Source: Tahibacter aquaticus
GTDB taxonomy: Bacteria > Pseudomonadota > Gammaproteobacteria > Xanthomonadales > Rhodanobacteraceae
NCBI RefSeq assembly: GCF_004363655.1
Contig: NZ_SNZH01000001.1
Location: 116,569-180,568, forward strand
Reading direction: 5' to 3'
DNA length: 64,000 nucleotides
Every line of letters begins with the position of its first letter. Within the stretch, counting starts at the first letter, position 1. Position numbers and translations under genes: made by a program. Under the pieces are notes generated by a model. The model worked only from the letters and a program-made list of their open reading frames with translations. It did not search any database and had not been told where the DNA came from. This document shows, piece by piece, positions 1 through 64,000 of the stretch.

Positions 1-869
1 GCCTGGAAAAACTCGACTGGATGAGCGCGGAAACCAAGAAAAAAGCGCTGGAAAAGTGGGCTGCGTTCACGCCCAAGATCGGCTATCCGGACGAATGGCG
101 CAAATGGGACGGACTGAGCATCAAGCCCGACAGCTATTTCGGCAATGTCGCGGCAACGGCGAAGTTCAACCACGACTGGGACATGTCCAAGATCAACAAG
201 CCGGTCGACCGCAAGGAATGGGGCATGCCGCCGCAGATGGTGAATGCCTCCTACAATCCGCTGCAGAACGAAATCACCTTCCCTGCAGCCATCCTGCAGC
301 CGCCGTTCTTCGATCCCAAGGCCGACGACGCGCTCAACTACGGCGGCATCGGCGCAGTGATCGGCCATGAAATCCTCCACGGCTACGACGACGAAGGCAG
401 CAAGTTCGACGCCAAGGGCAACCTGTCCGACTGGTGGACCAAGGAAGACCGCGAGAAATTCGAGGCGCGCACGGACAAACTGGTCAAGCAGTTCGACGAC
501 TACGTCGCGATCGACGGCCTGCACGTCAAGGGCAAGCTGACCCTGGGCGAGAACATCGCCGACCTCGGTGGACTCAACGTCTCCTACGACGCGTTCAAGC
601 TGGCCCAGGCACGCAACAACCAGAACCCCAAGGAAAAGATCGACGGCCTGACGCCGGACCAGCGCCTGTTCATCAACTTCGCCCAGGTCTGGCGCCGCGC
701 CTTCCGCGACGCCGAACTCAAGCGCCGCCTCAATATCGATCCGCATGCGCCGGCACAGTTCCGCGCCATCGCCACGCCATCGAACATGCCGGCCTTCGCC
801 GAAGCCTTCGAATGCAAGAGCGGCGACCGCATGGTGCGCGACGGCGACAAGCAGGTGAAGATCTGGTAA
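1..869 (+). CDS. M13 family zinc metallopeptidase, 3' portion
   Basis: C-terminal part of a neprilysin/PepO-type (M13) peptidase, cut by the window's left edge; the frame is open from base 3 and ends with TAA at 867-869. The catalytic core is visible: HEILH (bases 365-379) gives two zinc histidines and the catalytic Glu, and GENIADLGG downstream supplies the third zinc ligand. The protein ends in VKIW, the usual short M13 terminus with a Trp close to the end. These enzymes cleave oligopeptides and in Xanthomonadales are normally exported, but the signal peptide would lie outside the window. A strong terminator follows 22 nt after the stop, so the gene closes its transcription unit. The family call is very secure; the substrate is unknown. 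Confidence 0.95.
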   Translation, partial: LEKLDWMSAETKKKALEKWAAFTPKIGYPDEWRKWDGLSIKPDSYFGNVAATAKFNHDWDMSKINKPVDRKEWGMPPQMVNASYNPLQNEITFPAAILQPPFFDPKADDALNYGGIGAVIGHEILHGYDDEGSKFDAKGNLSDWWTKEDREKFEARTDKLVKQFDDYVAIDGLHVKGKLTLGENIADLGGLNVSYDAFKLAQARNNQNPKEKIDGLTPDQRLFINFAQVWRRAFRDAELKRRLNIDPHAPAQFRAIATPSNMPAFAEAFECKSGDRMVRDGDKQVKIW

Positions 870-891
870 GTGTGACTTTGTTGCAGAAATG

Positions 892-921
892 AAAAAAGGG
901 CGCCTCGCGGCGCCCTTTTTT
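892..921 (+). terminator. Rho-independent terminator after M13 peptidase
   Basis: A GGGCGCC/GGCGCCC stem with a short loop, preceded by six A and followed by seven T. The A and T tracts make it potentially bidirectional. Confidence 0.9.
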
Positions 922-1198
922 GTGCGCCACGTGTCGCGGTGCCGGCTTGGATCGAGGCGGGCAGCAGGGCAATACGCAAAACGGATGATGGCGGGCTTTT
1001 GCGCGGTGGGATGAACAACGCGAATTGCACCGGCGCGGTGTCGGGCCTACCTCTACTGGCAAGCACCGTGCGGCTCAATTCGCTGCGCTCATCGCGCCCT
1101 ACGCCCTACGCCCTACGCGGAGCGTCGAGGCAGCCAAGTACGGGGCGAGATCCTTGCCGGGCGGATATGCGTCGGCTTTACCTGACAGCAGTAACGGA
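922..1198. other. Intergenic region, no gene seen
   Basis: Lies between two convergent transcription units. It holds a small tandem CCCTACG run near 1098-1118 and no credible ORF or RNA gene. Open frames crossing it are extensions of antisense shadows. Confidence 0.5.
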
Positions 1199-1218
1199 AG
1201 GGGCGCATGCGCGCCCCT
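1199..1218 (-). terminator. Terminator-like hairpin after the yjf-type operon
   Basis: Perfect 8-bp arms AGGGGCGC/GCGCCCCT around a 4-nt loop, 9 nt beyond the stop of the last operon gene. There is no U-tract on the minus strand, so it is either a weak terminator or an RNA-end stabilising hairpin. Confidence 0.45.
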
Positions 1219-1227
1219 GCGGAAACT

Positions 1228-2391
1228 TCAGTCGACTATCGCGTGCGGGATAAAGCGCGACGTATCTCGCGTGATCAGCGTAGTGTCCTCGCGTATGCCC
1301 ATGCCTGCGGCGCGGTCAGCGACGACCCAGCTGCCAATAACGGCATAGTTGCCGTCGAACTGCGGCAGAGGATGCGCGGCCTGGCGAACCCAGGGCGCGT
1401 CGTCGTAAGGGCCGGAAGCCACATGCTGGGTGCCGTCGGCCAGCAGCACGGTGACGTTGGCACCTTCGCGCGAGTACAGCGGCTTTCTGACCCAGCCCGG
1501 CGCCAGCACGCCACTGTCTCCGGTTTCGAAATGCGCTTCGAGCAGATTCGGGTGGCCGCGATGCTTTTGCCACAACAGCGGCAAAATCCCCTTGTTGCTC
1601 AGCAGCGTCTTCCACGGCGGTTCGATCAGCCGGATACCGGAACGCGGCAGCGACGGACCATAGCGGTCGGCGAAGAGAAATTCCAGCGGATAGAGCTTGA
1701 ACAGTGCCTCGATGACGTAGCTGTCCATATCGGTGAATCGGCCGTCCGAGGACAGGCCTATGTCTTCGATGGCGATGGTCCTGGTCGTGATGCCGGCCTG
1801 CTCGGCGCAGTCGCGCAGGTAGGCGATGGTGCCCTGGTCTTCGAGCGAATCGCGCACGGCGGAGAAGTACAGCGGCTTGGGCAGCTCCGGCGCGATCGTG
1901 CCCAGGGTCTCGACCAGCAGGTCCTGGATCAGGTTGTACTGGTCGGCATTGTCGGGCAGCAGTCCGCGCTGCTTCTGCTCGTCCAGCCATACCCATTGGA
2001 AAAAAGCCGCTTCGTACAACGCGGTCGGCGTGTCGTAGTTGAGCTCGAACAGCTTGGCCGGGCCGTTGCCGGCGTAGGCGAGGTCCATGCGGCCGTAGAG
2101 GTGCGGATCGCGCCGGCGCCAGGATTCGGCAATCCAGTCGCGATAGGCCTCGGGCACCGCGAGCTGGTCCAGCGTTTCCTCGTTGCCGACGATGTCGTCG
2201 ATCAGGTCCATCGCCATCAGGTGCAGCTCGACGGTGGGGTCTTCGATGTCCTGCTCGACCTGGGCCATGCTGAAGGCGTAATAGGCGCTTTCGTCCCAAT
2301 AGGGTTCGCCATCGATGGTGTGGAACTGGAAACCCAGGCGCCGTGCGCTGTCGCGCCAGTCGGGCCGTTCCGGCAGGACTATGCGTTGCAT
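1228..2391 (-). CDS. yjfC: Glutathionylspermidine synthase-like ATP-grasp protein (YjfC/YgiC family)
   Basis: 387 aa, the same length as E. coli YjfC/YgiC. It carries the preATP-grasp/ATP-grasp fold of the C-terminal synthetase half of glutathionylspermidine synthase, including EPYWDES near the N terminus, LFELNYDTPT and a C-terminal SWVVADRAAGMGIRED. The amidase half of Gsp is absent. By family it should form an ATP-dependent amide bond, but the physiological substrate of the YjfC/YgiC group is not established and need not be glutathione plus spermidine. It is the last gene of a minus-strand operon, beginning 3 nt after the DUF1190 gene ends, so the two are probably translationally coupled. 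An AGGAGG-like site (GGAGGTT) precedes the start. Confidence 0.9.
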   Translation of the reverse strand: MQRIVLPERPDWRDSARRLGFQFHTIDGEPYWDESAYYAFSMAQVEQDIEDPTVELHLMAMDLIDDIVGNEETLDQLAVPEAYRDWIAESWRRRDPHLYGRMDLAYAGNGPAKLFELNYDTPTALYEAAFFQWVWLDEQKQRGLLPDNADQYNLIQDLLVETLGTIAPELPKPLYFSAVRDSLEDQGTIAYLRDCAEQAGITTRTIAIEDIGLSSDGRFTDMDSYVIEALFKLYPLEFLFADRYGPSLPRSGIRLIEPPWKTLLSNKGILPLLWQKHRGHPNLLEAHFETGDSGVLAPGWVRKPLYSREGANVTVLLADGTQHVASGPYDDAPWVRQAAHPLPQFDGNYAVIGSWVVADRAAGMGIREDTTLITRDTSRFIPHAIVD

Positions 2392-2394
2392 TGC

Positions 2395-2940
2395 TCAGGA
2401 ACCTCCGCCGCCGCCCCAGCCGCCGCGGGCGCTGGACGACGAGCCAAAACCCGAACGCGACACGGTTACGGCCCGCGTCGGCGCAGCGATGGCGCTGCGC
2501 GAAACCTTGGTCGCGCCGGTCGACTGCGCCACCGGCTGGCCGCCGGAATTGATATAGCCGCCGGAATTGCCGTAGCTGGTTCGTGAATAGTACAAAGGTT
2601 GCGATTGGTAATAATTCGGCCGACCCGCGTAGTAGCCCAGCGCATAGGCGGCCATGACGGGAATCCACTGGATGCCGGCGCCCTGGTTCACCTGCTGGCA
2701 TTTGCCGCTGCCGAAGTCGGTTTCGCAGTCGCTACCGCTGGTATAGCGCGGCGCGACGCGTTCGTGCTCGGACTTGGCATGGTCGAACGCGGCCTTGCAC
2801 TGGTCTTCGGTCAGGCGCGCACTGGCGACGCACTCGGTCACGTCCTTGTAGAGCACGGCGTCTTCCTGCGATTCGCAGGCGGTGAGCAGCACGGGCGCCG
2901 CGCTCATCATCAGCAGTCTTACGGTCTGGGAACGTTTCAT
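2395..2940 (-). CDS. DUF1190 (YgiB/YjfM-like) secreted protein
   Basis: 181 aa. The N terminus is a signal sequence with a lipobox-like LLTAC at residues 18-22, so it is a likely lipoprotein, followed by a Cys-containing region and a Ser/Gly-rich tail ending in a Gly run. This matches the DUF1190 family (E. coli YgiB/YjfM), which is nearly always encoded directly before the ATP-grasp YgiC/YjfC gene, as here. A conserved hydrophobic segment with QWIPVMAAYALGYYAG and Tyr-rich PNYYQSQPLYYS sits mid-protein. A GAGGA ribosome site precedes the ATG. The molecular function is unknown; the low-complexity tail suggests an envelope-exposed partner of the ATP-grasp enzyme (inference). Confidence 0.85.
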   Translation of the reverse strand: MKRSQTVRLLMMSAAPVLLTACESQEDAVLYKDVTECVASARLTEDQCKAAFDHAKSEHERVAPRYTSGSDCETDFGSGKCQQVNQGAGIQWIPVMAAYALGYYAGRPNYYQSQPLYYSRTSYGNSGGYINSGGQPVAQSTGATKVSRSAIAAPTRAVTVSRSGFGSSSSARGGWGGGGGS

Positions 2941-2950
2941 GGTGCGGTCC

Positions 2951-3361
2951 TCAGTAGCTCATGCTGGCCGCATTGAGCAGGCCGACCGTGATCGACACCG
3001 CGGCAGCAAAGATGCCGGCAGCGCGTTCGTCACGAGCAATGCGGCCGGGCAGATCGGAAATCAATGCGCGCACTGCGAAGAAGGCCAGCAGCTGCACGAA
3101 CAGCGCGACCACGCCCCACAGCACGCAGTCGGCCAGGCTGACCGCATGCGCGATGGCCGAATGCAACGGCAGGGCGAAGCCGATCAGTGCACCGCCAAAG
3201 GCGATGGCCGCGGCCGGCTTGTTTTCCTTGATCAGGGCGAATTCCGCGTGCGGCGTGAGGCGCACATAGACCAGACAGAACAGCAAGGTCAGGCCTATGC
3301 CGATACCGAAGTACGACAGGAAGGCGGGCACGCCATTGAGGTAGCTGACGATCAAATCCAT
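2951..3361 (-). CDS. yjfL: DUF350 membrane protein (YjfL family)
   Basis: 136 aa, almost entirely hydrophobic, with about four transmembrane helices: residues roughly 8-30 (LSYFGIGIGLTLLFCLVYV), 48-68, 75-98 and 110-132. This is the architecture of DUF350/YjfL inner-membrane proteins (E. coli YjfL is 132 aa). A GGAG ribosome site lies 6 nt before the ATG. The neighbours on both sides are the same families that flank yjfL in E. coli (YjfK upstream, YjfM and YjfC downstream). The role is unknown; the family co-occurs with PspA-like and ATP-grasp genes. Confidence 0.88.
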   Translation of the reverse strand: MDLIVSYLNGVPAFLSYFGIGIGLTLLFCLVYVRLTPHAEFALIKENKPAAAIAFGGALIGFALPLHSAIAHAVSLADCVLWGVVALFVQLLAFFAVRALISDLPGRIARDERAAGIFAAAVSITVGLLNAASMSY

Positions 3362-3376
3362 GACAGGCTCCTTGCT

Positions 3377-4030
3377 TCAGGTAATGGTGAGATCGGCCTG
3401 GCTGACGTCCACGCCGACCGAGAAGGTGATGCAGTATTCATCCGGACCGTAGTCTTCGGCGCTGACGATCACGTATTCGTAGCGATCCAGGCCAGGTACC
3501 AGGCGCTGATACAGCATGGCGTAGTGGGTCAGGTCGTAGTCGGGTTCGGTAAAACTCTTGTTGTATACCTTTTCATCGAAGACGATGGGCGGCGCCCACT
3601 CGGCCGCATCCTTGTCGCCCCAGACGCGGTCGTAGCGCTGGCCGCCGAGATCGATGTACGGCGCACCGATCTGCGAACCGCGCTTGACCCATTCGTTAAA
3701 CGCGGTCTGGTTGGACGGATTGCGCGTCTCGTGGAAGACGAAGAGCTTGACGTCGTCGATCTGCCCGGCGGTAGTGCTGACCTGGAGGAAGGCATCGTCA
3801 GTGAGGTAGTAGCGATGCAGGCGCGAACCGCCGCCGAGTTCCACTTCGCCCCAGGCCTCGATCAGCTGGTTGCCTTCAGGCGCAGCGAATACCAGGCGGT
3901 CGCCAGCGACGCGGAAAGGCAGGCTGTCCACGCCCACCGCGCCCTTGAGACGCAGGCCCAGCGGTCCGGGCGGCGCGCTCTGCGGCGTCTCTTCTTCCTT
4001 GGAACCAAAAATTTTTCCCAGCCAGCTCAT
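3377..4030 (-). CDS. yjfK: DUF2491 protein (YjfK family)
   Basis: 217 aa starting at MSWLGKIFG. Longer upstream open frames are only overlap with the channel gene. The N-terminal amphipathic MSWLGKIFGSKEEE followed by a globular beta-rich domain (LGLRLKGAVGVDSL through YEYVIVSAEDYGPDE) matches YjfK/DUF2491 in length and ending. It is soluble and cytoplasmic as far as the sequence shows, but the amphipathic start could tether it to the membrane. Its ATG overlaps the stop of the upstream channel gene in an ATGA arrangement (4027-4030), a strong sign of co-translation. Function unknown. Confidence 0.87.
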   Translation of the reverse strand: MSWLGKIFGSKEEETPQSAPPGPLGLRLKGAVGVDSLPFRVAGDRLVFAAPEGNQLIEAWGEVELGGGSRLHRYYLTDDAFLQVSTTAGQIDDVKLFVFHETRNPSNQTAFNEWVKRGSQIGAPYIDLGGQRYDRVWGDKDAAEWAPPIVFDEKVYNKSFTEPDYDLTHYAMLYQRLVPGLDRYEYVIVSAEDYGPDEYCITFSVGVDVSQADLTIT

Positions 4031-5079
4031 GGCGTGCAAGCTCCCCATTTCACCTGCGTCGGATCGACGCGATGGTCGGCAATGTAATAGAGCGTCGCGC
4101 TGCCGGCGACGCGGTCGGTATCGGGCGGATTCAGGCGCGGTTCCGCGCCCAGCCCGGGCATGTAGCCGAGCAGGGTCGCACCGAGTTCGTGCTTGAAGGT
4201 GTTGAACAGCTTGCCGTAGGCCAGTCCCTGCGATTCGGCCGGCACGCGCAGGCTGAACTGGGTGGCACCGCCGGCGACCGACAGCAGCTCGGCCGCGACG
4301 GCAGCGCTGCCCGCATCCTGGGCCGCGCGCACCATCACTTCCACGTGCAGCGGTAGCACACATTCCACTTGGGGATAATGCGCTTTCAGTACGGATGCGG
4401 TATCGCTGCGCTCGAACGTGGCGACGACATGTCCCCGCGGTTTGTTGGCCAGTACCGCGAATGCAGCGGCCAGGGTGTGCTCGTCGCTGAGGGTATTGAC
4501 GATGATGCGTGCCGCGGCAGCGACCGAGGCGCGCGCGTAGCCACTGGGATCGGCCAGCGAGTCCAGCCGCACGAAACGCATCTGCTCCGGCCGCGGATTC
4601 TCCATTTCTTCTACGGCGACCAGCACGATGCCTTCGTCGTCGGTGCAGCTGTCCTGGCTGAGCAGATCGACGATGCGCAAGGTATCGCGTCCCATCCAGC
4701 CCACTACGACGGTGTGTCCGCTCATGCCGGGATAGCTGTGCTTGCCCATGGCCCTGCGCCTCCAGGTATCGATCAATCCGGTCGTCGCCTTGCCGATGAA
4801 CATGGCGAACAGGGTCACCGCCCCGGGCAGCAGCCAGAGTATGGCGACCCAGCGGCCGAGCGCGGTCTGCGGAGAGAAGTCGCCATAGCCTATCGTCGTC
4901 GCGGTTACGGTGTAGTAGTAGAACCAGACGGTGGGCTCGACCAGCTTTTCCTCACCGGCGAGGGTCATCAGCTCCCAGGTGACCAGGCAATGCAGCACGA
5001 CCACGCCGAACAGCACGCCCCAGCTCATCAGCGCGAGATGGCGCTGGAATGTGCGCATCAGCCGTGTCAGTACCGGCAT
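4027..5079 (-). CDS. Two-TM potassium-channel-like protein with RCK/TrkA-N domain
   Basis: 350 aa. The N-terminal pore module has TM1 around residues 15-38, a pore helix and the selectivity filter TTIGYGD at 61-67, then TM2 at about 75-98 (WVAILWLLPGAVTLFAMFIG). It is followed by a cytosolic TrkA-N/RCK-type Rossmann domain starting HTVVVGWMGRD. The filter predicts K+ selectivity; the RCK domain suggests ligand gating. The start at MPVLTR is chosen because GGGGAGG sits just upstream; an earlier ATG gives an 18-residue extension without a site. E. coli yjfIJKLMC has no channel here, so this is an addition to the core operon. It overlaps DUF2491 by 4 nt, which ties it to that system. Confidence 0.88.
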   Translation of the reverse strand: MPVLTRLMRTFQRHLALMSWGVLFGVVVLHCLVTWELMTLAGEEKLVEPTVWFYYYTVTATTIGYGDFSPQTALGRWVAILWLLPGAVTLFAMFIGKATTGLIDTWRRRAMGKHSYPGMSGHTVVVGWMGRDTLRIVDLLSQDSCTDDEGIVLVAVEEMENPRPEQMRFVRLDSLADPSGYARASVAAAARIIVNTLSDEHTLAAAFAVLANKPRGHVVATFERSDTASVLKAHYPQVECVLPLHVEVMVRAAQDAGSAAVAAELLSVAGGATQFSLRVPAESQGLAYGKLFNTFKHELGATLLGYMPGLGAEPRLNPPDTDRVAGSATLYYIADHRVDPTQVKWGACTP

Positions 5080-5179
5080 AGGCCCTCCCCCTGCCGAGGT
5101 CTTGCGTGGCGTTGCCAATGCCGCGCGCGGCATCGATTTCTACGTATCTGCAAAATCCACTAGCGCACCAGTTTCCAAA

Positions 5180-5212
5180 GAAACCCCGCCGCCGGTACGA
5201 GGCGGCGGGGCC
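5180..5212 (-). terminator. Terminator between PspA-like gene and channel gene
   Basis: Perfect 10-bp CCCCGCCGCC/GGCGGCGGGG stem with a 7-nt loop, followed on the minus strand by TTTCTTT. It sits inside the operon, so it probably attenuates rather than ends transcription, or the channel gene has its own promoter in the 138-nt gap. Confidence 0.8.
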
Positions 5213-5217
5213 GGTTT

Positions 5218-5976
5218 TCAGCCGTTCTTGTTCGCCACGCTGTCTGCATGCCCCAGCTGGGCGACACTGTCATGGCCCAGCGCCTTGGGCGCCGGCGTCT
5301 CGAATCGAGCCAGAATGGAATCGGCCGAGGACTCGCCCGGCACGATACCGGCCTGCGCCAGCCGCCGCTGCAGATCGCCGTCTTCGCCGGTATGCGCGGC
5401 CATTTCCTCGGCCACGGACAACTGCGCCGCACGCTCGGTCTGGCGCTGCTTGATGCGTTCGAGCGAATCGAGCGCGGTACCCAGCTTGGCACCGGTACCC
5501 GCATGCTGCGCGGCCAATGCGGCCTGGGCGCGCTGCACGCTTTCGGTCGCCTTGACCGTATCGATCTGCTGCTTCAGGCGCTGTATGACCGTTTCGGCCT
5601 GGCGCGAAGACGTCTGCAGCTTGCCGATGCTGGCATCGAACTCGCCGATGATCTTCGTTTCGGTGGCGATATCGGCTTCGATCGTGGCGAGCTTGGTCGC
5701 GACTTCCTGGGCCAGGCCGCGGTTGTCGCGCGCCAACGCTTCGCGGATGTAGTTGCTGTATTCGAGCTGCTTGGCCTTCTTGTCGGCCAGCTTGTCGTTG
5801 GCCATCTTGCGCTGCGCCATGATCTTGGCCAGATCGTCGCGCGCACGCAGCAGGGCGGTCTGGGCATCGCGCACTTCCTGATCGAGGATGCGCATGGCAT
5901 TGGCGTCGACGACGGCAGTGCCCGCCTCGTGGGCGGCGCCGCGGAACAGGGTGATTATCTTGGTCCAGATAGCCAT
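5218..5976 (-). CDS. yjfJ: PspA/IM30 family protein (YjfJ-like)
   Basis: 252 aa, mostly a long helical coiled coil (about residues 25-200) with heptads rich in Lys, Glu, Ala and Gln, preceded by the short amphipathic start MAIWTKIITLFRG typical of PspA/Vipp1/IM30 ESCRT-III-like proteins. Such proteins polymerise on stressed or stored-curvature membranes. The gene lies 7 nt after DUF2170 and is the second gene of the operon, as in yjfIJ. A clear terminator follows it. The family is secure; the stimulus and the membrane it acts on are not known. Confidence 0.9.
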   Translation of the reverse strand: MAIWTKIITLFRGAAHEAGTAVVDANAMRILDQEVRDAQTALLRARDDLAKIMAQRKMANDKLADKKAKQLEYSNYIREALARDNRGLAQEVATKLATIEADIATETKIIGEFDASIGKLQTSSRQAETVIQRLKQQIDTVKATESVQRAQAALAAQHAGTGAKLGTALDSLERIKQRQTERAAQLSVAEEMAAHTGEDGDLQRRLAQAGIVPGESSADSILARFETPAPKALGHDSVAQLGHADSVANKNG

Positions 5977-5983
5977 GGGGCAC

Positions 5984-6409
5984 TCACTTCAATTGGTCGG
6001 CGAAGGCCTCGGCGGCCTGCAGGGTATTGTCGGCCAGTACGTGGATTTCTTCGACCACGGCCTGCAGCGGCGAACGGCTGGAGAGTTCGCCGAAGACGAT
6101 GTAGAGGTCTTCGTCGCCGACTCGCTGCAGACCGAGATTGGACAGCGGATTGATCGGGTTGAGCCGCAGGCACGCTTCGTTGAAGGCGTTGCGGTCCTTG
6201 ACCTGGCTGGCCAGGCACAACGGCGACGAGACGAAGATCTGCTCGCCGGAAACGGCCAGCTGCATGGCAAGATCGCCTTGCTCTCGCATGACGATGCTGA
6301 CGGTGGCATCGACGCCGCCGACCAGGTTCAGCTCTACGCCTTCGAGATCGGCAGTGCTGTCGGAGCGCAATGCCTCGTACAGCGATTCGGTGGTCCAGGG
6401 GGTGTTCAC
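5984..6409 (-). CDS. yjfI: DUF2170 protein (YjfI family)
   Basis: 141 aa from a GTG start at 6409. GTG is preferred because AGGAGG lies 11 nt upstream and family homology begins about there (VNTPWTTESLYEALR); frames extending further upstream do not resemble the family. The body contains a DUF2170 core (EGVELNLVGGVDATVSIV, INPLSNLGLQRVG, DEDLYIVFGELSS). It is small, acidic and soluble, without signal peptide or TM. It is the first gene of the operon, directly before the PspA-like gene, exactly as E. coli yjfI precedes yjfJ. The function is unknown; a regulator or adaptor of the PspA-like protein is a reasonable guess. Confidence 0.85.
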   Translation of the reverse strand: MNTPWTTESLYEALRSDSTADLEGVELNLVGGVDATVSIVMREQGDLAMQLAVSGEQIFVSSPLCLASQVKDRNAFNEACLRLNPINPLSNLGLQRVGDEDLYIVFGELSSRSPLQAVVEEIHVLADNTLQAAEAFADQLK

Positions 6410-6675
6410 GACGGTCCAAGCCTCCTGTGCTAGATCGTGATGTTGACGCGCTCTTAAGCAACGTATTGCGGTCGCAGTAGCGAACGAAATGCAACGCCCG
6501 CGCAGCGACCCTGCCGGCGCGGCGGCTAATCTGAGGCCAATCCGGAATCGGTACAAGTCCCCTCGATGGGACTTGCGGCGGGGCAATCATCGGTCTCTGG
6601 AGCCGATCTGCCTGTGGCACCGGCGCATGCCGTAGCGCGGGGCGCGCGCTGCGCCCTGGCCTGGCCTGCAACGCA
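6410..6675 (-). promoter_or_regulatory. Upstream region of the yjf-type operon
   Basis: About 270 nt between the operon's first gene and the next gene's terminator, so the operon promoter should be here. I could not pick a convincing -35/-10 pair. No gene is visible. Confidence 0.4.
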
Positions 6676-6709
6676 CAAAAAGAAAGCCCGGCTTGCGCCG
6701 GGCTTTCGG
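6676..6709 (-). terminator. Terminator after OmpA-like gene
   Basis: GAAAGCCCGGC/GCCGGGCTTTC stem of 11 bp with a 4-nt loop. On the minus strand it is followed by TTTTTGTG, 23 nt beyond the OmpA-like stop. Confidence 0.88.
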
Positions 6710-6731
6710 GTGCAGCTAGGAACGCTTGAGC

Positions 6732-7874
6732 TTAGCGCTGTTCGCCCAGCTCGGTGCGGCGGTTGCGCGCACGGCCTTCCTTGGTCTCGTTCGAGTCGAT
6801 CGGACGCGATTCGCCGTAGCCGGTCGGGCCGGACAGGCGGCTGGCGTCGATGCCGTGCGAGGTCAGGTAGTCGTACACGATGCGCGCGCGGCGCTCGGAC
6901 AGACCCTGGTTGTACTCATCGGTACCGACGGCGTCGGTATGGCCGACGACTTCGACGCGCAGGCTCGGGTTGCGCTGCAGGGTATCGACAGCCTGGTCGA
7001 GGATGGCGATCGACTCGGTGGTCGGTTCCTGCAGGGTCGGGCCGATGTTCTTCTCGCCCTTCTTGGGACGATCGAACTTGAAGTTCACGCCGCGCAGATC
7101 GATGTTGACGTTGGCCAGCGGGCAGCCGTCCGGACCAACCGTCGTGCCGGCAGCCGTGTTCGGGCAGCGGTCGTCGCAGTTGTTCACGCCGTCCTTGTCG
7201 TCATCGAGATCACGGCAGGAGGTTTCGGCCGGCTTGGACGGCGGGGTGGTGGTGCGGGTGACTTCCGTCGGGGCTACGTCGCCGCCACCGAAGTTGACCA
7301 GCAGCGCCACGCTGGCGATCGCATCGAAGAAGCCGGTGCTGTCGTCGGTGGTGTAGTGAACGCGGGAGTTGTTGTCGCGGTCATAGCGGCCAGCGAGTTC
7401 GGCGCGGAACGCCAGACGGTCGCTGAAGCTGTGCTGCACGCCGCCGCCGACGGTGAGCATCGGATCCCAGCCATTGACCTTGGTGTCGCCCAGCTGGTTG
7501 CCGGAGATGGCTGCATGACGCAGGAAGCCTACGCCACCCATCACGTACGGGCGCCAGGAGCTGCCAGCATCGCCGAAGAAGTAACGGCCGGCCACGCCGA
7601 CGCCGACGTTTTCGAATTCGTGGTTGTTGCGGACCGAATCCTTTTCGAACTCGGCATTGTTATGGGTGACTTCGAAATCGACCGCGAAGTTCGGGCTGGT
7701 CCAGAAGCCGAAGCCAAGGCCAGTAAACAGGGAGGTATCGGTTTCGCGATCGCTGTCAGGAATGACGGCGCCTACGCGCGGAGCGATGTACCAGTTGCTG
7801 TAGTCCTGCGCCTGGGCCGCGCCAATGCCGCTCAGGGCCAGGGCAATCAGGGCAAACAAGCCATTACGTTTCAT
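6732..7874 (-). CDS. Outer-membrane beta-barrel protein with C-terminal OmpA domain
   Basis: 380 aa. A signal peptide (MKRNGLFALIALALSGIGAAQAQ) is followed by an eight-stranded-type barrel (residues about 24-200, with YRFDRDN-like alternation and RYFFGDAG), a Pro/Thr hinge, a thrombospondin type-3-like calcium motif DLDDDKDGVNNCDDRCP, and a peptidoglycan-binding OmpA C-domain with VVGHTDAVG and RRARIVYDYL. It anchors outer membrane to peptidoglycan and is a major structural porin-like protein of the OprF/OmpA kind. The start at 7874 has GAGGAGAT upstream; earlier ATGs add a non-signal extension. A hairpin TTTACTT/AAGTAAA lies 64-81 nt upstream. Monocistronic. Confidence 0.93.
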   Translation of the reverse strand: MKRNGLFALIALALSGIGAAQAQDYSNWYIAPRVGAVIPDSDRETDTSLFTGLGFGFWTSPNFAVDFEVTHNNAEFEKDSVRNNHEFENVGVGVAGRYFFGDAGSSWRPYVMGGVGFLRHAAISGNQLGDTKVNGWDPMLTVGGGVQHSFSDRLAFRAELAGRYDRDNNSRVHYTTDDSTGFFDAIASVALLVNFGGGDVAPTEVTRTTTPPSKPAETSCRDLDDDKDGVNNCDDRCPNTAAGTTVGPDGCPLANVNIDLRGVNFKFDRPKKGEKNIGPTLQEPTTESIAILDQAVDTLQRNPSLRVEVVGHTDAVGTDEYNQGLSERRARIVYDYLTSHGIDASRLSGPTGYGESRPIDSNETKEGRARNRRTELGEQR

Positions 7875-7937
7875 TCGGGATCTCCTCATTGGTGTTATCG
7901 CGCGCGTCCACTCCACCCCGCACGGACGCAAAGCTCG

Positions 7938-7955
7938 TTTACTTTAACAAGTAAA
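7938..7955. promoter_or_regulatory. Inverted repeat upstream of OmpA-like gene
   Basis: Perfect 7-bp arms TTTACTT/AAGTAAA with a 4-nt spacer in an AT-rich island inside GC-rich DNA, 64-81 nt upstream of the start. It could be an operator or a 5' leader hairpin; nothing identifies the binder. Confidence 0.4.
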
Positions 7956-8088
7956 AGTGTCGATGGCGTGGCTTAACATTTCGGCCCAGTCCTCGGGCGG
8001 CCGGCAGTCTAGCAAAATCAACGACCTGTAACTACCGCTACGCCCGGTCATTCATCTTGCGCTCAGTACGGCCTTAACAATTCCCGCT

Positions 8089-9537
8089 TTATTGCGCAAA
8101 CAAAGTCATGACGGCGTGAACCGGGCTTGCCTCGAAGCGAGGCGTGTCGCGGCTTAGCGCCAGAATCTGCTCGCAGCGGCGCGCCGGCAGCTGCCCGGCA
8201 ATCGCGTCCCCGAACTTTTCCCACAGGACAGGAATGCCTTCGGCACGGCGCTTGCGATGCCCGATGGGATAGTCGACCGAGACCTTGGCAGTGCAGCTGC
8301 CATCCTTGAAAAACACTTGTACCGAATTGCCGATGTAGCGCTTCTGCGCATCGGAATAGTCACGGGTGAAGTCCGGATTTTCCTTGACGATCATCAAGTT
8401 ACGTAGCGCATCGATGCGCGGGTCGGCGGCTATGGCATCGCTGTAGTCGGCCGCCTCTAGGCGGCCGAAGATCAGCGGTATCGCAACCATGTACTGCAGG
8501 CAGTGATCGCGATCGGCGTAGTTCGCCAGCGGTCCGGTCTTGTCGATGATGCGCAGGCCGGCCTGCTGGGTTTCCAGCGCGACGTGCTCGATCTGATCCA
8601 GTTTGCCGGCAACCACGGAATGCAGCTGCAGCGCGGCTTCGACGGCAGTCTGGGCATGGAATTCGGCCGGGAAGCTGATCTTGAACAACACGTTTTCCAT
8701 CACGTACGTACCGAACGGGCGCTCGAATTCGAACGGCTTTCCGCCGAAGGCGACGTCGTAGAAACCCCAGGTCGGCGCGCTCAGCGCCGAGGGGTAGCCG
8801 ACACAACCTTTTACGGCATTCAGTGCATGGATGACCGCGCGGCGACAGGCATCGCCGGCTGCCCAGCTCTTGCGCGGGCCGGTATTCGGCGCATGCCGGT
8901 AGGTGCGCAGCGCGCCGTTGTCGATCCAGCTGTGGCTGACTGCCGCGACAATGTCGCGCTTGCTGCCACCCAGCATGTGCGTGACGACAGCTGTCGAGGC
9001 CAGGCGTACCAGGATCACGTGGTCCAGGCCGACGCGGTTGAATGCATTCTTCAGCGCATAACAGCCCTGGATCTCGTGGGCCTTGATCGCGGCGGTCAGC
9101 ACGTCCCGGATCGTCAGTGGCGCCTTGCCATCGGCCGCGCGCGTCCGACTGAGCCAGTCGGCCACGCCGAGGATGGCGCCGAGATTGTCCGAGGGGTGGC
9201 CCCATTCGGCCGCCAGCCAGGTGTCGTTGAAATCCAGCCAGCGTACTTGTACGCCGATGTTGTACGCGGCCTGGGCCGGATCCAGCTCGTGGCCCGTACC
9301 CGGTACGCGGCTTCCCCCGTGCAGCACCGCGCCCGGCACCAGCGGCCCCATGTGCTTGACGCATTCGGGGAATTTCAGCGCCAGCATGGCGCAGGCCAGC
9401 GAGTCCAGCAGCATCAGGCGCGCGGTGTCGTAGGCCTCTTTCGAGTCGACGATGTAGTCGGCCACATAGTCGGCGATGTCGACCATAGCCTGGTCGGGCT
9501 CGGGCCTCTGGGCCGAGCGGAGGTCGGGCTGAGTCAT
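8089..9537 (-). CDS. prpD: 2-methylcitrate dehydratase PrpD (MmgE/PrpD family)
   Basis: 482 aa, the full length of PrpD. Family signatures include WLDFNDTWLAAEWGHPSDN in the N-terminal helical domain, AAIKAHEIQGCYALKNAFN, and KISFPAEFHAQTAVEAAL near the domain boundary. It dehydrates 2-methylcitrate to 2-methyl-cis-aconitate in propionyl-CoA catabolism. The start at MTQPDLRS is preceded by AAGGGG; an upstream ATG gives a non-homologous extension. It stands alone on the minus strand, about 23 kb from prpC and prpB in the same window, and no acnD or prpF is adjacent. MmgE-type relatives act on other tricarboxylates, but the strong PrpD signature makes this assignment likely. Confidence 0.9.
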   Translation of the reverse strand: MTQPDLRSAQRPEPDQAMVDIADYVADYIVDSKEAYDTARLMLLDSLACAMLALKFPECVKHMGPLVPGAVLHGGSRVPGTGHELDPAQAAYNIGVQVRWLDFNDTWLAAEWGHPSDNLGAILGVADWLSRTRAADGKAPLTIRDVLTAAIKAHEIQGCYALKNAFNRVGLDHVILVRLASTAVVTHMLGGSKRDIVAAVSHSWIDNGALRTYRHAPNTGPRKSWAAGDACRRAVIHALNAVKGCVGYPSALSAPTWGFYDVAFGGKPFEFERPFGTYVMENVLFKISFPAEFHAQTAVEAALQLHSVVAGKLDQIEHVALETQQAGLRIIDKTGPLANYADRDHCLQYMVAIPLIFGRLEAADYSDAIAADPRIDALRNLMIVKENPDFTRDYSDAQKRYIGNSVQVFFKDGSCTAKVSVDYPIGHRKRRAEGIPVLWEKFGDAIAGQLPARRCEQILALSRDTPRFEASPVHAVMTLFAQ

Positions 9538-9689
9538 GCAATACCCCTTCGGGAAACGGCAGGGAACCCACCTTACTGCGCCGCAAGCATGCACCGGACC
9601 GGCACCAGACAATACGCATCCGCTTGGTGGTCAAGTGTCAAATTCCCTCTACGACGCTTGACCTTGTGCGCGCCAACCGCTACTTATCG

Positions 9690-9823
9690 CGAATCGAAGG
9701 GGAGTAGCTCCTCGCGCGCAGATCGTCATCACGGGCTTCACGCCCCGGTCGCGCGGCTGACGTAACCTGTTATTCCGGTGACGCAGTGAGCAAGACCTTC
9801 GCCGGACACGGCGAAGTCTTGCC
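9690..9823 (+). ncRNA. yybP-ykoY manganese riboswitch
   Basis: The leader has the hallmark AAGGGGAGTAGC (9697-9708), then GATCGTCATCACGG, GCCCCGG and the distal arm AAGACCTTCGCC/GGCGAAGTCTT (9792-9820). These are the conserved loop and stem elements of the yybP-ykoY motif, a Mn2+ sensor. It ends about 55 nt before the ATG of a TerC-family gene, a usual target of this class. It probably turns on the exporter when manganese is high. The call is from pattern reading; a covariance-model score was not run. Confidence 0.88.
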
Positions 9824-9878
9824 TGCATTTTCTGCGCGTGTCCGTGTGCCCAGCCAGACACTACAACCCGGGGTTTTC

Positions 9879-10595
9879 ATGGAATTTCTGTCGCCAGACT
9901 TCTTCACTGCGCTGTTCGCCATCGTACTCATCGACCTGGTTCTGGCCGGCGACAACGCGATCGTGATCGCGCTGGCCGCCCGCAGCCTGCCCAAGGACCT
10001 GCAGAAAAAAGCGATCTTCTGGGGCACGGTCGGCGCCATCGGCGTACGCACCTTGATGACCCTGGCGGTAGTCTGGCTGCTGCACTTCCCTGGCCTGATG
10101 CTGGCCGGCGGCCTGCTGCTGATTCCCATCGCATTGAAGCTGCTCAGCGAAGACAAGCACGACGACGAACACGAAATCAGCAAGGTCAGCGGCTTCTGGG
10201 GCGCCATGCGCACCATCATCATCGCCGACGCGCTGATGGGTCTGGACAACGTGCTCGGCGTGGCCGGCGCGGCCCATGGCAATTTCGTGCTGGTGGTGAT
10301 CGGCCTGCTGATCTCGATACCGATCGTGGTCTGGGGCAGCACCATCATTCTCAAGCTGGTCGATCGCTATCCGGTCGTGATCTATATCGGCGCCGGCGCG
10401 CTGCTGTGGACTGCCGGCAAGATGATCATGCACGAGAAGTTCGTCGCCAACTGGACCGGCGGCAATCTGGCCATCGAGCTGGCCGTCTACGCCGTGATCA
10501 TCTTCGGCGGCCTGGGTTTCGGCTTCGTGCGCGAAAAGCAGCGCAAGGAAAAGCGCCTGGCCAGAAAAGCGGCCCTGCCAACCGACCCGGTCTGA
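9879..10595 (+). CDS. TerC-family integral membrane protein (putative Mn2+ exporter)
   Basis: 238 aa from the ATG at 9879 (MEFLSPDFFTALFAIV). An upstream in-frame ATG would translate riboswitch RNA and is rejected. About seven TM helices; both TerC motifs are present: LAGDNAIVIALAARSLP after TM1 and DALMGLDNVLGVAGAAHG in the middle, the acidic residues that line the metal path. The C terminus is basic and cytosolic (REKQRKEKRLARKA). The riboswitch upstream points to manganese export, as for YkoY/Alx-type members. A strong terminator follows 21 nt after the stop, so the gene is monocistronic. Confidence 0.92.
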   Translation: MEFLSPDFFTALFAIVLIDLVLAGDNAIVIALAARSLPKDLQKKAIFWGTVGAIGVRTLMTLAVVWLLHFPGLMLAGGLLLIPIALKLLSEDKHDDEHEISKVSGFWGAMRTIIIADALMGLDNVLGVAGAAHGNFVLVVIGLLISIPIVVWGSTIILKLVDRYPVVIYIGAGALLWTAGKMIMHEKFVANWTGGNLAIELAVYAVIIFGGLGFGFVREKQRKEKRLARKAALPTDPV

Positions 10596-12896
<2,301 letters not shown>

Positions 12897-13039
12897 GGCC
12901 CGGCGCCGCGCCGGCCCGCGGGGCCGGTGCGGCAAGCCTTGCAAACGCCGACACAGATCACAGCGCAACCCGTCCGCGCTTCACCAAAAGGCGCCGTTCT
13001 GCGTATTAGCCTCGCAAGAACTGCAACGGAACTGGCGCC

Positions 13040-15934
13040 ATGAAACCCGAAACCTTCTGCCTGCGACCACTACTGGTCGCCACGCTGCTCTGCACGACGA
13101 GCCCGGCGCTGTTCGCTGCCCTGGGCAGCTGGAGTACCAGCGGCCCGGCTGGCGGCAACGTCGTCGCCCTGGTCAGCTATGAAGCCTCGCCGACCACGCT
13201 ATGGGCGGCCGGCCGCGGCGGCGTGTTCCGCTCGACCAGCGGCGGCACCTCGTGGACACGCATCGAAATCGGCCTGCCCGAAGCCCTGTTCAGTACCGAC
13301 CTGGTCGCCGCCACCTCGTCGCCGGTGGTCTATCTGGCAGCCGGCCGCCAGATCTATCGCTCCGGCAATGGCGGCGACCTGTGGGTACCGGTCACGCCGC
13401 CGTCCGCCGTCGATTTCATCAACCACCTGTCGCTGCGCCGTGCTGGCAGCAATGCGCTGCTGGCCGCGAGCTACAACAGCTTGTTCGTATCCAGCGACGG
13501 CGGCGGCAGCTGGAGTGCGCCCGGTGCAGTGCTGGGCAGCAATCAGTACACCGCCGTCGACTATGCCGCCGACGGCACCTTGTATGCCGGACTGGCCTAC
13601 AGCGACGCGGCGACCTTCAGCGGCGCCATTGTGTTGCGCAGCACCACCGGCGGCGCCAGCTGGGCGCCAACGCCGGCCCAGCCCGGCGGCCTGGGCGGCA
13701 TCGACCACATCGTCAGCTCGCCCGGCACGCCGCTGCGCCTGTTCGCCAGCGACGGCGTCAACCTGGTAACCAGCAGCAACGGCGGCAGCAGCTGGAGCGG
13801 CATCGCCCTGCCCGAGGCCGGCACCGCCTGCGGTGTCATCAACCAGATTGCGGCCAATCCCAGCGTCGCCAGCGGCCTCATCGTCGGCTGCTCGGCGCGC
13901 GGGCTGCTCGTCACCGCCGACGCGACAGTAGCCAGCCCGGTCTGGCAGACCTACGACGCCAGCAACGGATTTACCGCCAACGGCACACAGCCACCTCAGC
14001 TCAGCGCCATCGCCGTGCATGCGAACTTCGCCACGACGCCATCGATCTGGGCCGGCGCCGGCGACGGCGGCCTGCTTGCGACCACGACCGGCGGCAGCTG
14101 CTGGAGCGCCATCAACAACGGCTTCCAGTCGACCAATATCCGCGCCCTGGCCACGCATCCGGTCGATACCGGCAATGGCGCCGTATTCCTCGCCGGCTAC
14201 GGCGATTCCACCACGACGATCCGCGCCCTCTACAAATCGGCCGACAGCGGCGGCAGCTGGAATCCGTCCAACAACGGCCTCAATGCCGAGCAGATCCGCA
14301 GCATCGCCATCGACCCCACCACGGTCGACAGCGATCCGCTGACCGCAGAAAATTTCACCGTCTATGCCGCCGGCCGCTCGGAGCGCATTCCCGATGCCGC
14401 GGCCAAGGACGGCGGCATCTACAAGAGCAGCAACGCCGGCGCCAGCTGGAGCACCATCGACAGCGGCATCGCCGTCGTCAACGGCCGCCCCGACATGGGC
14501 ACCGCCAGAACCATCGCCCTGGACCCGCGTTCCTGCCTCACGCCGCCAGCCAGCGGCCCCTGCGTCATCGGCAGCGGCGGCCTGCGCAAGATCTTCGTCA
14601 CCGGCGGCGGCCGCGCCAATCTCACCGCACCGGGCCTGCCGTATCAGTCGGCCCGCATCTACCGCTCGGCCGATGCTGGCGCCAGCTGGACCGCTTCGGA
14701 CAGCGGCCTGCCGCTGCCGCAGGACCTGGGCCCGCCGGGCAGCTTCAACTACGCCAGCATGGGCGGTGTCGTGCCGCTGGTGTTCGACCCGGGCAACACG
14801 CAAACCCTGTACATAGGAACATTTATCAACTGGCCGCAGGGCCAGGCCGGCGCGGTCGATCCCACCCTCGCCAACGGCGTTTTCAAATCCACCGACGGCG
14901 GCGCCAGCTGGCTACATGCCAGCAACGGCCTGCCGCGCTATGCCGGCGCCGCCAGCTCGAACTGGGACGTGCTGGCCCTGGCCATCAACCCGGCCAATCC
15001 GCAGATTCTCTACGCCGGCACGTCGAACCTGTTTGCCGGCGTACCAACCGGCAATGTATATAAAACCACAAACGGCGGAACCAGCTGGAGCCTCGCCTCC
15101 ACCGGCATCGCCGGACAGGATGTACGCGCCCTGTTCATCGATCCGAACGATCCTACCGGCGACACCGTCTACGCCGGTACCGGCGGCAACGGCGCCAACC
15201 CCGGCGGCGTCTACCGCACCACCAACGGCGGCAGCAGCTGGAATTCCATCAGTCTGGGCCTGCCGGCGGATTCCGCCACTGCCCTGGCGATGCCGCGCCG
15301 CGCCGCCGGTGCGGCGCCGCGCATCCTCGCCGGCACCACGGCCGGCGTATGGGACTACACCTCGCCCAGCGACGACGATGCCGACGGCTCTCCCTCGGCG
15401 GTGGAAAACGCCCTGGTCGGCGGCGACGGCAACGGCGACGGCATCCAGGACTCGACCCAGGCCCGCGTCGCCTCGCTCAACGGCAGCGGCCTGTTGGCCA
15501 GGACTGCCCAGGGCGGCGGTGCGGTCACCGTCGCCATCCAGCCGGGAACCTGTACACAATTGAACGATTCCACCAGCCTGGCCGCCGCGCTCTATCCGCC
15601 CGACAACATTGCCGGCACCGGCAGCCACGATGCCTGGGGCCTGGCCAGCTTCTCGCTACCGGCCTGTGCTGGCGCGAGCGTGCGCGTCACCTTCCACGGC
15701 GCCAGCTTCGGCGCCGACTGGAGCTGGCGCAACTACGGCCCGCGCGTGCCCGGCAATGCCGATACCTTCGGCTGGTACCGCTTTGCCGGGGCACGCCTGA
15801 TCGACGCACAGACCTGGGAGTTGCGCCTCGACGCGCTGCGCCAGGGCAACTACCGCGACGATGCCAACGACATCCTGTTCGTCGGCGGGCCGGCGCAATC
15901 CGCCGACCTGCTTTTCTCGGACGGGCTGCAGTAG
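13040..15934 (+). CDS. Secreted Asp-box (BNR) propeller protein with anchor-U-like C-domain
   Basis: 964 aa with a signal peptide (cleavage near ALFAALG, residue about 27). Residues about 30-770 hold roughly eleven Asp-box motifs of the form S.DGG.SW (SSDGGGSW, STDGGASW, TTNGGTSW), which build beta-propellers of the sialidase/sortilin/photosystem-stability kind. No sialidase catalytic residues were recognised, so glycan or protein binding is as likely as hydrolysis. After a calcium-type DDDADGSPSAVEN.GGDGNGDGIQDS link, residues about 800-950 match the choice-of-anchor-U type domain (PNADTF-GWYRF region, LRQGNYRDDANDIL). The last residues, SADLLFSDGLQ, resemble tails on other secreted proteins here. 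Monocistronic; 143 nt after fadH. Confidence 0.8.
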   Translation: MKPETFCLRPLLVATLLCTTSPALFAALGSWSTSGPAGGNVVALVSYEASPTTLWAAGRGGVFRSTSGGTSWTRIEIGLPEALFSTDLVAATSSPVVYLAAGRQIYRSGNGGDLWVPVTPPSAVDFINHLSLRRAGSNALLAASYNSLFVSSDGGGSWSAPGAVLGSNQYTAVDYAADGTLYAGLAYSDAATFSGAIVLRSTTGGASWAPTPAQPGGLGGIDHIVSSPGTPLRLFASDGVNLVTSSNGGSSWSGIALPEAGTACGVINQIAANPSVASGLIVGCSARGLLVTADATVASPVWQTYDASNGFTANGTQPPQLSAIAVHANFATTPSIWAGAGDGGLLATTTGGSCWSAINNGFQSTNIRALATHPVDTGNGAVFLAGYGDSTTTIRALYKSADSGGSWNPSNNGLNAEQIRSIAIDPTTVDSDPLTAENFTVYAAGRSERIPDAAAKDGGIYKSSNAGASWSTIDSGIAVVNGRPDMGTARTIALDPRSCLTPPASGPCVIGSGGLRKIFVTGGGRANLTAPGLPYQSARIYRSADAGASWTASDSGLPLPQDLGPPGSFNYASMGGVVPLVFDPGNTQTLYIGTFINWPQGQAGAVDPTLANGVFKSTDGGASWLHASNGLPRYAGAASSNWDVLALAINPANPQILYAGTSNLFAGVPTGNVYKTTNGGTSWSLASTGIAGQDVRALFIDPNDPTGDTVYAGTGGNGANPGGVYRTTNGGSSWNSISLGLPADSATALAMPRRAAGAAPRILAGTTAGVWDYTSPSDDDADGSPSAVENALVGGDGNGDGIQDSTQARVASLNGSGLLARTAQGGGAVTVAIQPGTCTQLNDSTSLAAALYPPDNIAGTGSHDAWGLASFSLPACAGASVRVTFHGASFGADWSWRNYGPRVPGNADTFGWYRFAGARLIDAQTWELRLDALRQGNYRDDANDILFVGGPAQSADLLFSDGLQ

Positions 15935-15982
15935 GCCGGCCAGTACAGGCGGCCATGGCGGCGAGGCTTCGCTCACTGCGAA

Positions 15983-16123
15983 ATGGTCTTGCTCGCCGTC
16001 GATGGCGCGTTCTGGGAATACTTCGCCAGCGATGCCGATCTGCTGCAAGCCTTCTCATCCCACCTGCAATTCGCGGGCATTCAGGTCGAAGCAGGCCAGC
16101 TCGGTGACTGCAGCTATCTCTGA
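15983..16123 (+). CDS. Possible 46-aa small ORF or gene remnant
   Basis: Reads MVLLAVDGAFWEYFASDADL and ends GDCSYL. It continues in the same frame as the preceding propeller gene after its TAG stop, with an open stretch between. The composition (Trp, Tyr, Phe, balanced acidic residues) looks protein-like rather than random GC-rich frame. No ribosome site is obvious. It may be a decayed end of another gene or a small protein; the function is unknown. Confidence 0.3.
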   Translation: MVLLAVDGAFWEYFASDADLLQAFSSHLQFAGIQVEAGQLGDCSYL

Positions 16124-16177
16124 TGGCAGATTTCCACCGCGCTGCGCACAGGCAGCCGCGGCGATGCGGCCGGACGA

Positions 16178-16203
16178 GCGAAGCATCGTCATCGATGCTT
16201 CGC
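16178..16203. terminator. Hairpin between convergent genes
   Basis: Perfect 11-bp arms GCGAAGCATCG/CGATGCTTCGC with a 4-nt loop, 23 nt beyond the stop of the giant minus-strand gene. There is no U-tract on either strand, so its activity as a terminator is uncertain. Confidence 0.45.
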
Positions 16204-16225
16204 CCGTTGTGCCGGACTCCGGAAA

Positions 16226-19200
16226 CTACTTCGTCCGCACGATCGCCGTCTGCGTCGGCGACGTCGGCGATACGCCACCTTCGGTCAGATTCACCGTCGC
16301 GGTCAGCCCTGCCGCAATGCCGAAGCGCGTATAGCGCGCGCCGCCGCCGGTACTGAGGCCAAAGTTCAGCGGCACGCCGTTGGTCAGCTGGTCGACCACC
16401 AGCGGGAAGCCGCCCAGGCCGCCGTAGACCGAGCGGTAATTCCAGGTCAGCAGGCTGTACTGCGCCGCCACGCCAGCGACGCCGCTGTCGTCGATGTAGG
16501 CGCCAAGCAGGAAGTCCGGCAGCCAGGCATTCGGATGGACGCCGAACACCGCCTGGAAGTTGGCTGCTCCGTTCAGGCTGCTGGTGGACAGCGCCGTCAG
16601 CAAGGCTGCGTCACCGCTGTTCAGGCGATCCATCGCATAGCGCAGGAACATGTAGGAATGGGCGAAGTTCGCTGCCTGCGCATCGTGATTGCCGGTCGAG
16701 TAGGCGGCGGGGCGCATCGGGCCCAGGCGCCGGCCACCTGAATTCGACATCTGGTAGAAGTAGGTGCGCGCGGTGCCGTACATGCTGTTTTGATAGGTGT
16801 TGAAAGCCGCCACGCGCACGCTTGCGTTCGGCCCAGTGGTCAGGGTCGACAGCTGGATATTGGCGCGCGGCGTCAGGCCTACCGACGTACTGAGGAACAC
16901 CATTTCCTGCATCTGCCAGGCCAGGGCCTCGCCCAGCCACGAGTCTTCCAGCGCGACCGCGCCGGCGACGTAGAGGCGGCGCCCGGCATTGGCCAGATGG
17001 GCGGCCTGGTGTACCAGGGCCGGCCCGGCGAAGCCGTAGACGGAACTCACCGTACGCACGTTGCTGTTGACCGAACCGGTCGGGTCCGGCACCAGCATGT
17101 AGATGATCTCGCCCTGGTTGCTGCCGGCACAGCTGGCACTGCTGAACAGGTCGCGCGGCTGGAACAGGCCCGGCAGGCTCTGCGAACTGGCCGGCGCCAG
17201 GGTTTCGTTGAGCGCCCGGGTATAGAAGACGATCACGCCGCCATTGGCGTCGACATCGGTGAGCGCGCCAAGATTGGTGCTGGTCAGGTCCATCGCGCCG
17301 GTCTTCAGCAGGGTAGTCGTGCCGGAGAAGCTGGCGGCCGCCGTGACACCCGGCGGCGGCAGGGTGAACGCATCGGCGATGTTCTGGAAATCCTGGCTGG
17401 CGAAACCGCCCACCACGGGCGGATGCCAGTCAGCAGCGCCGGGCGTGGTCTCCACGACTTCCTGCACCGCATACAGCACCTGCTGGCCGGCGGTCGGCGA
17501 AGTGCCTATCGCCTCGACACGGCCCTTGCGGATGCTGGGCGCGATGCCGCAGCCGCCGATCGAGGCATTGATGTCGATCAGCTGGCCGACCGTGAGCGGT
17601 CCCACTTCGCCGGCACGCGGCGCGATCAGGTCGGTGGCACGAATCTCACGGCCGCCGGGCAGCGGCGACAGCGCGGCATGTTCGTGTGCCTCGGCTGCCG
17701 GCACGGCCTGGTCCAGCGGCGCAAGCGGGCTGGCCGCGGGACGCGGGCTCGGCGGGCCGGTCACGGCCTGGATATTGTTGGCCACCAGGCTCAGCGTGGA
17801 ATCGGCGGCTACGCCGGTATTGATCGGCAGGTAGGTGTATTCGGCAGGGCCGCCGGAGCTGTTGGCCAGGCAGAAATCCGCACCGCCCGGCATGGACTGC
17901 ACGACGACCTCGCCGACAGCCAGGTCGAGACAGGCCGATACGGCGAAACTCTGCTGTACCTGGGGCGCTGCATTCCAATTGCTGTCGCCAGCCTGGCCGG
18001 CGTTGATCATGCAGGTACCACTGCCCAGGAAGGACACCGTGGAACCGCTGATCGAACAGACTGCGCTGGCACTGGCATCGATGCTGAAGCTCACGGCCAG
18101 GCCCGAGGTCGCGGTTGCGCTGACCGTATAGGTCGGCCCGCCGACGCGTGCTGCCGTCGGTGCGGTCGAGGTGAAGCTGATGATCTGGCTGCCGCGGCCG
18201 ACGCTGAAACTCTGCTGCGCCGTGGGCGCGGCGTTGTAGCTGGCATTGCCCGCCTGGTCGGCATTGATCACGCAGGTGCCTGCCGACTGGAAACTCACGC
18301 TGGCGCCGGTGATGGAACACACGCTGCTGGCGCTGGCGTCGATGCTGAAGACCACCGGCAGACCAGCCGACGAGGTCGCCGTCACCGTATACGCCGGACC
18401 GGCGACCACCGCCGTGGTCGGCGCTGGCGAGGTATAGCTGATGCTCTGGCTGCCCTTGCCCACGGCGAACGACTGCTGCACCTGCGGCGCCGCGTTGTAG
18501 TTGGCATTGCCGGCCTGGTTGGCATTGATCACACAGGTACCGACGCCGATGAAGCTGACACTGGAACCGGCAATCGTGCAGACAGAACTGGCACTGGCAT
18601 CGATGCCGAAGGCGACCGCCAGGCCCGCCGTCGACGTTGCTGCGACGGTATACGCCGGGCCACCGACAACGGCCGTCGCCGGTGCCGTCGACGTATAGGC
18701 GATGGACTGGTTGCCCTTGCCCACGGCGAACGACTGCTGCACCTGGGGCGCGGCGTTGTAGTTGGCGTTGCCGGCCTGGTTGGCATTGACTACGCAGGTA
18801 CCGACGCCGTGGAAACTCACGCTGGCGCCAGCAATGGAGCACACGCCGCTGGCGCTGGCATCGATGCTGAAGGCGACCGTCAGGCCGGCCGACGAGGTCG
18901 CCGTCACCGTATACGCCGCACCGCCGACGACAGCGCCGACCGGCGCCGTCGAGGTGTAGCTGATGGCCTGGCTGCCCTTGCCGACGGTAAACGACTGCTG
19001 CACCTGGGGCGCGGCGTTGTAGTTGGCATTGCCGGCCTGGTTGGCGTTGATCACGCAAGTACCCGCGCCGGTAAAGCTCACGCTGGCGCCGGCGATGGAA
19101 CACACGCTGCCGGCGCTGGCGTCGATGCTGAAGCTGGCCGCCAGGCCCGAGGTCGCGCTGGCCGTGACCGTATAGACCGCGCCGCCGACGACAGCGCCAG

Positions 19201-21682
19201 CAGGCGCCGTCGAGGTGTAGCTGAGGGTCTGGCTGCCCTTGCCGACGACGAAGGTCTGCTGCACCTGGGTTGCGGCGTTGTAGTTGGCATTGCCGGCCTG
19301 GTTGGCATTGATCACGCAGCTGCCGGCGCTCTGGAAGCTCACGCTGGCACCGGCAATGGAGCACACGCTGCTGGCGCTGGCATCGATGCTGAAGCTGGCC
19401 GTCAGGCCCGAGGTCGCGCTGGCCGTGACCGTATAGGCCGCGCCGCCGACCACGGCTGCCGTCGGTGCGGTCGAGGTGAAGCTCAAGGTCTGGCTGCCCT
19501 TGCCGACAGCGAACGACTGCTGCAGCTGGGCTGCCGCGTTGTAGTTCGCATTGCCGGCCTGGTTGGCATTGATCACACAGGTGCCGACCGTGCTGAAGCT
19601 GACGCTGGCCCCGGCGATCGTGCAGACGGCGCTGGCACTCGCATCGATGCTGAAGCTGACCGGCAGGCCCGAGCTAGCCGTCGCGCTGACCGTATAGGCC
19701 GCACCGGCGACCGTGGCGGCAGCCGGCGCGGTCGAGCTGAAGCTGATGCTCTGGCTGCCGCGGCCGACGCTGAAACTCTGCTGCACCTGGGGCGCCGCGT
19801 TGTAATTCGCGTTGCCGGCCTGGTTGGCGTTGATCACGCAGGTACCGGCGCCGGTAAAGCTCACGCTGGCGCCGCTGATCGTGCAGACAGCGCTGGCAGA
19901 CGCATCGATGCTGAAGCTCACGGGCAAGCCCGACGTCGCCGTCGCGCTGACCGTATAGGCGGTGCCGGCGACCGTGGCGGCGGCCGGTGCGGTCGAACTG
20001 AAGCTGATGCTCTGGTTGCCGCGGCCGACCGCGAAGGACTGCTGTACCTGCGGTGCGGGGTTGTAGCTCGCGTTGCCGGCCTGGTTCGCGTTGATCGTGC
20101 AGGTACCGGCGCCCGTGAAGCTGACGCTGGAACCCGCGATCGCGCAGACGCCGCTCGCGCTCGCATCGATGCTGAAGCTCACCGGCAGGCCGGACGAAGC
20201 CGTCGCGGTGACGGTATAGGCCGCACCGGCGACCGTCGCCGCTGCCGGCGCGGTCGAGGAATAGAAGATCGACTGCGAACCGGCACCGACCGCGAAGGTC
20301 TGCTGCGCCTGCGGCGCGGCCGCATAGTTCGCATTGCCGGCCTGGTTGGCATTGATGACGCAGCTGCCGGCCGCCTGGAAGATCACCGTGCTGCCCGTGA
20401 CCGAACAGACGCTGCTGGCACTCGCATCGATGCTGAAGGCAACGGCCAGCCCCGAGGTCGCCGTCGCGCTGACCGTATACGCCGCGCCGCCGACCACCGC
20501 AGCGGCCGGCGCGGTCGAGCTGAAGCTGATGCTCTGGCTGCCGATACCGACGGCGAAACTCTGCTGTACCTGAGGCGCGGCGGTGTAGTTGGCATTGCCG
20601 GCCTGGTTGGCATTCAGCACGCAGGTGCCAACGCTCTGGAAGGTCACGCTGGAGCCGGCAATCGCGCAGATGCTGCTGGCGCCGGCATCGACGCTGAAAC
20701 TGACCGGCAGGCCCGAAGTCGCCGTCGCAGCAACGCTATAGGCCGAGCCCGCAACCACGGCCGCCGCCGGCGCCGTCGAGGTGAAGCTGATGCTCTGGCT
20801 GCCAGCACCGACCGCGAACGACTGCTGCACTTGCGGCGCGGCATTGAACGAGGCATTGCCGTTCTGGTTGGCATTGACGACGCACGTACCCGCGGCCAGG
20901 AAGCTCACGCTGCTGCCGGCGACACTGCAGACGCTGCTCGCGCTCGCATCCACGCTGAAGGTGACGGCCAGGCCCGAGGTCGCGCTCGCGGCAACGCTAT
21001 ACACCGCACCGCCGACGCTGGCCGCAGCCGGCGCAGTCGAGGTGAAGCTGATCGTCTGGCTGGCCAGGCCAACACCGAAGGACTGCTGTGCCTGCGGCGC
21101 GGCGGCGTAGTTGGCATTGCCGGCCTGGTTCGCATTGATGGTGCAGGTGCCGGCGCTCTGGAAGCTCACGCTGGATCCGGCGATGGAACACACGCTGCTG
21201 GCGCTCGCATCGATGGCGAAGCTGACCGGAAGTCCCGACGACGCCGTCGCGGTGACGCTGTACGGCGTGCCGCCGATGGCGGCGCCAGCCGGTGCGGGCG
21301 AGGTAAAGCCGATGCTCTGGCTGCCTTGGCCGATGCTCAGCGCATAGACACGGCCGCCGCTGCAGCCCGAGCTGTCGGTCGCGGTCACGGTGATCAGGTA
21401 GTTGCCGACCTGGGTCGGCGCTCCGCTCAGGCTGGCCATGGGGCCGTCGGGCACCAGGCCCAGTCCCGAACCGGCCGGCAGGCCACTGGTGATGGCATAC
21501 GCGAACGGCAGCGCATTGCTGTTGCTGGCGGTAAACGTCTGGCTGTAAGCCACCCCTACCGTAGCCGCCGGCAAGGTCGTGGTCGGCGCGACCGACGTCG
21601 CCGGGCATGGCGCGGCCTGGGCACTCAGGCCTGTCGCTGCCAGCAGGGCCAAGGTCGCGATTCGCAGGAAGCTATGGATCAC
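16226..21682 (-). CDS. Giant secreted protein: 13 Ig-like repeats plus degenerate M30-like peptidase domain
   Basis: 1818 aa. Signal peptide (residues 1-23), one putative Ig domain (about 30-118), then thirteen 87-residue repeats (about 119-1249), each with [S/N]Q.I.[F/Y][S/T]STAP, a Cys pair in SSVCSIAG...GTC, and NANQAGNANYNAAP. The C-terminal 570 residues resemble hyicolysin-type M30 metallopeptidases: HQAAH (bases 16997-17011) lies where HExxH is expected, followed by WLGEALAWQMQEM. The catalytic Glu is Gln, so hydrolysis is unlikely unless another residue serves; a binding or adhesin role is possible. It is encoded 10 nt after a small secreted-protein gene, so the two probably form an operon. 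Confidence 0.82.
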   Translation of the reverse strand: MIHSFLRIATLALLAATGLSAQAAPCPATSVAPTTTLPAATVGVAYSQTFTASNSNALPFAYAITSGLPAGSGLGLVPDGPMASLSGAPTQVGNYLITVTATDSSGCSGGRVYALSIGQGSQSIGFTSPAPAGAAIGGTPYSVTATASSGLPVSFAIDASASSVCSIAGSSVSFQSAGTCTINANQAGNANYAAAPQAQQSFGVGLASQTISFTSTAPAAASVGGAVYSVAASATSGLAVTFSVDASASSVCSVAGSSVSFLAAGTCVVNANQNGNASFNAAPQVQQSFAVGAGSQSISFTSTAPAAAVVAGSAYSVAATATSGLPVSFSVDAGASSICAIAGSSVTFQSVGTCVLNANQAGNANYTAAPQVQQSFAVGIGSQSISFSSTAPAAAVVGGAAYTVSATATSGLAVAFSIDASASSVCSVTGSTVIFQAAGSCVINANQAGNANYAAAPQAQQTFAVGAGSQSIFYSSTAPAAATVAGAAYTVTATASSGLPVSFSIDASASGVCAIAGSSVSFTGAGTCTINANQAGNASYNPAPQVQQSFAVGRGNQSISFSSTAPAAATVAGTAYTVSATATSGLPVSFSIDASASAVCTISGASVSFTGAGTCVINANQAGNANYNAAPQVQQSFSVGRGSQSISFSSTAPAAATVAGAAYTVSATASSGLPVSFSIDASASAVCTIAGASVSFSTVGTCVINANQAGNANYNAAAQLQQSFAVGKGSQTLSFTSTAPTAAVVGGAAYTVTASATSGLTASFSIDASASSVCSIAGASVSFQSAGSCVINANQAGNANYNAATQVQQTFVVGKGSQTLSYTSTAPAGAVVGGAVYTVTASATSGLAASFSIDASAGSVCSIAGASVSFTGAGTCVINANQAGNANYNAAPQVQQSFTVGKGSQAISYTSTAPVGAVVGGAAYTVTATSSAGLTVAFSIDASASGVCSIAGASVSFHGVGTCVVNANQAGNANYNAAPQVQQSFAVGKGNQSIAYTSTAPATAVVGGPAYTVAATSTAGLAVAFGIDASASSVCTIAGSSVSFIGVGTCVINANQAGNANYNAAPQVQQSFAVGKGSQSISYTSPAPTTAVVAGPAYTVTATSSAGLPVVFSIDASASSVCSITGASVSFQSAGTCVINADQAGNASYNAAPTAQQSFSVGRGSQIISFTSTAPTAARVGGPTYTVSATATSGLAVSFSIDASASAVCSISGSTVSFLGSGTCMINAGQAGDSNWNAAPQVQQSFAVSACLDLAVGEVVVQSMPGGADFCLANSSGGPAEYTYLPINTGVAADSTLSLVANNIQAVTGPPSPRPAASPLAPLDQAVPAAEAHEHAALSPLPGGREIRATDLIAPRAGEVGPLTVGQLIDINASIGGCGIAPSIRKGRVEAIGTSPTAGQQVLYAVQEVVETTPGAADWHPPVVGGFASQDFQNIADAFTLPPPGVTAAASFSGTTTLLKTGAMDLTSTNLGALTDVDANGGVIVFYTRALNETLAPASSQSLPGLFQPRDLFSSASCAGSNQGEIIYMLVPDPTGSVNSNVRTVSSVYGFAGPALVHQAAHLANAGRRLYVAGAVALEDSWLGEALAWQMQEMVFLSTSVGLTPRANIQLSTLTTGPNASVRVAAFNTYQNSMYGTARTYFYQMSNSGGRRLGPMRPAAYSTGNHDAQAANFAHSYMFLRYAMDRLNSGDAALLTALSTSSLNGAANFQAVFGVHPNAWLPDFLLGAYIDDSGVAGVAAQYSLLTWNYRSVYGGLGGFPLVVDQLTNGVPLNFGLSTGGGARYTRFGIAAGLTATVNLTEGGVSPTSPTQTAIVRTK
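17936..21328 (-). repeat. Thirteen tandem 261-nt units inside the giant gene
   Basis: Head-to-tail units of exactly 87 codons with few substitutions; for example GCCTGGTTGGCATTGATCAC recurs unit after unit at 261-nt spacing. Because the period is divisible by three, the antisense strand also stays open for 1649 codons, which should not be read as a gene. The high similarity implies recent expansion or gene conversion. Confidence 0.93.
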
Positions 21683-21692
21683 GGCGGTCCCC

Positions 21693-22379
21693 TCAGTTCA
21701 CGTCGAAATGGATCAGTTCGACCGGCGTCGTGCTGTTGAGCACCAGCACGAAATGGTCGAAATTGATCGGATAGTCCGACTGGGTCGGGGCGGTGCCGGT
21801 CTGGCGCAGATAGCCGCGCACCTGCGCGCTGGCCGCCATCACCGGGTTGTCCATGGGCACGAAGCCACTGTCCTTGAGCGTGTACCAGCTGCCACCGGTG
21901 ACCGCGGCCGCCGTAAGCACCTGCCCCTGCGCGCCGCCGCTGATGAATCCGTTGCAGCCGATACCCGAGAACAGGCGTACTTCGACGTTCGCACTCATGC
22001 TGCCGTCCGCGGCTGTGGCCGGTGGTACGCGGAACGCCATGGCGTAGTTGAAGAACGTCACGCTGGTGGCGCTGGCGAAATCGACACACTGGGCAATGCC
22101 TGAGGCCGCATTCGCCGTCGATCCGCTCGCATTGAGATGTACCAGAGCAGAGCCCGAGGTCGGGCTGTTGTCCACGTCCGGGCTCGCCGCCCAGGCCGGC
22201 GCGATACCGCTGCCGAGCGGGTCCGGTGCCACCGATACGAAGGGCGCCCAAGGCACCAGCTGGGTATGCAGATACGGATTGGGCACGATGGTCTGGGCCT
22301 GCAGCGATGGGGCAAGGCCAATCGCAAGCAGCGTGGCCGCGGCACCGAGCCAGGCATTCTTGCGGACAGCGGACAGCAT
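21693..22379 (-). CDS. Secreted protein of unknown function, operon partner of the giant gene
   Basis: 228 aa from MLSAVRKNAWLG; an ATG 33 nt earlier adds a basic stretch that would spoil the signal peptide. Signal peptide to about QAQ (residue 29), then a beta-rich domain with four Cys-poor strands, one CVDFASATSVTFFNY stretch and a Cys at GIGCNGF. No family was recognised; the style (PNPYLHTQLVPWAPF start) recalls carbohydrate-binding-like jelly rolls in secreted Xanthomonadales proteins. It is the first gene of a two-gene unit with the 13-repeat protein, so it may work with it at the surface. Confidence 0.7.
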   Translation of the reverse strand: MLSAVRKNAWLGAAATLLAIGLAPSLQAQTIVPNPYLHTQLVPWAPFVSVAPDPLGSGIAPAWAASPDVDNSPTSGSALVHLNASGSTANAASGIAQCVDFASATSVTFFNYAMAFRVPPATAADGSMSANVEVRLFSGIGCNGFISGGAQGQVLTAAAVTGGSWYTLKDSGFVPMDNPVMAASAQVRGYLRQTGTAPTQSDYPINFDHFVLVLNSTTPVELIHFDVN

Positions 22380-22777
22380 GGCGCCACCGCGTGAGCGAGA
22401 CGGACAAGACATTGAGTTTTCCCCTGTAACTGAATCGGCCGCGCGGAAACCCGCACGCCCGCGTATGTAATACGCCGCAGTCTACTGTGGGCTAACGCAA
22501 AACAGAGGAGGTTTTTGGCGGAAATCGCCGGCCGATTGGCCTGCTGGGCAGATTTGCCCGAGCATTGCGACTTTCTGACAGGCATGTCCCCGTTTTTACG
22601 CTAGAGGTCAGATTGGTCTGCGCCTGCATGCCACTTGCCAACACGGCAACCGCCACGGCAAGGTGCTCGCCGCGCTACCGCAAGACCAGGCAAGCTCAGG
22701 CCCATGCCGACCGCTTCCGCGCCGTATCGATTCGCTGCGCAGCGCTACCCAACCCGTACCTGGCCTGGAGCCCGACC
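22380..22777. promoter_or_regulatory. Divergent intergenic region
   Basis: 398 nt between the giant-protein operon (minus) and the next plus-strand gene. It should hold both promoters. No RNA gene or strong palindrome was recognised. Confidence 0.4.
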
Positions 22778-23293
22778 ATGACCCGCCATTTCGCCGCAAG
22801 CTGTCGCCTTGTCGCTTTTGCGCTGTTTTCCCTTTTGCCCGTTGCTTCCCAGGCGGGCGGCTGCGTCGCCAAGGACCCCGCCGGCACGGTCCAATGGGTG
22901 TTCGAACACGCCAGCCAGTTCTACGTCCACAACGAGGGATCGCCCAGATACCTCTCGCCGGAACTCTACAAGCTGCTCAAGCGCGACTGGAAATGCCAGG
23001 AACCCGGCGAACTTTGCGCCATCGAGGCCGATCCGTGGACCAATGCCCAGGACGGTTCGCTGCTCAAGCCCGTGACCTACCGCATCACGGCGGAAACGGC
23101 GCAGAGCGCCAGCGTGGAACTGTCGGCCGTGTTCGGCTGGGAAGACCAGCCGCAGGAAAACAAACCGACCACCGTCACGCTGAACCTCGTCCGCGCCGAT
23201 GCGAAGAAAGGCTGCTGGCTGCTCGACGACATCCGGCACGACAAGGATTCGTTCAAGCGCCAGCTGTCGGCGTATGGGTACGAGGCGCAGTAA
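22778..23293 (+). CDS. Exported small protein, possibly DUF3828-like
   Basis: 171 aa starting at MTRHFAASC with CTGGAG 7 nt upstream; the longer open frame lacks a signal sequence. Signal peptide to about SQAGG (residue 26), then a compact alpha/beta domain with WVFEHASQFYVHN, PELYKLLKRDWKC, and a C-terminal GCWLLDDIRHDKDSFK. The arrangement of a helical N part and a final VR...GCW.LDDI strand is like DUF3828-type envelope proteins; I hold that loosely. Three Cys in the mature part could form disulfides. Monocistronic; function unknown. Confidence 0.72.
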   Translation: MTRHFAASCRLVAFALFSLLPVASQAGGCVAKDPAGTVQWVFEHASQFYVHNEGSPRYLSPELYKLLKRDWKCQEPGELCAIEADPWTNAQDGSLLKPVTYRITAETAQSASVELSAVFGWEDQPQENKPTTVTLNLVRADAKKGCWLLDDIRHDKDSFKRQLSAYGYEAQ

Positions 23294-23488
23294 TCTGCGT
23301 ACTCCGTTGCTCGCACTACGCCTTGCGTCGTCACGCCGTTGCCATATCGGCAGCCAACACACCAGCGATACTGCAACTATCGGCGAAGCCAGATAGTTTT
23401 TGCTGAGATTTTTTTTTCCGGAACATCACCTAGCCCGCGAACTGCCGGTGCAAGCACGCACCGGCAGACAGACCACGGGGTACAGAAG

Positions 23489-24676
23489 ATGACGATCCGG
23501 ACTCTTGCGCTACTGCCGCTTTGCTTCGCGCTGCCCGCCGGTGCCCAACAGTTTGCGCTGTCGGTAGATGCCGTCGGCAACTGCGGCGCCGGCAATTCCA
23601 CGGCGAAAATGATCACACCGGACGGGCGGTATTCGTTGTTCACCACCAATGCCAGCAACCTGCCCATTGTCGGTGGCGGTTCGTCCACGGGCCTGATCCT
23701 GTATGACCATCGCCAGCGTACGCGCACCAAGCTGCTGCCCAACTCCAGTGCGAACCTGGTCGACGTAAGCGGCACCACCTACGTCTACCTCGCCAGCAGT
23801 CCGTCGACGATCCGCGTCAAGAACATCGCCTCCGGCGTGGACCTGCCGGCAAGCACCGATGCCGCGGGAAACCTGGCGAACGGAACGCTGGGCGCGTCAT
23901 TCTTCGTTTCCAGCGGCGCACGCTACGTGCTGTTCAATGCGACCTCGAACAATCTTGTCGCCAACGACACCAACAACCGTCACGATGTGTTTCTGAAGGA
24001 CATGCTGACTGGAGCCATCAAACGCGTCAGCGAGCGGGTCGGTGGCGGCCAGTTGACCGATGACAGCTATGCCCTGAGCATCACGCCCGATGGCAGCCTG
24101 TATGTATTCGAGTCGCGCATCAGCCTTGTCACCGGGCAGCCGATGACAAACGCAAGCTGCTTCATCGTCAGAAACCCCAGCGGCGAGATCGTGCGGGAAA
24201 TCCCCGCCTGCGGCGACGGCGAGATATCAGCCGACGGCCAGTCGTATTTCCTCACCCGCAACTTCCCTCGGTCCGCCTATCGCGTCGACATCGCCTCCGG
24301 CGTCTCGACACGCATCGACTTTGTCGAAACCAACCAGCTCAGCAACGACAATATCGGCTTCGGCTTTTCCCGCGACGGAAAGTGGCTCTGCTGGTCGACG
24401 CCGATTGCGTATCCCGGTTTCAACGACATGAACAACACCGCCGACATCTACTTCCGCCGGCTCAGCGATGCGGCACTCTTTCGCGCATCGGTCAACAACA
24501 CAGGCATCGAAGCCAACATGGGCTCGACGCAATGCTCCATTGCCGACGGCGGCTCGGCTGTCCTGTTCAACAGCCAGGCCACCAATTTCGCCTGCACCGA
24601 ACCCGCTGGGGTAGGCGACAACGACGTCTTTCTGCTCGATCGCGACCGCATACTCCTGGGCCGCTTCGAACCATAG
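23489..24676 (+). CDS. Secreted TolB/WD-like beta-propeller protein
   Basis: 395 aa from MTIRTLALLPL; the start is set by the signal peptide (cleavage near AGAQQ, residue 20). The mature part repeats a propeller blade pattern: TPDGRYSLFTT, SSGARYVLFNA, TPDGSLYVFES, SADGQSYFLTR, SRDGKWLCWST, with RHDVFLKDM between blades, as in TolB-like or PD40 propellers. It is probably periplasmic or secreted and binding rather than catalytic. It ends in LLGRFEP. Monocistronic; 195 nt after the small exported protein gene on the same strand. Confidence 0.75.
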   Translation: MTIRTLALLPLCFALPAGAQQFALSVDAVGNCGAGNSTAKMITPDGRYSLFTTNASNLPIVGGGSSTGLILYDHRQRTRTKLLPNSSANLVDVSGTTYVYLASSPSTIRVKNIASGVDLPASTDAAGNLANGTLGASFFVSSGARYVLFNATSNNLVANDTNNRHDVFLKDMLTGAIKRVSERVGGGQLTDDSYALSITPDGSLYVFESRISLVTGQPMTNASCFIVRNPSGEIVREIPACGDGEISADGQSYFLTRNFPRSAYRVDIASGVSTRIDFVETNQLSNDNIGFGFSRDGKWLCWSTPIAYPGFNDMNNTADIYFRRLSDAALFRASVNNTGIEANMGSTQCSIADGGSAVLFNSQATNFACTEPAGVGDNDVFLLDRDRILLGRFEP

Positions 24677-24862
24677 CGGGGGCGAGCGGCTCACACAGCC
24701 GGCTGACCCGAATCTGCCGATGCCGAACAACCCGACGCTTCGCCTGGGCTTCATGCCCTGCCCGGCGGCCCTTGCCGGCGGCGGCGTAAAGACGTCGGCT
24801 GGAGTACCGCAGATTCCGCTTCGCACGTCATGACCGGCACCCACCAATCAAGTGCATGCCGC

Positions 24863-25300
24863 CTAGGACTGCACGTCAGCCAGATACGCCTTCGCCTCGG
24901 CGATCTCGTCCGCATCGGCTTCCGCTGTGCCCAGCTGCAGCACCTTGCGATACCAGTCTTCGGCCAAGGCCCGGGAATCGCTCGCGGCGTGAAGGCGCGC
25001 CAGGCGCAGGCAGGAAATCACATCGCCGTGCTGCGCGGCCACTTCGTACAAGGCAATCGCCGCAACCGGATCGGCTTCGCCGCCCAGGCCTTCCTCGTTC
25101 ATCATGCCCAGCAGCAGGCTGGCAGTGGCAACACCTTGCGCATGGGCCTGCTGCAGCCAGTAGCGTGCCTGGGCGTAATCGCATTCGATCGATTCGCCAC
25201 TGAGCAATCGTCCGCTCATATAGCCATGGCCGAGTTCCAGTTGCGCAGCGCCCGAGCCGCGCGAGGCCTTTCCCTGCAACAGCCGCATTTCGTCTTTCAT
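24863..25300 (-). CDS. Sel1/TPR-like repeat protein
   Basis: 145 aa, entirely helical. Two to three Sel1-like repeats are visible: AAQLELGHGYMSGRLL, YAQARYWLQQAHAQGVATAS, and AIALYEVAAQHGDVISCLRLARLH. There is no signal peptide, so it is probably a cytoplasmic protein-protein adaptor. Sel1 proteins often scaffold partners, but the neighbours give no hint. It is short compared with most Sel1 proteins. About 185 nt of empty DNA separate it from the propeller gene. Confidence 0.7.
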   Translation of the reverse strand: MKDEMRLLQGKASRGSGAAQLELGHGYMSGRLLSGESIECDYAQARYWLQQAHAQGVATASLLLGMMNEEGLGGEADPVAAIALYEVAAQHGDVISCLRLARLHAASDSRALAEDWYRKVLQLGTAEADADEIAEAKAYLADVQS

Positions 25301-25335
25301 CGATTGCCCATCCTTTCCCTATCGCCTTGCCGTAG

Positions 25336-25362
25336 GTTGGGGTGAGCGAAGCGAACCCCAAC
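25336..25362. repeat. GTTGGGGT/ACCCCAAC intergenic hairpin
   Basis: Perfect 8-bp arms around GAGCGAAGCGA, between the Sel1 and VOC genes. It resembles the GTAGGTTGGG(G)T..ACCCAAC elements scattered in proteobacterial intergenic regions. Confidence 0.55.
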
Positions 25363-25567
25363 ACCGGGGTGTTTCCGCCCGCAAGACGTCAAACGACGCA
25401 CCAGGCTGGCTCCGCCACACTGCAAGCAGCCGGCATAGGCCGCGCAGACACATTGTGCAAGCCCTTGCGGCGAAGCACCCTCCTTTCGGCGCGGGCCAAG
25501 CTACAGCCTGCTTGACCACCCCAATGCCGCTGCCGACCATCGGCAAAAACCCGACAGGATGATGCCC

Positions 25568-25978
25568 ATGGAATTCCACCGAGGCCGGCTGCTCGATCAC
25601 GTGCATCTGCGCGTGAAGGATCTGCAGCGTTCGCATGATTTCTACCAGACCGTGCTGGCGATATTGGGTTTCACCCTGAGTCCCGACACGCCGCACTATT
25701 TCGCCTGCGACGAATTGTTCGTCAGCCCTGCCGGCGACGATCCGCCGACGGCTGCCGTGCATATCGCGTTCCAGACCTCGTCGCGCGCCGCGGTGGACGA
25801 ATTCCACAAAGCCGCACTCGCCGCTGGCGCGATCGACAACGGCGCACCGGGCGAGCGCGACTATCATCCCGGCTACTACGGCGCGTTCGTGCGCGATCCG
25901 GACGGCAACAATATCGAGGCGGTCTATCACGGGCCCAACCGGCGCAGCGCCGATTCGGTGGTAGTGCGCCCGGCCTAG
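25568..25978 (+). CDS. VOC-family protein (glyoxalase/bleomycin-resistance fold)
   Basis: 136 aa, starting at MEFHRGRLLDHVHLRV. Two other ATGs (25559, 25562) precede it; the third has AGGA at proper spacing. Two beta-alpha-beta-beta-beta halves are visible, with metal-site residues His in DHVHLRV, His in AVHIAF and Glu in GNNIEAVYH. This is the common layout of single-domain VOC enzymes (glyoxalase I-like, isomerases, fosfomycin/bleomycin resistance). The substrate cannot be told. It ends 13 nt before the uracil-DNA-glycosylase-like gene on the same strand, so the two are likely co-transcribed. Confidence 0.85.
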   Translation: MEFHRGRLLDHVHLRVKDLQRSHDFYQTVLAILGFTLSPDTPHYFACDELFVSPAGDDPPTAAVHIAFQTSSRAAVDEFHKAALAAGAIDNGAPGERDYHPGYYGAFVRDPDGNNIEAVYHGPNRRSADSVVVRPA

Positions 25979-25991
25979 CGACCGCGCAGAC

Positions 25992-26579
25992 ATGGCCACG
26001 CTGTCTGCCTTGCTGACCGAGGTACGCGCCTGCGTGCGCTGCGTTGCGCATCTGCCGCTGGGGCCACGACCGGTGCTGCAGGCACATCCTGCCGCACGCC
26101 TGCTGATCGCCGGCCAGGCGCCCGGCAGGAAAGTGCATGCCAGCGGCATTCCTTTCGACGACGCCAGCGGCGATCGCCTGCGCAGCTGGCTGGGCCTCTC
26201 GCGCGAACAGTTCTACGACGCGGGCAAGGTTGCCATCCTGCCCATGGGGTTCTGCTATCCCGGCAGCGGCAAGTCCGGCGATCTGCCGCCACGGCCGGAA
26301 TGTGCCGCCGCCTGGCGCGCCGCACTGCTGGCACAGCTGACACAGGTTCGCCTCAGCCTGGTCATTGGCCAGTACGCACAGGCCTATCATTTTCCCGGCA
26401 GCGCAGCATCGGTGACCGAACAGGTTTCGGCCTGGCGCGAAGGCTGGCCGACGCAGGTACCGCTGCCACACCCCAGCCCGCGCAATAACCGCTGGCTCAA
26501 ACACAACCCCTGGTTCGAACGCGAACTGCTGCCCGTGCTGCAGCAGCGGGTGGCTGAGCTGTTCGTCGGCAGCACCTGA
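25992..26579 (+). CDS. Uracil-DNA glycosylase superfamily protein
   Basis: 195 aa. A motif GQAPGRKVHASGIPF near residue 42 and a C-terminal PHPSPRNNRWLKHNPWF mark the UDG superfamily (the GQ(D/A)PG water-activating loop and the HPSP intercalation loop). In this subgroup Ala replaces the catalytic Asp of family-1 enzymes, so the base preference may be wide or the activity weak. Cys residues CVRCVAH near the N terminus could bind metal or FeS but do not form the full four-Cys set of family 4/5. It probably repairs deaminated or damaged bases. It follows the VOC gene by 13 nt. Confidence 0.82.
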   Translation: MATLSALLTEVRACVRCVAHLPLGPRPVLQAHPAARLLIAGQAPGRKVHASGIPFDDASGDRLRSWLGLSREQFYDAGKVAILPMGFCYPGSGKSGDLPPRPECAAAWRAALLAQLTQVRLSLVIGQYAQAYHFPGSAASVTEQVSAWREGWPTQVPLPHPSPRNNRWLKHNPWFERELLPVLQQRVAELFVGST

Positions 26580-27348
26580 GCAAGCCGGCGCAGCGCCCGC
26601 CGGCCTGGCGGCGGACCAGCGTCCACCGGAGTGGTTCGCTGCATTGCGCAAACCCGGCCGCCCCGCCTACGTCCGGTGCCGCCGCCCTTCCCGCCACAGG
26701 AGCAAATATGCCTAAGTCTGCAGAAGGTCTGATTCCATACCGGAATAATCCAAGGGACGGATTTGGAAAACCCTGACGCATTACCGACAAGACAACAAAT
26801 TTACTAAATATAAAAAATTTATTTTCGGAGACGACGCAATCCTGCCGCCGCAGCACAAAGAAGAAAAAAATTGCGCGATTTCCATGGCTGCGCGGCGGTA
26901 CAACGTGACCAAGGTCTCTGTTAGTCAAATTGGCGTATCAAAATAGCCAGAACCCATAAGCAGGGCCTGCGCTGAACAACCGCATCGTTTTGTTCCAACG
27001 CGGAAATTTGGTGTCCGCGGGCAATCCGCAACTGAATCAATCAATTGCCGCCAGAGCCCGGGCCGGACGAATTTTCCGGCGGGCCACGCGGGTGCCGCGT
27101 GAGCGCCCGAAACCCCCGAAGTACTGACGCGTACTGATGCAATGCAGCGTGCTTAGACCATACGTGCCCGCTACGGTCCGTTCCGCTCCCGGGGGGGGGC
27201 TGAACCCTGACTCCATGCGTTCAGGGCTCGACATCGATACCGCTAGCTGCGGTCGCACATCGATGGCGATGGATCCGCACAACTTTTTTATCCCACCGAC
27301 ATGTGCGATGTCGCGTATCTCGCTGTTCAAGCACTGACGAGGATTCAC
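26580..27348. promoter_or_regulatory. Long leader and AT-rich intergenic region before M4 protease
   Basis: 769 nt with no supported gene. An unusually AT-rich island (about 26790-26960, including AAATATAAAAAATTTATTT) sits in GC-rich DNA and may hold the promoter of the M4 gene or a nucleoid-protein site. A run of nine or ten G (about 27189-27198) and a small palindrome follow. The leader is far longer than those of neighbouring genes. Confidence 0.5.
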
Positions 27349-30036
27349 ATGCGTCTTAGTAGTTTGAGTGCGGCCGTTGCCGTAGCTTTCCTTGGCCTGT
27401 CGACCGCGCAAGCGGCACAGAACTCCGTCGATACCGGATCGCGTGCTGCCGCGGTCACTGCGCAGGCGCGCAGTCTCGGTTTCGACCAGGTGACCTTCGG
27501 CCCCGATGGCCGACAGAACACGATGATCGTTGACACCCGCGCCGCCGGCGCGGTGCGCAACGCCAGCGCGGCGCTGCGGGCGCAGAACCTGGATCAGGTC
27601 ACCGCGCTGCTGCAGGGCGAGCTCGGTGCGCTGGTCGGCCTGTCGGGCAGTGGCGTCACCCTGGACAAGTTCAACACCTTGTCAGACGGCAGCAACTACT
27701 ACCGCATGACCCAGACCTACCAGGGCATCCCGGTATTCGGCGACAGCGTCACCGTGCAGACCGACAGCAACGGCGTGGTACAGGCCGTGTTCGGCGCCGG
27801 CATCCCCGTCGGCAATCTGGATACCACGCCGCGCAACAACGGCGCCGAGGCGATCCGCGCCGCGACCAATGCGGCCTTGCAGGCCGACGGCAACTTCGCC
27901 AGCGGCCGCAACTCGCTGGTCATGGAAGTGCAGCCGCACCTGGTCGTCTACGCCCTGGACGGCCATGCGCCGACGCTGGCCTGGGAAGCGACCGTGCGCT
28001 TCATCGGCGGCAGCGAAGCGTTCCACTCGCGCATCTTCGCCGACGCGTCCTCGGGCGCGCTGCTCAACAACGTCACCCTGATCACCCACGCCATCAACCG
28101 CAAGATCTACGACGTGGCCAACGGCTGCGTGGTCGACAACGATCCGCCGACCTTTCCGTCCGGCACCACGCTGAAGATCAGCGAAGGTGGCAGCACCGCC
28201 GGCCAGATCCAGCAGGTGGCCGACGCCTACTTCATGCTCGGCGACGTCTACTACTACTTCAAGAACAACTTCGGCCGCGACAGCTACGACAACGCCGGCG
28301 GCGCGCTCAGCGGCTATGTGCGTTCGAAGTTCCAGTCCGAAGGCTGCGGCTCCGGCCAGAACGCGTTCTGGGCCGACAACAAGATGGTGATGGGCTCGGG
28401 TGGCTCCACCCTGAAAGACCTGACCTCGGCCAAGGACGTGACCTTCCACGAGATCGGCCACGGCGTCACCGAATACACCTCGGGCCTGATCTACCAGAAG
28501 GAACCGGGCGGCCTGAACGAAGCGACCTCGGATATCTACGGCGCCGCCATCGAAGCCTGGACCAACACCTTCAGCGGCGATCCGACCTCGGCCACGCCAA
28601 TCACCTATGCGCCGAATGCGGCCACCTGGACCATCGGCGACGGCCTGTATGTCAGCAACAACAACCCGCTGCGCTGGATGAACGATCCGGCCAAGGACGG
28701 CTCCAGCGCCGACGAGTATTCCGACTACACCTCGCGCTGGGGCACCTGTACGCCGAGCGGCAACAACGACTATTGCGGCGTGCACAGCTCCAGCGGCATC
28801 GCCAACCTGGCGTTCTACCTGATGTCCCAGGGCGGCACGCATCCGCGCGGTGCGACCACCATCAACGTCACGCCGATCGGCATCGCAAAAGCGGCGAAGT
28901 ATATTTATGAAGCACATACCTCGGCTTCGCTGTCCACCTCGGCCACGTTCAGCAAGATGCGCGACGCCATGCAGGCACGCGCCCGCGCCAATTCGGCCAA
29001 CGGCGGCCTCTGCGACGAAGTACGTATCTCCCAGGCCTGGGCCGCGGTGGAAGTCACCGGCCTTGCGCCGCAGGATGCGAATGCCTGCGGCGGTGGCGGC
29101 ACCAATGTTCCACCGGTAGCCGGCTTCTCATCGACCACCTCGGGACTGACGGCGACCTTCACCGACAGCTCCACCGACAGCGACGGCAGCATCGCCTCGC
29201 GCGCCTGGAACTTCGGTGACGGCACCACCTCGACCGCAACCAGCCCGAGCAAGACCTACGCTGCAGCCGGCACCTATACCGTAACCCTGACGGTGACCGA
29301 CAACGCCGGCGCGACCAACACCAAGACCGCGTCGGTCACGGTGACCTCGGGCGGCAGCGGCGGTAGCGTGCTGACCAACGGCGTGGCGGTGACCGGCCTG
29401 TCGGCGGCTGCCGGCGGTTCGCTGACCTATACCCTGGTCGTTCCGGCCGGCGCCACCGGCCTGAAGTTCGACAGCACGGCCGGCAGCGGCGATGCCGATC
29501 TGTACGTGAAGTTCGGTTCCGCGCCGACGACGTCGTCCTACGACTGCCGTTCGGAAGGCTCGACCTCGACCGAGTCCTGCTCGATCGCGACCGCCCAGGC
29601 CGGTACCTACTACGTACTGCTGAAGGCCTACACCGCGTTCTCCGGCGTCAGCCTCAAGGGCAGCTACACCACCGGCGGCAGCGGCGGCGGCGGCGTGCAG
29701 ACCTACAGCAACACCGCCGACTTCACCATCAGCGACAACACCACGGTGGACAGCCCGATCACCGTATCCGGCCGTAGCGGCAACGCACCGGCCAATGCCT
29801 CAGTCACCGTGGCCATCGTGCACACCTACCAGGGCGATCTGAAGGTTGACTTGGTCGCTCCGGACGGCACGCTGTACAACATCCACAACCGCACCGGCGC
29901 AGGCACCGACAACATCAACAAGACGGTGACCCTGAACCTGTCCAGCGAAACGCTGAACGGCACCTGGAAACTGCGCGTGAACGACAACGGCCCGGGCGAC
30001 ACGGGCAAGATCGACAGCTGGAGCATCAAGTTCTGA
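27349..30036 (+). CDS. M4 (thermolysin-like) secreted metalloprotease with PKD, PPC and P domains
   Basis: 895 aa from the ATG at 27349 (GAGGA ribosome site; earlier ATG not used). Signal peptide to about AAQN, FTP/propeptide (about 30-210), then the peptidase: HEIGH at residues 367-371 and the third ligand Glu at 391 (24 residues after the first His, as in thermolysin). C-terminal add-ons follow: PKD (about 585-665, FGDGTTSTATSPSKTYAAAGT), PPC (about 680-770) and a proprotein-convertase P domain (about 785-895). It would be auto-processed and secreted to degrade protein outside the cell. A strong terminator follows. A decayed tandem paralogue lies immediately downstream. Confidence 0.96.
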   Translation: MRLSSLSAAVAVAFLGLSTAQAAQNSVDTGSRAAAVTAQARSLGFDQVTFGPDGRQNTMIVDTRAAGAVRNASAALRAQNLDQVTALLQGELGALVGLSGSGVTLDKFNTLSDGSNYYRMTQTYQGIPVFGDSVTVQTDSNGVVQAVFGAGIPVGNLDTTPRNNGAEAIRAATNAALQADGNFASGRNSLVMEVQPHLVVYALDGHAPTLAWEATVRFIGGSEAFHSRIFADASSGALLNNVTLITHAINRKIYDVANGCVVDNDPPTFPSGTTLKISEGGSTAGQIQQVADAYFMLGDVYYYFKNNFGRDSYDNAGGALSGYVRSKFQSEGCGSGQNAFWADNKMVMGSGGSTLKDLTSAKDVTFHEIGHGVTEYTSGLIYQKEPGGLNEATSDIYGAAIEAWTNTFSGDPTSATPITYAPNAATWTIGDGLYVSNNNPLRWMNDPAKDGSSADEYSDYTSRWGTCTPSGNNDYCGVHSSSGIANLAFYLMSQGGTHPRGATTINVTPIGIAKAAKYIYEAHTSASLSTSATFSKMRDAMQARARANSANGGLCDEVRISQAWAAVEVTGLAPQDANACGGGGTNVPPVAGFSSTTSGLTATFTDSSTDSDGSIASRAWNFGDGTTSTATSPSKTYAAAGTYTVTLTVTDNAGATNTKTASVTVTSGGSGGSVLTNGVAVTGLSAAAGGSLTYTLVVPAGATGLKFDSTAGSGDADLYVKFGSAPTTSSYDCRSEGSTSTESCSIATAQAGTYYVLLKAYTAFSGVSLKGSYTTGGSGGGGVQTYSNTADFTISDNTTVDSPITVSGRSGNAPANASVTVAIVHTYQGDLKVDLVAPDGTLYNIHNRTGAGTDNINKTVTLNLSSETLNGTWKLRVNDNGPGDTGKIDSWSIKF

Positions 30037-30054
30037 TACGCGGCACCCGCGCAT

Positions 30055-30090
30055 GAAAAAACCGGAGCAGCGATGCTCCGGTTTTTTTTT
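30055..30090 (+). terminator. Terminator after M4 protease
   Basis: AAAAAACCGGAGC/GCTCCGGTTTTTT stem with a 4-5-nt loop and a long T tract. A near-identical copy occurs at 32347-32380. Confidence 0.93.
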
Positions 30091-30108
30091 GTTTCAGCCT
30101 TGCCGCGG

Positions 30109-30285
30109 CGTGGTTCCCTGTTTACGCACCGACGAGGATTTCCCTGCGGCTCGATGGTTCGAATGTGCCGTTGCCGTAACGCTCTCTGGCCTGCCGACCG
30201 CGCATGCGGCACATAACTGCGTCGATGCCATCAGCCGTGCCGACGCCATGGCGGCGACGGCACGAAACCGGGGGTATCGAGCGGT
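30109..30285 (+). pseudogene. 5' remnant of a second M4 protease gene
   Basis: Aligns without tools to the leader, start and signal region of the intact M4 gene (27317-27495). Shared blocks include GACGAGGATT, CCGTTGCCGTA, GGCCTG.CGACCGCGCA and GCGGCACA, about 70% identical by eye. The ATG has become CTG and a one-base loss shifts frame after CCGTA. The similarity stops where the opposite-strand gene's stop begins (30286). It is read as the head of a tandem M4 paralogue truncated by replacement of its middle. Confidence 0.75.
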
Positions 30286-31842
30286 CTACAGCTCGAAATC
30301 GTCGGCGAAGATGACGTCGCTGGGGCCGCTGACAATCTCGATGTCATCCAGGTGGATATTGGTGGAGCCGGAAGCGGCGGCGTTGTTCGACTCGAAGCGC
30401 AAGGTGTGGCTATTGCCGTCGGCATAGGCCGAAATATCCACCGAGGCCTGCGTGTACGCGGTGCTGTACGCAGCAGCCGTTGCCGGCGTCAGGGTGAAGA
30501 CCGTGGTGCCGTCGATCTTGACGTTGAAGAACGCAGCCGGATCGGGCGGCGCAGCAACGCTGGACGACCACCAGACATAGAAGTTCAAGGTCTTCGGGCC
30601 TGTCGCAATCACGCCAGCCTGCTGCAGGGAACCCGCTTCGGCCGCCGTACCGGCGCCGCCGAGCCAGGCCCAGTAAGTGCCGGTGCGCGGACCGACACCA
30701 CCGCAGGACGCATCGCAGAGCGGCGTGCCGAAGGACGTGGAGGTCTGCGTCCAGTACGTCGGGACAAAACCGGCTTCAAACCCGCCATCCTGTACCAGTG
30801 CAGGGCCGCCGCCGGCGCCGATGGTCACCGGCAGCGATTGCTGTGGCGCTGCGCTGTAGGTGGCGTTGCCGGCCTGGTTGGCGAGTACGGTGCAGGTTCC
30901 GGCCGCAAGGATCGCGATCGTCGCACCGTTCGTGCCGCCCGCCGAGCACACGGCCGCGCTTGCAGGATCGACCGTAAAAACCACCGGGTTACCCGAAGCG
31001 CCGCCCGTGGCGGAGACGGTGAAGCTGCCGCCGCCCACCACCGGGTTGGCCGGAGTGGCGGCGAAACCCGTGATGCTCTGGCTGATCAGCGTGACGGCCG
31101 CCGCATAGAGCTGCACGACCGTTGCCTCGTTCGTCTGTCCGAACGAGCGCGAGTCGGTGGACAGGAAATTGAAATCGGTTCTGGCGCTGGCATTGCGATA
31201 ACCGTAACTGGCAGGCAGGCCGTTCGCGCCCACGGCAACCGGACTGGTGCCGTAGCGCAGGAGCGAGGTGAGGACATCGGCGCTGGCCAGCCCCGAGCCC
31301 GTGTCGCCCTGGAAGTTGATGGCGAAGCCATGCCCGGTCAGCCCGGAAAGGGGCACCGGCGTGGCAAGCGTCACTGTGATGGGGGAAAACGTGTTGGGAT
31401 TCAACGTGACAGGACCCGCCACATCCGCCTCGATCACCGACCCCGCCGGGGTGGAAAACACGGGACTGCCGGTACTCGACCAGGCATCCCATAGCTGCAC
31501 CCGCACGCGCAGACTGTTGTAGACCTGCGCCGTCGTCCCGCTGTAGGCCAGGTAGACGACCATGCTGGTGATCGACGGGTTGCTGCCGGCTGCAGCGTCG
31601 AGATCGATCGGCATGCCCATGTAGGTTCTGGGAACACCGGTCGTCGTCGTGTAACTGGTGGCGCCCGTAAACGAATCGAACACCAGAATGTCGGAACCTT
31701 GCACGTTGCGGAGTTGCTCGGCGCCGGCGACATGGGCGGTCAGGCCCGGGTGCACCCAATAGATTTGCTGCGGAGCGTCCCTCTCTGCGGCAGCCATGGC
31801 TGGCGCGCCCAACAGCAACAGTAACGGCAACAGATACTTCAT
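30286..31842 (-). CDS. Secreted protein with one Ig-like repeat and C-terminal jelly-roll
   Basis: 518 aa, signal peptide to about AMAAA (residue 20), AGGGG ribosome site. Residues about 20-270 form a beta-rich domain of unknown family (FDSFTGATSYTTT start). Residues about 270-345 contain one Ig-like repeat of the same type as the 13-repeat giant (ANQAGNATYSAAPQ), and about 350-505 a carbohydrate-binding-like jelly roll (DGGFEAGFVPTYW, then SYDISAYADGNSHTL-type strands). It ends SDVIFADDFEL. The gene lies on the opposite strand exactly between the two remnants of the second M4 gene, so it arrived by insertion or rearrangement. Confidence 0.78.
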   Translation of the reverse strand: MKYLLPLLLLLGAPAMAAAERDAPQQIYWVHPGLTAHVAGAEQLRNVQGSDILVFDSFTGATSYTTTTGVPRTYMGMPIDLDAAAGSNPSITSMVVYLAYSGTTAQVYNSLRVRVQLWDAWSSTGSPVFSTPAGSVIEADVAGPVTLNPNTFSPITVTLATPVPLSGLTGHGFAINFQGDTGSGLASADVLTSLLRYGTSPVAVGANGLPASYGYRNASARTDFNFLSTDSRSFGQTNEATVVQLYAAAVTLISQSITGFAATPANPVVGGGSFTVSATGGASGNPVVFTVDPASAAVCSAGGTNGATIAILAAGTCTVLANQAGNATYSAAPQQSLPVTIGAGGGPALVQDGGFEAGFVPTYWTQTSTSFGTPLCDASCGGVGPRTGTYWAWLGGAGTAAEAGSLQQAGVIATGPKTLNFYVWWSSSVAAPPDPAAFFNVKIDGTTVFTLTPATAAAYSTAYTQASVDISAYADGNSHTLRFESNNAAASGSTNIHLDDIEIVSGPSDVIFADDFEL

Positions 31843-32050
31843 GGATATTTTCCCCTGGTGGATTGGCGACTGGAGGCTCGGCGACTGGAGGATCGGCGAC
31901 GCTGTGCGATCCGGCTTTTGCGGCCCGCTGAAAATGGCCCGGAAATCACAGCCTCACGTACGCAAACGTACGCTGTCAATCTCGCTATGGCGGCCGCCGA
32001 GCCCGCCGTGCGAGCGGGTAGCGTTTGCAGACACACGCCAGTGCTTGAAG
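31843..32050. other. Leader of the inserted secreted-protein gene
   Basis: Contains short tandem repeats of CGACTGGAGG/TCGGCGACTGGAGG type at 31862-31898 and a CGTACG palindrome pair near 31957-31973. No gene. The promoter of the minus-strand gene should lie here. Confidence 0.4.
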
Positions 32051-32099
32051 TAGGGAGAGCCCGGAGTCGAACCGCCGCCACGGGGTTTTTCAAACCCGG
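32051..32099 (-). pseudogene. tRNA-Phe-like 3' fragment
   Basis: On the minus strand: GGGTTTGAAAAACCCC (anticodon-arm-like, GAA in the anticodon position), then GTGGCGGCGGTTCGACTCC (variable loop plus T loop TTCGACT). After the T loop the sequence departs from a tRNA: the outer T-stem pairs fail and no acceptor stem or 5' half is present. It is read as a decayed tRNA fragment next to the right edge of the inserted segment, not a functional tRNA. Confidence 0.45.
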
Positions 32100-32111
32100 T
32101 GACAGGTACTG

Positions 32112-32346
32112 ATCGTGCGCAGCTGCCAGGTGATCTGAAGGTGAAGCCGGCGCCCCGGGCGGCACGCTGTACGACCTCCGCAGCCGCATCGGCCCCATCG
32201 GACACGACAACCTTCCTGAGCCTGTCCCGCGAAGCGCTCCGCGGCGCGGGGAGCGCTGCGCGTCAATGACAGCGGCCCGGCGACATCGGCAGGATCGACG
32301 GCGGCAGCATCCGCTTCCGATCCATCGATCCGTCGCCGCCGCGCAT
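32112..32346 (+). pseudogene. 3' remnant of a second M4 protease gene
   Basis: Aligns with the P-domain coding end of the intact gene (about 29815-30054): shared ATCGTGC, CCAGG.GATCTGAAGGT, GGCACGCTGTAC, GCGAA.CGCT, CTGCGCGT.AA, GGCCCGG.GACA and GGCA.GATCGAC.G. Several deletions destroy the frame. It runs into a terminator copy that is nearly identical to that of the intact gene. With the 5' remnant at 30109 it frames one lost tandem paralogue. Confidence 0.78.
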
Positions 32347-32380
32347 GAAAAAACCGGAGCATCGCTGCTCCGGTTTTTTG
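32347..32380. terminator. Terminator copy, now downstream of prpC
   Basis: AAAAAACCGGAGC/GCTCCGGTTTTTT, the twin of the M4 terminator at 30055-30090. Tracts on both sides make it bidirectional, so on the minus strand it can end the prp operon 70 nt beyond prpC. Confidence 0.85.
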
Positions 32381-32449
32381 CGCATCGGCGACAGCGCGGC
32401 AAAGCCGCCCGGCGAAGGCGGACGCACCGCCTTCTGCCGATGGCGGCGC

Positions 32450-33604
32450 TCAGCGATGTTCTATCGCGACATACTCGCGGTCGTCCGGACCGATGTAGTT
32501 GGCGCTGGGGCGGATGATCTTGTTGTCGATGCGCTGCTCGATGATGTGGGCACTCCAGCCCGACGTGCGCGAGATCACGAACAGCGGCGTGAACATCGCC
32601 GTGGGCACGCCCATCATGTGGTAGCTCGACGCGCTGAACCAGTCGAGGTTGGGGAACATCTTCTTCAGATCCCACATCAGCGTCTCGATGCGCTCGGACA
32701 CCTCGAACAGGTTCCTGTTGCCGCCGTCCTCGCACAGCGCGCGGCTGATGTTCTTGATGATGGGATTGCGCGGATCGCCGATCGTATACACCGGATGGCC
32801 GAAGCCGATGATGATTTCCTTTTTCTCCATGCGCGCACGGATATCCACATCGGCTTCGTCAGCGCTGCGGTAGCGCGAGATGATGTCCATCGCCACTTCG
32901 TTGGCGCCGCCGTGCTTGGGTCCGCGCAGCGCGCCGATAGCGCCGGTGATGGCGGAATAGAAATCGCTGTTGGTGCCGGCGATCACGCGGGCCGTGAACG
33001 TGGACGCGTTGAACTCGTGCTCGGCGTAGAGGATCAGCGACTGGTCCAGCGCACGCACGTGCAGGCTGCTGGCGGGCTTGCCGTGCAGCAGGTGCAGGAA
33101 GTGGCCGGCGATGGAGTCGTCGTCGGTCTCGGTGTCGATGCGGCGGCCGTTGTGGCTGAAGTGGTACCAGTACAGCAGCACCGAACCGAAGCAGGCCATC
33201 AGCCGGTCGGCGATGTCGCGCGCCTCGGACAGCGGATGCGAATCCTTTTCCGGCAGCACCGTGCCCAGTACCGAGGCGCCGGTGCGCATCACGTCCATCG
33301 GGTGGGTGGCCGCGGGCAGCAGCTCCAGCGCGGCCTTGACCGGCTGCGGCAGGCCGCGCAGGCGCTTGAGCTTGGTGCGATAGGCCTTCAGCTCGGATGC
33401 CGTCGGCAGGTGTTCGTGCACCAGCAGATAGGCCACTTCTTCAAAGGTAGCCTTTTCTGCCAGGTCGGCGATGTCGTAGCCGCGATAGTGCAGGTCGTTG
33501 CCGCTGCGGCCGACGGTGCAGACCGCGGTATTGCCGGCGGCGACGCCGGACAGGGCGACGGATTTCTTGGCCTTGGGAAGAACTTGCTGTGGCGCTTCGC
33601 TCAT
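32450..33604 (-). CDS. prpC: 2-methylcitrate synthase
   Basis: 384 aa, the usual length of PrpC. Active-site stretches include the His region of [16 protein letters not shown] and the citrate-synthase signature [34 protein letters not shown] ends the protein as in PrpC rather than the longer hexameric GltA. It condenses propionyl-CoA with oxaloacetate in the methylcitrate cycle. The start MSEAPQQV has GGAG 7 nt upstream; two earlier ATGs are less good. It is the last gene of the prpB-orf-orf-prpC operon. Short-type citrate synthases can have dual activity, but the prpB neighbour settles the role. Confidence 0.93.
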
Positions 33605-33650
33605 TGCTGACTCCGTCATTGGCCGGCGGCACATCCGGCGGCCTGGGTTC

Positions 33651-34217
33651 TCAATCGTTGAATTCGTCCGTCGCGCTGCGTTCGCAGCGGGCGGCGGACT
33701 GGTACTCGTTGGCGCCGGCCTGCGTGGTCTCGACGACCCAGCATTCGTCCAGCGTCGAGCAGTAGCAGAACCGCCGCTGCAGCTGCCGCAGCTTGGGCCG
33801 TATGCGCTCCCACACCAGCCGGTCCGGGAAGTTCGCCATCACATAGCGCTCGCCGCCGCTGATCACGGTGCCGTTGACGGTGGACTGCACGTACTCGGCC
33901 GGGGTCACCCCCAGGGTCTGCTCCAGCATCTTCCAGTCGCGCTGTGGCACACCGTCCACCGTCACACGCACGCTCTCGATCACCGCCGGGCCTACGCCCT
34001 TGTTCATCACCAGCACTTCCTGCAGGCTGCCCGAACTCATCAGCTGCAGCCGCGGCCACACCTGGGCGCGTACCTGCTGCTGCTGCAGCATCGCCGTATA
34101 GGCCGATACGCACAGCGCGAGCAGGCCGACCAGGGTCGCGATCAGGGCCGAATACGAAGCCCAGTCACGCTTGCGCGGCTCGGGCGGCGGCACAGTCTCG
34201 GGCGGCGACTCGTTCAT
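33651..34217 (-). CDS. Membrane-anchored protein, second of two tandem paralogues in prp operon
   Basis: 188 aa. One TM helix near residues 20-42 ([20 protein letters not shown]) after a basic, Pro-rich cytoplasmic start, so the remaining 145 residues should face the periplasm. That part contains [22 protein letters not shown] and [11 protein letters not shown], a conserved Cys cluster. It is clearly paralogous to the gene just upstream: same length, same TM position, RAQVWP, NKGVGPA and CYCS.L.ECW shared. The ATG overlaps the upstream stop by 4 nt. No family was recognised. It is not part of known prp operons I am aware of. Confidence 0.75.
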
Positions 34218-34780
34218 TGGGTGAAGTCCTCGGGACTAAGCGGGCAGATCTCGACGCTGCGCCGCAGCCGCGCCGGTTCGGTCTCGCGTTCGTCCAGCTG
34301 CCAGCATTCGCCCAGGCTGGAGCAGTAGCAGACGGCGACGTCGATGCGCGGATACAGCGGATCGAACTGGCGGAACTGTTCCTCGTCGCGGAAGGCCAGT
34401 TGCTGCACCAGCGTTCCGGGCGAAATGACGATGCCGTGCACAGTGGAATACGGCGGCATCGGATCGAACTTCAGGCCCAGCGCGGCAAAGATGCTGCTCC
34501 AGTCCTTGTACGGCTTGCCGTCGACGAACATCTGTATGGTCTCGATGCGCGCCGGACCCACGCCCTTGTTCGCCAGCAGCACGTAGCGGCCGGACTGGGA
34601 CCAGCCGCTTTCGATATACGGCCAGACCTGCGCGCGCACCTGCTGGCGTTGCAGCCAGGCGGTATAGCCCGACACGCACAGCGCCAACAGGCCGATCAAC
34701 GCCGCGATCACCGCAGACACGCCGTTCCAGTCGCGCCGGCGGCGCGCCTGCAGGTTCGCCTCGGGCGCCGCGTCGCTCAT
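34214..34780 (-). CDS. Membrane-anchored protein, first of two tandem paralogues in prp operon
   Basis: 188 aa from MSDAAPEAN; an earlier ATG lies inside prpB and is rejected. After a strongly basic stretch (QARRRRDW) one TM helix spans about residues 23-45 ([20 protein letters not shown]), followed by a periplasmic domain with [21 protein letters not shown] and VCYCSSLGECW. It starts one base from the end of prpB and overlaps the next paralogue by ATGA, so both are translated with the methylcitrate enzymes. Function unknown; the Cys pair could form a disulfide in the periplasm. Confidence 0.75.
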   Translation of the reverse strand: MSDAAPEANLQARRRRDWNGVSAVIAALIGLLALCVSGYTAWLQRQQVRAQVWPYIESGWSQSGRYVLLANKGVGPARIETIQMFVDGKPYKDWSSIFAALGLKFDPMPPYSTVHGIVISPGTLVQQLAFRDEEQFRQFDPLYPRIDVAVCYCSSLGECWQLDERETEPARLRRSVEICPLSPEDFTQ

Positions 34781-34781
34781 C

Positions 34782-35669
34782 TTATTCGGCGGATTTCGCG
34801 AACAGTTCGTCGAGCTTGCGCTCGTACTCGTGGTAGCCGAGGAAGTCATACAGCGCATCGCGCGTCTGCATGGTCGGCACGGCGGCCTTCTGCGTGCCGT
34901 CGCGGCGTACCGTCTCGTAGAAATTCAGCGCCGCCTGGTTCATGGCGCGGTAGGCGCCGCAGCAGTACAGCACGATGTCGACACCGGCACCGCCAAGTTC
35001 GGTGGTGGTGAACAGCGGGGTCTGGCCGAACTCGGTGATATTGGCCAGGATCGGCACCTTCACCGCATCGCGGAAGGTGCGGTACTGGTCCAGCGTATAG
35101 ATGGCCTCGGGGAAGATCATGTCAGCACCGGCCTCGACGCAGGCCTGGGCCCGCTCGATCGCCGACTCCAGCCCTTCCACCGCAATGGCGTCGGTACGCG
35201 CCATGATGACGAAGCCCGCATCGCTGCGCGCATCCACCGCGGACTTGATGCGGTCGACCATCTCGTCCTTGGGCACGATCGCCTTGCCCGGCCGGTGGCC
35301 GCAGCGCTTGGCCGCGACCTGGTCTTCGATATGCATGGCGCCAGCGCCGGCCTTGATCAGCGAACGCACCGTGCGCGCGATATTGAATGCACCGCCCCAG
35401 CCCGTATCCACGTCGACCAGCAGCGGCAGGCTGCAGACATCGGTGATGCGGCGGATGTCGGTCAGCACGTCTTCCATCGTGCTGATGCCCAGGTCCGGCA
35501 TGCCCAGCGAGTTCGCCGCCACGCCGCCGCCGGACAGATAGATCGCCTTGTAGCCGACGCGCTCGGCCATGCGCGCGGCATAGGCAGTAATGGCACCAAC
35601 CACTTGCAGCGGCTGTTCGGCGGCGACGGCCGCGCGGAAACGCGCGCCGGCACTGAGGGTCTGGCTCAT
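34782..35669 (-). CDS. prpB: 2-methylisocitrate lyase
   Basis: 295 aa, standard PrpB length. The isocitrate-lyase/PEP-mutase signature KRCGHRPGK (near residue 120) holds the catalytic Cys; [12 protein letters not shown] and [11 protein letters not shown] supply Mg2+-binding acidic residues. It splits 2-methylisocitrate into pyruvate and succinate. First gene of the minus-strand operon with GGAGATA before the start. The 400-nt upstream region should hold the promoter; no prpR or GntR regulator gene is adjacent. Confidence 0.94.
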
Positions 35670-36068
35670 GAATATCTCCGCGCAAAGGGCGCGATTTTAA
35701 GCCAGTTCGGCGATTTCGGCAGCCGGGGCGTGGAAAGGCGTCAAATCGCCGGCAGGGAGCGGAGGGTTTTCAGGGACTTAGGTGTGGCAGGCCATGCTAG
35801 GGGCGAGCTGCGGGAATGCGCAGAGAGATGGGGTCGGCGCCAGCACCGTCGCGGTGCCGATGGTTCCGTTGATGGTGCGGCTGAGGGAGCCGAGCAGGCG
35901 GCTGAGCGGGCGAACGAGGGCTGCAAAGCCTGTGTGGAGCGAGTCATCGCACGCCGCGACGCTGTAAAGCCCTCACCGCCAAGCCTCGCTTGGGGGTGAG
36001 GCAGCTATACGCCACTCGCCCTGCCGCCGGTCCCCATAGAGCCCGCACACGGACGCCAATACATTTAG
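35670..36068. promoter_or_regulatory. Upstream region of the prp operon
   Basis: About 400 nt between prpB and the DUF1501 gene. It carries one copy of the CCCTCACC...GGTGAGG hairpin family (35969-36002) and must hold the prpB promoter. No gene is visible. Confidence 0.5.
35969..36002. repeat. CCCTCACC-type intergenic hairpin (copy 1)
   Basis: CCCTCACCGCCAAGC and GCTTGGGGGTGAGG face each other around TC. Same family as copies near 45.7, 45.8, 51.2, 51.4 and 62.0 kb. Confidence 0.6.
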
Positions 36069-37457
36069 CTAAATAGTGACAAATCCAATATCCCGACTCG
36101 CAAAATGCCCCAGATTCGGCAGGACGTCGTCGATCCCGGATTCGCCCAGCCCGAACCAGCGCGCCAGCGTCGCCGCATACTGGTCTACGGCAATCGTCGG
36201 AATCAGCTGGCCGTAGCCCGCATCGTCAGGATTGCCGGCCTGGGCCAGCGACGGCATGCGGCCGTAGAAACGCCGGCCGCGCACGGCACCGCCGACAACG
36301 AAATGATGACCGCCCCAGCCATGGTCGGTGCCGTCGCCATTGATCGACACGGTGCGGCCGAAATCCGACGCGGTGAACGCGGTAACACTGTTGCCCAGGT
36401 TCAGTTCCACCGTCGCGTCGTAGAACGCCTTGAGGCTTTGCGACAGGTCGCCCAGCAGGCCCGGATGCACAGCCTGCTGGCTGCCGTGGGTGTCGAAGCC
36501 GCCCAGGCTGACGAAGAAGATCTGCCGGCGCAGGTTCAGCACATTCCGCGCCTTGATCAGACGCGCCACCATGTGCAGCTGGTTGCCCAGGCGGCTGTTC
36601 GGGAACGCCGTGCCCACGTCGCCGGCGGTGTTCAGCGCCGCGCCTATCGCTTCGTAGTTGGTGATCGAACTGTTCAGCGCCGTCGCATAGGCGCGCTCGA
36701 ACACGTGCCGCTGCGTGCCGCCCTGGCGCAGCGCATTGAAGGCCGTGACGCCAGCGTCGTTGCCCCAGGAATCCAGATAGCCGATTTCCTCCACGCCGTA
36801 GGAACTCATCACGTACTGGTTCACCACGTCGCCGCGCTGGAACAGCGCCTGGCTTTCCAGCGATACCAGCATGGACTGCGCCTGGTTCGGATTGCCGCTG
36901 TGCAGCAGGTCGGCAATGCGCCCGCCCCAGCCAGCGGCATTGGCATTGTCCGGGCGCGAGGTCTGCCAGATATTTGCCTGGTCTTCATGGGAAAACAGCT
37001 GCGGCGGCAAGGCCACGGTGCCCTGCTGGTACTGCTGCTGCGTGGTCGGATACACCAGGGTTCCGACATTCGCCACGATGCCGGCCTGGCCGCCGTTGAA
37101 CAGCCCGGCCAAGGCGCTCATCTGCGGATGCAGGCCGTATTGCGCCGTATCGCCGGGCAGGCCATCGGGCAGCGGGTCGATCGCAATCAGATCCTGCCGC
37201 GGCAGCGCCAGCGCGCCGCGCGAGGCGGCGTAGACGGCGTGATGGCTGCTGTCGCGCGGCACGACGGTATTGAAGCTGTCGTTGCCGCCGTGCAGGAATA
37301 CGCAGACCAGCGCCTTGTAGTCGGGAAATATCGTACCCGTGCCGGCGGCCATGGCGGCGTTGAGCAGACCCAGGCTGCCCAGGGCCGAATAGGCGCTCAC
37401 CCCACCCAGCGCCGCGTGCACGCAGCCACGCAGGAAATCTCGTCGATTCGGTTTCAT
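36069..37457 (-). CDS. DUF1501 domain-containing Tat-exported protein
   Basis: 462 aa. A twin-arginine signal RRDFLRG at residues 5-11 with a hydrophobic stretch to about AMAAG marks export of a folded protein. The DUF1501 body shows VCVFLHGGNDSFNTVVP, VSLGGFDTHGSQQ and SDFGRTVSINGDGTDHGWGG, the alkaline-phosphatase-superfamily-like core with Asp/His metal ligands. Function unestablished; it nearly always pairs with DUF1800, which is the gene 10 nt upstream here. Normally read as a sulfatase-like or scaffold partner, but this is not proven. Confidence 0.9.
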   Translation of the reverse strand: MKPNRRDFLRGCVHAALGGVSAYSALGSLGLLNAAMAAGTGTIFPDYKALVCVFLHGGNDSFNTVVPRDSSHHAVYAASRGALALPRQDLIAIDPLPDGLPGDTAQYGLHPQMSALAGLFNGGQAGIVANVGTLVYPTTQQQYQQGTVALPPQLFSHEDQANIWQTSRPDNANAAGWGGRIADLLHSGNPNQAQSMLVSLESQALFQRGDVVNQYVMSSYGVEEIGYLDSWGNDAGVTAFNALRQGGTQRHVFERAYATALNSSITNYEAIGAALNTAGDVGTAFPNSRLGNQLHMVARLIKARNVLNLRRQIFFVSLGGFDTHGSQQAVHPGLLGDLSQSLKAFYDATVELNLGNSVTAFTASDFGRTVSINGDGTDHGWGGHHFVVGGAVRGRRFYGRMPSLAQAGNPDDAGYGQLIPTIAVDQYAATLARWFGLGESGIDDVLPNLGHFASRDIGFVTI

Positions 37458-37467
37458 GCGCGCGGCC

Positions 37468-39243
37468 TCATTTCTGGATGGCGTATTCGGGCGAGTTCAG
37501 CACCAGGTACAGCGCATGCTGTACGCGGTCGCGTCCGCCGTTGTCGTTGGGCAGGGCGTTGAGGCGGGTCAGGATCACCTCGCGCATGAACGGCGACATC
37601 TGGCCCGACATCAGCAGCAGGTTGAGCCGGTCGATCAACTGGCCCGGCTGCGCCGCGAGCGGATTCAGCGTGGCACCGTAGTCCATCAGCATCGCATCGG
37701 TTTCCTGCGCGTACGAATACGTGCTGCCGATATAAAAATAGAAAATGCGCCAGTCCAGGTCGTTCGGCGTCGCCACCAGCATGGTGTCGGTGGCGATCTG
37801 GAATTCGGGACTGAGCAGGCCCAGGTCGCGGATCTCGCCGGGCTGCTGGAAAGTGGGACGGAAGAAATTGAACACGCTGGGCGAACGCAGCGGTGCCTGG
37901 CCATACCACAGTGCCGGATCGATATGCAGGTTGATGCGGCCGTTGGCCGAACGCGGCGCGGTGATGCGCCAGAGCTGGGTCAGCTTGAGCATCGGCTCGC
38001 GCAGCTTGCCGTAGCGGTCTGCATTCGCGCCCCAGTGGCCGAAGCGCGCCTCGCCGTCGAGCAGGATCGCCTTGACCACGGCGCGCAGATCGCCGCGCAC
38101 GCCGGCACCGTTGTCATTGAACACGGCGGCGACGCGGGCGATATAGCCCGGACTGGGATTGCTGGTGACCAGGCGCTGGATCAGCTGGCGCGAAATGAAC
38201 GGCGCGACGTTGGGATGCGCGGCGATATTGTCCAGCGCCGCGGCCAGCTCGGCCTGGGCATTGCCGCCGGCGGTCAGCACGCCGCCGGGCAAAGCCACGT
38301 TCGCGTACACCAGCAGCTGCTTGTTGCCGGTGTTGTCGTGATAGGCCTCGAACGGCAGCATCGCTTCGCGCACCGCAGCCGAATCGGGGTTGTGGTATTC
38401 GCCGACGCAATCCGGATATTCCGCCGCAGAGCAGTCGTTGAAGTTCCAGCCGGTGAACACGTGGGCGAAGCCGCGCACGGTGTTCTGGTTGTAGGTGGGC
38501 ACGGGCTGGCCGGCATTCAGCACCGGCGAGCCATCGAGGTTGAGCTGCTTCAGGCCGATGGAAAACAGCTGCAGGATTTCCCGCGCGAAGTTTTCGTCGG
38601 GGCGGATGTTCAGCGCCGCATCCGGTTTGCGATTTCCCACCATGGAAAGGTATACACCCATGGCCGGATGCAGGGTCACGTCCTGCAGCAGCACGCGATA
38701 GCTGCCGAAGGCGTTGCGCGCCAGCATGTCGTACCAGCTGGCGGTGGACCAGGCCTGCAGCAGCAGGCCGGCGTTCTGGTCGGATACGACGAAGATTTCC
38801 GACAGCGCCAGGGCCATGCGCTGGCGCAGTTGGTCCTTGTGCACACGCGGCGGATTGCTCGGGTCGTACAGGCCGATCGAATTGATCAGCCAGGCCTCCA
38901 GGCGCTGCTGCTGATACACGCCGCCGGGCAGCGCCGACACCCAGTCCAGGTACGGCTGCTGGTAGGACGGCGTCTCGTTGAACTGCTCGGTGAACCAGGC
39001 CTCGTAGCCGACTGCGCGCAGATGCGCAATCTCGCTCAGCGTGGCGCCGTAGGTGGCCTGGTTGAGAAAGCGCGCCGCTTCCGCATCGGTGAACGGCCCA
39101 GCGGCCGGTCCTTCGAAACCGCTGCGCAACATCTGATCGGGGCTGTGGCTGGTGCTCTGCGCCAGCACCGCCGTGCCTGCCGCCGCGAGCACGCCGCAGC
39201 ACAAGACGCGCAACACGGCGCGCACAGCTGTCGATACCGCCAT
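37468..39243 (-). CDS. DUF1800 domain-containing secreted protein
   Basis: 591 aa from MAVSTAVRAVL. GAGG lies 10 nt upstream; an ATG 9 nt earlier is possible and one at 39285 is poor. Signal peptide to about VLAQS (residue 30). The DUF1800 fold is evident: ARFLNQATYGATLSEI start, NENFAREILQLFSIG-type motif (residues around DENFAREILQLFSIGLKQL), GFAHVFTGWNF, and FNFFRPTFQQPGEI. First gene of a two-gene unit with DUF1501. In the family the DUF1800 protein is exported by Sec and its DUF1501 partner by Tat. Function unknown. Confidence 0.9.
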   Translation of the reverse strand: MAVSTAVRAVLRVLCCGVLAAAGTAVLAQSTSHSPDQMLRSGFEGPAAGPFTDAEAARFLNQATYGATLSEIAHLRAVGYEAWFTEQFNETPSYQQPYLDWVSALPGGVYQQQRLEAWLINSIGLYDPSNPPRVHKDQLRQRMALALSEIFVVSDQNAGLLLQAWSTASWYDMLARNAFGSYRVLLQDVTLHPAMGVYLSMVGNRKPDAALNIRPDENFAREILQLFSIGLKQLNLDGSPVLNAGQPVPTYNQNTVRGFAHVFTGWNFNDCSAAEYPDCVGEYHNPDSAAVREAMLPFEAYHDNTGNKQLLVYANVALPGGVLTAGGNAQAELAAALDNIAAHPNVAPFISRQLIQRLVTSNPSPGYIARVAAVFNDNGAGVRGDLRAVVKAILLDGEARFGHWGANADRYGKLREPMLKLTQLWRITAPRSANGRINLHIDPALWYGQAPLRSPSVFNFFRPTFQQPGEIRDLGLLSPEFQIATDTMLVATPNDLDWRIFYFYIGSTYSYAQETDAMLMDYGATLNPLAAQPGQLIDRLNLLLMSGQMSPFMREVILTRLNALPNDNGGRDRVQHALYLVLNSPEYAIQK

Positions 39244-39477
39244 TGTCCCCATCCTCTTTGCGCGATTGCCTGCCAGCCGATACAACGCAGCACCTGCGAA
39301 GGACCGAACAGCCCGAATGCATGGCCCGTCACAATTCCATCGACTGCCCCGACAGCCGGCGCTGCCTGGCCGGCCATTCGCTGCGAAAGCTAGCCGCGCC
39401 CGTGCTGCGCTGTGTTGACGCCGCGCACAGTCGCCCGCCCGGCGGCGACAGCCGGCGGCAACGGTGGGATCAGTGGA

Positions 39478-40020
39478 TCAGCGCCTGGCCCTGGCGGATT
39501 TAGCGGGCGTGGTCCCGGTGGTTTTAGCCGCGCGGTCAGCCGGCGCATCCACGCGTTTCTTCGCGGTCTTGGCCACCGTGCGCACGGGCTCGGGCGGGGG
39601 CGCCCAGATGTCGCGATCGAGATTGCGGCCCCAGCCGAAGTCCTGCAGCTTCACCTTGCCACGCTCCACGCGCACGCCTTCTTCGAGCAGGCGCGCCCGC
39701 TGCTCGCGGTACGCCTTGGACTGGGGCGGAAACGCAATACGACCATCGGACCGCAACACACGGAACCAGGGCACGGCCATGCCATCGGGCACCTGGCCCA
39801 GCACCTTGCCGACCAGGCGAGCCCGGCCAGGCAGGCCGGCACGCGTCGCAATCTCGCCATAACTGCAGACATTGCCGCGGGGAATGCGCTGTATCGTGGC
39901 CCAGATAGCCGCTGCGGCCTCGTCTCCAACTGGCGCCGCAATGGCCTTGGCGGCCCCGGCTGTCAAGTCTTGTTTCGCCACGCCCCGCACCCCATAGGCC
40001 GCATCAGTCGCTGCCGTCAC
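39478..40020 (-). CDS. Alkyltransferase-like protein (ATL), MGMT family without the acceptor Cys
   Basis: 180 aa. The O6-methylguanine methyltransferase C-domain is present: AIWATIQRIPRGNVCSYGEIA (helix-turn-helix start), ARLVGKVLGQVPDG, and VPWFRVLRSDGRI. The active site PCHR of repair enzymes is PWFR here, so the alkyl-accepting Cys is Trp, as in ATL proteins that flag O6-alkylguanine for nucleotide excision repair. The C-terminal 40 residues are Lys/Arg/Ala/Pro-rich (KTAKKRVDAPADRAAKT), a DNA-binding-type tail not normal for ATL. The GTG start at 40020 has no good ribosome site; translation may begin further in. Confidence 0.87.
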   Translation of the reverse strand: MTAATDAAYGVRGVAKQDLTAGAAKAIAAPVGDEAAAAIWATIQRIPRGNVCSYGEIATRAGLPGRARLVGKVLGQVPDGMAVPWFRVLRSDGRIAFPPQSKAYREQRARLLEEGVRVERGKVKLQDFGWGRNLDRDIWAPPPEPVRTVAKTAKKRVDAPADRAAKTTGTTPAKSARARR

Positions 40021-40061
40021 GGTAGCATACGTGCCATTCCCTACCCCGGAGAGTCACCCCC

Positions 40062-40469
40062 ATGCACAGCTTCGAGCAGATCCGCTCGCACATCAGCGCG
40101 AAACACCAGCTGCGCATCAACGATCCGTATCTGATCAGCTTCGATCTGCTGCTCAACGGCGGCAGCCGCCACCAGGGCATTTACCTGTCCGAACTCGATC
40201 ACGAGGAAGGGCGCAAATTCCTGCGCATTTCCACACCGATAGGCCCGCTCACCGGCATGGATGCCAAGCGCTGCCTGCGCTTCAACTGGGAACAGCGCAT
40301 GGGCTATCTCGCCGTCAGCGATCTGGACGGCTCGCCTTACCTGCAACTGTGCGAAAACCGCCCCTACGACAACCTCGTGGTCGAGGAAATCGACCTGCTG
40401 ATCGCCGAGATGGGCCCGCTGGGCGACCGCATGGAACAGGCCATTTCCGCTGGCGGCGACGCATTCTGA
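40062..40469 (+). CDS. Small conserved-looking protein of unknown function
   Basis: 135 aa from MHSFEQIRSHISAKH, with GGAGAG before the ATG. Soluble, acidic, no signal peptide. An alpha-beta-beta-beta(2)-alpha pattern is suggested: helix at 1-18, strands LISFDLLLNG, QGIYLSELD, FLRISTPIGPL, LRFNWEQRMGYLAVSDLDG, ending in the helix VVEEIDLLIAEMGPLGDRMEQAI. This resembles type-III-secretion-chaperone/YbjN-like folds, but I cannot claim membership. Divergent from the ATL gene (41 nt gap) and 96 nt before the amidohydrolase gene. Confidence 0.7.
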   Translation: MHSFEQIRSHISAKHQLRINDPYLISFDLLLNGGSRHQGIYLSELDHEEGRKFLRISTPIGPLTGMDAKRCLRFNWEQRMGYLAVSDLDGSPYLQLCENRPYDNLVVEEIDLLIAEMGPLGDRMEQAISAGGDAF

Positions 40470-40565
40470 TCGCGCCGCTGCGCCCTCATTTCGGCGGCGT
40501 GCCCGCCACACCGGTGTTTTGACGAACGCGGCGCGACATTCCGGTCGGCGCCCAGGGGAGTTCCG

Positions 40566-41897
40566 ATGCGACACAGACTCACGCTGGCCCTCGCTCTTGC
40601 ACTGATCGCCGGCAACGCCGGCGCTGCCACGCTGGCCCTGGTCGGCGGCACCCTGGTCGACGGCAGCCTGCGCGACCCGATCGACAACAGCGTGGTACTG
40701 GTCGAGAACGAACGCATCGTCGCCGTCGGGCGCGAAGGCGAAGTACGCATTCCCGCGGGCACGGAGATCATTTCCACCGAAGGCATGACCGTCATGCCCG
40801 GCCTGTGGGACATGCATGTGCATCTGATGATCAACGGCCATGCCGACTACGCCCACTGGGACAAGACCTACCTCGGCAAGATGCGTGACGTCATCATGCC
40901 CGCCTCGGCCAAGCAGCTGCTGCTGGCCGGCGTCACCGGCGCGCGCGATCTCGGCGCGCCGCTGAAGGAATCGATCGACGTCCGCGACGCGATACGCCGC
41001 GGCGAAATCCCCGGCCCCACCCTGTTCGTGTCCGGCCCGTTCATCCAGAAGAAACCCTACCCCGGCACCGAAGCCTTCCGCTGGGGCGTGGACTCGCCGG
41101 CCGACGCCCGCGCCAAGGTCAAGCGCCTGGCCGATGCGGGCGTGGACGTGATCAAGCTGATCGACCAGGACCAGATGTCCGAGGCCGAGATCGCCGCGAT
41201 CATCGACGAAGCCCACAAACACGGCAAACCCGTCGTCGCGCATGCGCACCGGCCCGAGGAAATCCGTCTGGCGCTCAAGCACGGCGCCGACTGCCTGGAA
41301 CACACCGGCCTTGCCGCCGCGCCCAGCTATCCCGACGACGTCATCGACGCCCTGCGCGAACGCACCGCCAACATGTCGCTGGGTCCGCTGTTCTGGACGC
41401 CGACCATCGAAGGCCTGTACAACTTTCCCTATGTGGTAAAACATCACGAACACATCGACGACAAGCGCTGGCACGAAGGCCTGCCCGACGACATCGTCGC
41501 CGACATCCGGCAAAGCCTGAGCCATCCCGAACGCATCAGCTATTTCCAGCAGACGCCGCAGCGCTGGCCCACGTTGACCACCAAGTTCAACCAGCTGCGG
41601 GAAAACGGCGCCCTGCTGCTGATCGGCACCGATTCCGGCATCCCGATGAAATTCCACAGCGACAGCACCTGGCACGAACTGGAAGTGTGGGTAAACCGCC
41701 TCAACGTTCCCGCCATCGATGCAATCCGCGCGGCAACCTACTGGCCTGCCGTGGCCATGAAGGCCGACAAGGACTACGGCACCGTTGCCGAGGGCAAATA
41801 TGCCGACATCATCGCCGTGCGTGGCGACGCCTTGCGGCATATCGCCCTGCTGCAGAATGTCGACATCGTGGTGAAGCACGGCAAGCGGGTGAAATAG
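40566..41897 (+). CDS. Secreted metal-dependent amidohydrolase
   Basis: 443 aa with a signal peptide (MRHRLTLALALALIAGNAGAA) and a GGGGAG ribosome site. The amidohydrolase barrel shows the first metal motif HVHL within WDMHVHLM, then VDVIKLIDQDQ in place of a Lys-bridged loop, HAHRPEEI and LEHTG for metal-2 and metal-1 histidines, and IGTDSGIP with the catalytic Asp. The family includes imidazolonepropionase-like and dipeptidase-like enzymes, often periplasmic prolidase/Xaa-Pro hydrolases. Substrate not defined; a peptide-degrading role would suit the window but is only inferred. Monocistronic. Confidence 0.88.
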   Translation: MRHRLTLALALALIAGNAGAATLALVGGTLVDGSLRDPIDNSVVLVENERIVAVGREGEVRIPAGTEIISTEGMTVMPGLWDMHVHLMINGHADYAHWDKTYLGKMRDVIMPASAKQLLLAGVTGARDLGAPLKESIDVRDAIRRGEIPGPTLFVSGPFIQKKPYPGTEAFRWGVDSPADARAKVKRLADAGVDVIKLIDQDQMSEAEIAAIIDEAHKHGKPVVAHAHRPEEIRLALKHGADCLEHTGLAAAPSYPDDVIDALRERTANMSLGPLFWTPTIEGLYNFPYVVKHHEHIDDKRWHEGLPDDIVADIRQSLSHPERISYFQQTPQRWPTLTTKFNQLRENGALLLIGTDSGIPMKFHSDSTWHELEVWVNRLNVPAIDAIRAATYWPAVAMKADKDYGTVAEGKYADIIAVRGDALRHIALLQNVDIVVKHGKRVK

Positions 41898-42304
41898 CCA
41901 CAACGCGCAGGCGGCGGCGACCAAAGCAAATTGCACAGCAAGGTGCGGCGAACGTGCCGCAGCGCGAAGATCGTCCGGCGCAGTTCGCTGGCGCTCATCG
42001 CGCGCTGCCAAAGCGCCGCACTGTTGCCTGCAGGGTTCAATGTGTACTCAGCACACAGGAAAACCCTGCTCAACGCCGGCATCGACATCGACGATATTCG
42101 CGCGCGGCAGCTGCGCAGCCGATACCGCTGGTGCCAGGCAAAGACCGGCAGCAGCACGCGGGAAACCAAGCCGGAAAGACGCAATACGGCGGACGGGCGA
42201 CGTGGCGATTCTGCGGGATCTACCAGGCAAGGGCACAGGAACCCCTGTCGTGCCGCATCGGCATCGATAGACGATGAAGTACATCCGTCACCGCAATCAC
42301 AGGC
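41898..42304. other. Intergenic region, nothing recognised
   Basis: 407 nt between the amidohydrolase (plus) and the SUKH-like gene (minus), which converge. Open frames here on both strands have the skewed composition of shadows. No terminator or hairpin was seen. Confidence 0.4.
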
Positions 42305-43165
42305 TCAATTCCAGCCCAGGGCCTGAGCAAACTGCGCAAAGGTCGGCGAAACAACAACCCAGCGATTGTTGCGCTCAGGCTGCGGCAACACCCATTGCAG
42401 CCGGATCACGCGCGGCTCCGCATCGCTATCGCGATAGTCCAGAGCCAGCAGCGAATCGCTGCCGAGAGGGAAATCGGCCACTATCACCGTTCGCGCAGGG
42501 TTGATCAGCTCGACTCTCGACCAACGTTGCAGCCAGCCGGCATGGCGCACCTCGATCTCCTGCAGGGCGCTGCGGAAAGGTGGCGCAAGTAGATCCAGAC
42601 CGTCTTCGTCAGGAACCATAGCCTGCAACCGCGGTGTTTCGATCGGTAGACTGGCGGGTTCAAAATGGCCGTCGTCATGCCACCGGGCCCAGCGCCCTTC
42701 ATGAATCATCGCGAGCAACGCGTCGGGTAGACGCAGCGACGCCAGCCGTGGGTCGGCGATCCAGTTGCGCGGAAATTCGCTCGCGGCTTCACCGAGTCGG
42801 TTCGCACTCCTGGCATTTACGGCCAACTGCGCCGCCGGAAAAACGGCGCGCGCTGGCTTGGTTGTCCAGCGCTGCCAGAGTCGGCTCCACGATTCCCCGG
42901 GCGACTTCCCGACAACCGTATCGAGCACTGCGCCGCACCAGGGACAATAGTGGAGCGGCAACCAGGCGCCGATCTTGAATGCCGGCAGCGTCGGATGCTC
43001 GGCGAAATAACGCTGAAAGATTTTGTCATCCGCCTGCGCATAGCTGCGGAAGTTGATGGAATACTGCCGCAGCATCTGCTCGGACTGCGTCACCTCCACC
43101 GAGAAGCCGGCCTGCCCCCAACGCTCGGCCTGGTGCTTCATGCCGTCGCAACAGAAGTCGGTCAT
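42305..43165 (-). CDS. Zn-ribbon-like plus SUKH/SMI1-like protein
   Basis: 286 aa from MTDFCCDGMKHQAERW with AAGGA 10 nt upstream; a longer start at 43234 is possible. The N-terminal 80 residues hold a split Cys set FCCDGM...YCPWCGAVL, a typical small zinc ribbon. The C-terminal part, from about residue 140, carries SUKH-like features: LPDALLAMI, GLDLLAPPFRSAL, and FPLGSDSLLALDYRDSD, which is the conserved SDS..LDYR strand of SMI1/KNR4 proteins. SUKH proteins often act as immunity proteins against nuclease or other toxins. No toxin gene lies nearby. It is followed on the same strand by another SUKH gene upstream at 43283. Confidence 0.68.
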   Translation of the reverse strand: MTDFCCDGMKHQAERWGQAGFSVEVTQSEQMLRQYSINFRSYAQADDKIFQRYFAEHPTLPAFKIGAWLPLHYCPWCGAVLDTVVGKSPGESWSRLWQRWTTKPARAVFPAAQLAVNARSANRLGEAASEFPRNWIADPRLASLRLPDALLAMIHEGRWARWHDDGHFEPASLPIETPRLQAMVPDEDGLDLLAPPFRSALQEIEVRHAGWLQRWSRVELINPARTVIVADFPLGSDSLLALDYRDSDAEPRVIRLQWVLPQPERNNRWVVVSPTFAQFAQALGWN

Positions 43166-43282
43166 GGCGCTTGCGTCCTTGCGTCCAGGTAAATAGTCAT
43201 GCTCGAGTTTGGCATTGCCGTGCCGTTCCTGCATCGACCGTTTGCCGGCAAATCGCTGTTTTCTTGGCGCAGCCAGCGCCAG

Positions 43283-43873
43283 CTATCCGAGCATGCTCCG
43301 CAGCGCCTGTAAACAGCGCTGCTGTTCGAATTGCATAAGCCCGCTGAACGTTGCGAAGCGCTGCGGTGCGAATTTATAGCGGATCAACAAGAACGCCGGT
43401 TTGCCCGAGCGCTTCAGTGGGTTGAACAGATACAGTCCGTTGGGACATGGCGCCGACAGCACCAGCAGGTCGGCAACGTCCGAATACATGAACGGCACGG
43501 CCGGGTCGCTGGCCTCCGCTTCGCCGACACCGGCGTAACCGGACAGCACCGCACGCAACGGCTCGGACGCGTCGCGCAGGAAATGCAGATCGCCGACCGC
43601 AAGAAGATCGGTATCGGTTTCGTCGAACCCGACCTGGTGCCATCCGTTCGACGCGCGGTAGAAAGCCGCCATGTCCGGCGGCAGCGCGAATCCCAGGCGA
43701 TGCTCCGCGGCGTCGAGCTGTCCCTGCGTCGCGCCGGGCCGCTGCAGCCGAGTGGAAAATGTCGCGTCGCGCTCGTCCGCGGCGAGCAACTCCTCGGGGA
43801 TCAGCGAAACGACAAGCTGCGCCTGGTCCTGCCAGGCGGCCAGATACGCGCTCCAGTCGGTTGCGGTATTCAA
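43283..43873 (-). CDS. SMI1/KNR4 (SUKH) family protein
   Basis: 196 aa. The SUKH start is clear: RPGATQGQLDAAEHRLGFAL and PPDMAAFYRASNGWHQV, then SDVADLLVLSAPC and YLFNPLKRSGKPAFLL strands. The start codon is TTG at 43873 with GAGG 9 nt before it. SUKH domains are best known as immunity modules paired with polymorphic toxins, but many are orphan. Followed by a second SUKH-like gene 117 nt downstream on the same strand. No partner toxin is visible within 10 kb, so it may be an orphan immunity gene, or have a housekeeping role. Confidence 0.8.
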   Translation of the reverse strand: MNTATDWSAYLAAWQDQAQLVVSLIPEELLAADERDATFSTRLQRPGATQGQLDAAEHRLGFALPPDMAAFYRASNGWHQVGFDETDTDLLAVGDLHFLRDASEPLRAVLSGYAGVGEAEASDPAVPFMYSDVADLLVLSAPCPNGLYLFNPLKRSGKPAFLLIRYKFAPQRFATFSGLMQFEQQRCLQALRSMLG

Positions 43874-44000
43874 CAGATGCGACCTCGAGTCGACAGGCGC
43901 CAGTGCGCAGCCAGTGTACGTGCGCCGCTCTGTCCGCTGCCAGCCTTGCCCCGAGGTCGGCGCTTCGCGGATATGGCCAGGCCGCTCGGCGCCGCCACTG

Positions 44001-45581
44001 TCAGCGCTGCATCACCCCATCGACCAGCCGCGCAATCTTCAGCGGATTGGCCTCCTGCAAGGCCGGCGGCAGCAGCGCATCCGGCACATTCTGGTAGCAC
44101 ACGCGGCGGGCGAAGCGCTCGATCGCCGCCGTGCCGACCGAGGTCGAGCGCGCATCGGAGCTGGCCGGATACGGGCCGCCGTGCACCATGGCCGCGCAGA
44201 CTTCCACGCCGGTCGGCACGCCGTTCATCAGCACGCGGCCCGCATTGCGCGGCAGCTGCAGCAGCAGCGGCGCCGCCGCGGCGTAGTCGGCTTCGTCGGC
44301 CAGCAAGGTCACGGTCAGCTGGCCTGGCAGGGCGGCAGCCAGCTGCAGCATCTGCGCCGCGTCGCGGGTGCGTACGATCAGGCTGGTCGGGCCAAACACT
44401 TCCTCCTGCAGGTGAGGGTCGCGCAGGAACGCATCTGCCGAGACTTCGAACAGGTTCGCTTGTGCACAACCGGCTTTTTGTACCGGAGCGACCAGCGCGG
44501 CCACATCGGCATGGGCGCCGAGTTGCGCCGCGCCCTGGGCGTGACGCTGGGCGATGGCCGCGGTCAGCATGACGGCCGCTGCCGAATCGGCAAAGCGCGC
44601 GCGCAGCGCGTCGCGCAGCGCATCGCCGTCGCCACCGGCGGGAATAACGAACACGCCAGGGCTGGTGCAGAACTGGCCTACGCCCTGCAGTACCGATGCA
44701 TGCAGCTGGGTCGCGATTGCCTCGGCGCGAACCTGGGCGGCCGCGGGCAGTACGAATACCGGATTGATGCTGCCCATTTCGGCATAGACCGGAATGGGTT
44801 GCGGCCGGGCCGCTGCCAGGTCCATCAGCGCGCGGCCGCCGGCCGTGGAGCCGGTAAACGCGACCGCAGATACCTGCGCATGCTGCACCAGCGCGGCGCC
44901 GACGGCGTGGCCAGCGTCGAACAGCAGCGAGAACGTGCCTGGCGGCAGACCGCAGCGCTGCACGGCCGCAGCAATGGCCGCGCCGGCCCGCTCGCTCGTG
45001 GCCGGATGCGCCGGATGCGCCTTGACGATGACCGGGCAACCGGCTGCCAGTGCGCTGGCCGTATCGCCGCCGGCAACGGAAAACGCGAGCGGGAAATTGC
45101 TGGCACCGAAGACGACGACCGGCCCCAGCGCGATGCGCTGCGAGCGCAGGTCGGGCCTGGGCAGCGGCTGGCGTGCGGGATCGGCCCTGTCGATACGCGC
45201 GTCGACCCAGCTGCCCTCTTCCACCAGATTCGCAAACAGTCGCAGCTGGCCGGTGGTACGCCCCAGCTCGCCGCTGGCGCGCGCCTGCGGCAATGCGGTT
45301 TCCCGCGGCACCAATGCTTCGAAATCGGCGCGGGCGGCTTCCAGTTCGTCGGCGATCGCACGCAGCAGCGCGGCGCGTTCGGCACCGCTGGTCTGCGCCA
45401 ATGCCGCACTGGCGCCGGCGGCCAGTTGCACGGCGCGTTCGATGTCCGCGGCCGTCGCACTGCGGTAGACCGGAGCGAGCGCTTCGCCGCTGCCCGGATC
45501 GACAGCGTGGAATTCGCTGCCGCTGGTGCTCGCGGGGTCTTCGCCGATCAAGGAAACGCCCTTCAGTGTGTACATTGACAT
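44001..45581 (-). CDS. 2-oxoglutarate semialdehyde (2,5-dioxovalerate) dehydrogenase
   Basis: 526 aa ALDH of the KGSADH type. VVVFGASNFPLAFSVAGGDT holds the catalytic Asn region, AFTGSTAGGRAL the NAD(P)-binding loop, EMGSINPVFVLP the catalytic Glu, and GQFCTSPGVFV the nucleophile Cys. It oxidises 2-oxoglutarate semialdehyde to 2-oxoglutarate, the last step of hydroxyproline (and pentose) degradation. It follows the deaminase gene after a 371-nt gap full of repeats, so it may also have its own promoter. Two ATGs (45581, 45575) are possible; the first has AGG 6 nt upstream. Confidence 0.92.
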   Translation of the reverse strand: MSMYTLKGVSLIGEDPASTSGSEFHAVDPGSGEALAPVYRSATAADIERAVQLAAGASAALAQTSGAERAALLRAIADELEAARADFEALVPRETALPQARASGELGRTTGQLRLFANLVEEGSWVDARIDRADPARQPLPRPDLRSQRIALGPVVVFGASNFPLAFSVAGGDTASALAAGCPVIVKAHPAHPATSERAGAAIAAAVQRCGLPPGTFSLLFDAGHAVGAALVQHAQVSAVAFTGSTAGGRALMDLAAARPQPIPVYAEMGSINPVFVLPAAAQVRAEAIATQLHASVLQGVGQFCTSPGVFVIPAGGDGDALRDALRARFADSAAAVMLTAAIAQRHAQGAAQLGAHADVAALVAPVQKAGCAQANLFEVSADAFLRDPHLQEEVFGPTSLIVRTRDAAQMLQLAAALPGQLTVTLLADEADYAAAAPLLLQLPRNAGRVLMNGVPTGVEVCAAMVHGGPYPASSDARSTSVGTAAIERFARRVCYQNVPDALLPPALQEANPLKIARLVDGVMQR

Positions 45582-45952
45582 TATTTACCTATTTACCGGT
45601 GAGCAGACTTGCAGCGATGGGTTTCGGTCGATGGGGGGGGCGAGGCACCACGCACCAGAAGCCCCCTCCCCCAAGCTGCGCTTGGAGGAGAGGGTTGGGT
45701 GAGCGGGCGCCGTGTCAGCCGCCTCGGCCTAACGACTGTCGCGATTGCCATCGCGCCAGCCAACGCCGAAAACCACTGGCTGAGGTGTACAGGCATTCCG
45801 CCCCCTCACCGCAACCCTCTCCCCCAGCGACAGGTCGGTGGGGGGAGAGGGAGTTCAGGCAACCACGCTCGATACGCGCAGCAGGACATCGGACCTTGCC
45901 GCATCGAATTTACAGCATCGAACTTGCCGTATCGAACTCACAGCATCGACCT
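45582..45952. repeat. Repeat-filled gap within the hydroxyproline operon
   Basis: Contains two CCCTC-type hairpins (45657-45702 with CTCCCCCAAGC/GCTTGGAGGAG, and about 45800-45856) and a block of four 14-nt tandem repeats (45901-45956, GCATCGAATTTACA type) abutting the deaminase stop. No gene. These probably entered between the last two operon genes. Confidence 0.7.
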
Positions 45953-45956
45953 TCAA
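45901..45956. repeat. Four 14-nt tandem repeats
   Basis: GCATCGAATTTACA, GCATCGAACTTGCC, GTATCGAACTCACA, GCATCGACCTTCAA in direct order, with a fifth weaker copy before them. Runs over the stop codon of the deaminase gene. Confidence 0.75.
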
Positions 45957-46852
45957 AGCACCGGCCGCTCGCGCAAAGCCTTGCGGATGATCGCCAGCGC
46001 ATCGTCGCGTTCGTTGCCGACCAGTTCCAGCCGCGGCGGGCGCACACGTTCGTGACCCATGCCGACCTCCTGCTGGATCAGCTTGATCAGCTGCACGAAC
46101 TTCACCACCGTATCCAGCCGCAGCAGCGGCAGGTGCCAGTGGTAGAGGGCGCGCGCTTCGTCCCAGCGACCGGCCTTGGCCAGTTCGAACTGCGCGACCG
46201 ATTCCTTGGGCAGCGCATTGACCGTACCCGCCACCCAGAACTCGGCGCCGGCGGCAACGCCTTCGCAGACCATGTCGTCCAGGCCCACGCCGACGCGCAG
46301 GCGCTCGCCGAGCAAGGCCACCAGCGCGGTGACACGGCGCGAGTCGCCGCTGGATTCCTTCACCGCTTCGAGGTTGGCAAATTCCGCCGCGAGTTCGGCC
46401 ACCTGCGCGGCACTGAAGTCGGTCTTGTAGGCCGGCGGGTTGTTGTAGAGCATGCACGGCAAGGCGGTGGCGCCGATGACAGCGGCCACATGCGCTTTCA
46501 TTTCGCGCCAGTCGCTGGAATAGACGTAGGGCGGCAATACCATCAGCCCGCCGCAACCGGCATCGGCGCTGGCCTGGGCCAGCTTTACCGCTTCGTCGGT
46601 GGACAGCGCGGCAATGCCGGGAATCACCGGCACGCGGCCGGCCGCGGCCGCGACGCAGGTCTTGATCAGCGCGACTTTCTCGTCGTAGGTCAGCGTCGCC
46701 CCTTCGCCCAGCGAGCCGCAGGGAATGATGCCGCGGCAACCATGCCCGATCAGCCAGTCGACGTGACGCGTAACGAAATCGTGGTCGATGCCCAGGTTGG
46801 CGTCGAACGGCGTGGTGATGGCGGGCAACACGCCTTGCCAGATGGTGCTCAT
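45953..46852 (-). CDS. 1-pyrroline-4-hydroxy-2-carboxylate deaminase (DapA family)
   Basis: 299 aa, a DHDPS/NAL superfamily TIM barrel. The pyruvate-family Schiff-base Lys is in EAVKESSGD (residue about 170), the Tyr in CMLYNNPPAY, and GSLGEGATLT is the loop after strand 2. In this operon it should deaminate and dehydrate 1-pyrroline-4-hydroxy-2-carboxylate to 2-oxoglutarate semialdehyde. DapA itself would lie in lysine synthesis and has a different context. The ATG overlaps the upstream flavoprotein stop by 4 nt. Confidence 0.9.
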   Translation of the reverse strand: MSTIWQGVLPAITTPFDANLGIDHDFVTRHVDWLIGHGCRGIIPCGSLGEGATLTYDEKVALIKTCVAAAAGRVPVIPGIAALSTDEAVKLAQASADAGCGGLMVLPPYVYSSDWREMKAHVAAVIGATALPCMLYNNPPAYKTDFSAAQVAELAAEFANLEAVKESSGDSRRVTALVALLGERLRVGVGLDDMVCEGVAAGAEFWVAGTVNALPKESVAQFELAKAGRWDEARALYHWHLPLLRLDTVVKFVQLIKLIQQEVGMGHERVRPPRLELVGNERDDALAIIRKALRERPVL

Positions 46853-48129
46853 GTCGGTTCCTGTGGATTTTCAGCGGAAGTGGAAAGGTTGAAACAACTC
46901 AGGCCAGCCGGAGCCAGCGGTGGCCGCGGCGTCGCTGCGCCCCAGCCGAACAGGAATTCGCAGGCCGCGCCGCAGACCCGGGCCTGGCAATGGCCCATGC
47001 CCAGGCGCGTCTGCAGTCGCGCGTCGCGCATGCTGCTGCAGGCTTTGGCCGCGCCGAAGGCGACGTTTTCGCAGCGGCACAGCACGGTGTCGTCCTGCGC
47101 CAGGCTGCGCAGTTCCGCGCGCAAGCCGAAGTGCCGGCGCAGGTGCGCGGCAAAACGCTCGCTGCCGCGGCGGCGGCGCTGCGCCGTCGCCGCCAGTTCG
47201 GCCCGGCCGGCGGCGGCGCAGCCGGCAATTTCGCCCTGCACCAGGGCCTGGTCGATGCCGCCGATGCCGGTGCCTTCGCCAGCGCAGTACACACCGGGCA
47301 CGCTGGTGTGCTGGTGCATATCGACCCAGACCGCACCGTCACGCAGTTCGCAGCCCAGCGCGCGGGCAATCTCGGTATTCGGCACCAGGCCGTAGCCGAC
47401 GGCGAGCGCATCGCAGTCCAGCTGCACGATCTGCCTGCCGCGGCGCACGATGACGCTGCGCACTTCGTTGTCACCCAGCGCCTGCGTCACCCAGCTGCCG
47501 GTGCGGTACGGCACGCCGATCAGCTTGCGCCACAGGCCGGCGGCCTGCACCACTTTGTGCGGCGTCCCGAGCAGGCCGCTGCCGAAGGCAGCCAGGTCGC
47601 GCCAGCCGCTTTGCTCGGCGATCAGCACGATCTGCGCGCCGAGGCTACGCAGACTGGCTGCCGCCGCCAGCAGCAAGGGACCGCTGCCGGCCACCACGAT
47701 GCGCTTGCCGGCAACCGGCCAGCCATTCTTGGCCAGCACCTGCAGGCCGCCGGCGCCGAATACGCCGGGCAAGGTCCAGCCTGGAAACGGCAGCAGGCGT
47801 TCGCGTGCGCCGGCAGCGATCACGGCGCGTTCGCAGTGCACGCGCAACGGACCGTCGGCACCGTCGAAAACGAACTCGCCGGGCGCCGGCACATCGACCA
47901 GGCGCAGGCCATAGCGGCCTTCCACCGGCGATGCCCGCAGCGCCGACAGCCAGCGCCGCGCGGTGGAATCGGTTGCCTTGTTCCATTGTCCACGCCAGAT
48001 CTGGCCACCTGGCTCGGCCTGCATGTCGACCAGCAGCGCACGCGCGCCGGCACGCTCGGCACTGACTGCTGCCGCGATACCGGCCGGACCGGCGCCGAGA
48101 ACCAGAACTTCGCTGCGCAGTTCACGCAT
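46849..48129 (-). CDS. D-hydroxyproline dehydrogenase, FAD/NAD(P)-binding subunit (HcnB-like)
   Basis: 426 aa. Residues 5-35 contain the FAD dinucleotide motif VLVLGAGPAGIAAAV, and around residue 150 a second, NAD(P)-type motif. Near the C-terminus a BFD-like [2Fe-2S] module is seen: VLCRCENVAFGAA, then GHCQARVCGAACEF. This is the HcnB/OoxA-type subunit of multi-subunit amine or imino-acid dehydrogenases. It probably works with the neighbouring [2Fe-2S] protein and FAD oxidoreductase to oxidise cis-4-hydroxy-D-proline, passing electrons to the respiratory chain. It overlaps both neighbours (8 nt and 4 nt). Confidence 0.88.
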   Translation of the reverse strand: MRELRSEVLVLGAGPAGIAAAVSAERAGARALLVDMQAEPGGQIWRGQWNKATDSTARRWLSALRASPVEGRYGLRLVDVPAPGEFVFDGADGPLRVHCERAVIAAGARERLLPFPGWTLPGVFGAGGLQVLAKNGWPVAGKRIVVAGSGPLLLAAAASLRSLGAQIVLIAEQSGWRDLAAFGSGLLGTPHKVVQAAGLWRKLIGVPYRTGSWVTQALGDNEVRSVIVRRGRQIVQLDCDALAVGYGLVPNTEIARALGCELRDGAVWVDMHQHTSVPGVYCAGEGTGIGGIDQALVQGEIAGCAAAGRAELAATAQRRRRGSERFAAHLRRHFGLRAELRSLAQDDTVLCRCENVAFGAAKACSSMRDARLQTRLGMGHCQARVCGAACEFLFGWGAATPRPPLAPAGLSCFNLSTSAENPQEPT

Positions 48130-48367
48130 CGCGCCAGATCTCCATGCCGGCCGCTACAGGGGTGAGACAGGCCAGGCGTTCGCGCCCGTCGATCTGTACG
48201 CGGCATTCGAAGCAGATGCCCATGCCGCAACAGGCAGCGCGGCGGCTGCCGTCATGGGCCAGCCGCGTCGCGGCATAGCCGGCCTGGCGCAAGGCCGCGG
48301 CCACCGAGCAGTCGCCGCGCACACGCACATCTTCGCCGTCGATCCGCACGCTGATTTCAGGCGGCAT
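48122..48367 (-). CDS. D-hydroxyproline dehydrogenase, [2Fe-2S] subunit (HcnA-like)
   Basis: 81 aa. A ferredoxin-like fold with the cluster motif CCGMGICFEC followed by a final Cys in RLACLTPV. Very short, as is usual for the gamma subunit of HcnABC/OoxAB-type dehydrogenases. It should shuttle electrons between the two flavoprotein subunits. It overlaps the beta subunit gene by 11 nt and the alpha subunit gene by 8 nt, so the three are made together. Confidence 0.9.
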   Translation of the reverse strand: MPPEISVRIDGEDVRVRGDCSVAAALRQAGYAATRLAHDGSRRAACCGMGICFECRVQIDGRERLACLTPVAAGMEIWRDA

Positions 48368-49493
48368 GGCTGACCTGGGCGGCGAACCGCGCCGGAGCGA
48401 ACGGGCGCGCGTCGAAAGGCAGTTCCAGCCCCAGCAGCTGCGCGGCGAGCAGGTCGGCCGTGCCCAGTGCGGTGGTCACGCCCAGGCCTTCGTGGCCACA
48501 GGCCAGCCACACGCCAGCGCGGGCCGGCCAGGGGCCGATCAGCGGTCTATGGTCGGGCGTGGTCGGGCGAAAACCGGTCCAGGCGCGCAGCGCCGTGGCA
48601 GTGGCAAGGCCCGGCAGAAATTCCTGCGCGCGCAGGATCAGGCGCTGGATCAGCCGCGGCGTGACCGTGCTGCTGACGTCGTCGAACTGGCGCGTAGAGC
48701 CCAGCAGCAGCTGGCCGCTGGGCCGCGGCTGCACATTGAACGCAACCGATTCGCCATCGCCGCCGTGCGCGCTTTGCATATAGCCCAGCTCCACCAGCTG
48801 ATGGCGCACCCGCGGCGCCGAACGCGTGGTGATGAGCAGATGTCCCTTGCGCTTGCGGATCGGCGCGCCGTAAAGCAGTTCCGGCGCAGCACAGCCGTTG
48901 GCCACGATGATATGCGGCGCCCGCAGTTCGCTGCCGTCGTCCAGCAGCACGGCGCCTTCGACCAGGTTCCGCACGCCGACGCCGCAGCGGATCTGCGCGC
49001 CCTGCGCCGCCGCCTGGCGCGCCAGCCAGGCCGCCGCCACCGGCGGATACAACATGCCGTCGCTGGCTACGCGCAGGCCGCCGGCCAGGCCGGCGGCCAG
49101 GGCGGGTTCCTGCTCGGCCAGGGCGGCGGCCGTCAGCAGCTCGCTGTCGATGCCCGCCTGCGCCAGGCGCCATTGCTTGCGCTGTGCCTCGGCCATTTCT
49201 TCCACATTTCGCGCAATCCACAAAGTTCCATTGCGCCGGTATTCCGCCGTCGCTGGCAAGGACGGCGCCAGCGCTTGCCAGCGCGCACAGGAATAGGCCG
49301 ACAACGCGAGTTCGGCCGCATCGTCGTCCAGCACTACCAGATGCCCCATCGATGCCGCCGTCGCGGCGCCACCGAGCACATCGCGCTCGACCAGACAGAC
49401 CGACAGCCCGGCCCGCGCCAGCCGCTCAGCAATGGCACAGCCGACGATGCCGCCACCGACGATCAGCACGTCGACGCTTGCGACCGTGCTCAA
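48357..49493 (-). CDS. D-hydroxyproline dehydrogenase, catalytic FAD subunit (HcnC-like, DAO family)
   Basis: 378 aa. The N-terminal Rossmann FAD motif is [21 protein letters not shown], and the DAO-type C-terminus contains [19 protein letters not shown] and [16 protein letters not shown]. The D-amino-acid-oxidase family includes the HcnC/OoxB subunits that abstract hydride from imino acids. With the epimerase gene directly upstream, cis-4-hydroxy-D-proline is the probable substrate. It overlaps the epimerase by 4 nt and the [2Fe-2S] gene by 11 nt. Confidence 0.9.
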
Positions 49494-50422
49494 GCAAGAC
49501 CCCAGGCAAACGGATCGGCCGGGTCGAAATGCAGCACGGCCTCGGCCACGACATGGGCACGGCCGGCGATGTAAGGCAGGATGGTTTCGTCATCCAGGCG
49601 CCGATACCAGGCCTGGAACTCGCTGCCGATCACGCTGCGCTGGCGCCATACCGCGCCCTCAGCCAGCTTTCCTTCGGCCGCCAGGCAGGCCAGCTTGGCG
49701 CTGGTACCAGTGCCGCAGGGCGAACGGTCATAGGCAAAACCAGGACAAAGTACAAAATTGCGCGAATCCGCCCGCGCGTCGGCCGCCAGCAGTTCCACAT
49801 GGTCGATGACGCCGCCGTCGCGCCCGCCGATGCCGGCCTCGTCCAGTGCACGGCGGATCGCCGAGGCAGCACCCATCAACGCTTCGATATTGTCCGGCGC
49901 AATGGCCAGGCCGTGGTCGTCGACCAGAAAGAACCAGTTGCCGCCCCAGGCAATATCGCCGTTCACGCGCCCCAGGCCCGTCACGTCCAGCGCCACCCGG
50001 CGCGCTTGGCGATAGCTGGCGACATTGGCAATGGTGACGCGGCCATCCTGCGCCAATTCCACTTCGACGACGCCGACCGGCGTTTCCAATTGGAACTTGC
50101 CCGCTTGTATACGCCCCAGATGATGCAGCGTCTGCGCCACACCCATGGTGCCGTGGCCGCACATGCCCAGGTAGCCGACATTGTTGAAAAACACCACACC
50201 GGCGACACAGTCGCTGCGCGTCGGCGGCAGCAGGTAAGCCCCCACTACCACGTCATTGCCGCGCGGTTCGCAGGCGATCGCGCGGCGCCAGGCATCCTGC
50301 TCCCGCTGCAGCCATTCCCGCGCAGCCGCTGGCGTCCGCCCCGCAAAATCCGGCCCGCCCGCCACGACAACGCGAGTCGGCTCTCCGCCGGTATGCGAAT
50401 CGATAACACGTGTTGCGCTCAT
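49490..50422 (-). CDS. 4-hydroxyproline 2-epimerase
   Basis: 310 aa, proline-racemase family. Catalytic Cys pair: [14 protein letters not shown] and [14 protein letters not shown]. The start [18 protein letters not shown] is the usual N-terminus. Hydroxyproline epimerases differ from proline racemases at a few active-site residues, and the operon (dehydrogenase, deaminase, KGSADH) settles the role: it converts trans-4-hydroxy-L-proline to cis-4-hydroxy-D-proline. First gene of the operon; the promoter should lie just above 50422. Confidence 0.93.
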
Positions 50423-50783
50423 GCAGGAATCGGCCTTGGACAGTCACGAAATGCTAACCAACCCGCCCCCGGCGCGATTGGCTCATCACCCTGTCAGGGC
50501 AGGACGAATCGCAAAGAAACCAGTACTCAGGCGTAGGTTAGACCAAAGTCATAAGCGGGAAATTGACAAAGATAAACCGGACCGCAGGTCACGAAATTGT
50601 GGTAGCGAGCAAATCATTAGCCCAGGTTCCCGGTCGGAACACTACCGATGCGGGTATCACTCGGCTGCGCGCGGGTACGAGCTATCCAAAACGACCACGG
50701 GTCCACACCGACTTGCGTCATCCCATGCAAGCGCAGCGAGCCGCACTGCCGCTACTGTCGCGCACGACCGCGCTGCGGCTTTG
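50423..50783. promoter_or_regulatory. Upstream region of the hydroxyproline operon
   Basis: About 360 nt, the presumed promoter region of the epimerase-led operon, before the first hexanucleotide tract. No gene, and no palindrome that I could assign to a regulator. Confidence 0.45.
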
Positions 50784-50850
50784 GCCGTAGCCGTAGCCGT
50801 AGCCGTAGCCGTAGCTTGTGGCTGTGGCTGTGGCTGTGGCTTGTGGCTGT
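50784..50850. repeat. GCCGTA / GGCTGT hexanucleotide tract
   Basis: Five GCCGTA units (50784-50813), then GCTTGT, three GGCTGT, GGCTTGT and GGCTGT. It precedes intergenic element copy A, as similar hexamers precede copies B and C. Confidence 0.9.
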
Positions 50851-50857
50851 TGCCGTA

Positions 50858-51045
50858 GCTTCTGCGCGCAGGAAGCGCGCGCTTGCCCCGGGGCCCCGTA
50901 TGCCGCGGTGAGGCCGCGCAGGGAAAAGCCCGCAGGGTCGCGGCCAGGGATGGCCGCGAGTCGGCGCAGGGGACAGGACGTCCCGTGCGTCGACCGCCGT
51001 AGCGGACTCACGCAGTTTTGGGCCATGGATGGCCCAAAACCGCGG
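50858..51045. repeat. Structured intergenic element, copy A
   Basis: Core starting GCTTCTGCGCGCAGGAAGCG, with hairpins TCGCGGCCA/TGGCCGCGA (50938-50959), a CGCA...TGCG stem enclosing GGGAC/GTCCC, and the palindrome TTTTGGGCCAT/ATGGCCCAAAA near 51015-51038. Copies B (57347) and C (62139) share the order of elements. Confidence 0.85.
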
Positions 51046-51068
51046 CATCCGGGGTGTCCTGGGAGAAT

Positions 51069-51123
51069 CCAAGGAGGGGATGGACAAGCATCCCCTCCTT
51101 GGTCGCGCGCCGTGGGCGCGCGA
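51069..51123. repeat. Two adjacent perfect hairpins
   Basis: CCAAGGAGGGGATG/CATCCCCTCCTTGG (14-bp arms, 6-nt loop, 51069-51102), followed at once by TCGCGCGCC/GGCGCGCGA (9-bp arms, 3-nt loop, 51103-51123). Found only in copy A's neighbourhood. Confidence 0.85.
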
Positions 51124-51130
51124 AACGCGC

Positions 51131-51425
51131 CGCCAGGCGCACAAGCAACCACGTCCGCCAACGGCGGACTCCTTCGCAAAAAACCACAAGACGGAGCAAA
51201 GTCCAGCACCGCCCCCTCACCCCAACCCTGTCCCCCGACAGCTGTCGGGGGAGAGGGAGCAAAGCGCAGCCCATGCGACCAACCCGTCGCCAGGCGCACA
51301 AACAACCACGTCCGCCAACGGCGGACTCCTTCGCAAAAAACCCAGCAGCGAGGCAGAGTCCAGCACCGCCCCTCACCCCAGCCCTCTCCCCCAAGCGAGC
51401 TTGGGGGAGAGGGAGCCACGAAAAA
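51131..51425. repeat. 157-bp tandem duplication with two CCCTC-type hairpins
   Basis: Units start CGCCAGGCGCACAA.CAACCACG at 51131 and 51288. Each has GTCCGCC/GGCGGAC and a CCCTCACCCC hairpin: CCCCCGACAG/CTGTCGGGGG (51232-51251) in the first and CCCTCTCCCCCAAGC/GCTTGGGGGAGAGGG (51382-51413) in the second. Confidence 0.85.
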
Positions 51426-51456
51426 AGCAAACCCGCAGCCCCGGCAAGAACAAAAC

Positions 51457-51488
51457 AAAAAAAGCCGCGGCGCATCCCGCGCCGCGGC
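51457..51488 (-). terminator. Terminator after the collagenase gene
   Basis: GCCGCGGCGC/GCGCCGCGGC, perfect 10-bp arms with a 5-nt loop, followed on the minus strand by seven T. It lies 42 nt beyond the collagenase stop. Confidence 0.93.
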
Positions 51489-51529
51489 CCAAATCACAAA
51501 AATTCAACAAATTCGACAAAAACCAAAAT

Positions 51530-53863
51530 TCACTGCCAGGAGGTAGCCACCTCCACCCCCGCAAACGAAGCCGTCCGCGGCTTGAGCATCACGTAGTACC
51601 AGCCACTGACCGGCGCAGCCACCGTCACTGTCTCATCGTTGCCCACCAGCTGCGGCGCGAAGTCGTATACGGTGTCGCTGGGCCATCCGCCGGCTTTCAC
51701 GTAGATGTCCGCATCGCCGGTTCCGCCGCCCATGATGAATTTCAGGTTGCTGCGCCCTGCCGGCAGCAGCACCGTGAGATAGACACGCGCGCTCGAATTG
51801 GCCGCCGACAGGCCGCTGCGCTTGCAGCCGTTGTCCAGCTGGCCGGCGTTGGTCGAGGTGCATTCGGGTATCACGGTGGGGCCGTTGCCGAAGTTGTCGG
51901 CGAAGATCGCATCCGGCTGGCCACCGTTGCAGACGGTGGTATCGCCGTTGTTGGCTGCAAAGCAGACTAGCCAGGCGCGGAACTCGGTGTTGTAGCTGCT
52001 GCGGATGGGATCGAGCCAGGCGCTGTAGCCGCTGGCGTAGTTGCCCGGACGCGATACTGCATACAGGCTGGCGATCTTGTCGCGATGCCGCTCGAACATG
52101 AAGCGTGAGGCCAGGTAGCCCCACTGGTAGGTGCGCGTATAGTCGGTGCTATATTCGGTATCGAACAATTGCGCCAAAGTAAACTTGTCCGGCGTGCCCG
52201 CCTCGTCGATGGCGTCGTCGTAGCGCAGGCTGCGGTACGAATACGACATGTATTCGGCAAAGCCTTCGATGTACCAGATGGTCGAGTAAGGCGCGTCCAT
52301 CGGCAGGGCGCCGAAGCCGCCGTACCAGTTGAAGCGGCCGTCGAGGTAGTGGATGTATTCGTGGGTGAGGTTCCACACCTGGAAATCCGGGCGCAGCCAC
52401 TCGGCCTCGTAGGCAAGGAAGCGCGCCTGGTTGGAAGGGTCGGACGGATCACCTTCGAGATAGATGCCGCCATTGTTGGTGTCGTTGCCGAAGATGATGC
52501 CCGAATAGGTTTCGTAGTCGGTGCTGGAATGGAAGATCACCATTTCCAGGCGCGCATTGAAATCGTTCGCCACCGGCGTGTTGTTGGTCTGGCTCTGGGT
52601 GTGGAAATAGCCTTCTTCCGCACCGACCACACTGCATACCGTGTCGAGTTGGGCCGCGGTCAGCGACTGGCTGCGTACGCGCAAGGTAGCGCTGCAGTCA
52701 CGCGCATTCGCGGCGGGCAGTACCTGTGCTTCCAGATCCTGCGCAAAGCTGCACAGGCCGTAGTAGCTGCAATGGGCGTGGTCATAGTAGTCGGTGACGC
52801 TGGCGATGCGCACGAAGATGCCGCCGCCCGCGCCGCCGATGCTGAAGGAATCCAGCACCGACTTGATCTTCGGATGCACCAGGCTGTGGAAGCTTGTCGC
52901 GCTGTACTGGCTGAAGCGGCCGAGTTCGCCCGCGGCGTTCTGCAGCATGTATTCGCGGTTGGAGCCTACGTCGGCGGCGCGGTTGTTGTTGATGAAGTTC
53001 ACCAGGGTATCGAGCACGCCGCTGCCGCTGCCCTGTACCAGGGCCTGGAAAGCCGGGTCGTAGTGGCCGCGGAACAGCACGGTGAAGACGCCGTTGGTGG
53101 ACGACTTCATGTAGGACAGGTTGGCCCAGCTCGGGCCGTAGCGGTCGAGAATGCCACGCACCGTGGCGAGCTGCTGCGCGTTCTCGCCGGCACTGTCGAT
53201 GAGGATGACGAATTCGGACAGCACTTCACCGTGGTCGTTGTTGACGTCGGCAAAGTGGCTGTTGGCGACGAAGGCATTCAATGCGGGGCGGATCGCATTG
53301 GTGAAGGCATTGCCGTAGCTGCCCACGTCGGGCTCGTTGTAGTACTGCACGTACAGGCCAGCGCGCAGGAATAGCACCAGCTCCAGCATGTTGTTGCTGT
53401 TATTGCCCGGATAGCTGGCGGCATCGGCCTGCATCGCGTTAGCGATGGTGACCATCTTGCTTTCGGCGAAGATCTGCCCCGCCGTTGTGCCGGTCACGTC
53501 GAACAGGCCGCCTGAATAGAAGCAGGTTTCGTCCGCTGCGCGAACCGCGGCGACGAGGGCGCTGCCGCTGGCGCTGGCGAAGCCGGCGATGTTGCAGGTT
53601 CCCCGCGCCGCACTGCGCAAACTGCGCGGTGCGTCATAGTCCTGATAGAGGTGATCGCGGGAAGAAGGCAGCGGCGCGCGGCGGTCCCAGTCGATGCGCC
53701 GGGTCTGGATATGGTCGGACGCTTCTGACAGCGAAGCGGTGGCGGCGGCCGGTCCTGGCCGTGGATCCTGCGGACGCGCAGCGGCGTCCAGCGGCAAGGC
53801 AGCAAAAGCCAGACACGCAGCCAGGCCAGCGCCGGCTTGCAAAAGCCGATCAAACGAATACAT
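51530..53863 (-). CDS. Secreted M9-family collagenase with PPC domain
   Basis: 777 aa from MYSFDRLLQAG (GGGGAG ribosome site; an earlier ATG is not used). Signal peptide, an N-terminal activator-type helical domain (about 80-400), then the M9 peptidase: HEYIHYLDGRFNWYGGF at residues 501-517 with zinc His501 and His505, Glu502, and the third ligand Glu533 in WYIEGFAEY. The region around residue 660 reads DAIFADNF, then a PPC domain completes the protein. It cleaves native or denatured collagen, releasing Pro/Hyp-rich peptides. Placed 1.1 kb from the hydroxyproline operon and divergent from a PAS-AraC regulator. Confidence 0.94.
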   Translation of the reverse strand: MYSFDRLLQAGAGLAACLAFAALPLDAAARPQDPRPGPAAATASLSEASDHIQTRRIDWDRRAPLPSSRDHLYQDYDAPRSLRSAARGTCNIAGFASASGSALVAAVRAADETCFYSGGLFDVTGTTAGQIFAESKMVTIANAMQADAASYPGNNSNNMLELVLFLRAGLYVQYYNEPDVGSYGNAFTNAIRPALNAFVANSHFADVNNDHGEVLSEFVILIDSAGENAQQLATVRGILDRYGPSWANLSYMKSSTNGVFTVLFRGHYDPAFQALVQGSGSGVLDTLVNFINNNRAADVGSNREYMLQNAAGELGRFSQYSATSFHSLVHPKIKSVLDSFSIGGAGGGIFVRIASVTDYYDHAHCSYYGLCSFAQDLEAQVLPAANARDCSATLRVRSQSLTAAQLDTVCSVVGAEEGYFHTQSQTNNTPVANDFNARLEMVIFHSSTDYETYSGIIFGNDTNNGGIYLEGDPSDPSNQARFLAYEAEWLRPDFQVWNLTHEYIHYLDGRFNWYGGFGALPMDAPYSTIWYIEGFAEYMSYSYRSLRYDDAIDEAGTPDKFTLAQLFDTEYSTDYTRTYQWGYLASRFMFERHRDKIASLYAVSRPGNYASGYSAWLDPIRSSYNTEFRAWLVCFAANNGDTTVCNGGQPDAIFADNFGNGPTVIPECTSTNAGQLDNGCKRSGLSAANSSARVYLTVLLPAGRSNLKFIMGGGTGDADIYVKAGGWPSDTVYDFAPQLVGNDETVTVAAPVSGWYYVMLKPRTASFAGVEVATSWQ

Positions 53864-54100
53864 TGCTTTCTCCCCGAACATCGTCTTGTGTGGATGACAC
53901 TGCACGAGCCCGGTGTTCCGGAGGCGGACGCGCTGCAACGCGTTCGCCTCCACCTGACTCCTGCAGGTCAGGATGCTAGGTTTGGTCCACGACCAGGGTC
54001 TAGCCGATTATCCGCACACGCACGAAACAATCCGCACAAAGCGGTTTTGCAGCGCAAATGCGCGAAAAATCGCGTTTGTGCAGGAGCGACAGGGGGCACT
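53864..54100. promoter_or_regulatory. Divergent collagenase/AraC promoter region with inverted repeat
   Basis: 237 nt. GGAGGCGGACGCG (53920-53932) and CGCGTTCGCCTCC (53939-53951) form 13-bp arms with one mismatch, a possible operator or leader hairpin for the collagenase gene. A second dyad ACCTG/CAGGT follows at about 53952-53968, and GCGCAAATGCGCG/CGCGTTTGTGC lies near 54052-54082 before the regulator gene. The layout suits shared control of both genes. Confidence 0.6.
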
Positions 54101-54862
54101 ATGAACAATGAACTGGCACGCTGGCGCGAGGCTTTCATGGCTCGCGTAGCCTCGCCGTGGTACGTGGAGACGCTGTTCGATCGACTGCCGGACATCGTGT
54201 TTTCGGTCAAGGACAAGCAGGGCCGCTATGTCTCCATGAGCGAGGCCGCCGTCGTTCGCTGCGGCCTGAAGCGCAAGCAGGATGCGATCGGCAAGACGGC
54301 GTTCGAACTGTTTCCGCGCCCCATGGCCGAACGTTATGTGCGCCAGGACGAGCGCCTGTTCAATACCGGCAAGCCCATCGTCGACAACCTCGACCTCACC
54401 GTCTACCGCGACGGCAGCGCCGGCTGGTGCCTCACCACCAAGGAGCCGCTGTACGACAACCAGGGCCGCGTCGTCGGCCTGGCCTGCATCTCCAAGGATC
54501 TGATCGAGCCCAGCCGCGCCGGCCTGATCGACACCGGCTTTGCCGATACCGTCGACTACATGCTGGAGAACTACGACCAGCCGCTGCGCATGGAAGACCT
54601 GGCGCGCCGTGCCGGCCTGTCGCAGGCGCAGTTCGAGCGGCGCATGAAGAAAATCTTCCACTTGTCGGCCGGGCAGTACCTGATCAAGGCACGCATCGAC
54701 CACGCGGCGCGCCTGCTCGCTTCCACCGCGCTGCCGATTGCCGACATCGCCCAGCACGCAGGCTTTTCCGACCAGAGCGCACTGTCGCGGCAGTTCCGCC
54801 AGGTCACCGGCTTCGCACCGCGGCAGTACCGCCAGCTGATGCGGCCCGAGGGCATGGAATAA
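54101..54862 (+). CDS. AraC-family regulator with N-terminal PAS domain
   Basis: 253 aa from MNNELARWREAF with AGGGGG upstream. Residues about 20-130 are a PAS-like sensor (FDRLPDIVFSVKDKQGRYV, AIGKTAFELFPRPMA, YDNQGRVVGLACISKDL). Residues about 150-250 are a double HTH of the AraC/XylS kind (MEDLARRAGLSQAQFERRMKK, PIADIAQHAGFSDQSALSRQFR). PAS-AraC proteins usually sense small ligands. Divergent from collagenase and 3.7 kb from the hydroxyproline operon, it may activate one or both. LhpR-like AraC regulators control hydroxyproline genes in Pseudomonas, but this protein's target is unproven. Confidence 0.9.
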   Translation: MNNELARWREAFMARVASPWYVETLFDRLPDIVFSVKDKQGRYVSMSEAAVVRCGLKRKQDAIGKTAFELFPRPMAERYVRQDERLFNTGKPIVDNLDLTVYRDGSAGWCLTTKEPLYDNQGRVVGLACISKDLIEPSRAGLIDTGFADTVDYMLENYDQPLRMEDLARRAGLSQAQFERRMKKIFHLSAGQYLIKARIDHAARLLASTALPIADIAQHAGFSDQSALSRQFRQVTGFAPRQYRQLMRPEGME

Positions 54863-54927
54863 GCCGCGAAGCTGCGGCATGAGCGGCCGCGCTACACTCG
54901 CGGCCGCTCATCTGCGAAGGAACTGCC

Positions 54928-55695
54928 ATGCTCGGACATCGATTGCTGTGCCTGCTGCTGGTGTCCGGCGCGATGGCTGTGCCGGCCAGCGCGACGGACG
55001 TGCTGCTGTTCGCCGCCGCCAGCCTGAAGCCGGCGCTGGAAGAGATCAGCGCCCTGCCCGAAGCCAAGGCCATCGGCGAGATCAATGCCAGCTACGCGGC
55101 GAGTTCGGCGCTGGCACGGCAGATCGAGGCCGGCGCACCGGCCGATATCTTCATCTCGGCCGATCAGGAATGGATGGACTGGCTGGCCGAACGCGGCAAG
55201 ATCGTCGCGGCGACGCGCTTCGAACTGGTACGCAACGAACTGGTACTGGTCGCGCCGCAGGCGTCGAGGCTTCAGTTCACGCTGGACGACAAGACCGACC
55301 TGCGCGCCGCGCTGGGCGATTCGCGCATCGCCCTGGCCGAGCCGGGCAGCGTGCCGGCGGGCAAGTACGCCAAGGCCGCACTCGAAAAGCTCGGCCTGTG
55401 GACACACGTGCAAGACAAGTACGTCGCCGCGGAAAACGTGCGCGCCGCATTGGCATTGGCCGCGCGGGGCGAAGTGCCGCTGGCGGCGGTGTACCGCTCG
55501 GATGCGGTGTCCGAAACGTCGGTGCGCGTGATCAGCACGTTCCCGGCCGACTCGCATCCGCCCATTGTCTATCCGGCCGCGGCGCCGGCCGGCCATGACA
55601 ATGCGACAACACGGCAATTGCTGCAATTGCTGCGCTCCGACCAGGCACAGGCCATCCTGCTGCGCTGGGGATTCCGCACCGCAAAGGCCGACTGA
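54928..55695 (+). CDS. modA: Molybdate ABC transporter, substrate-binding protein
   Basis: 255 aa with a signal peptide (to about ASATD, residue 25). The ModA fold begins DVLLFAAASLKPALEEI; SYAASSALARQIEAGAPADIF and AEPGSVPAGKYAKAAL carry the ligand-contacting Ser and the hinge motif. It binds molybdate/tungstate in the periplasm. AAGGAA precedes the ATG. First gene of a tight modABC unit (modB follows after 6 nt). No modE regulator gene is near and no riboswitch was seen before modA. Confidence 0.93.
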   Translation: MLGHRLLCLLLVSGAMAVPASATDVLLFAAASLKPALEEISALPEAKAIGEINASYAASSALARQIEAGAPADIFISADQEWMDWLAERGKIVAATRFELVRNELVLVAPQASRLQFTLDDKTDLRAALGDSRIALAEPGSVPAGKYAKAALEKLGLWTHVQDKYVAAENVRAALALAARGEVPLAAVYRSDAVSETSVRVISTFPADSHPPIVYPAAAPAGHDNATTRQLLQLLRSDQAQAILLRWGFRTAKAD

Positions 55696-55701
55696 AGCGC
55701 C

Positions 55702-56391
55702 GTGCTGAGTGCGGCGGAAATCGACGCCCTGGGCATCAGCCTCAAGGTGGCCCTGCTCAGCATCGTCGTGGCCCTGCCGTTTGCACTGGGCCTGGGCCTG
55801 GCGCTGTCACGGCTGCGCTTTCCCGGCAAGAGCGTGATCGAAGCGCTGCTCACCCTGCCGCTGGTGCTGCCGCCCGTGGTCACCGGCTATGCGCTATTGG
55901 TACTGCTGGGACGCAACGGCGCTGTCGGCCACTACCTCGACATGATCGGCATCCGCTTCGCCTTCCATTGGAGCGGCGCCGTCGTCGCGGCGGTGGTGAT
56001 GAGTTTCCCGTTGCTGGTCATTTCCATACGCGCAGGCTTCGACGGCGTGGACCGGCGCCTGGAAGCCGCGGCCGAATCGCTGGGGGCCGGACCGTGGAGG
56101 CGCTTCGTCACGGTCACCCTGCCCTTGTCGCGACGTCATCTGATTGCCGGCTGCGTACTCGCATTCGCGCGTGCATTCGGCGAATTCGGCGCCACCATCA
56201 GTTTCGTCGGCAGCATTCCAGGCGAGACGCGCACCTTGTCCATCGCGATCTGGGAATTGCTGAACCAGCCCGGCGGCGAAGGCAGTCTGCTGCGGCTGGT
56301 ATGGGTGGCCCTGGCCGTCGGCATCGCCGCGTCGTTTGTGGCCGCGCTGCTCGGCCGGCGCGCGCAACAGGAAGCCGCTGCGCATGATTGA
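55702..56391 (+). CDS. modB: Molybdate ABC transporter permease
   Basis: 229 aa from a GTG start. Five or six TM helices; the coupling EAA-like loop is ESLGAGPWRRFVTVTLP, contacting ModC. ALGLGLALSRLRFPGKSVIEAL and LPLVLPPVVTGY are typical of ModB. It forms the homodimeric channel for molybdate. It ends 8 nt inside modC, so the two are translationally coupled. Confidence 0.93.
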   Translation: MLSAAEIDALGISLKVALLSIVVALPFALGLGLALSRLRFPGKSVIEALLTLPLVLPPVVTGYALLVLLGRNGAVGHYLDMIGIRFAFHWSGAVVAAVVMSFPLLVISIRAGFDGVDRRLEAAAESLGAGPWRRFVTVTLPLSRRHLIAGCVLAFARAFGEFGATISFVGSIPGETRTLSIAIWELLNQPGGEGSLLRLVWVALAVGIAASFVAALLGRRAQQEAAAHD

Positions 56392-57046
56392 GCTGAGCCT
56401 GCGCTGGCAGCCGCGCGACTTCGACCTGCAGGTCGCCTTCGTCTCGACAGCCCGCAACCTGGCCCTGTTCGGCCCTTCCGGCAGCGGCAAGACCAGCCTG
56501 CTGCTGGCCATGGCCGGCCTGCGCCGGCCGCATGCGGGACGCATCGTGCTCGATGGCGAACTGCTGTTCGACAGCGAACGGCATATCGACGTCGCCGCAG
56601 CGCGGCGCGGACTCGGCGTGGTGTTCCAGGACGGCCGCCTGTTTCCGCATTTGCGCGTAAAGGATAATTTGCTTTATGGAAACCGCCGCAAACCCGACGG
56701 CAGCGCTATCGGCTTCGATACCGCGGTAGAGCTGCTGGGCCTGACCGAACTGCTGGCACGCTGGCCTGCCTCGCTGTCGGGCGGCGAAGCCCGCCGCGTT
56801 GCCGTAGGCCGTGCCATCCTGAGCCAGCCGCGCGCGCTGCTGCTGGACGAACCCCTGGTCGGCCTGCACCGCGAAGCCCGCGGCCAGGTACTGCACTACC
56901 TGCGCCGCCTGCGCGACGAAGTCGGCCTGCCGACCATCCTGGTCAGCCACCAGCCGGACGAAGTGCAGCACCTGTCGCAGGAAGTGGTGTTGCTGGATGA
57001 CGGGCGGGTGGTTGGGCAGGTGGGGATTGGGGAATTTGCGGGGTAG
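56384..57046 (+). CDS. modC: Molybdate ABC transporter ATPase, truncated form
   Basis: 220 aa. ABC motifs in order: Walker A GPSGSGKTSLLL, Q loop VVFQDGRLFPHL, signature SLSGGEARRVAVGRA, Walker B ALLLDEPLVGL, H loop VSHQPDE. Usual ModC proteins are about 350 aa because they end in a TOBE/MOP molybdate-sensing domain; this one ends right after the nucleotide domain, so that regulation is missing. No stop-causing frameshift is evident: the next 100 nt carry no TOBE-like reading. It completes the modABC unit. Confidence 0.9.
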   Translation: MIELSLRWQPRDFDLQVAFVSTARNLALFGPSGSGKTSLLLAMAGLRRPHAGRIVLDGELLFDSERHIDVAAARRGLGVVFQDGRLFPHLRVKDNLLYGNRRKPDGSAIGFDTAVELLGLTELLARWPASLSGGEARRVAVGRAILSQPRALLLDEPLVGLHREARGQVLHYLRRLRDEVGLPTILVSHQPDEVQHLSQEVVLLDDGRVVGQVGIGEFAG

Positions 57047-57240
57047 TTTGCCGACGCGGTGCGAAGGTGGTGGCAGGGCTCAGCTCAACGGCTGAAACCT
57101 TGTACTGAGGCACGGCGATGTTGAGATTCGCCTCTCCTTCGCCAGCGGTTCTTCGTGGCGGAGGCCCCTCGATGTTGGGATTCGCCTGCGGCTCATCGCC
57201 AACCTATGTCCGCCCATTTTTTGTAGTTGCCGCGCAGCGA
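57047..57240. other. Intergenic region between convergent genes, left part
   Basis: Between modC (plus) and pit (minus). It has a TTCGCCT..CGGCGG-rich sequence without a clear terminator for modC. No gene. Confidence 0.4.
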
Positions 57241-57313
<73 letters not shown>

Positions 57314-57346
57314 TCGTGATTGTGCTTGGCCTTGGCCGTGGCAGTT

Positions 57347-57615
57347 GCTTCTGCGCGCAGGAAGCGCGCGCTTGTAACGGGGCCCCATATGCCGCGGTGA
57401 GGTCGCGTAGGGAAAAGCCCAAAGGGTCGCGGCCAGGGATGGCCGCGACTCCGCACACAGAACACGGATGTTCTGTCTGCGGACCGCCGTAGCGGCCTCA
57501 CGCAGTTTTGGGCCATGGATGGCCCAAAACTGCGGCATCTGGGGCGGTTTTCTCTTGGTTCCTTCTCTACTCAGAAAAAGAGAAGTAGCGAGCCCGCCGC
57601 AGGCGCGCGATACGC
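57347..57615. repeat. Structured intergenic element, copy B
   Basis: GCTTCTGCGCGCAGGAAGCG start, GTCGCGGCCA/TGGCCGCGAC (57426-57449), CGCA..ACAGAACA/TGTTCTGT..TGCG (about 57452-57482), TTTTGGGCCAT/ATGGCCCAAAA (57505-57529), then the TTTCTCTTGGTT...AGAGAAGTAGCGAG tail hairpin with CGCCGCAGGCGCGCGATACGC. Confidence 0.87.
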
Positions 57616-57655
57616 CTTTGACTTCAAGCCCTCCAACGCACCGCCACCCACGATT

Positions 57656-57735
57656 CAGCGATCCAGCGATCCAGCGATCCAGCGATCCAGCGATCCAGCG
57701 ATCCAGCGATCCAGCGATCCAGCGATCCAGCGATC
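57656..57735. repeat. Ten CAGCGATC octamers
   Basis: Ten perfect copies in a row, ending 13 nt beyond the stop codon of the pit gene (pit is on the minus strand, ending at 57749). Confidence 0.95.
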
Positions 57736-57748
57736 GAAAATCAAAACA

Positions 57749-58882
57749 TCAAATCGGCAACCCCACCCAATGCGACAACTTCACAAACAAATACGCCAAC
57801 CCCGCCGCAATCGGCAACGTAAGAATCCACGCCCAGATCATCCTCTCCACCACAGTCCACTTGATCGCATTCAAACGCTTGGCCGTCCCCACCCCCATGA
57901 TGGCCGCGGAAATGTTGTGCGTGGTGGAGACCGGAATGCCCATGCTGGACGCGGTCAGGATCATCGTCGCCGAGGCGGTTTCCGCCGCGAAGCCATGTAC
58001 CGGATGCAGCTTGACCATCTTGTGGCCCAGGGTCTTGATGATGCGCCAGCCGCCGGCGGCGGTGCCTGCGGCCATCACCAGGGCGCAGGTGATCTTGATC
58101 CATAGCGCGATCTCGACGTTCTTCGGATCGGTATCCACGCGCAGCCAGTGCAGCCATTGCGGCAGTCCGTCGAGCTGGCCGGCGAGCGTGGCCGAGGCCA
58201 GCGCCAGCGCGATGATGCCCATGGTCTTCTGTGCATCGTTGGAGCCGTGCGCCCAGCCCATGGCGCTGGCGGAAACGATCTGCAGCTTGCCGAACAGCGC
58301 GTTGGCAAAACGCGGCCGGCCTATCTTCTGCAGCGTGCCCTTGCGGTCGGCCAGGAAGGAGAACAAGGCGAACAGCAGCCCCATGATGGTGATGCCGAGG
58401 ATGAAACCCGCCAGCGGCGAGATGATCATCGGTATCACCACCTTGGGCAGCAGCCCCTTGCCCTGCCACCAGTGCTCGCCGCCAGGAACATTCCACAATA
58501 TTGCATGCCAGTTGTCGCCGGCGGCAGCGAACGCCGCGCCGCACAGGCCGCCGACCAGCGCGTGCGAGGACGACGACGGCAAGCCCCACCACCAGGTGAT
58601 CAGGTTCCAGATCACGCCGCCGAGCAGTGCGCAGATCAGCACCATCGAGGTGACATTGACGATGCCGGTATCGATCAGGCCCGAGGCAATGGTCTTGGCG
58701 ACGGCCGTGCCCATCAGGGCGCCGATCAGGTTCATGCCCGCCGCCAGCATCACGGCCTGGCCGGGGCTGAGCACCTTGGTCGCTACCACGGTGGCGATGG
58801 AGTTGGCCGTGTCGTGGAAGCCGTTGATGTATTCGAACACGAGCGCGATCACGATCACGCTGAAGACCAGGGTCAATTCCAC
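57749..58882 (-). CDS. Low-affinity inorganic phosphate transporter, Pit family
   Basis: 377 aa from a GTG start (GAGG upstream). About ten TM helices in two inverted halves; the PiT signatures EYINGFHDTANSIATVVATK near the N-terminus and MGWAHGSNDAQKTMG in the second half are both present. It co-transports metal-phosphate with H+ (or Na+). The DUF47/PhoU-like gene lies 10 nt upstream, the usual partner of this transporter. Ends close to the octamer repeat. Confidence 0.93.
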   Translation of the reverse strand: MELTLVFSVIVIALVFEYINGFHDTANSIATVVATKVLSPGQAVMLAAGMNLIGALMGTAVAKTIASGLIDTGIVNVTSMVLICALLGGVIWNLITWWWGLPSSSSHALVGGLCGAAFAAAGDNWHAILWNVPGGEHWWQGKGLLPKVVIPMIISPLAGFILGITIMGLLFALFSFLADRKGTLQKIGRPRFANALFGKLQIVSASAMGWAHGSNDAQKTMGIIALALASATLAGQLDGLPQWLHWLRVDTDPKNVEIALWIKITCALVMAAGTAAGGWRIIKTLGHKMVKLHPVHGFAAETASATMILTASSMGIPVSTTHNISAAIMGVGTAKRLNAIKWTVVERMIWAWILTLPIAAGLAYLFVKLSHWVGLPI

Positions 58883-58892
58883 GGGCGTCGCC

Positions 58893-59522
58893 TCAGGAGT
58901 TCTTCAGCACGATCGCGTAGACCACGTTGCCCGCGTCGCGGCAGCGGTCGATGGCCTTTTCGAGGATTTCGAACAGATCCTTGCGCAGCAGGAAGCGCAC
59001 GGGATCGTTCTCGTTGCGGTACATGTCGCGGTACAGGTCGAGGATCAGCCGGTCGGCTTCGTTCTCGATCGCCTGCAGGCGGTCGTTCAGATCCTTCATC
59101 TGCTCCAGCTTCATCGCGCGCAGCTGCAGCACCATCTGTTCCAGTACTTCGCAGGCTTTTTCCAGCATGTGTGCGCGGGAGACGAAATCCACGTCGCCCA
59201 GGCGGTCGCCGATCAGCGAATAGCGTTCGGCGAATTTCTCGATCACCTTGGGAATCTTGTACAGCGCGCTGGACAGGGCTTCGATGTCTTCGCGCTCCAG
59301 CGCGGTGACGAAGGTGTTGACCAGGGCCTGGCTGATCTCGGCAGCCAGTTCTTTCTCGCGCTGGCGCGCCAGGCGGAACTCGTCCAGCGACCGGGCCGCC
59401 GCAGTGCCCTGTTGCAGGAAGCCGGTCAGGGCGGTGGCGCTTTTCTTTGCCGCCGCGGCGCTGGATTCCAACAGCCCGTAGAACTTGTCGCCCTTGCCGA
59501 AGATGGTCTGTAGAGAAAACAT
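58893..59522 (-). CDS. DUF47 (PhoU-like, TIGR00153) protein
   Basis: 209 aa, all helical, PhoU-like bundle with metal-binding E/D-xxx-D patterns (ETNALVNTF-type; SKALHVMLEKACEVLEQM region). FGKGDKFYGLLESSAAAA is a typical start. Encoded 10 nt before pit, it probably regulates the transporter. Soluble cytoplasmic protein; first gene of the unit. Confidence 0.9.
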   Translation of the reverse strand: MFSLQTIFGKGDKFYGLLESSAAAAKKSATALTGFLQQGTAAARSLDEFRLARQREKELAAEISQALVNTFVTALEREDIEALSSALYKIPKVIEKFAERYSLIGDRLGDVDFVSRAHMLEKACEVLEQMVLQLRAMKLEQMKDLNDRLQAIENEADRLILDLYRDMYRNENDPVRFLLRKDLFEILEKAIDRCRDAGNVVYAIVLKNS

Positions 59523-59742
59523 GGTCGGTTCCGCCCCAGGGTACGCAATTGGATGATTTGAAAAGAATTATGTTGCGCGGCAACGCGTGCTGCCGGCGTC
59601 TCGGCGGCAAAAATATGTCGGTTGCATGACAGTCATGTTACAGCACGGCTCCGTCGCGGCGCACGGCAGCCAGGTCAGCCATACCCACAGGTCCGTCACG
59701 CAGGGCTGCTACACTGACCTGCCTTGGCCTTCACCCCCGTCG

Positions 59743-61047
59743 ATGCTGACCGAGATACTGGTTGTCCTGATCCTGATTCTGCTCAACGGGTTCTTCGCCC
59801 TGTCGGAGATGTCCGTTGTCACCGCACGCAAGTCGCGGCTCAAGCAGATGGCAGCGACCAGCACACGGGCCCAGAACGCACTGCGCCTGACCGAAGCGCC
59901 GGAACGCTTTCTCTCTACGGTACAGGTCGGCATCACACTGATCGGTGTGCTCACCGGCGTCTACGGCGGCGCCGCCATCGGCGCACGCATCAGCCAGGCA
60001 CTGCAGGCCCGCGGTGTGGAAATCGACCTGGCCAACGGCGTCGGCCTGGCGCTCAGTGTCGGGGCCATCACTTATGTATCGATCATCGTCGGGGAGCTGC
60101 TGCCCAAGCGCCTGGCCCTGGTCGCGCCGGAACGCTTTGCGGTGTGGATCGCCTATCCGATGCGCATCTTCGCCATCGCCGCCACGCCGTTCGTCTGGCT
60201 GCTCTCGCACAGCACGCGCATTCTGCTCAAGGTGCTGCGCCTGGACCGTGGCACCCGCGACCCGGTGACGGAAGAAGAAATCCGCCTGCTCGTAGCCGAG
60301 AGCGCCGAACAGGGCGTTATCGACAGCGACGAACACAACATGGTCAATCGCGTGCTGCGCCTGGGCGACCGCCAGATCGCCAGCCTGATGACGCCGCGCA
60401 CGCGCATCGCCTGGCTGGACATAGCCGCACCGCTGGCGGAAAACCTCGCCGTCATGCATTCCACGCCGTATTCGCGCTATCCGGTGTATCGCGCCGGCAA
60501 CGAGCAGGACGTGGTCGGCATCCTGGAAACCAAATCCCTGCTCGATTCGCTGGGCACGCCCAACATCGACCTGTTCCGCAGGCTCAACAAGGTGCTGTTC
60601 GTGCCTTCGGCCGCCCGCGCGCTGGACCTGCTGGAAGAGCTGCGCGAATCCGAGGCCACGGTCGCCCTGGTGGTGGACGAATACGGCGACATCGAAGGCA
60701 TGGTCAGCCTCAACGACGTGCTCGGTGCCGTGCTGGGCAAGACCGCCAGCCTGAATGTCGAAGCCCTCAGCGCGCCGATCGTGCAGCGCGAGGACGGCAG
60801 TTACCTGGTCGACGGCGCGCTGGGCACCGACGACCTGCGCGAACTGCTGAGCCTGAGCCAGCTGCCGAACGAGGAAGACCACGACTTCCGCACCGCCGCC
60901 GGCATGGTCATGGCCCAGTTCGGGCGCATTCCGCAGGTCGGCGAGGCCTTCCGCTGGCGCGACCTGCGTTTCGAAGTCGTCGACCTGGACGGTCCGCGCA
61001 TTGACAAACTGCTGATCGCCCGCATCACCAACGAAACAACCCCGTAG
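59743..61047 (+). CDS. CNNM/HlyC-CorC family protein (DUF21, CBS pair, CorC domain)
   Basis: 434 aa from MLTEILVVLILILLNG; longer upstream frames are rejected. Four-TM DUF21 domain (about 1-190, with ALSEMSVVTARKSRLKQMA and the ILVGLLLP-like GELLPKRLAL), a CBS pair (about 205-335, EEEIRLLVAESAEQGVIDSDE before it, DEYGDIEGMVSLND at the end), and a CorC/HlyC domain to about 430 (DGALGTDDLRELL, PQVGEAFRWRDLRFEVVDLDG). The family exports or regulates Mg2+/Co2+. Next gene on the same strand is 23 nt away (exoD), so they may be co-transcribed. Confidence 0.9.
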   Translation: MLTEILVVLILILLNGFFALSEMSVVTARKSRLKQMAATSTRAQNALRLTEAPERFLSTVQVGITLIGVLTGVYGGAAIGARISQALQARGVEIDLANGVGLALSVGAITYVSIIVGELLPKRLALVAPERFAVWIAYPMRIFAIAATPFVWLLSHSTRILLKVLRLDRGTRDPVTEEEIRLLVAESAEQGVIDSDEHNMVNRVLRLGDRQIASLMTPRTRIAWLDIAAPLAENLAVMHSTPYSRYPVYRAGNEQDVVGILETKSLLDSLGTPNIDLFRRLNKVLFVPSAARALDLLEELRESEATVALVVDEYGDIEGMVSLNDVLGAVLGKTASLNVEALSAPIVQREDGSYLVDGALGTDDLRELLSLSQLPNEEDHDFRTAAGMVMAQFGRIPQVGEAFRWRDLRFEVVDLDGPRIDKLLIARITNETTP

Positions 61048-61070
61048 ACCATGGACTGCGAGAGCCAGGG

Positions 61071-61676
61071 ATGACCGTTCCGCACGATCCACGCACGACC
61101 GAGTTGTTCCAGCAGGCATTGGAGCAGAACACCGGCGAAACCATTTCGCTGGAGCAGTTCATCGCGCCGCTGGAGACGCGTGCCTTCGGCTTTCTGATCG
61201 TGCTGCTGTCGCTGCCGAACTTCATCCCGATCCCGATGGGCGTAGGCGGCGTCTGCGGCACCTTGCTGGTAGTGATCGGCGCGCAGTTGCTCTGGGGCAT
61301 GCCGCGTCCCTGGCTGCCGCGCTTCGCCCGCCAGCATGGCTTCGGCCGCAGCTCGGTCGAAGCCTTCGTCCACCGCATGACACCGATGTTCGCGCGCCTG
61401 GAAAAATTCAGCCGGCCGCGCTGGGAACAGCTCACCCACATGCCGTACAGCCGCTTCAGCGGCTTTATCCTGATCCTGCTGGGCGTTCTGCTCGCCCTGC
61501 CGATTCCATTCACCAACTACCCGTTCGGCGTGCTGATCCTGATGTTCGGCGTCGCCCTGGTCGAGCGCGACGGCGGCCTGCTCGCTGTGTGCTGGGTATT
61601 GACCCTGATCTCGTCGGCCAGCGTGGCGAGCTTGAGCAAGGCGATGGTGACCTTGGTGAAGCATTTCTTTGGGTAG
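61071..61676 (+). CDS. ExoD family exopolysaccharide-synthesis membrane protein
   Basis: 201 aa. The ExoD start MTVPHDPRTTELFQQAL is followed by FGFLIVLLSLPNFIPIPMG (the hallmark LPN-PxP loop), further TMs at about 70-95, 130-155 and 165-185. It is a small integral membrane protein required for exopolysaccharide export in rhizobia; elsewhere its role is unclear. Weak ribosome site right before the ATG (CCAGGG). In an apparent unit with the CNNM gene. Confidence 0.87.
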   Translation: MTVPHDPRTTELFQQALEQNTGETISLEQFIAPLETRAFGFLIVLLSLPNFIPIPMGVGGVCGTLLVVIGAQLLWGMPRPWLPRFARQHGFGRSSVEAFVHRMTPMFARLEKFSRPRWEQLTHMPYSRFSGFILILLGVLLALPIPFTNYPFGVLILMFGVALVERDGGLLAVCWVLTLISSASVASLSKAMVTLVKHFFG

Positions 61677-62138
61677 GTGCGCTGGGGTTTCGCGACGACG
61701 ACGCGTTGCGTGGACGGCGTTGCTGACTAGCGCCGACAGGTAGCGATACCGACGGCGCGAGCTTCTTCCTGGCGGAGGTGCTGAGCGTTGATGCCGCTAT
61801 ACCTGGCGCTGTCGCCAGCGTGACCGCCGGCCCCTCACCCCTGATGTTTCCCCGGCTTTTTTGCGCGATTTGTGGCCTCGAACAAACACAAGCGCAAACC
61901 GCATCAAAGGGTTGCCGAAACAGCTGACTGTATCGCCGAAAGACAACACCATCCCCACCCAGCCTCCAGCCCGTTGGGCGTTCGGAGGCGACAGAGCCAA
62001 TGGCTCTGTCGCCTCCTCACCTCCCAAGCAAGCTTGGAGGAGAGGAGCCAAAAGCCGAGCCGACCGCCGCACCGCCCGCCACACATCGCGCCGTTGCCGT
62101 GAACCGTTGCTGTTGCCCGTGATTGGGCTCTGGCTGTT
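61677..62138. other. Intergenic region, no gene
   Basis: Between convergent genes. Contains a perfect palindrome GGAGGCGACAGAGCC/GGCTCTGTCGCCTCC (61984-62016), one CCTCCCAAGC/GCTTGGAGG hairpin of the CCCTC family (62014-62046), and a degenerate (GTTGCC)-like stretch before copy C. No exoD terminator with a T-tract was seen. Confidence 0.6.
61984..62016. repeat. Perfect 15-bp inverted repeat
   Basis: GGAGGCGACAGAGCC, 3-nt loop AAT, GGCTCTGTCGCCTCC. No U-tract. Could form a very stable hairpin. Confidence 0.9.
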
Positions 62139-62412
62139 GCTTCTGCGCGCAGGAGCGCGCCTTACCGGGGCACCCTATGCCGCGGTGAGGTCGCGGAGGG
62201 AAAAGCCCGAAGGGTCGCGGCCAGGGATGGCCGCGAGTCCGCGCACAGAACAGGGATGTTCTGTGCGTGGACCGCCGTGGCAGCCTCACGCGGTTTTGGG
62301 TCATTCATGGCCCAAAACCGCGGCATCTGGGGTGGTTTTCTCTTGGTTACTTCTCCTTGCCTCCACACAAAGAGAAGTAACGAGCGCGCCGCAGGCGCGC
62401 GATACGCTTCTG
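62139..62412. repeat. Structured intergenic element, copy C
   Basis: GCTTCTGCGCGCAGGAGCGCG start, GTCGCGGCCA/TGGCCGCGA (62215-62237), CGCACAGAACA/TGTTCTGTGCG (62242-62267, perfect 11-bp arms), TTTTGGGTCAT/ATGGCCCAAAA near 62294-62318, and the TCTCTTGGTTACTTCTC...GAGAAGTAACGAG tail. It shares order and structure with copies A and B. Confidence 0.87.
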
Positions 62413-62518
62413 CCTGACTCCCCATCCCAGATGAAGCAACGAGCACGCCGCAGGCACGCGATACGCCGTTGCTTTCGCTCAAGGCTCAATCTCAAGACGA
62501 AAGACAAAAAGCGAAACC

Positions 62519-63277
62519 TCAACTCCCCCCTCGCGCCAATCGCGCCATCCTCTGCGCATCCGCCAATATCCCCCGCAACACCCTCAACTCCCGCTCATCC
62601 GGCGCCGCACGCAGGAACAGCTTGCGCAGCCTCAGCATGATGGTCTCGGGAGATCTGCCTTTGTGGAACTCAATATCATTCAGTGTCGTATACAGATGCT
62701 CGAAGAAGCCTTCCATCGCGCCGGCCGATGCCGGCGGATCGGTGCGGTGCGGCGGCGGTGCGGCCGGGTTGTCGAGCAGGCGTATGCGCAGTTCGTAGGC
62801 CAGCACCTGTACGGCCTGGGCCAGGTTGAGCGAGCTGTAGTCGGCGGCGGTCGGTATATGCACGGCGCCATGACAGAGGGCGAGTTCGTCGTTTTCCAGA
62901 CCGGTACGCTCGTTGCCGAACACCAGCGCGACTTCGGCGCCGGCCAGGGCGTCGGCCTGTACGCGAGGGGCGATTTCCCGCGGCGTGTACTCGGTCAGTG
63001 CCACATTGCGCTGCCGTGCCGTGGCGCCGTAGACCGCATGGCAGTCGGCAATCGCGCGCTTCAGGTCCGGCACTACTACCGCATCGTCCAGTACCGCATC
63101 GGCACCGGCAGCGAAGGCGGTTGCTTCCGCATCGGGATAGCGCTGCGGTGCTACCAGCACCAGGCGTGCGAAGCCCATGGTGCGGATGGCCCGCGCAGCG
63201 GCACCGATATTGCCGGGTTGGGAAGTGCGCACCAGTACGAAACGGATACGGGTGGCAACGGCGGAAATATCGCTCAT
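62519..63277 (-). CDS. trmJ: tRNA (cytidine/uridine-2'-O-)-methyltransferase TrmJ
   Basis: 252 aa from MSDISAVATRIRFV; a much longer upstream frame has no homology. SpoU-family motifs: QPGNIGAAARAIRTMG (motif 1), LVFGNERTGLENDEL (motif 2) and YSSLNLAQAVQVLAYE (motif 3), plus the C-terminal helical extension of TrmJ (HLYTTLNDIEFHKG...ETIMLRLRKLFLRA). It methylates position 32 of several tRNAs. Divergently placed next to suhB, a common gammaproteobacterial arrangement. Confidence 0.94.
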   Translation of the reverse strand: MSDISAVATRIRFVLVRTSQPGNIGAAARAIRTMGFARLVLVAPQRYPDAEATAFAAGADAVLDDAVVVPDLKRAIADCHAVYGATARQRNVALTEYTPREIAPRVQADALAGAEVALVFGNERTGLENDELALCHGAVHIPTAADYSSLNLAQAVQVLAYELRIRLLDNPAAPPPHRTDPPASAGAMEGFFEHLYTTLNDIEFHKGRSPETIMLRLRKLFLRAAPDERELRVLRGILADAQRMARLARGGS

Positions 63278-63631
63278 GGGCAGCACTGGCAGGACGGAAT
63301 CAGTAGGCAAGCATACGGTCAATACCGCCGCCAGGTGATGGTCACGCCCCCACTTCGCCGGCATAAGCGTCGACGACAGCACCGCCTGCCGTGCCACGCC
63401 GGCCGCCGCGTCCTTCCGCCGCAGCCGGCAGCGGCTTTGGCTACGGCTGGCGGCGCGATCAACTGTCCCATCGTGGCTGGCAATGCCAGCCCCAGCAATA
63501 CAGCGGGACGGCAGCGACCGCAGGTCACGCCGAGCTTCGTCCGCTGGGCCAGTTCTGCTACCCTTCGCGCCCTCGCGCCAGCCCCGATGCCGGCGTCGCT
63601 CTTTTTCGCCTTGCCATAGATCGGAGTTTCC
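63278..63631. promoter_or_regulatory. Divergent trmJ/suhB intergenic region
   Basis: 354 nt containing promoters for both genes. No specific box was recognised. Open frames crossing it are extensions of trmJ and antisense shadows. Confidence 0.4.
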
Positions 63632-64000
63632 ATGCCCAGACCCGCCATCAATGTCGCGGTCCGCGCCGCGCGTACCGCCGGTAACCTGATCGTGCGCAAC
63701 ATGAACCGCGTCGAAGGCCTGGCGGTGATGGAAAAAGAGCGCATGGACTTCGTCTCCGAAGTCGATCGCATGGCCGAGCAGCTGATCATCCGCGACCTCA
63801 AGCGCGCCTATCCCAGCCACGCCTTTGTCGGCGAGGAAACCGGTGAAAGCGGCCGCTCGCGCTATACCTGGGTGATCGACCCGCTCGACGGAACGCACAA
63901 TTTCCTGCGCGGCTTTCCCCACTTCTGCGTCTCCATCGCCATGCTGGAAGCCGGCGAACCGGTCTACGGCGTGATCTACGATCCGCTGCGCGACGAAACG
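63632..64000 (+). CDS. suhB: Inositol-1-monophosphatase (SuhB), 5' portion
   Basis: First 123 codons, cut by the window's right edge. CGGAG precedes the ATG. Start MPRPAINVAVRAARTAGNLI, metal-binding VGEETGES, and the family signature WVIDPLDGTHNFLRGFPHFC are all present. It dephosphorylates inositol-1-phosphate; in E. coli SuhB also joins the ribosomal RNA antitermination complex. No truncation other than the edge. Confidence 0.95.
   Translation, partial: MPRPAINVAVRAARTAGNLIVRNMNRVEGLAVMEKERMDFVSEVDRMAEQLIIRDLKRAYPSHAFVGEETGESGRSRYTWVIDPLDGTHNFLRGFPHFCVSIAMLEAGEPVYGVIYDPLRDET

Follow-up and report, generated by a model that had tools for sequence, protein, structure and literature searches.

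A predicted collagen-to-2-oxoglutarate utilisation block in Tahibacter aquaticus and a putative two-box operator common to its collagenase and epimerase promoters

Hydroxyproline is the hallmark amino acid of collagen, and a gene for a predicted secreted collagenase that stands beside a hydroxyproline operon raises the question whether extracellular collagen digestion and intracellular hydroxyproline use are under common control. Such a block, about 11 kb in length, was analysed in the window, i.e. the whole stretch of 64,000 nucleotides of Tahibacter aquaticus DNA. The original prediction described a secreted M9 collagenase gene divergent from a PAS-AraC regulator gene, together with a hydroxyproline operon, and all of these genes were found, in frame, by ORF calls and domain searches. 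The start codons used were ATG 53863 (collagenase) and ATG 54101 (PAS-AraC); longer ORFs given by the first-start rule were not adopted. The features are as follows.

44001-45581, minus strand: KGSADH-type aldehyde dehydrogenase (2-oxoglutarate-semialdehyde dehydrogenase), PF00171; function predicted from the operon
45953-46852, minus strand: DapA-like (DHDPS-domain) deaminase, PF00701; function predicted from the operon
46849-48129, minus strand: D-hydroxyproline dehydrogenase subunit, FAD/NAD oxidoreductase (SoxA-like), PF07992; function predicted from the operon
48122-48367, minus strand: D-hydroxyproline dehydrogenase subunit, 2Fe-2S, PF13510; function predicted from the operon
48357-49493, minus strand: D-hydroxyproline dehydrogenase subunit, DAO-type FAD, PF01266; function predicted from the operon
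49490-50422, minus strand: 4-hydroxyproline 2-epimerase, PF05544
50451-50456, minus strand: -10-like TAGCAT of the epimerase promoter, in 5/7 Tahibacter
50476-50515, minus strand: putative epimerase-promoter operator, TTTGCGATTC ... CCAATC (pattern TGCGAWTYN24YCAAKC)
51530-53863, minus strand: secreted M9 collagenase with signal peptide, M9 N-terminal, M9 catalytic and PPC domains (PF08453, PF01752, PF04151)
53920-53951, minus strand: stem-loop in the collagenase 5' leader (14-bp stem, 4-nt loop), conserved in 7 Tahibacter genomes
53973-53978, minus strand: -10-like TAGCAT of the collagenase promoter, in 4/6 aligned Tahibacter
53998-54039, minus strand: putative collagenase-promoter two-box operator, TTGTGCGGATT ... 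TAGAC, aligned in 6 Tahibacter
54101-54862, plus strand: PAS-AraC regulator, clade A (PAS_4 + HTH_18)

The operon had been called overlapping, which holds for five of its six genes: those from the epimerase to the DapA-like gene overlap one another by 4-11 nt, and the KGSADH gene is set apart from the DapA-like gene by 371 nt of repeat-bearing DNA. The gap of 1.1 kb between the collagenase and epimerase genes was given correctly for this strain but is not typical, as it measures 0.30-0.47 kb in five relatives; the additional DNA is repeat-rich. None of the genes in 44001-54862 was recognised as that of a transporter or prolyl peptidase. At 2.1 kb from the block there is an Xaa-Pro-dipeptidase-like gene.

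The collagenase is assigned to M9 by its domains (M9_N, 199 bits vs a cut-off of 23.9; M9 catalytic, 338 vs 26) and by its zinc site, H501-E502-x-x-H505...E533, which is invariant across 16 collagenases and in which we take E533 to be the downstream Glu of the HExxH site; collagen cleavage is predicted. The signal peptide was judged by eye. The closest solved chains, 7esi, 9l5o and 7wss (presumably Vibrio and Grimontia M9 collagenases), have the N-terminal and catalytic M9 domains and the HExxH...E site that are also present in the Tahibacter collagenase, in a comparison spanning the collagenase unit only (about 550 aa).

The enzyme activities of the operon products are what we infer from the comparisons below and from their arrangement. 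The epimerase scores just below equivalog level against two HypE NCBIfam models (425 bits vs a cut-off of 442, and 403 vs 450); it has a PDB relative in 2azp (PA1268, E 5e-117), and its MCGHGT and SPCGTGT, which we take to be the two catalytic Cys motifs of 4-hydroxyproline 2-epimerase, align with 4j9w. It was named because of the operon context and both Cys motifs. The KGSADH scores 111 bits against the NCBIfam AlphKGSA equivalog, under the cut-off of 770, with 3v4c and 1eyy as its nearest structures; the DapA-like protein has a DHDPS domain and scores 158 bits, under the dapA equivalog cut-off of 206; and the FAD/NAD subunit scores far under the cut-off of TIGR01372. The FAD/NAD, 2Fe-2S and DAO genes are contiguous within the operon, as in a three-subunit D-hydroxyproline dehydrogenase, the activity of which is predicted. 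The reading of the operon as a pathway from hydroxyproline to 2-oxoglutarate is supported at the sequence level.

The same neighbourhood was sought in related genomes and is not unique to this strain. The same genes, order and strands are kept in 5/8 Tahibacter genomes (8 species), and we therefore regard the block as more than chance. In a sixth genome (G103) the block is split over contigs and KGSADH was not seen; another (G036) is without the collagenase, keeps the collagenase operator beside the clade A regulator gene and has this gene directly divergent from the operon; a third (G065) carries collagenase and regulator with the operon absent. In a sample of 197 genomes of the family, which named loci identify as Rhodanobacteraceae, the epimerase is present in 22/24 M9 genomes vs 47/173 others (Fisher p 1e-9, kinship ignored). 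Class-level scans of 369 genomes, with M9 only in two Tahibacter genomes and the epimerase in 21/369, were too sparse to measure linkage. The proximity of collagenase and operon had been thought unusual, a view that does not hold: epimerase, DAO, FAD and DapA-like genes all lie no more than 10 kb away at 16 of the best 80 M9 loci of named genomes, and these 16 represent three phyla including Streptomyces (Actinomycetota), Myxococcota and Tahibacter; the available part of PMC7883544 describes a comparable cluster in Colwellia.

The collagenase and epimerase promoters have in common a putative two-box operator, the boxes of which are almost constantly spaced (34-37 nt box to box). The strict pattern TTGTGCNNATTN{23,26}WAGAC has a single match in the strain's own 7.27 Mb genome, at the collagenase promoter (reversed control, 0); matches with one mismatch number three, and a second M9 gene carried by the strain is without the strict operator. 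Over the 197 family genomes the strict pattern gave 39 matches, at 18 epimerase promoters, 10 collagenase promoters and 11 places elsewhere, vs 1 for the reversed pattern, and 12 of the 18 epimerase promoters lay outside the 22 read beforehand. The strict regex matches 12/21 collagenase promoters, the remainder being variants or misses. Box 2 (TAGAC or a near variant) lies exactly 37 nt after box 1 in 21/22 non-Tahibacter epimerase promoters. In Tahibacter the epimerase operator has a box 1 one base shorter and YCAAKC instead of TAGAC as box 2; TGCGAWTYN24YCAAKC is present at 7/7 Tahibacter epimerase promoters and was not found in the one Tahibacter genome without the operon. In genus g16 a variant, TTGTCGAA...CAAGAC, is found at both the collagenase and epimerase promoters of G016 (727 kb apart) and of G037, with one further match in the two genomes together (control, 0). 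In Myxococcota, the intergenic region at the collagenase gene showed no operator of this kind.

A PWM built from 21 non-Tahibacter epimerase promoters exceeded the 99% background level at 10/21 collagenase promoters, and by eye its best site was the aligned site in about 18/21; at the same level it detected 0/7 Tahibacter epimerase promoters, 0/4 A-type regulators without collagenase and 0/4 PKD-protein promoters. Because the PWM was too strict, explicit patterns with reversed controls were used. These patterns were read from overlapping alignments and the scans are therefore partly circular; only the reversed controls and the further genomes are independent.

The collagenase leader carries a hairpin (53920-53951) in which 4/14 pairs show changes on both sides among 7 Tahibacter genomes, a value reached in 0/500 shuffles; by a second measure, further pair types, the hairpin did no better than the shuffles (308 of 500). 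Rfam at gathering thresholds gave no match in 43000-56000.

The regulators fall into separate clades A, B and C in a tree of 41 rows, A being monophyletic (22/41 rows, support 100/100). A and B are paralogous PAS-AraC clades, A adjoining the collagenase and B the epimerase. B was not found in Tahibacter or genus g16, and therefore A probably controls both the collagenase and epimerase promoters in Tahibacter.

The genes, their conservation, the shared operator and the non-detection of B were obtained by computation, and we consider it quite likely that the block is a collagen-to-2-oxoglutarate utilisation unit in which A activates both promoters via one two-box operator. The secreted collagenase would cut collagen or gelatin extracellularly, and imported peptides would be hydrolysed by other peptidases to free trans-4-hydroxy-L-proline. 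The epimerase would convert this to cis-4-hydroxy-D-proline, to be oxidised by the three-subunit dehydrogenase, after which deamination by the DapA-like enzyme and a final oxidation by KGSADH would yield 2-oxoglutarate. The PAS domain of the divergent clade A protein may sense a hydroxyproline-linked metabolite, and the protein would bind the two-box operator at both promoters and activate both, the promoter-proximal box at the -35 hexamer position being suggestive of class II activator geometry. In Tahibacter, where the usual operon regulator (B) was not found, A would have taken over both halves. What we infer is which ligand is sensed, that the effect is activation and not repression, and that A is the protein bound at the operator. 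The original proposal of one regulated unit joining collagenolysis to hydroxyproline use is thus backed at the sequence level by the conserved neighbourhood, co-occurrence and shared operator.

The two halves might instead be regulated separately although side by side, with A serving the collagenase only and the operon having another regulator or being constitutive. Elsewhere in the family A and B do stand by collagenase and epimerase as separate units, and box 2 of the Tahibacter epimerase operator is unlike that of the collagenase; but B was found in neither Tahibacter nor g16, the same variant occurs at both unlinked g16 promoters, A is directly divergent from the operon in G036 and the box geometry agrees between the promoters, so that we hold this arrangement to be improbable. 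Read-through of the collagenase promoter into the operon in most Tahibacter, giving one long transcript, is slightly less doubtful, since the genes share a strand and the gaps in the five relatives are short; against it, the epimerase has its own conserved operator upstream in all 7 genomes, with TAGCAT in 5/7, and repeat-rich DNA intervenes in this strain. Read-through and activation of both promoters by A are not mutually exclusive.

There is little likelihood that the linkage is accidental, with the operon using hydroxyproline of other origin, such as plant cell-wall glycoproteins, and the collagenase degrading other proteins. The epimerase does occur in 69/197 family genomes, 47 of them without an M9 match at E <= 1e-60, but the pairing recurs in Actinomycetota, Myxococcota and Tahibacter and, in the part of PMC7883544 available, in published Colwellia genomes.

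On a wider scale, and with odds only a little better than even, the PAS-AraC proteins may sense collagen or hydroxyproline and constitute a family not described before. Across Rhodanobacteraceae and part of the Myxococcota, they would govern via one two-box operator a collagen regulon made up of M9 collagenase, TonB receptor, prolyl oligopeptidase, M1 aminopeptidase and hydroxyproline operon. Two ancient paralogues would split the regulon in most genera having it; the collagenase regulator of Tahibacter would have acquired the whole pathway once the other was lost. The block supplies an exact candidate regulator and operator through which the cell may couple digestion of collagen outside to use of hydroxyproline inside, and the operator can be used for finding further collagen-regulon members.

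The hydroxyproline operon of Pseudomonas aeruginosa comprises epimerase, multi-subunit dehydrogenase, deaminase and KGSADH and, to our knowledge, has an AraC-type regulator without PAS and no adjoining M9 collagenase. This operon (PA1268 region) is named in a figure legend of PMC6608401, a source available in part, according to which HypR of Streptomyces coelicolor controls both the hydroxyproline operon and the M9 collagenase SCO5912. HypR is a GntR-like repressor, whereas the regulator of the Tahibacter block is not of the GntR type but a PAS-AraC protein with a different operator, and the S. coelicolor collagenase gene number is far from that of the operon. The Colwellia collagen-utilisation cluster (MAG BB5, C. 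piezophila and C. psychrerythraea GAB14E), as described in the available part of PMC7883544, likewise groups the genes for an M9 collagenase, an epimerase, D-hydroxyproline dehydrogenase and KGSA dehydrogenase. As in the Colwellia type, the Tahibacter M9 gene has genes of hydroxyproline catabolism less than 10 kb away; the BB5 cluster is about 21 kb and includes an MFS transporter, a TonB receptor, prolyl peptidases and isomerases, whereas the shorter Tahibacter block has neither transporter nor prolyl peptidase inside it. The Colwellia regulator is PutR, with no shared operator described in that part of PMC7883544. The Colwellia cluster and the Streptomyces regulon are already published, as far as those parts of PMC7883544 and PMC6608401 go; the regulator family, the operator and the covarying hairpin are new as far as the literature was searched. 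That the pairing recurs across three phyla, the regulator being of the GntR type in Streptomyces and a PAS-AraC protein here, suggests that the collagenase-hydroxyproline unit has been assembled repeatedly.

The source genome of Tahibacter aquaticus (7.27 Mb, 82 contigs) carries in the window every gene named in the original prediction: a secreted M9 collagenase, a divergent PAS-AraC regulator and a hydroxyproline operon encoding an epimerase, the DAO, 2Fe-2S and FAD dehydrogenase subunits, a DapA-like protein and KGSADH. The operon had been described as overlapping, which holds for four adjacent gene pairs (overlaps of 4 to 11 nt) but not for KGSADH, located 371 nt from DapA. A second M9 gene with 50% identity is found on a different contig. 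Repeat-rich intergenic DNA occurs at window positions 50700-51520 and 57047-57748, with tandem repeats of GTAGCC/GTGGCT and of CCGTTG, an array of the 8-nt unit CGATCCAG, and direct repeats of 92 and 48 nt; the former stretch widens the collagenase-epimerase gap. An amidohydrolase lies 2.1 kb past KGSADH, and also after KGSADH in G014 and G091 (G, genomes of the Rhodanobacteraceae family sample; L, fetched loci), and could cleave dipeptides to free proline or hydroxyproline. The features are as follows:

53863: ATG start of the collagenase
54101: ATG start of the PAS-AraC regulator
40566-41897, + strand: amidohydrolase of the Xaa-Pro dipeptidase-related kind (194 bits vs. a cut-off of 500)
53920-53951, - strand: stem-loop with a 14-bp stem in the collagenase leader, retained with compensatory changes in the 7 Tahibacter genomes that have such a leader

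The collagenase-hydroxyproline unit is real and conserved. The genus sample comprised eight Tahibacter species, and the window genes were mapped onto 40 fetched stretches. The neighbourhood search proposed with the original prediction found the block shared by relatives, with the order regulator, collagenase, epimerase, DAO, 2Fe-2S, FAD, DapA and KGSADH, strands included, kept in G000, G014, G050, G079 and G091. In G103 the same genes are spread over separate contigs and KGSADH was not seen; in G065, which carries the collagenase and its regulator, a genome-wide search gave no epimerase match. In G036 the regulator is immediately divergent from the epimerase with no collagenase between them. 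A collagenase-type operator persists there beside the regulator despite the missing gene (L102:10059(-)), likely a relic of collagenase gene loss. Among 197 family genomes (M9 and epimerase E <= 1e-60, PAS-AraC E <= 1e-30), matches were detected in 24 for M9, 69 for epimerase and 75 for PAS-AraC. Of the 24 genomes with M9, 22 have the epimerase, against 47 of the 173 lacking an M9 match (Fisher 1e-9, without correction for kinship).

Alignment of the collagenase promoters of six Tahibacter genomes revealed a putative two-box operator, TTTGTGCGGATTGT followed by (T/A)AGACC and then TAGCAT (4 of 6). The epimerase promoters of seven Tahibacter genomes contain T(T/G)TGCGA(T/A)T(C/T), 24 nt on (C/T)CAA(T/G)C, and then TAGCAT (5 of 7). 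Of the 62 epimerase-bearing genomes outside the genus, promoters were read in the 22 cases where the locus had been fetched with sufficient upstream sequence; in 21 of them T(A/G)TGC is followed exactly 37 nt on by TAGAC or a near variant, the exception being G016 with a variant at 36 nt. The pattern T[AG]TGC.{30,33}[TA]AG[AT]C matched 38 times in 620,846 bases: at 12 of 21 collagenase promoters, at 8 epimerase promoters (8/9 non-Tahibacter, 0/7 Tahibacter), 3 upstream of TonB receptors beside clade B regulators, 3 near A-type regulators (about 410-450 nt upstream, without collagenase), at the G036 relic beside an A regulator, and at 11 other places. In the 197 genomes TTGTGCNNATTN{23,27}WAGAC gave 39 matches, and the reversed pattern scanned over the same DNA gave 1; 18 are in epimerase promoters (12 outside the 22 read earlier), 10 in collagenase promoters (one, in G103, inferred from the adjoining regulator) and 11 elsewhere. 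The N{23,26} form of the WAGAC pattern matches the source genome once, at the collagenase (control 0). TGCGAWTYN24YCAAKC has 11 matches in eight Tahibacter genomes, namely the seven epimerase promoters and 4 elsewhere, with none in G065 (control 0).

In another genus (G016 and G037), the variant TTGTCGAAN{26,30}CAAGAC is found at the collagenase and epimerase promoters of both genomes, with one further match in G016 (control 0). Because the operator changed jointly at two unlinked promoters, 727 kb apart in G016, one protein probably reads both, and this is the strongest single sign of common control. The predicted union of collagenolysis and hydroxyproline use in one regulated unit is better supported than before, by the conserved neighbourhood, the co-occurrence and the shared putative operator with its joint variant.

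The 41 regulators picked from the PAS-AraC matches in the family genomes fall into three clades, A (n=22, 100/100), C (n=6, 100/100) and B (n=13, 92/86); the window regulator belongs to A. Clade A is divergent beside the collagenase at 16 of 21 loci with a readable promoter and not at the other 5 (paralogous second copies left out), and B adjoins the epimerase at 6 of 9 non-Tahibacter epimerase loci of the same 40-stretch set. A more distant second PAS-AraC is present in 7 Tahibacter genomes, six copies belonging to clade C and the one in G103 lying outside the tree, and G050 carries an additional A-like copy. PAS-AraC matches in G016 (one) and G037 (two fragments) are all A-like. Clade C neighbours a large secreted-type protein, with PKD/PPC/P-domains in L101 and L110 and bearing PPC in L134 and L135. 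In an alignment of 28 sequences, A and B agree at the PAS signature around GWC and over much of the second helix-turn-helix, a likeness consistent with a possible common ligand type and a possible common proximal box. Some 24 nt separate box 2 from the -10-like hexamer downstream, which puts box 2 at the place of a -35 hexamer, an arrangement that would be class II activator geometry; the PAS ligand, we guess, would be hydroxyproline or its D-epimer.

Surroundings were read for 7 of the 11 elsewhere-matches of TTGTGCNNATTN{23,27}WAGAC (all but G093, G189, G094 and G075). The G146 match is upstream of a TonB receptor; for G091, G171, G028 and G052 a clear target was not found by reading the surroundings without a family search of downstream ORFs. 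Two other genera have the operator upstream of an S9 prolyl oligopeptidase (G080, L170:4242(+)) and of an M1 aminopeptidase (G116, L166:4915(-)). It lies upstream of TonB-dependent receptors at L109:6251(-), L171:9468(-), L172:8550(-) and L167:4527(-), three of them beside a B regulator; receptors with the operator are candidate collagen-peptide importers.

The leader stem-loop is paired in 95.9% of cells across the 7 Tahibacter genomes, with 4 of 14 pairs changed on both sides. None of 500 shuffles equalled it on pairing, two-sided changes or covariation score, and the values fall when it is slid; its count of further pair types was not above shuffles (308/500), and no Rfam match was found at gathering thresholds. 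Its role may be to shield the transcript or to adjust translation.

Proximity of collagenase and operon had been called unusual, and such rarity is not borne out among the best 80 of at least 337 M9 loci in named genomes, a set weighted to close relatives in which some flanks end at contig ends. An epimerase homologue (E <= 1e-8) lies within 10 kb at 20 of these 80, and DAO, FAD and DapA matches besides at 16: 3 Tahibacter, Pyxidicoccus, Myxococcus, 9 Streptomyces, Saccharothrix and Micromonospora. Tahibacter, together with G016 and two Myxococcota, separates from seven operons belonging to other genera of the family in trees of epimerase (99/98), KGSADH (100/100) and DapA (87/85). At the two Myxococcota loci (L183, L185) an A-like regulator and a collagenase accompany a convergent operon; its epimerase, DapA and KGSADH share 58-71% identity with the window proteins, possibly through transfer between phyla. 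The regulators of these two loci, outside the regulator tree, are 58-63% identical to the window regulator. By eye, both Myxococcota epimerase promoters read TTTGCG(C/T)GATT ... CAAGAA ... CCTAGG; a site of this type was not seen in their collagenase intergenic DNA.

In the literature searched, which covered few subscription journals, we found no description of a PAS-AraC regulator of the collagenase/hydroxyproline kind and no paper on a Tahibacter collagenase. Systems already described include a Colwellia cluster (PMC7883544) and the HypR regulon (PMC6608401).
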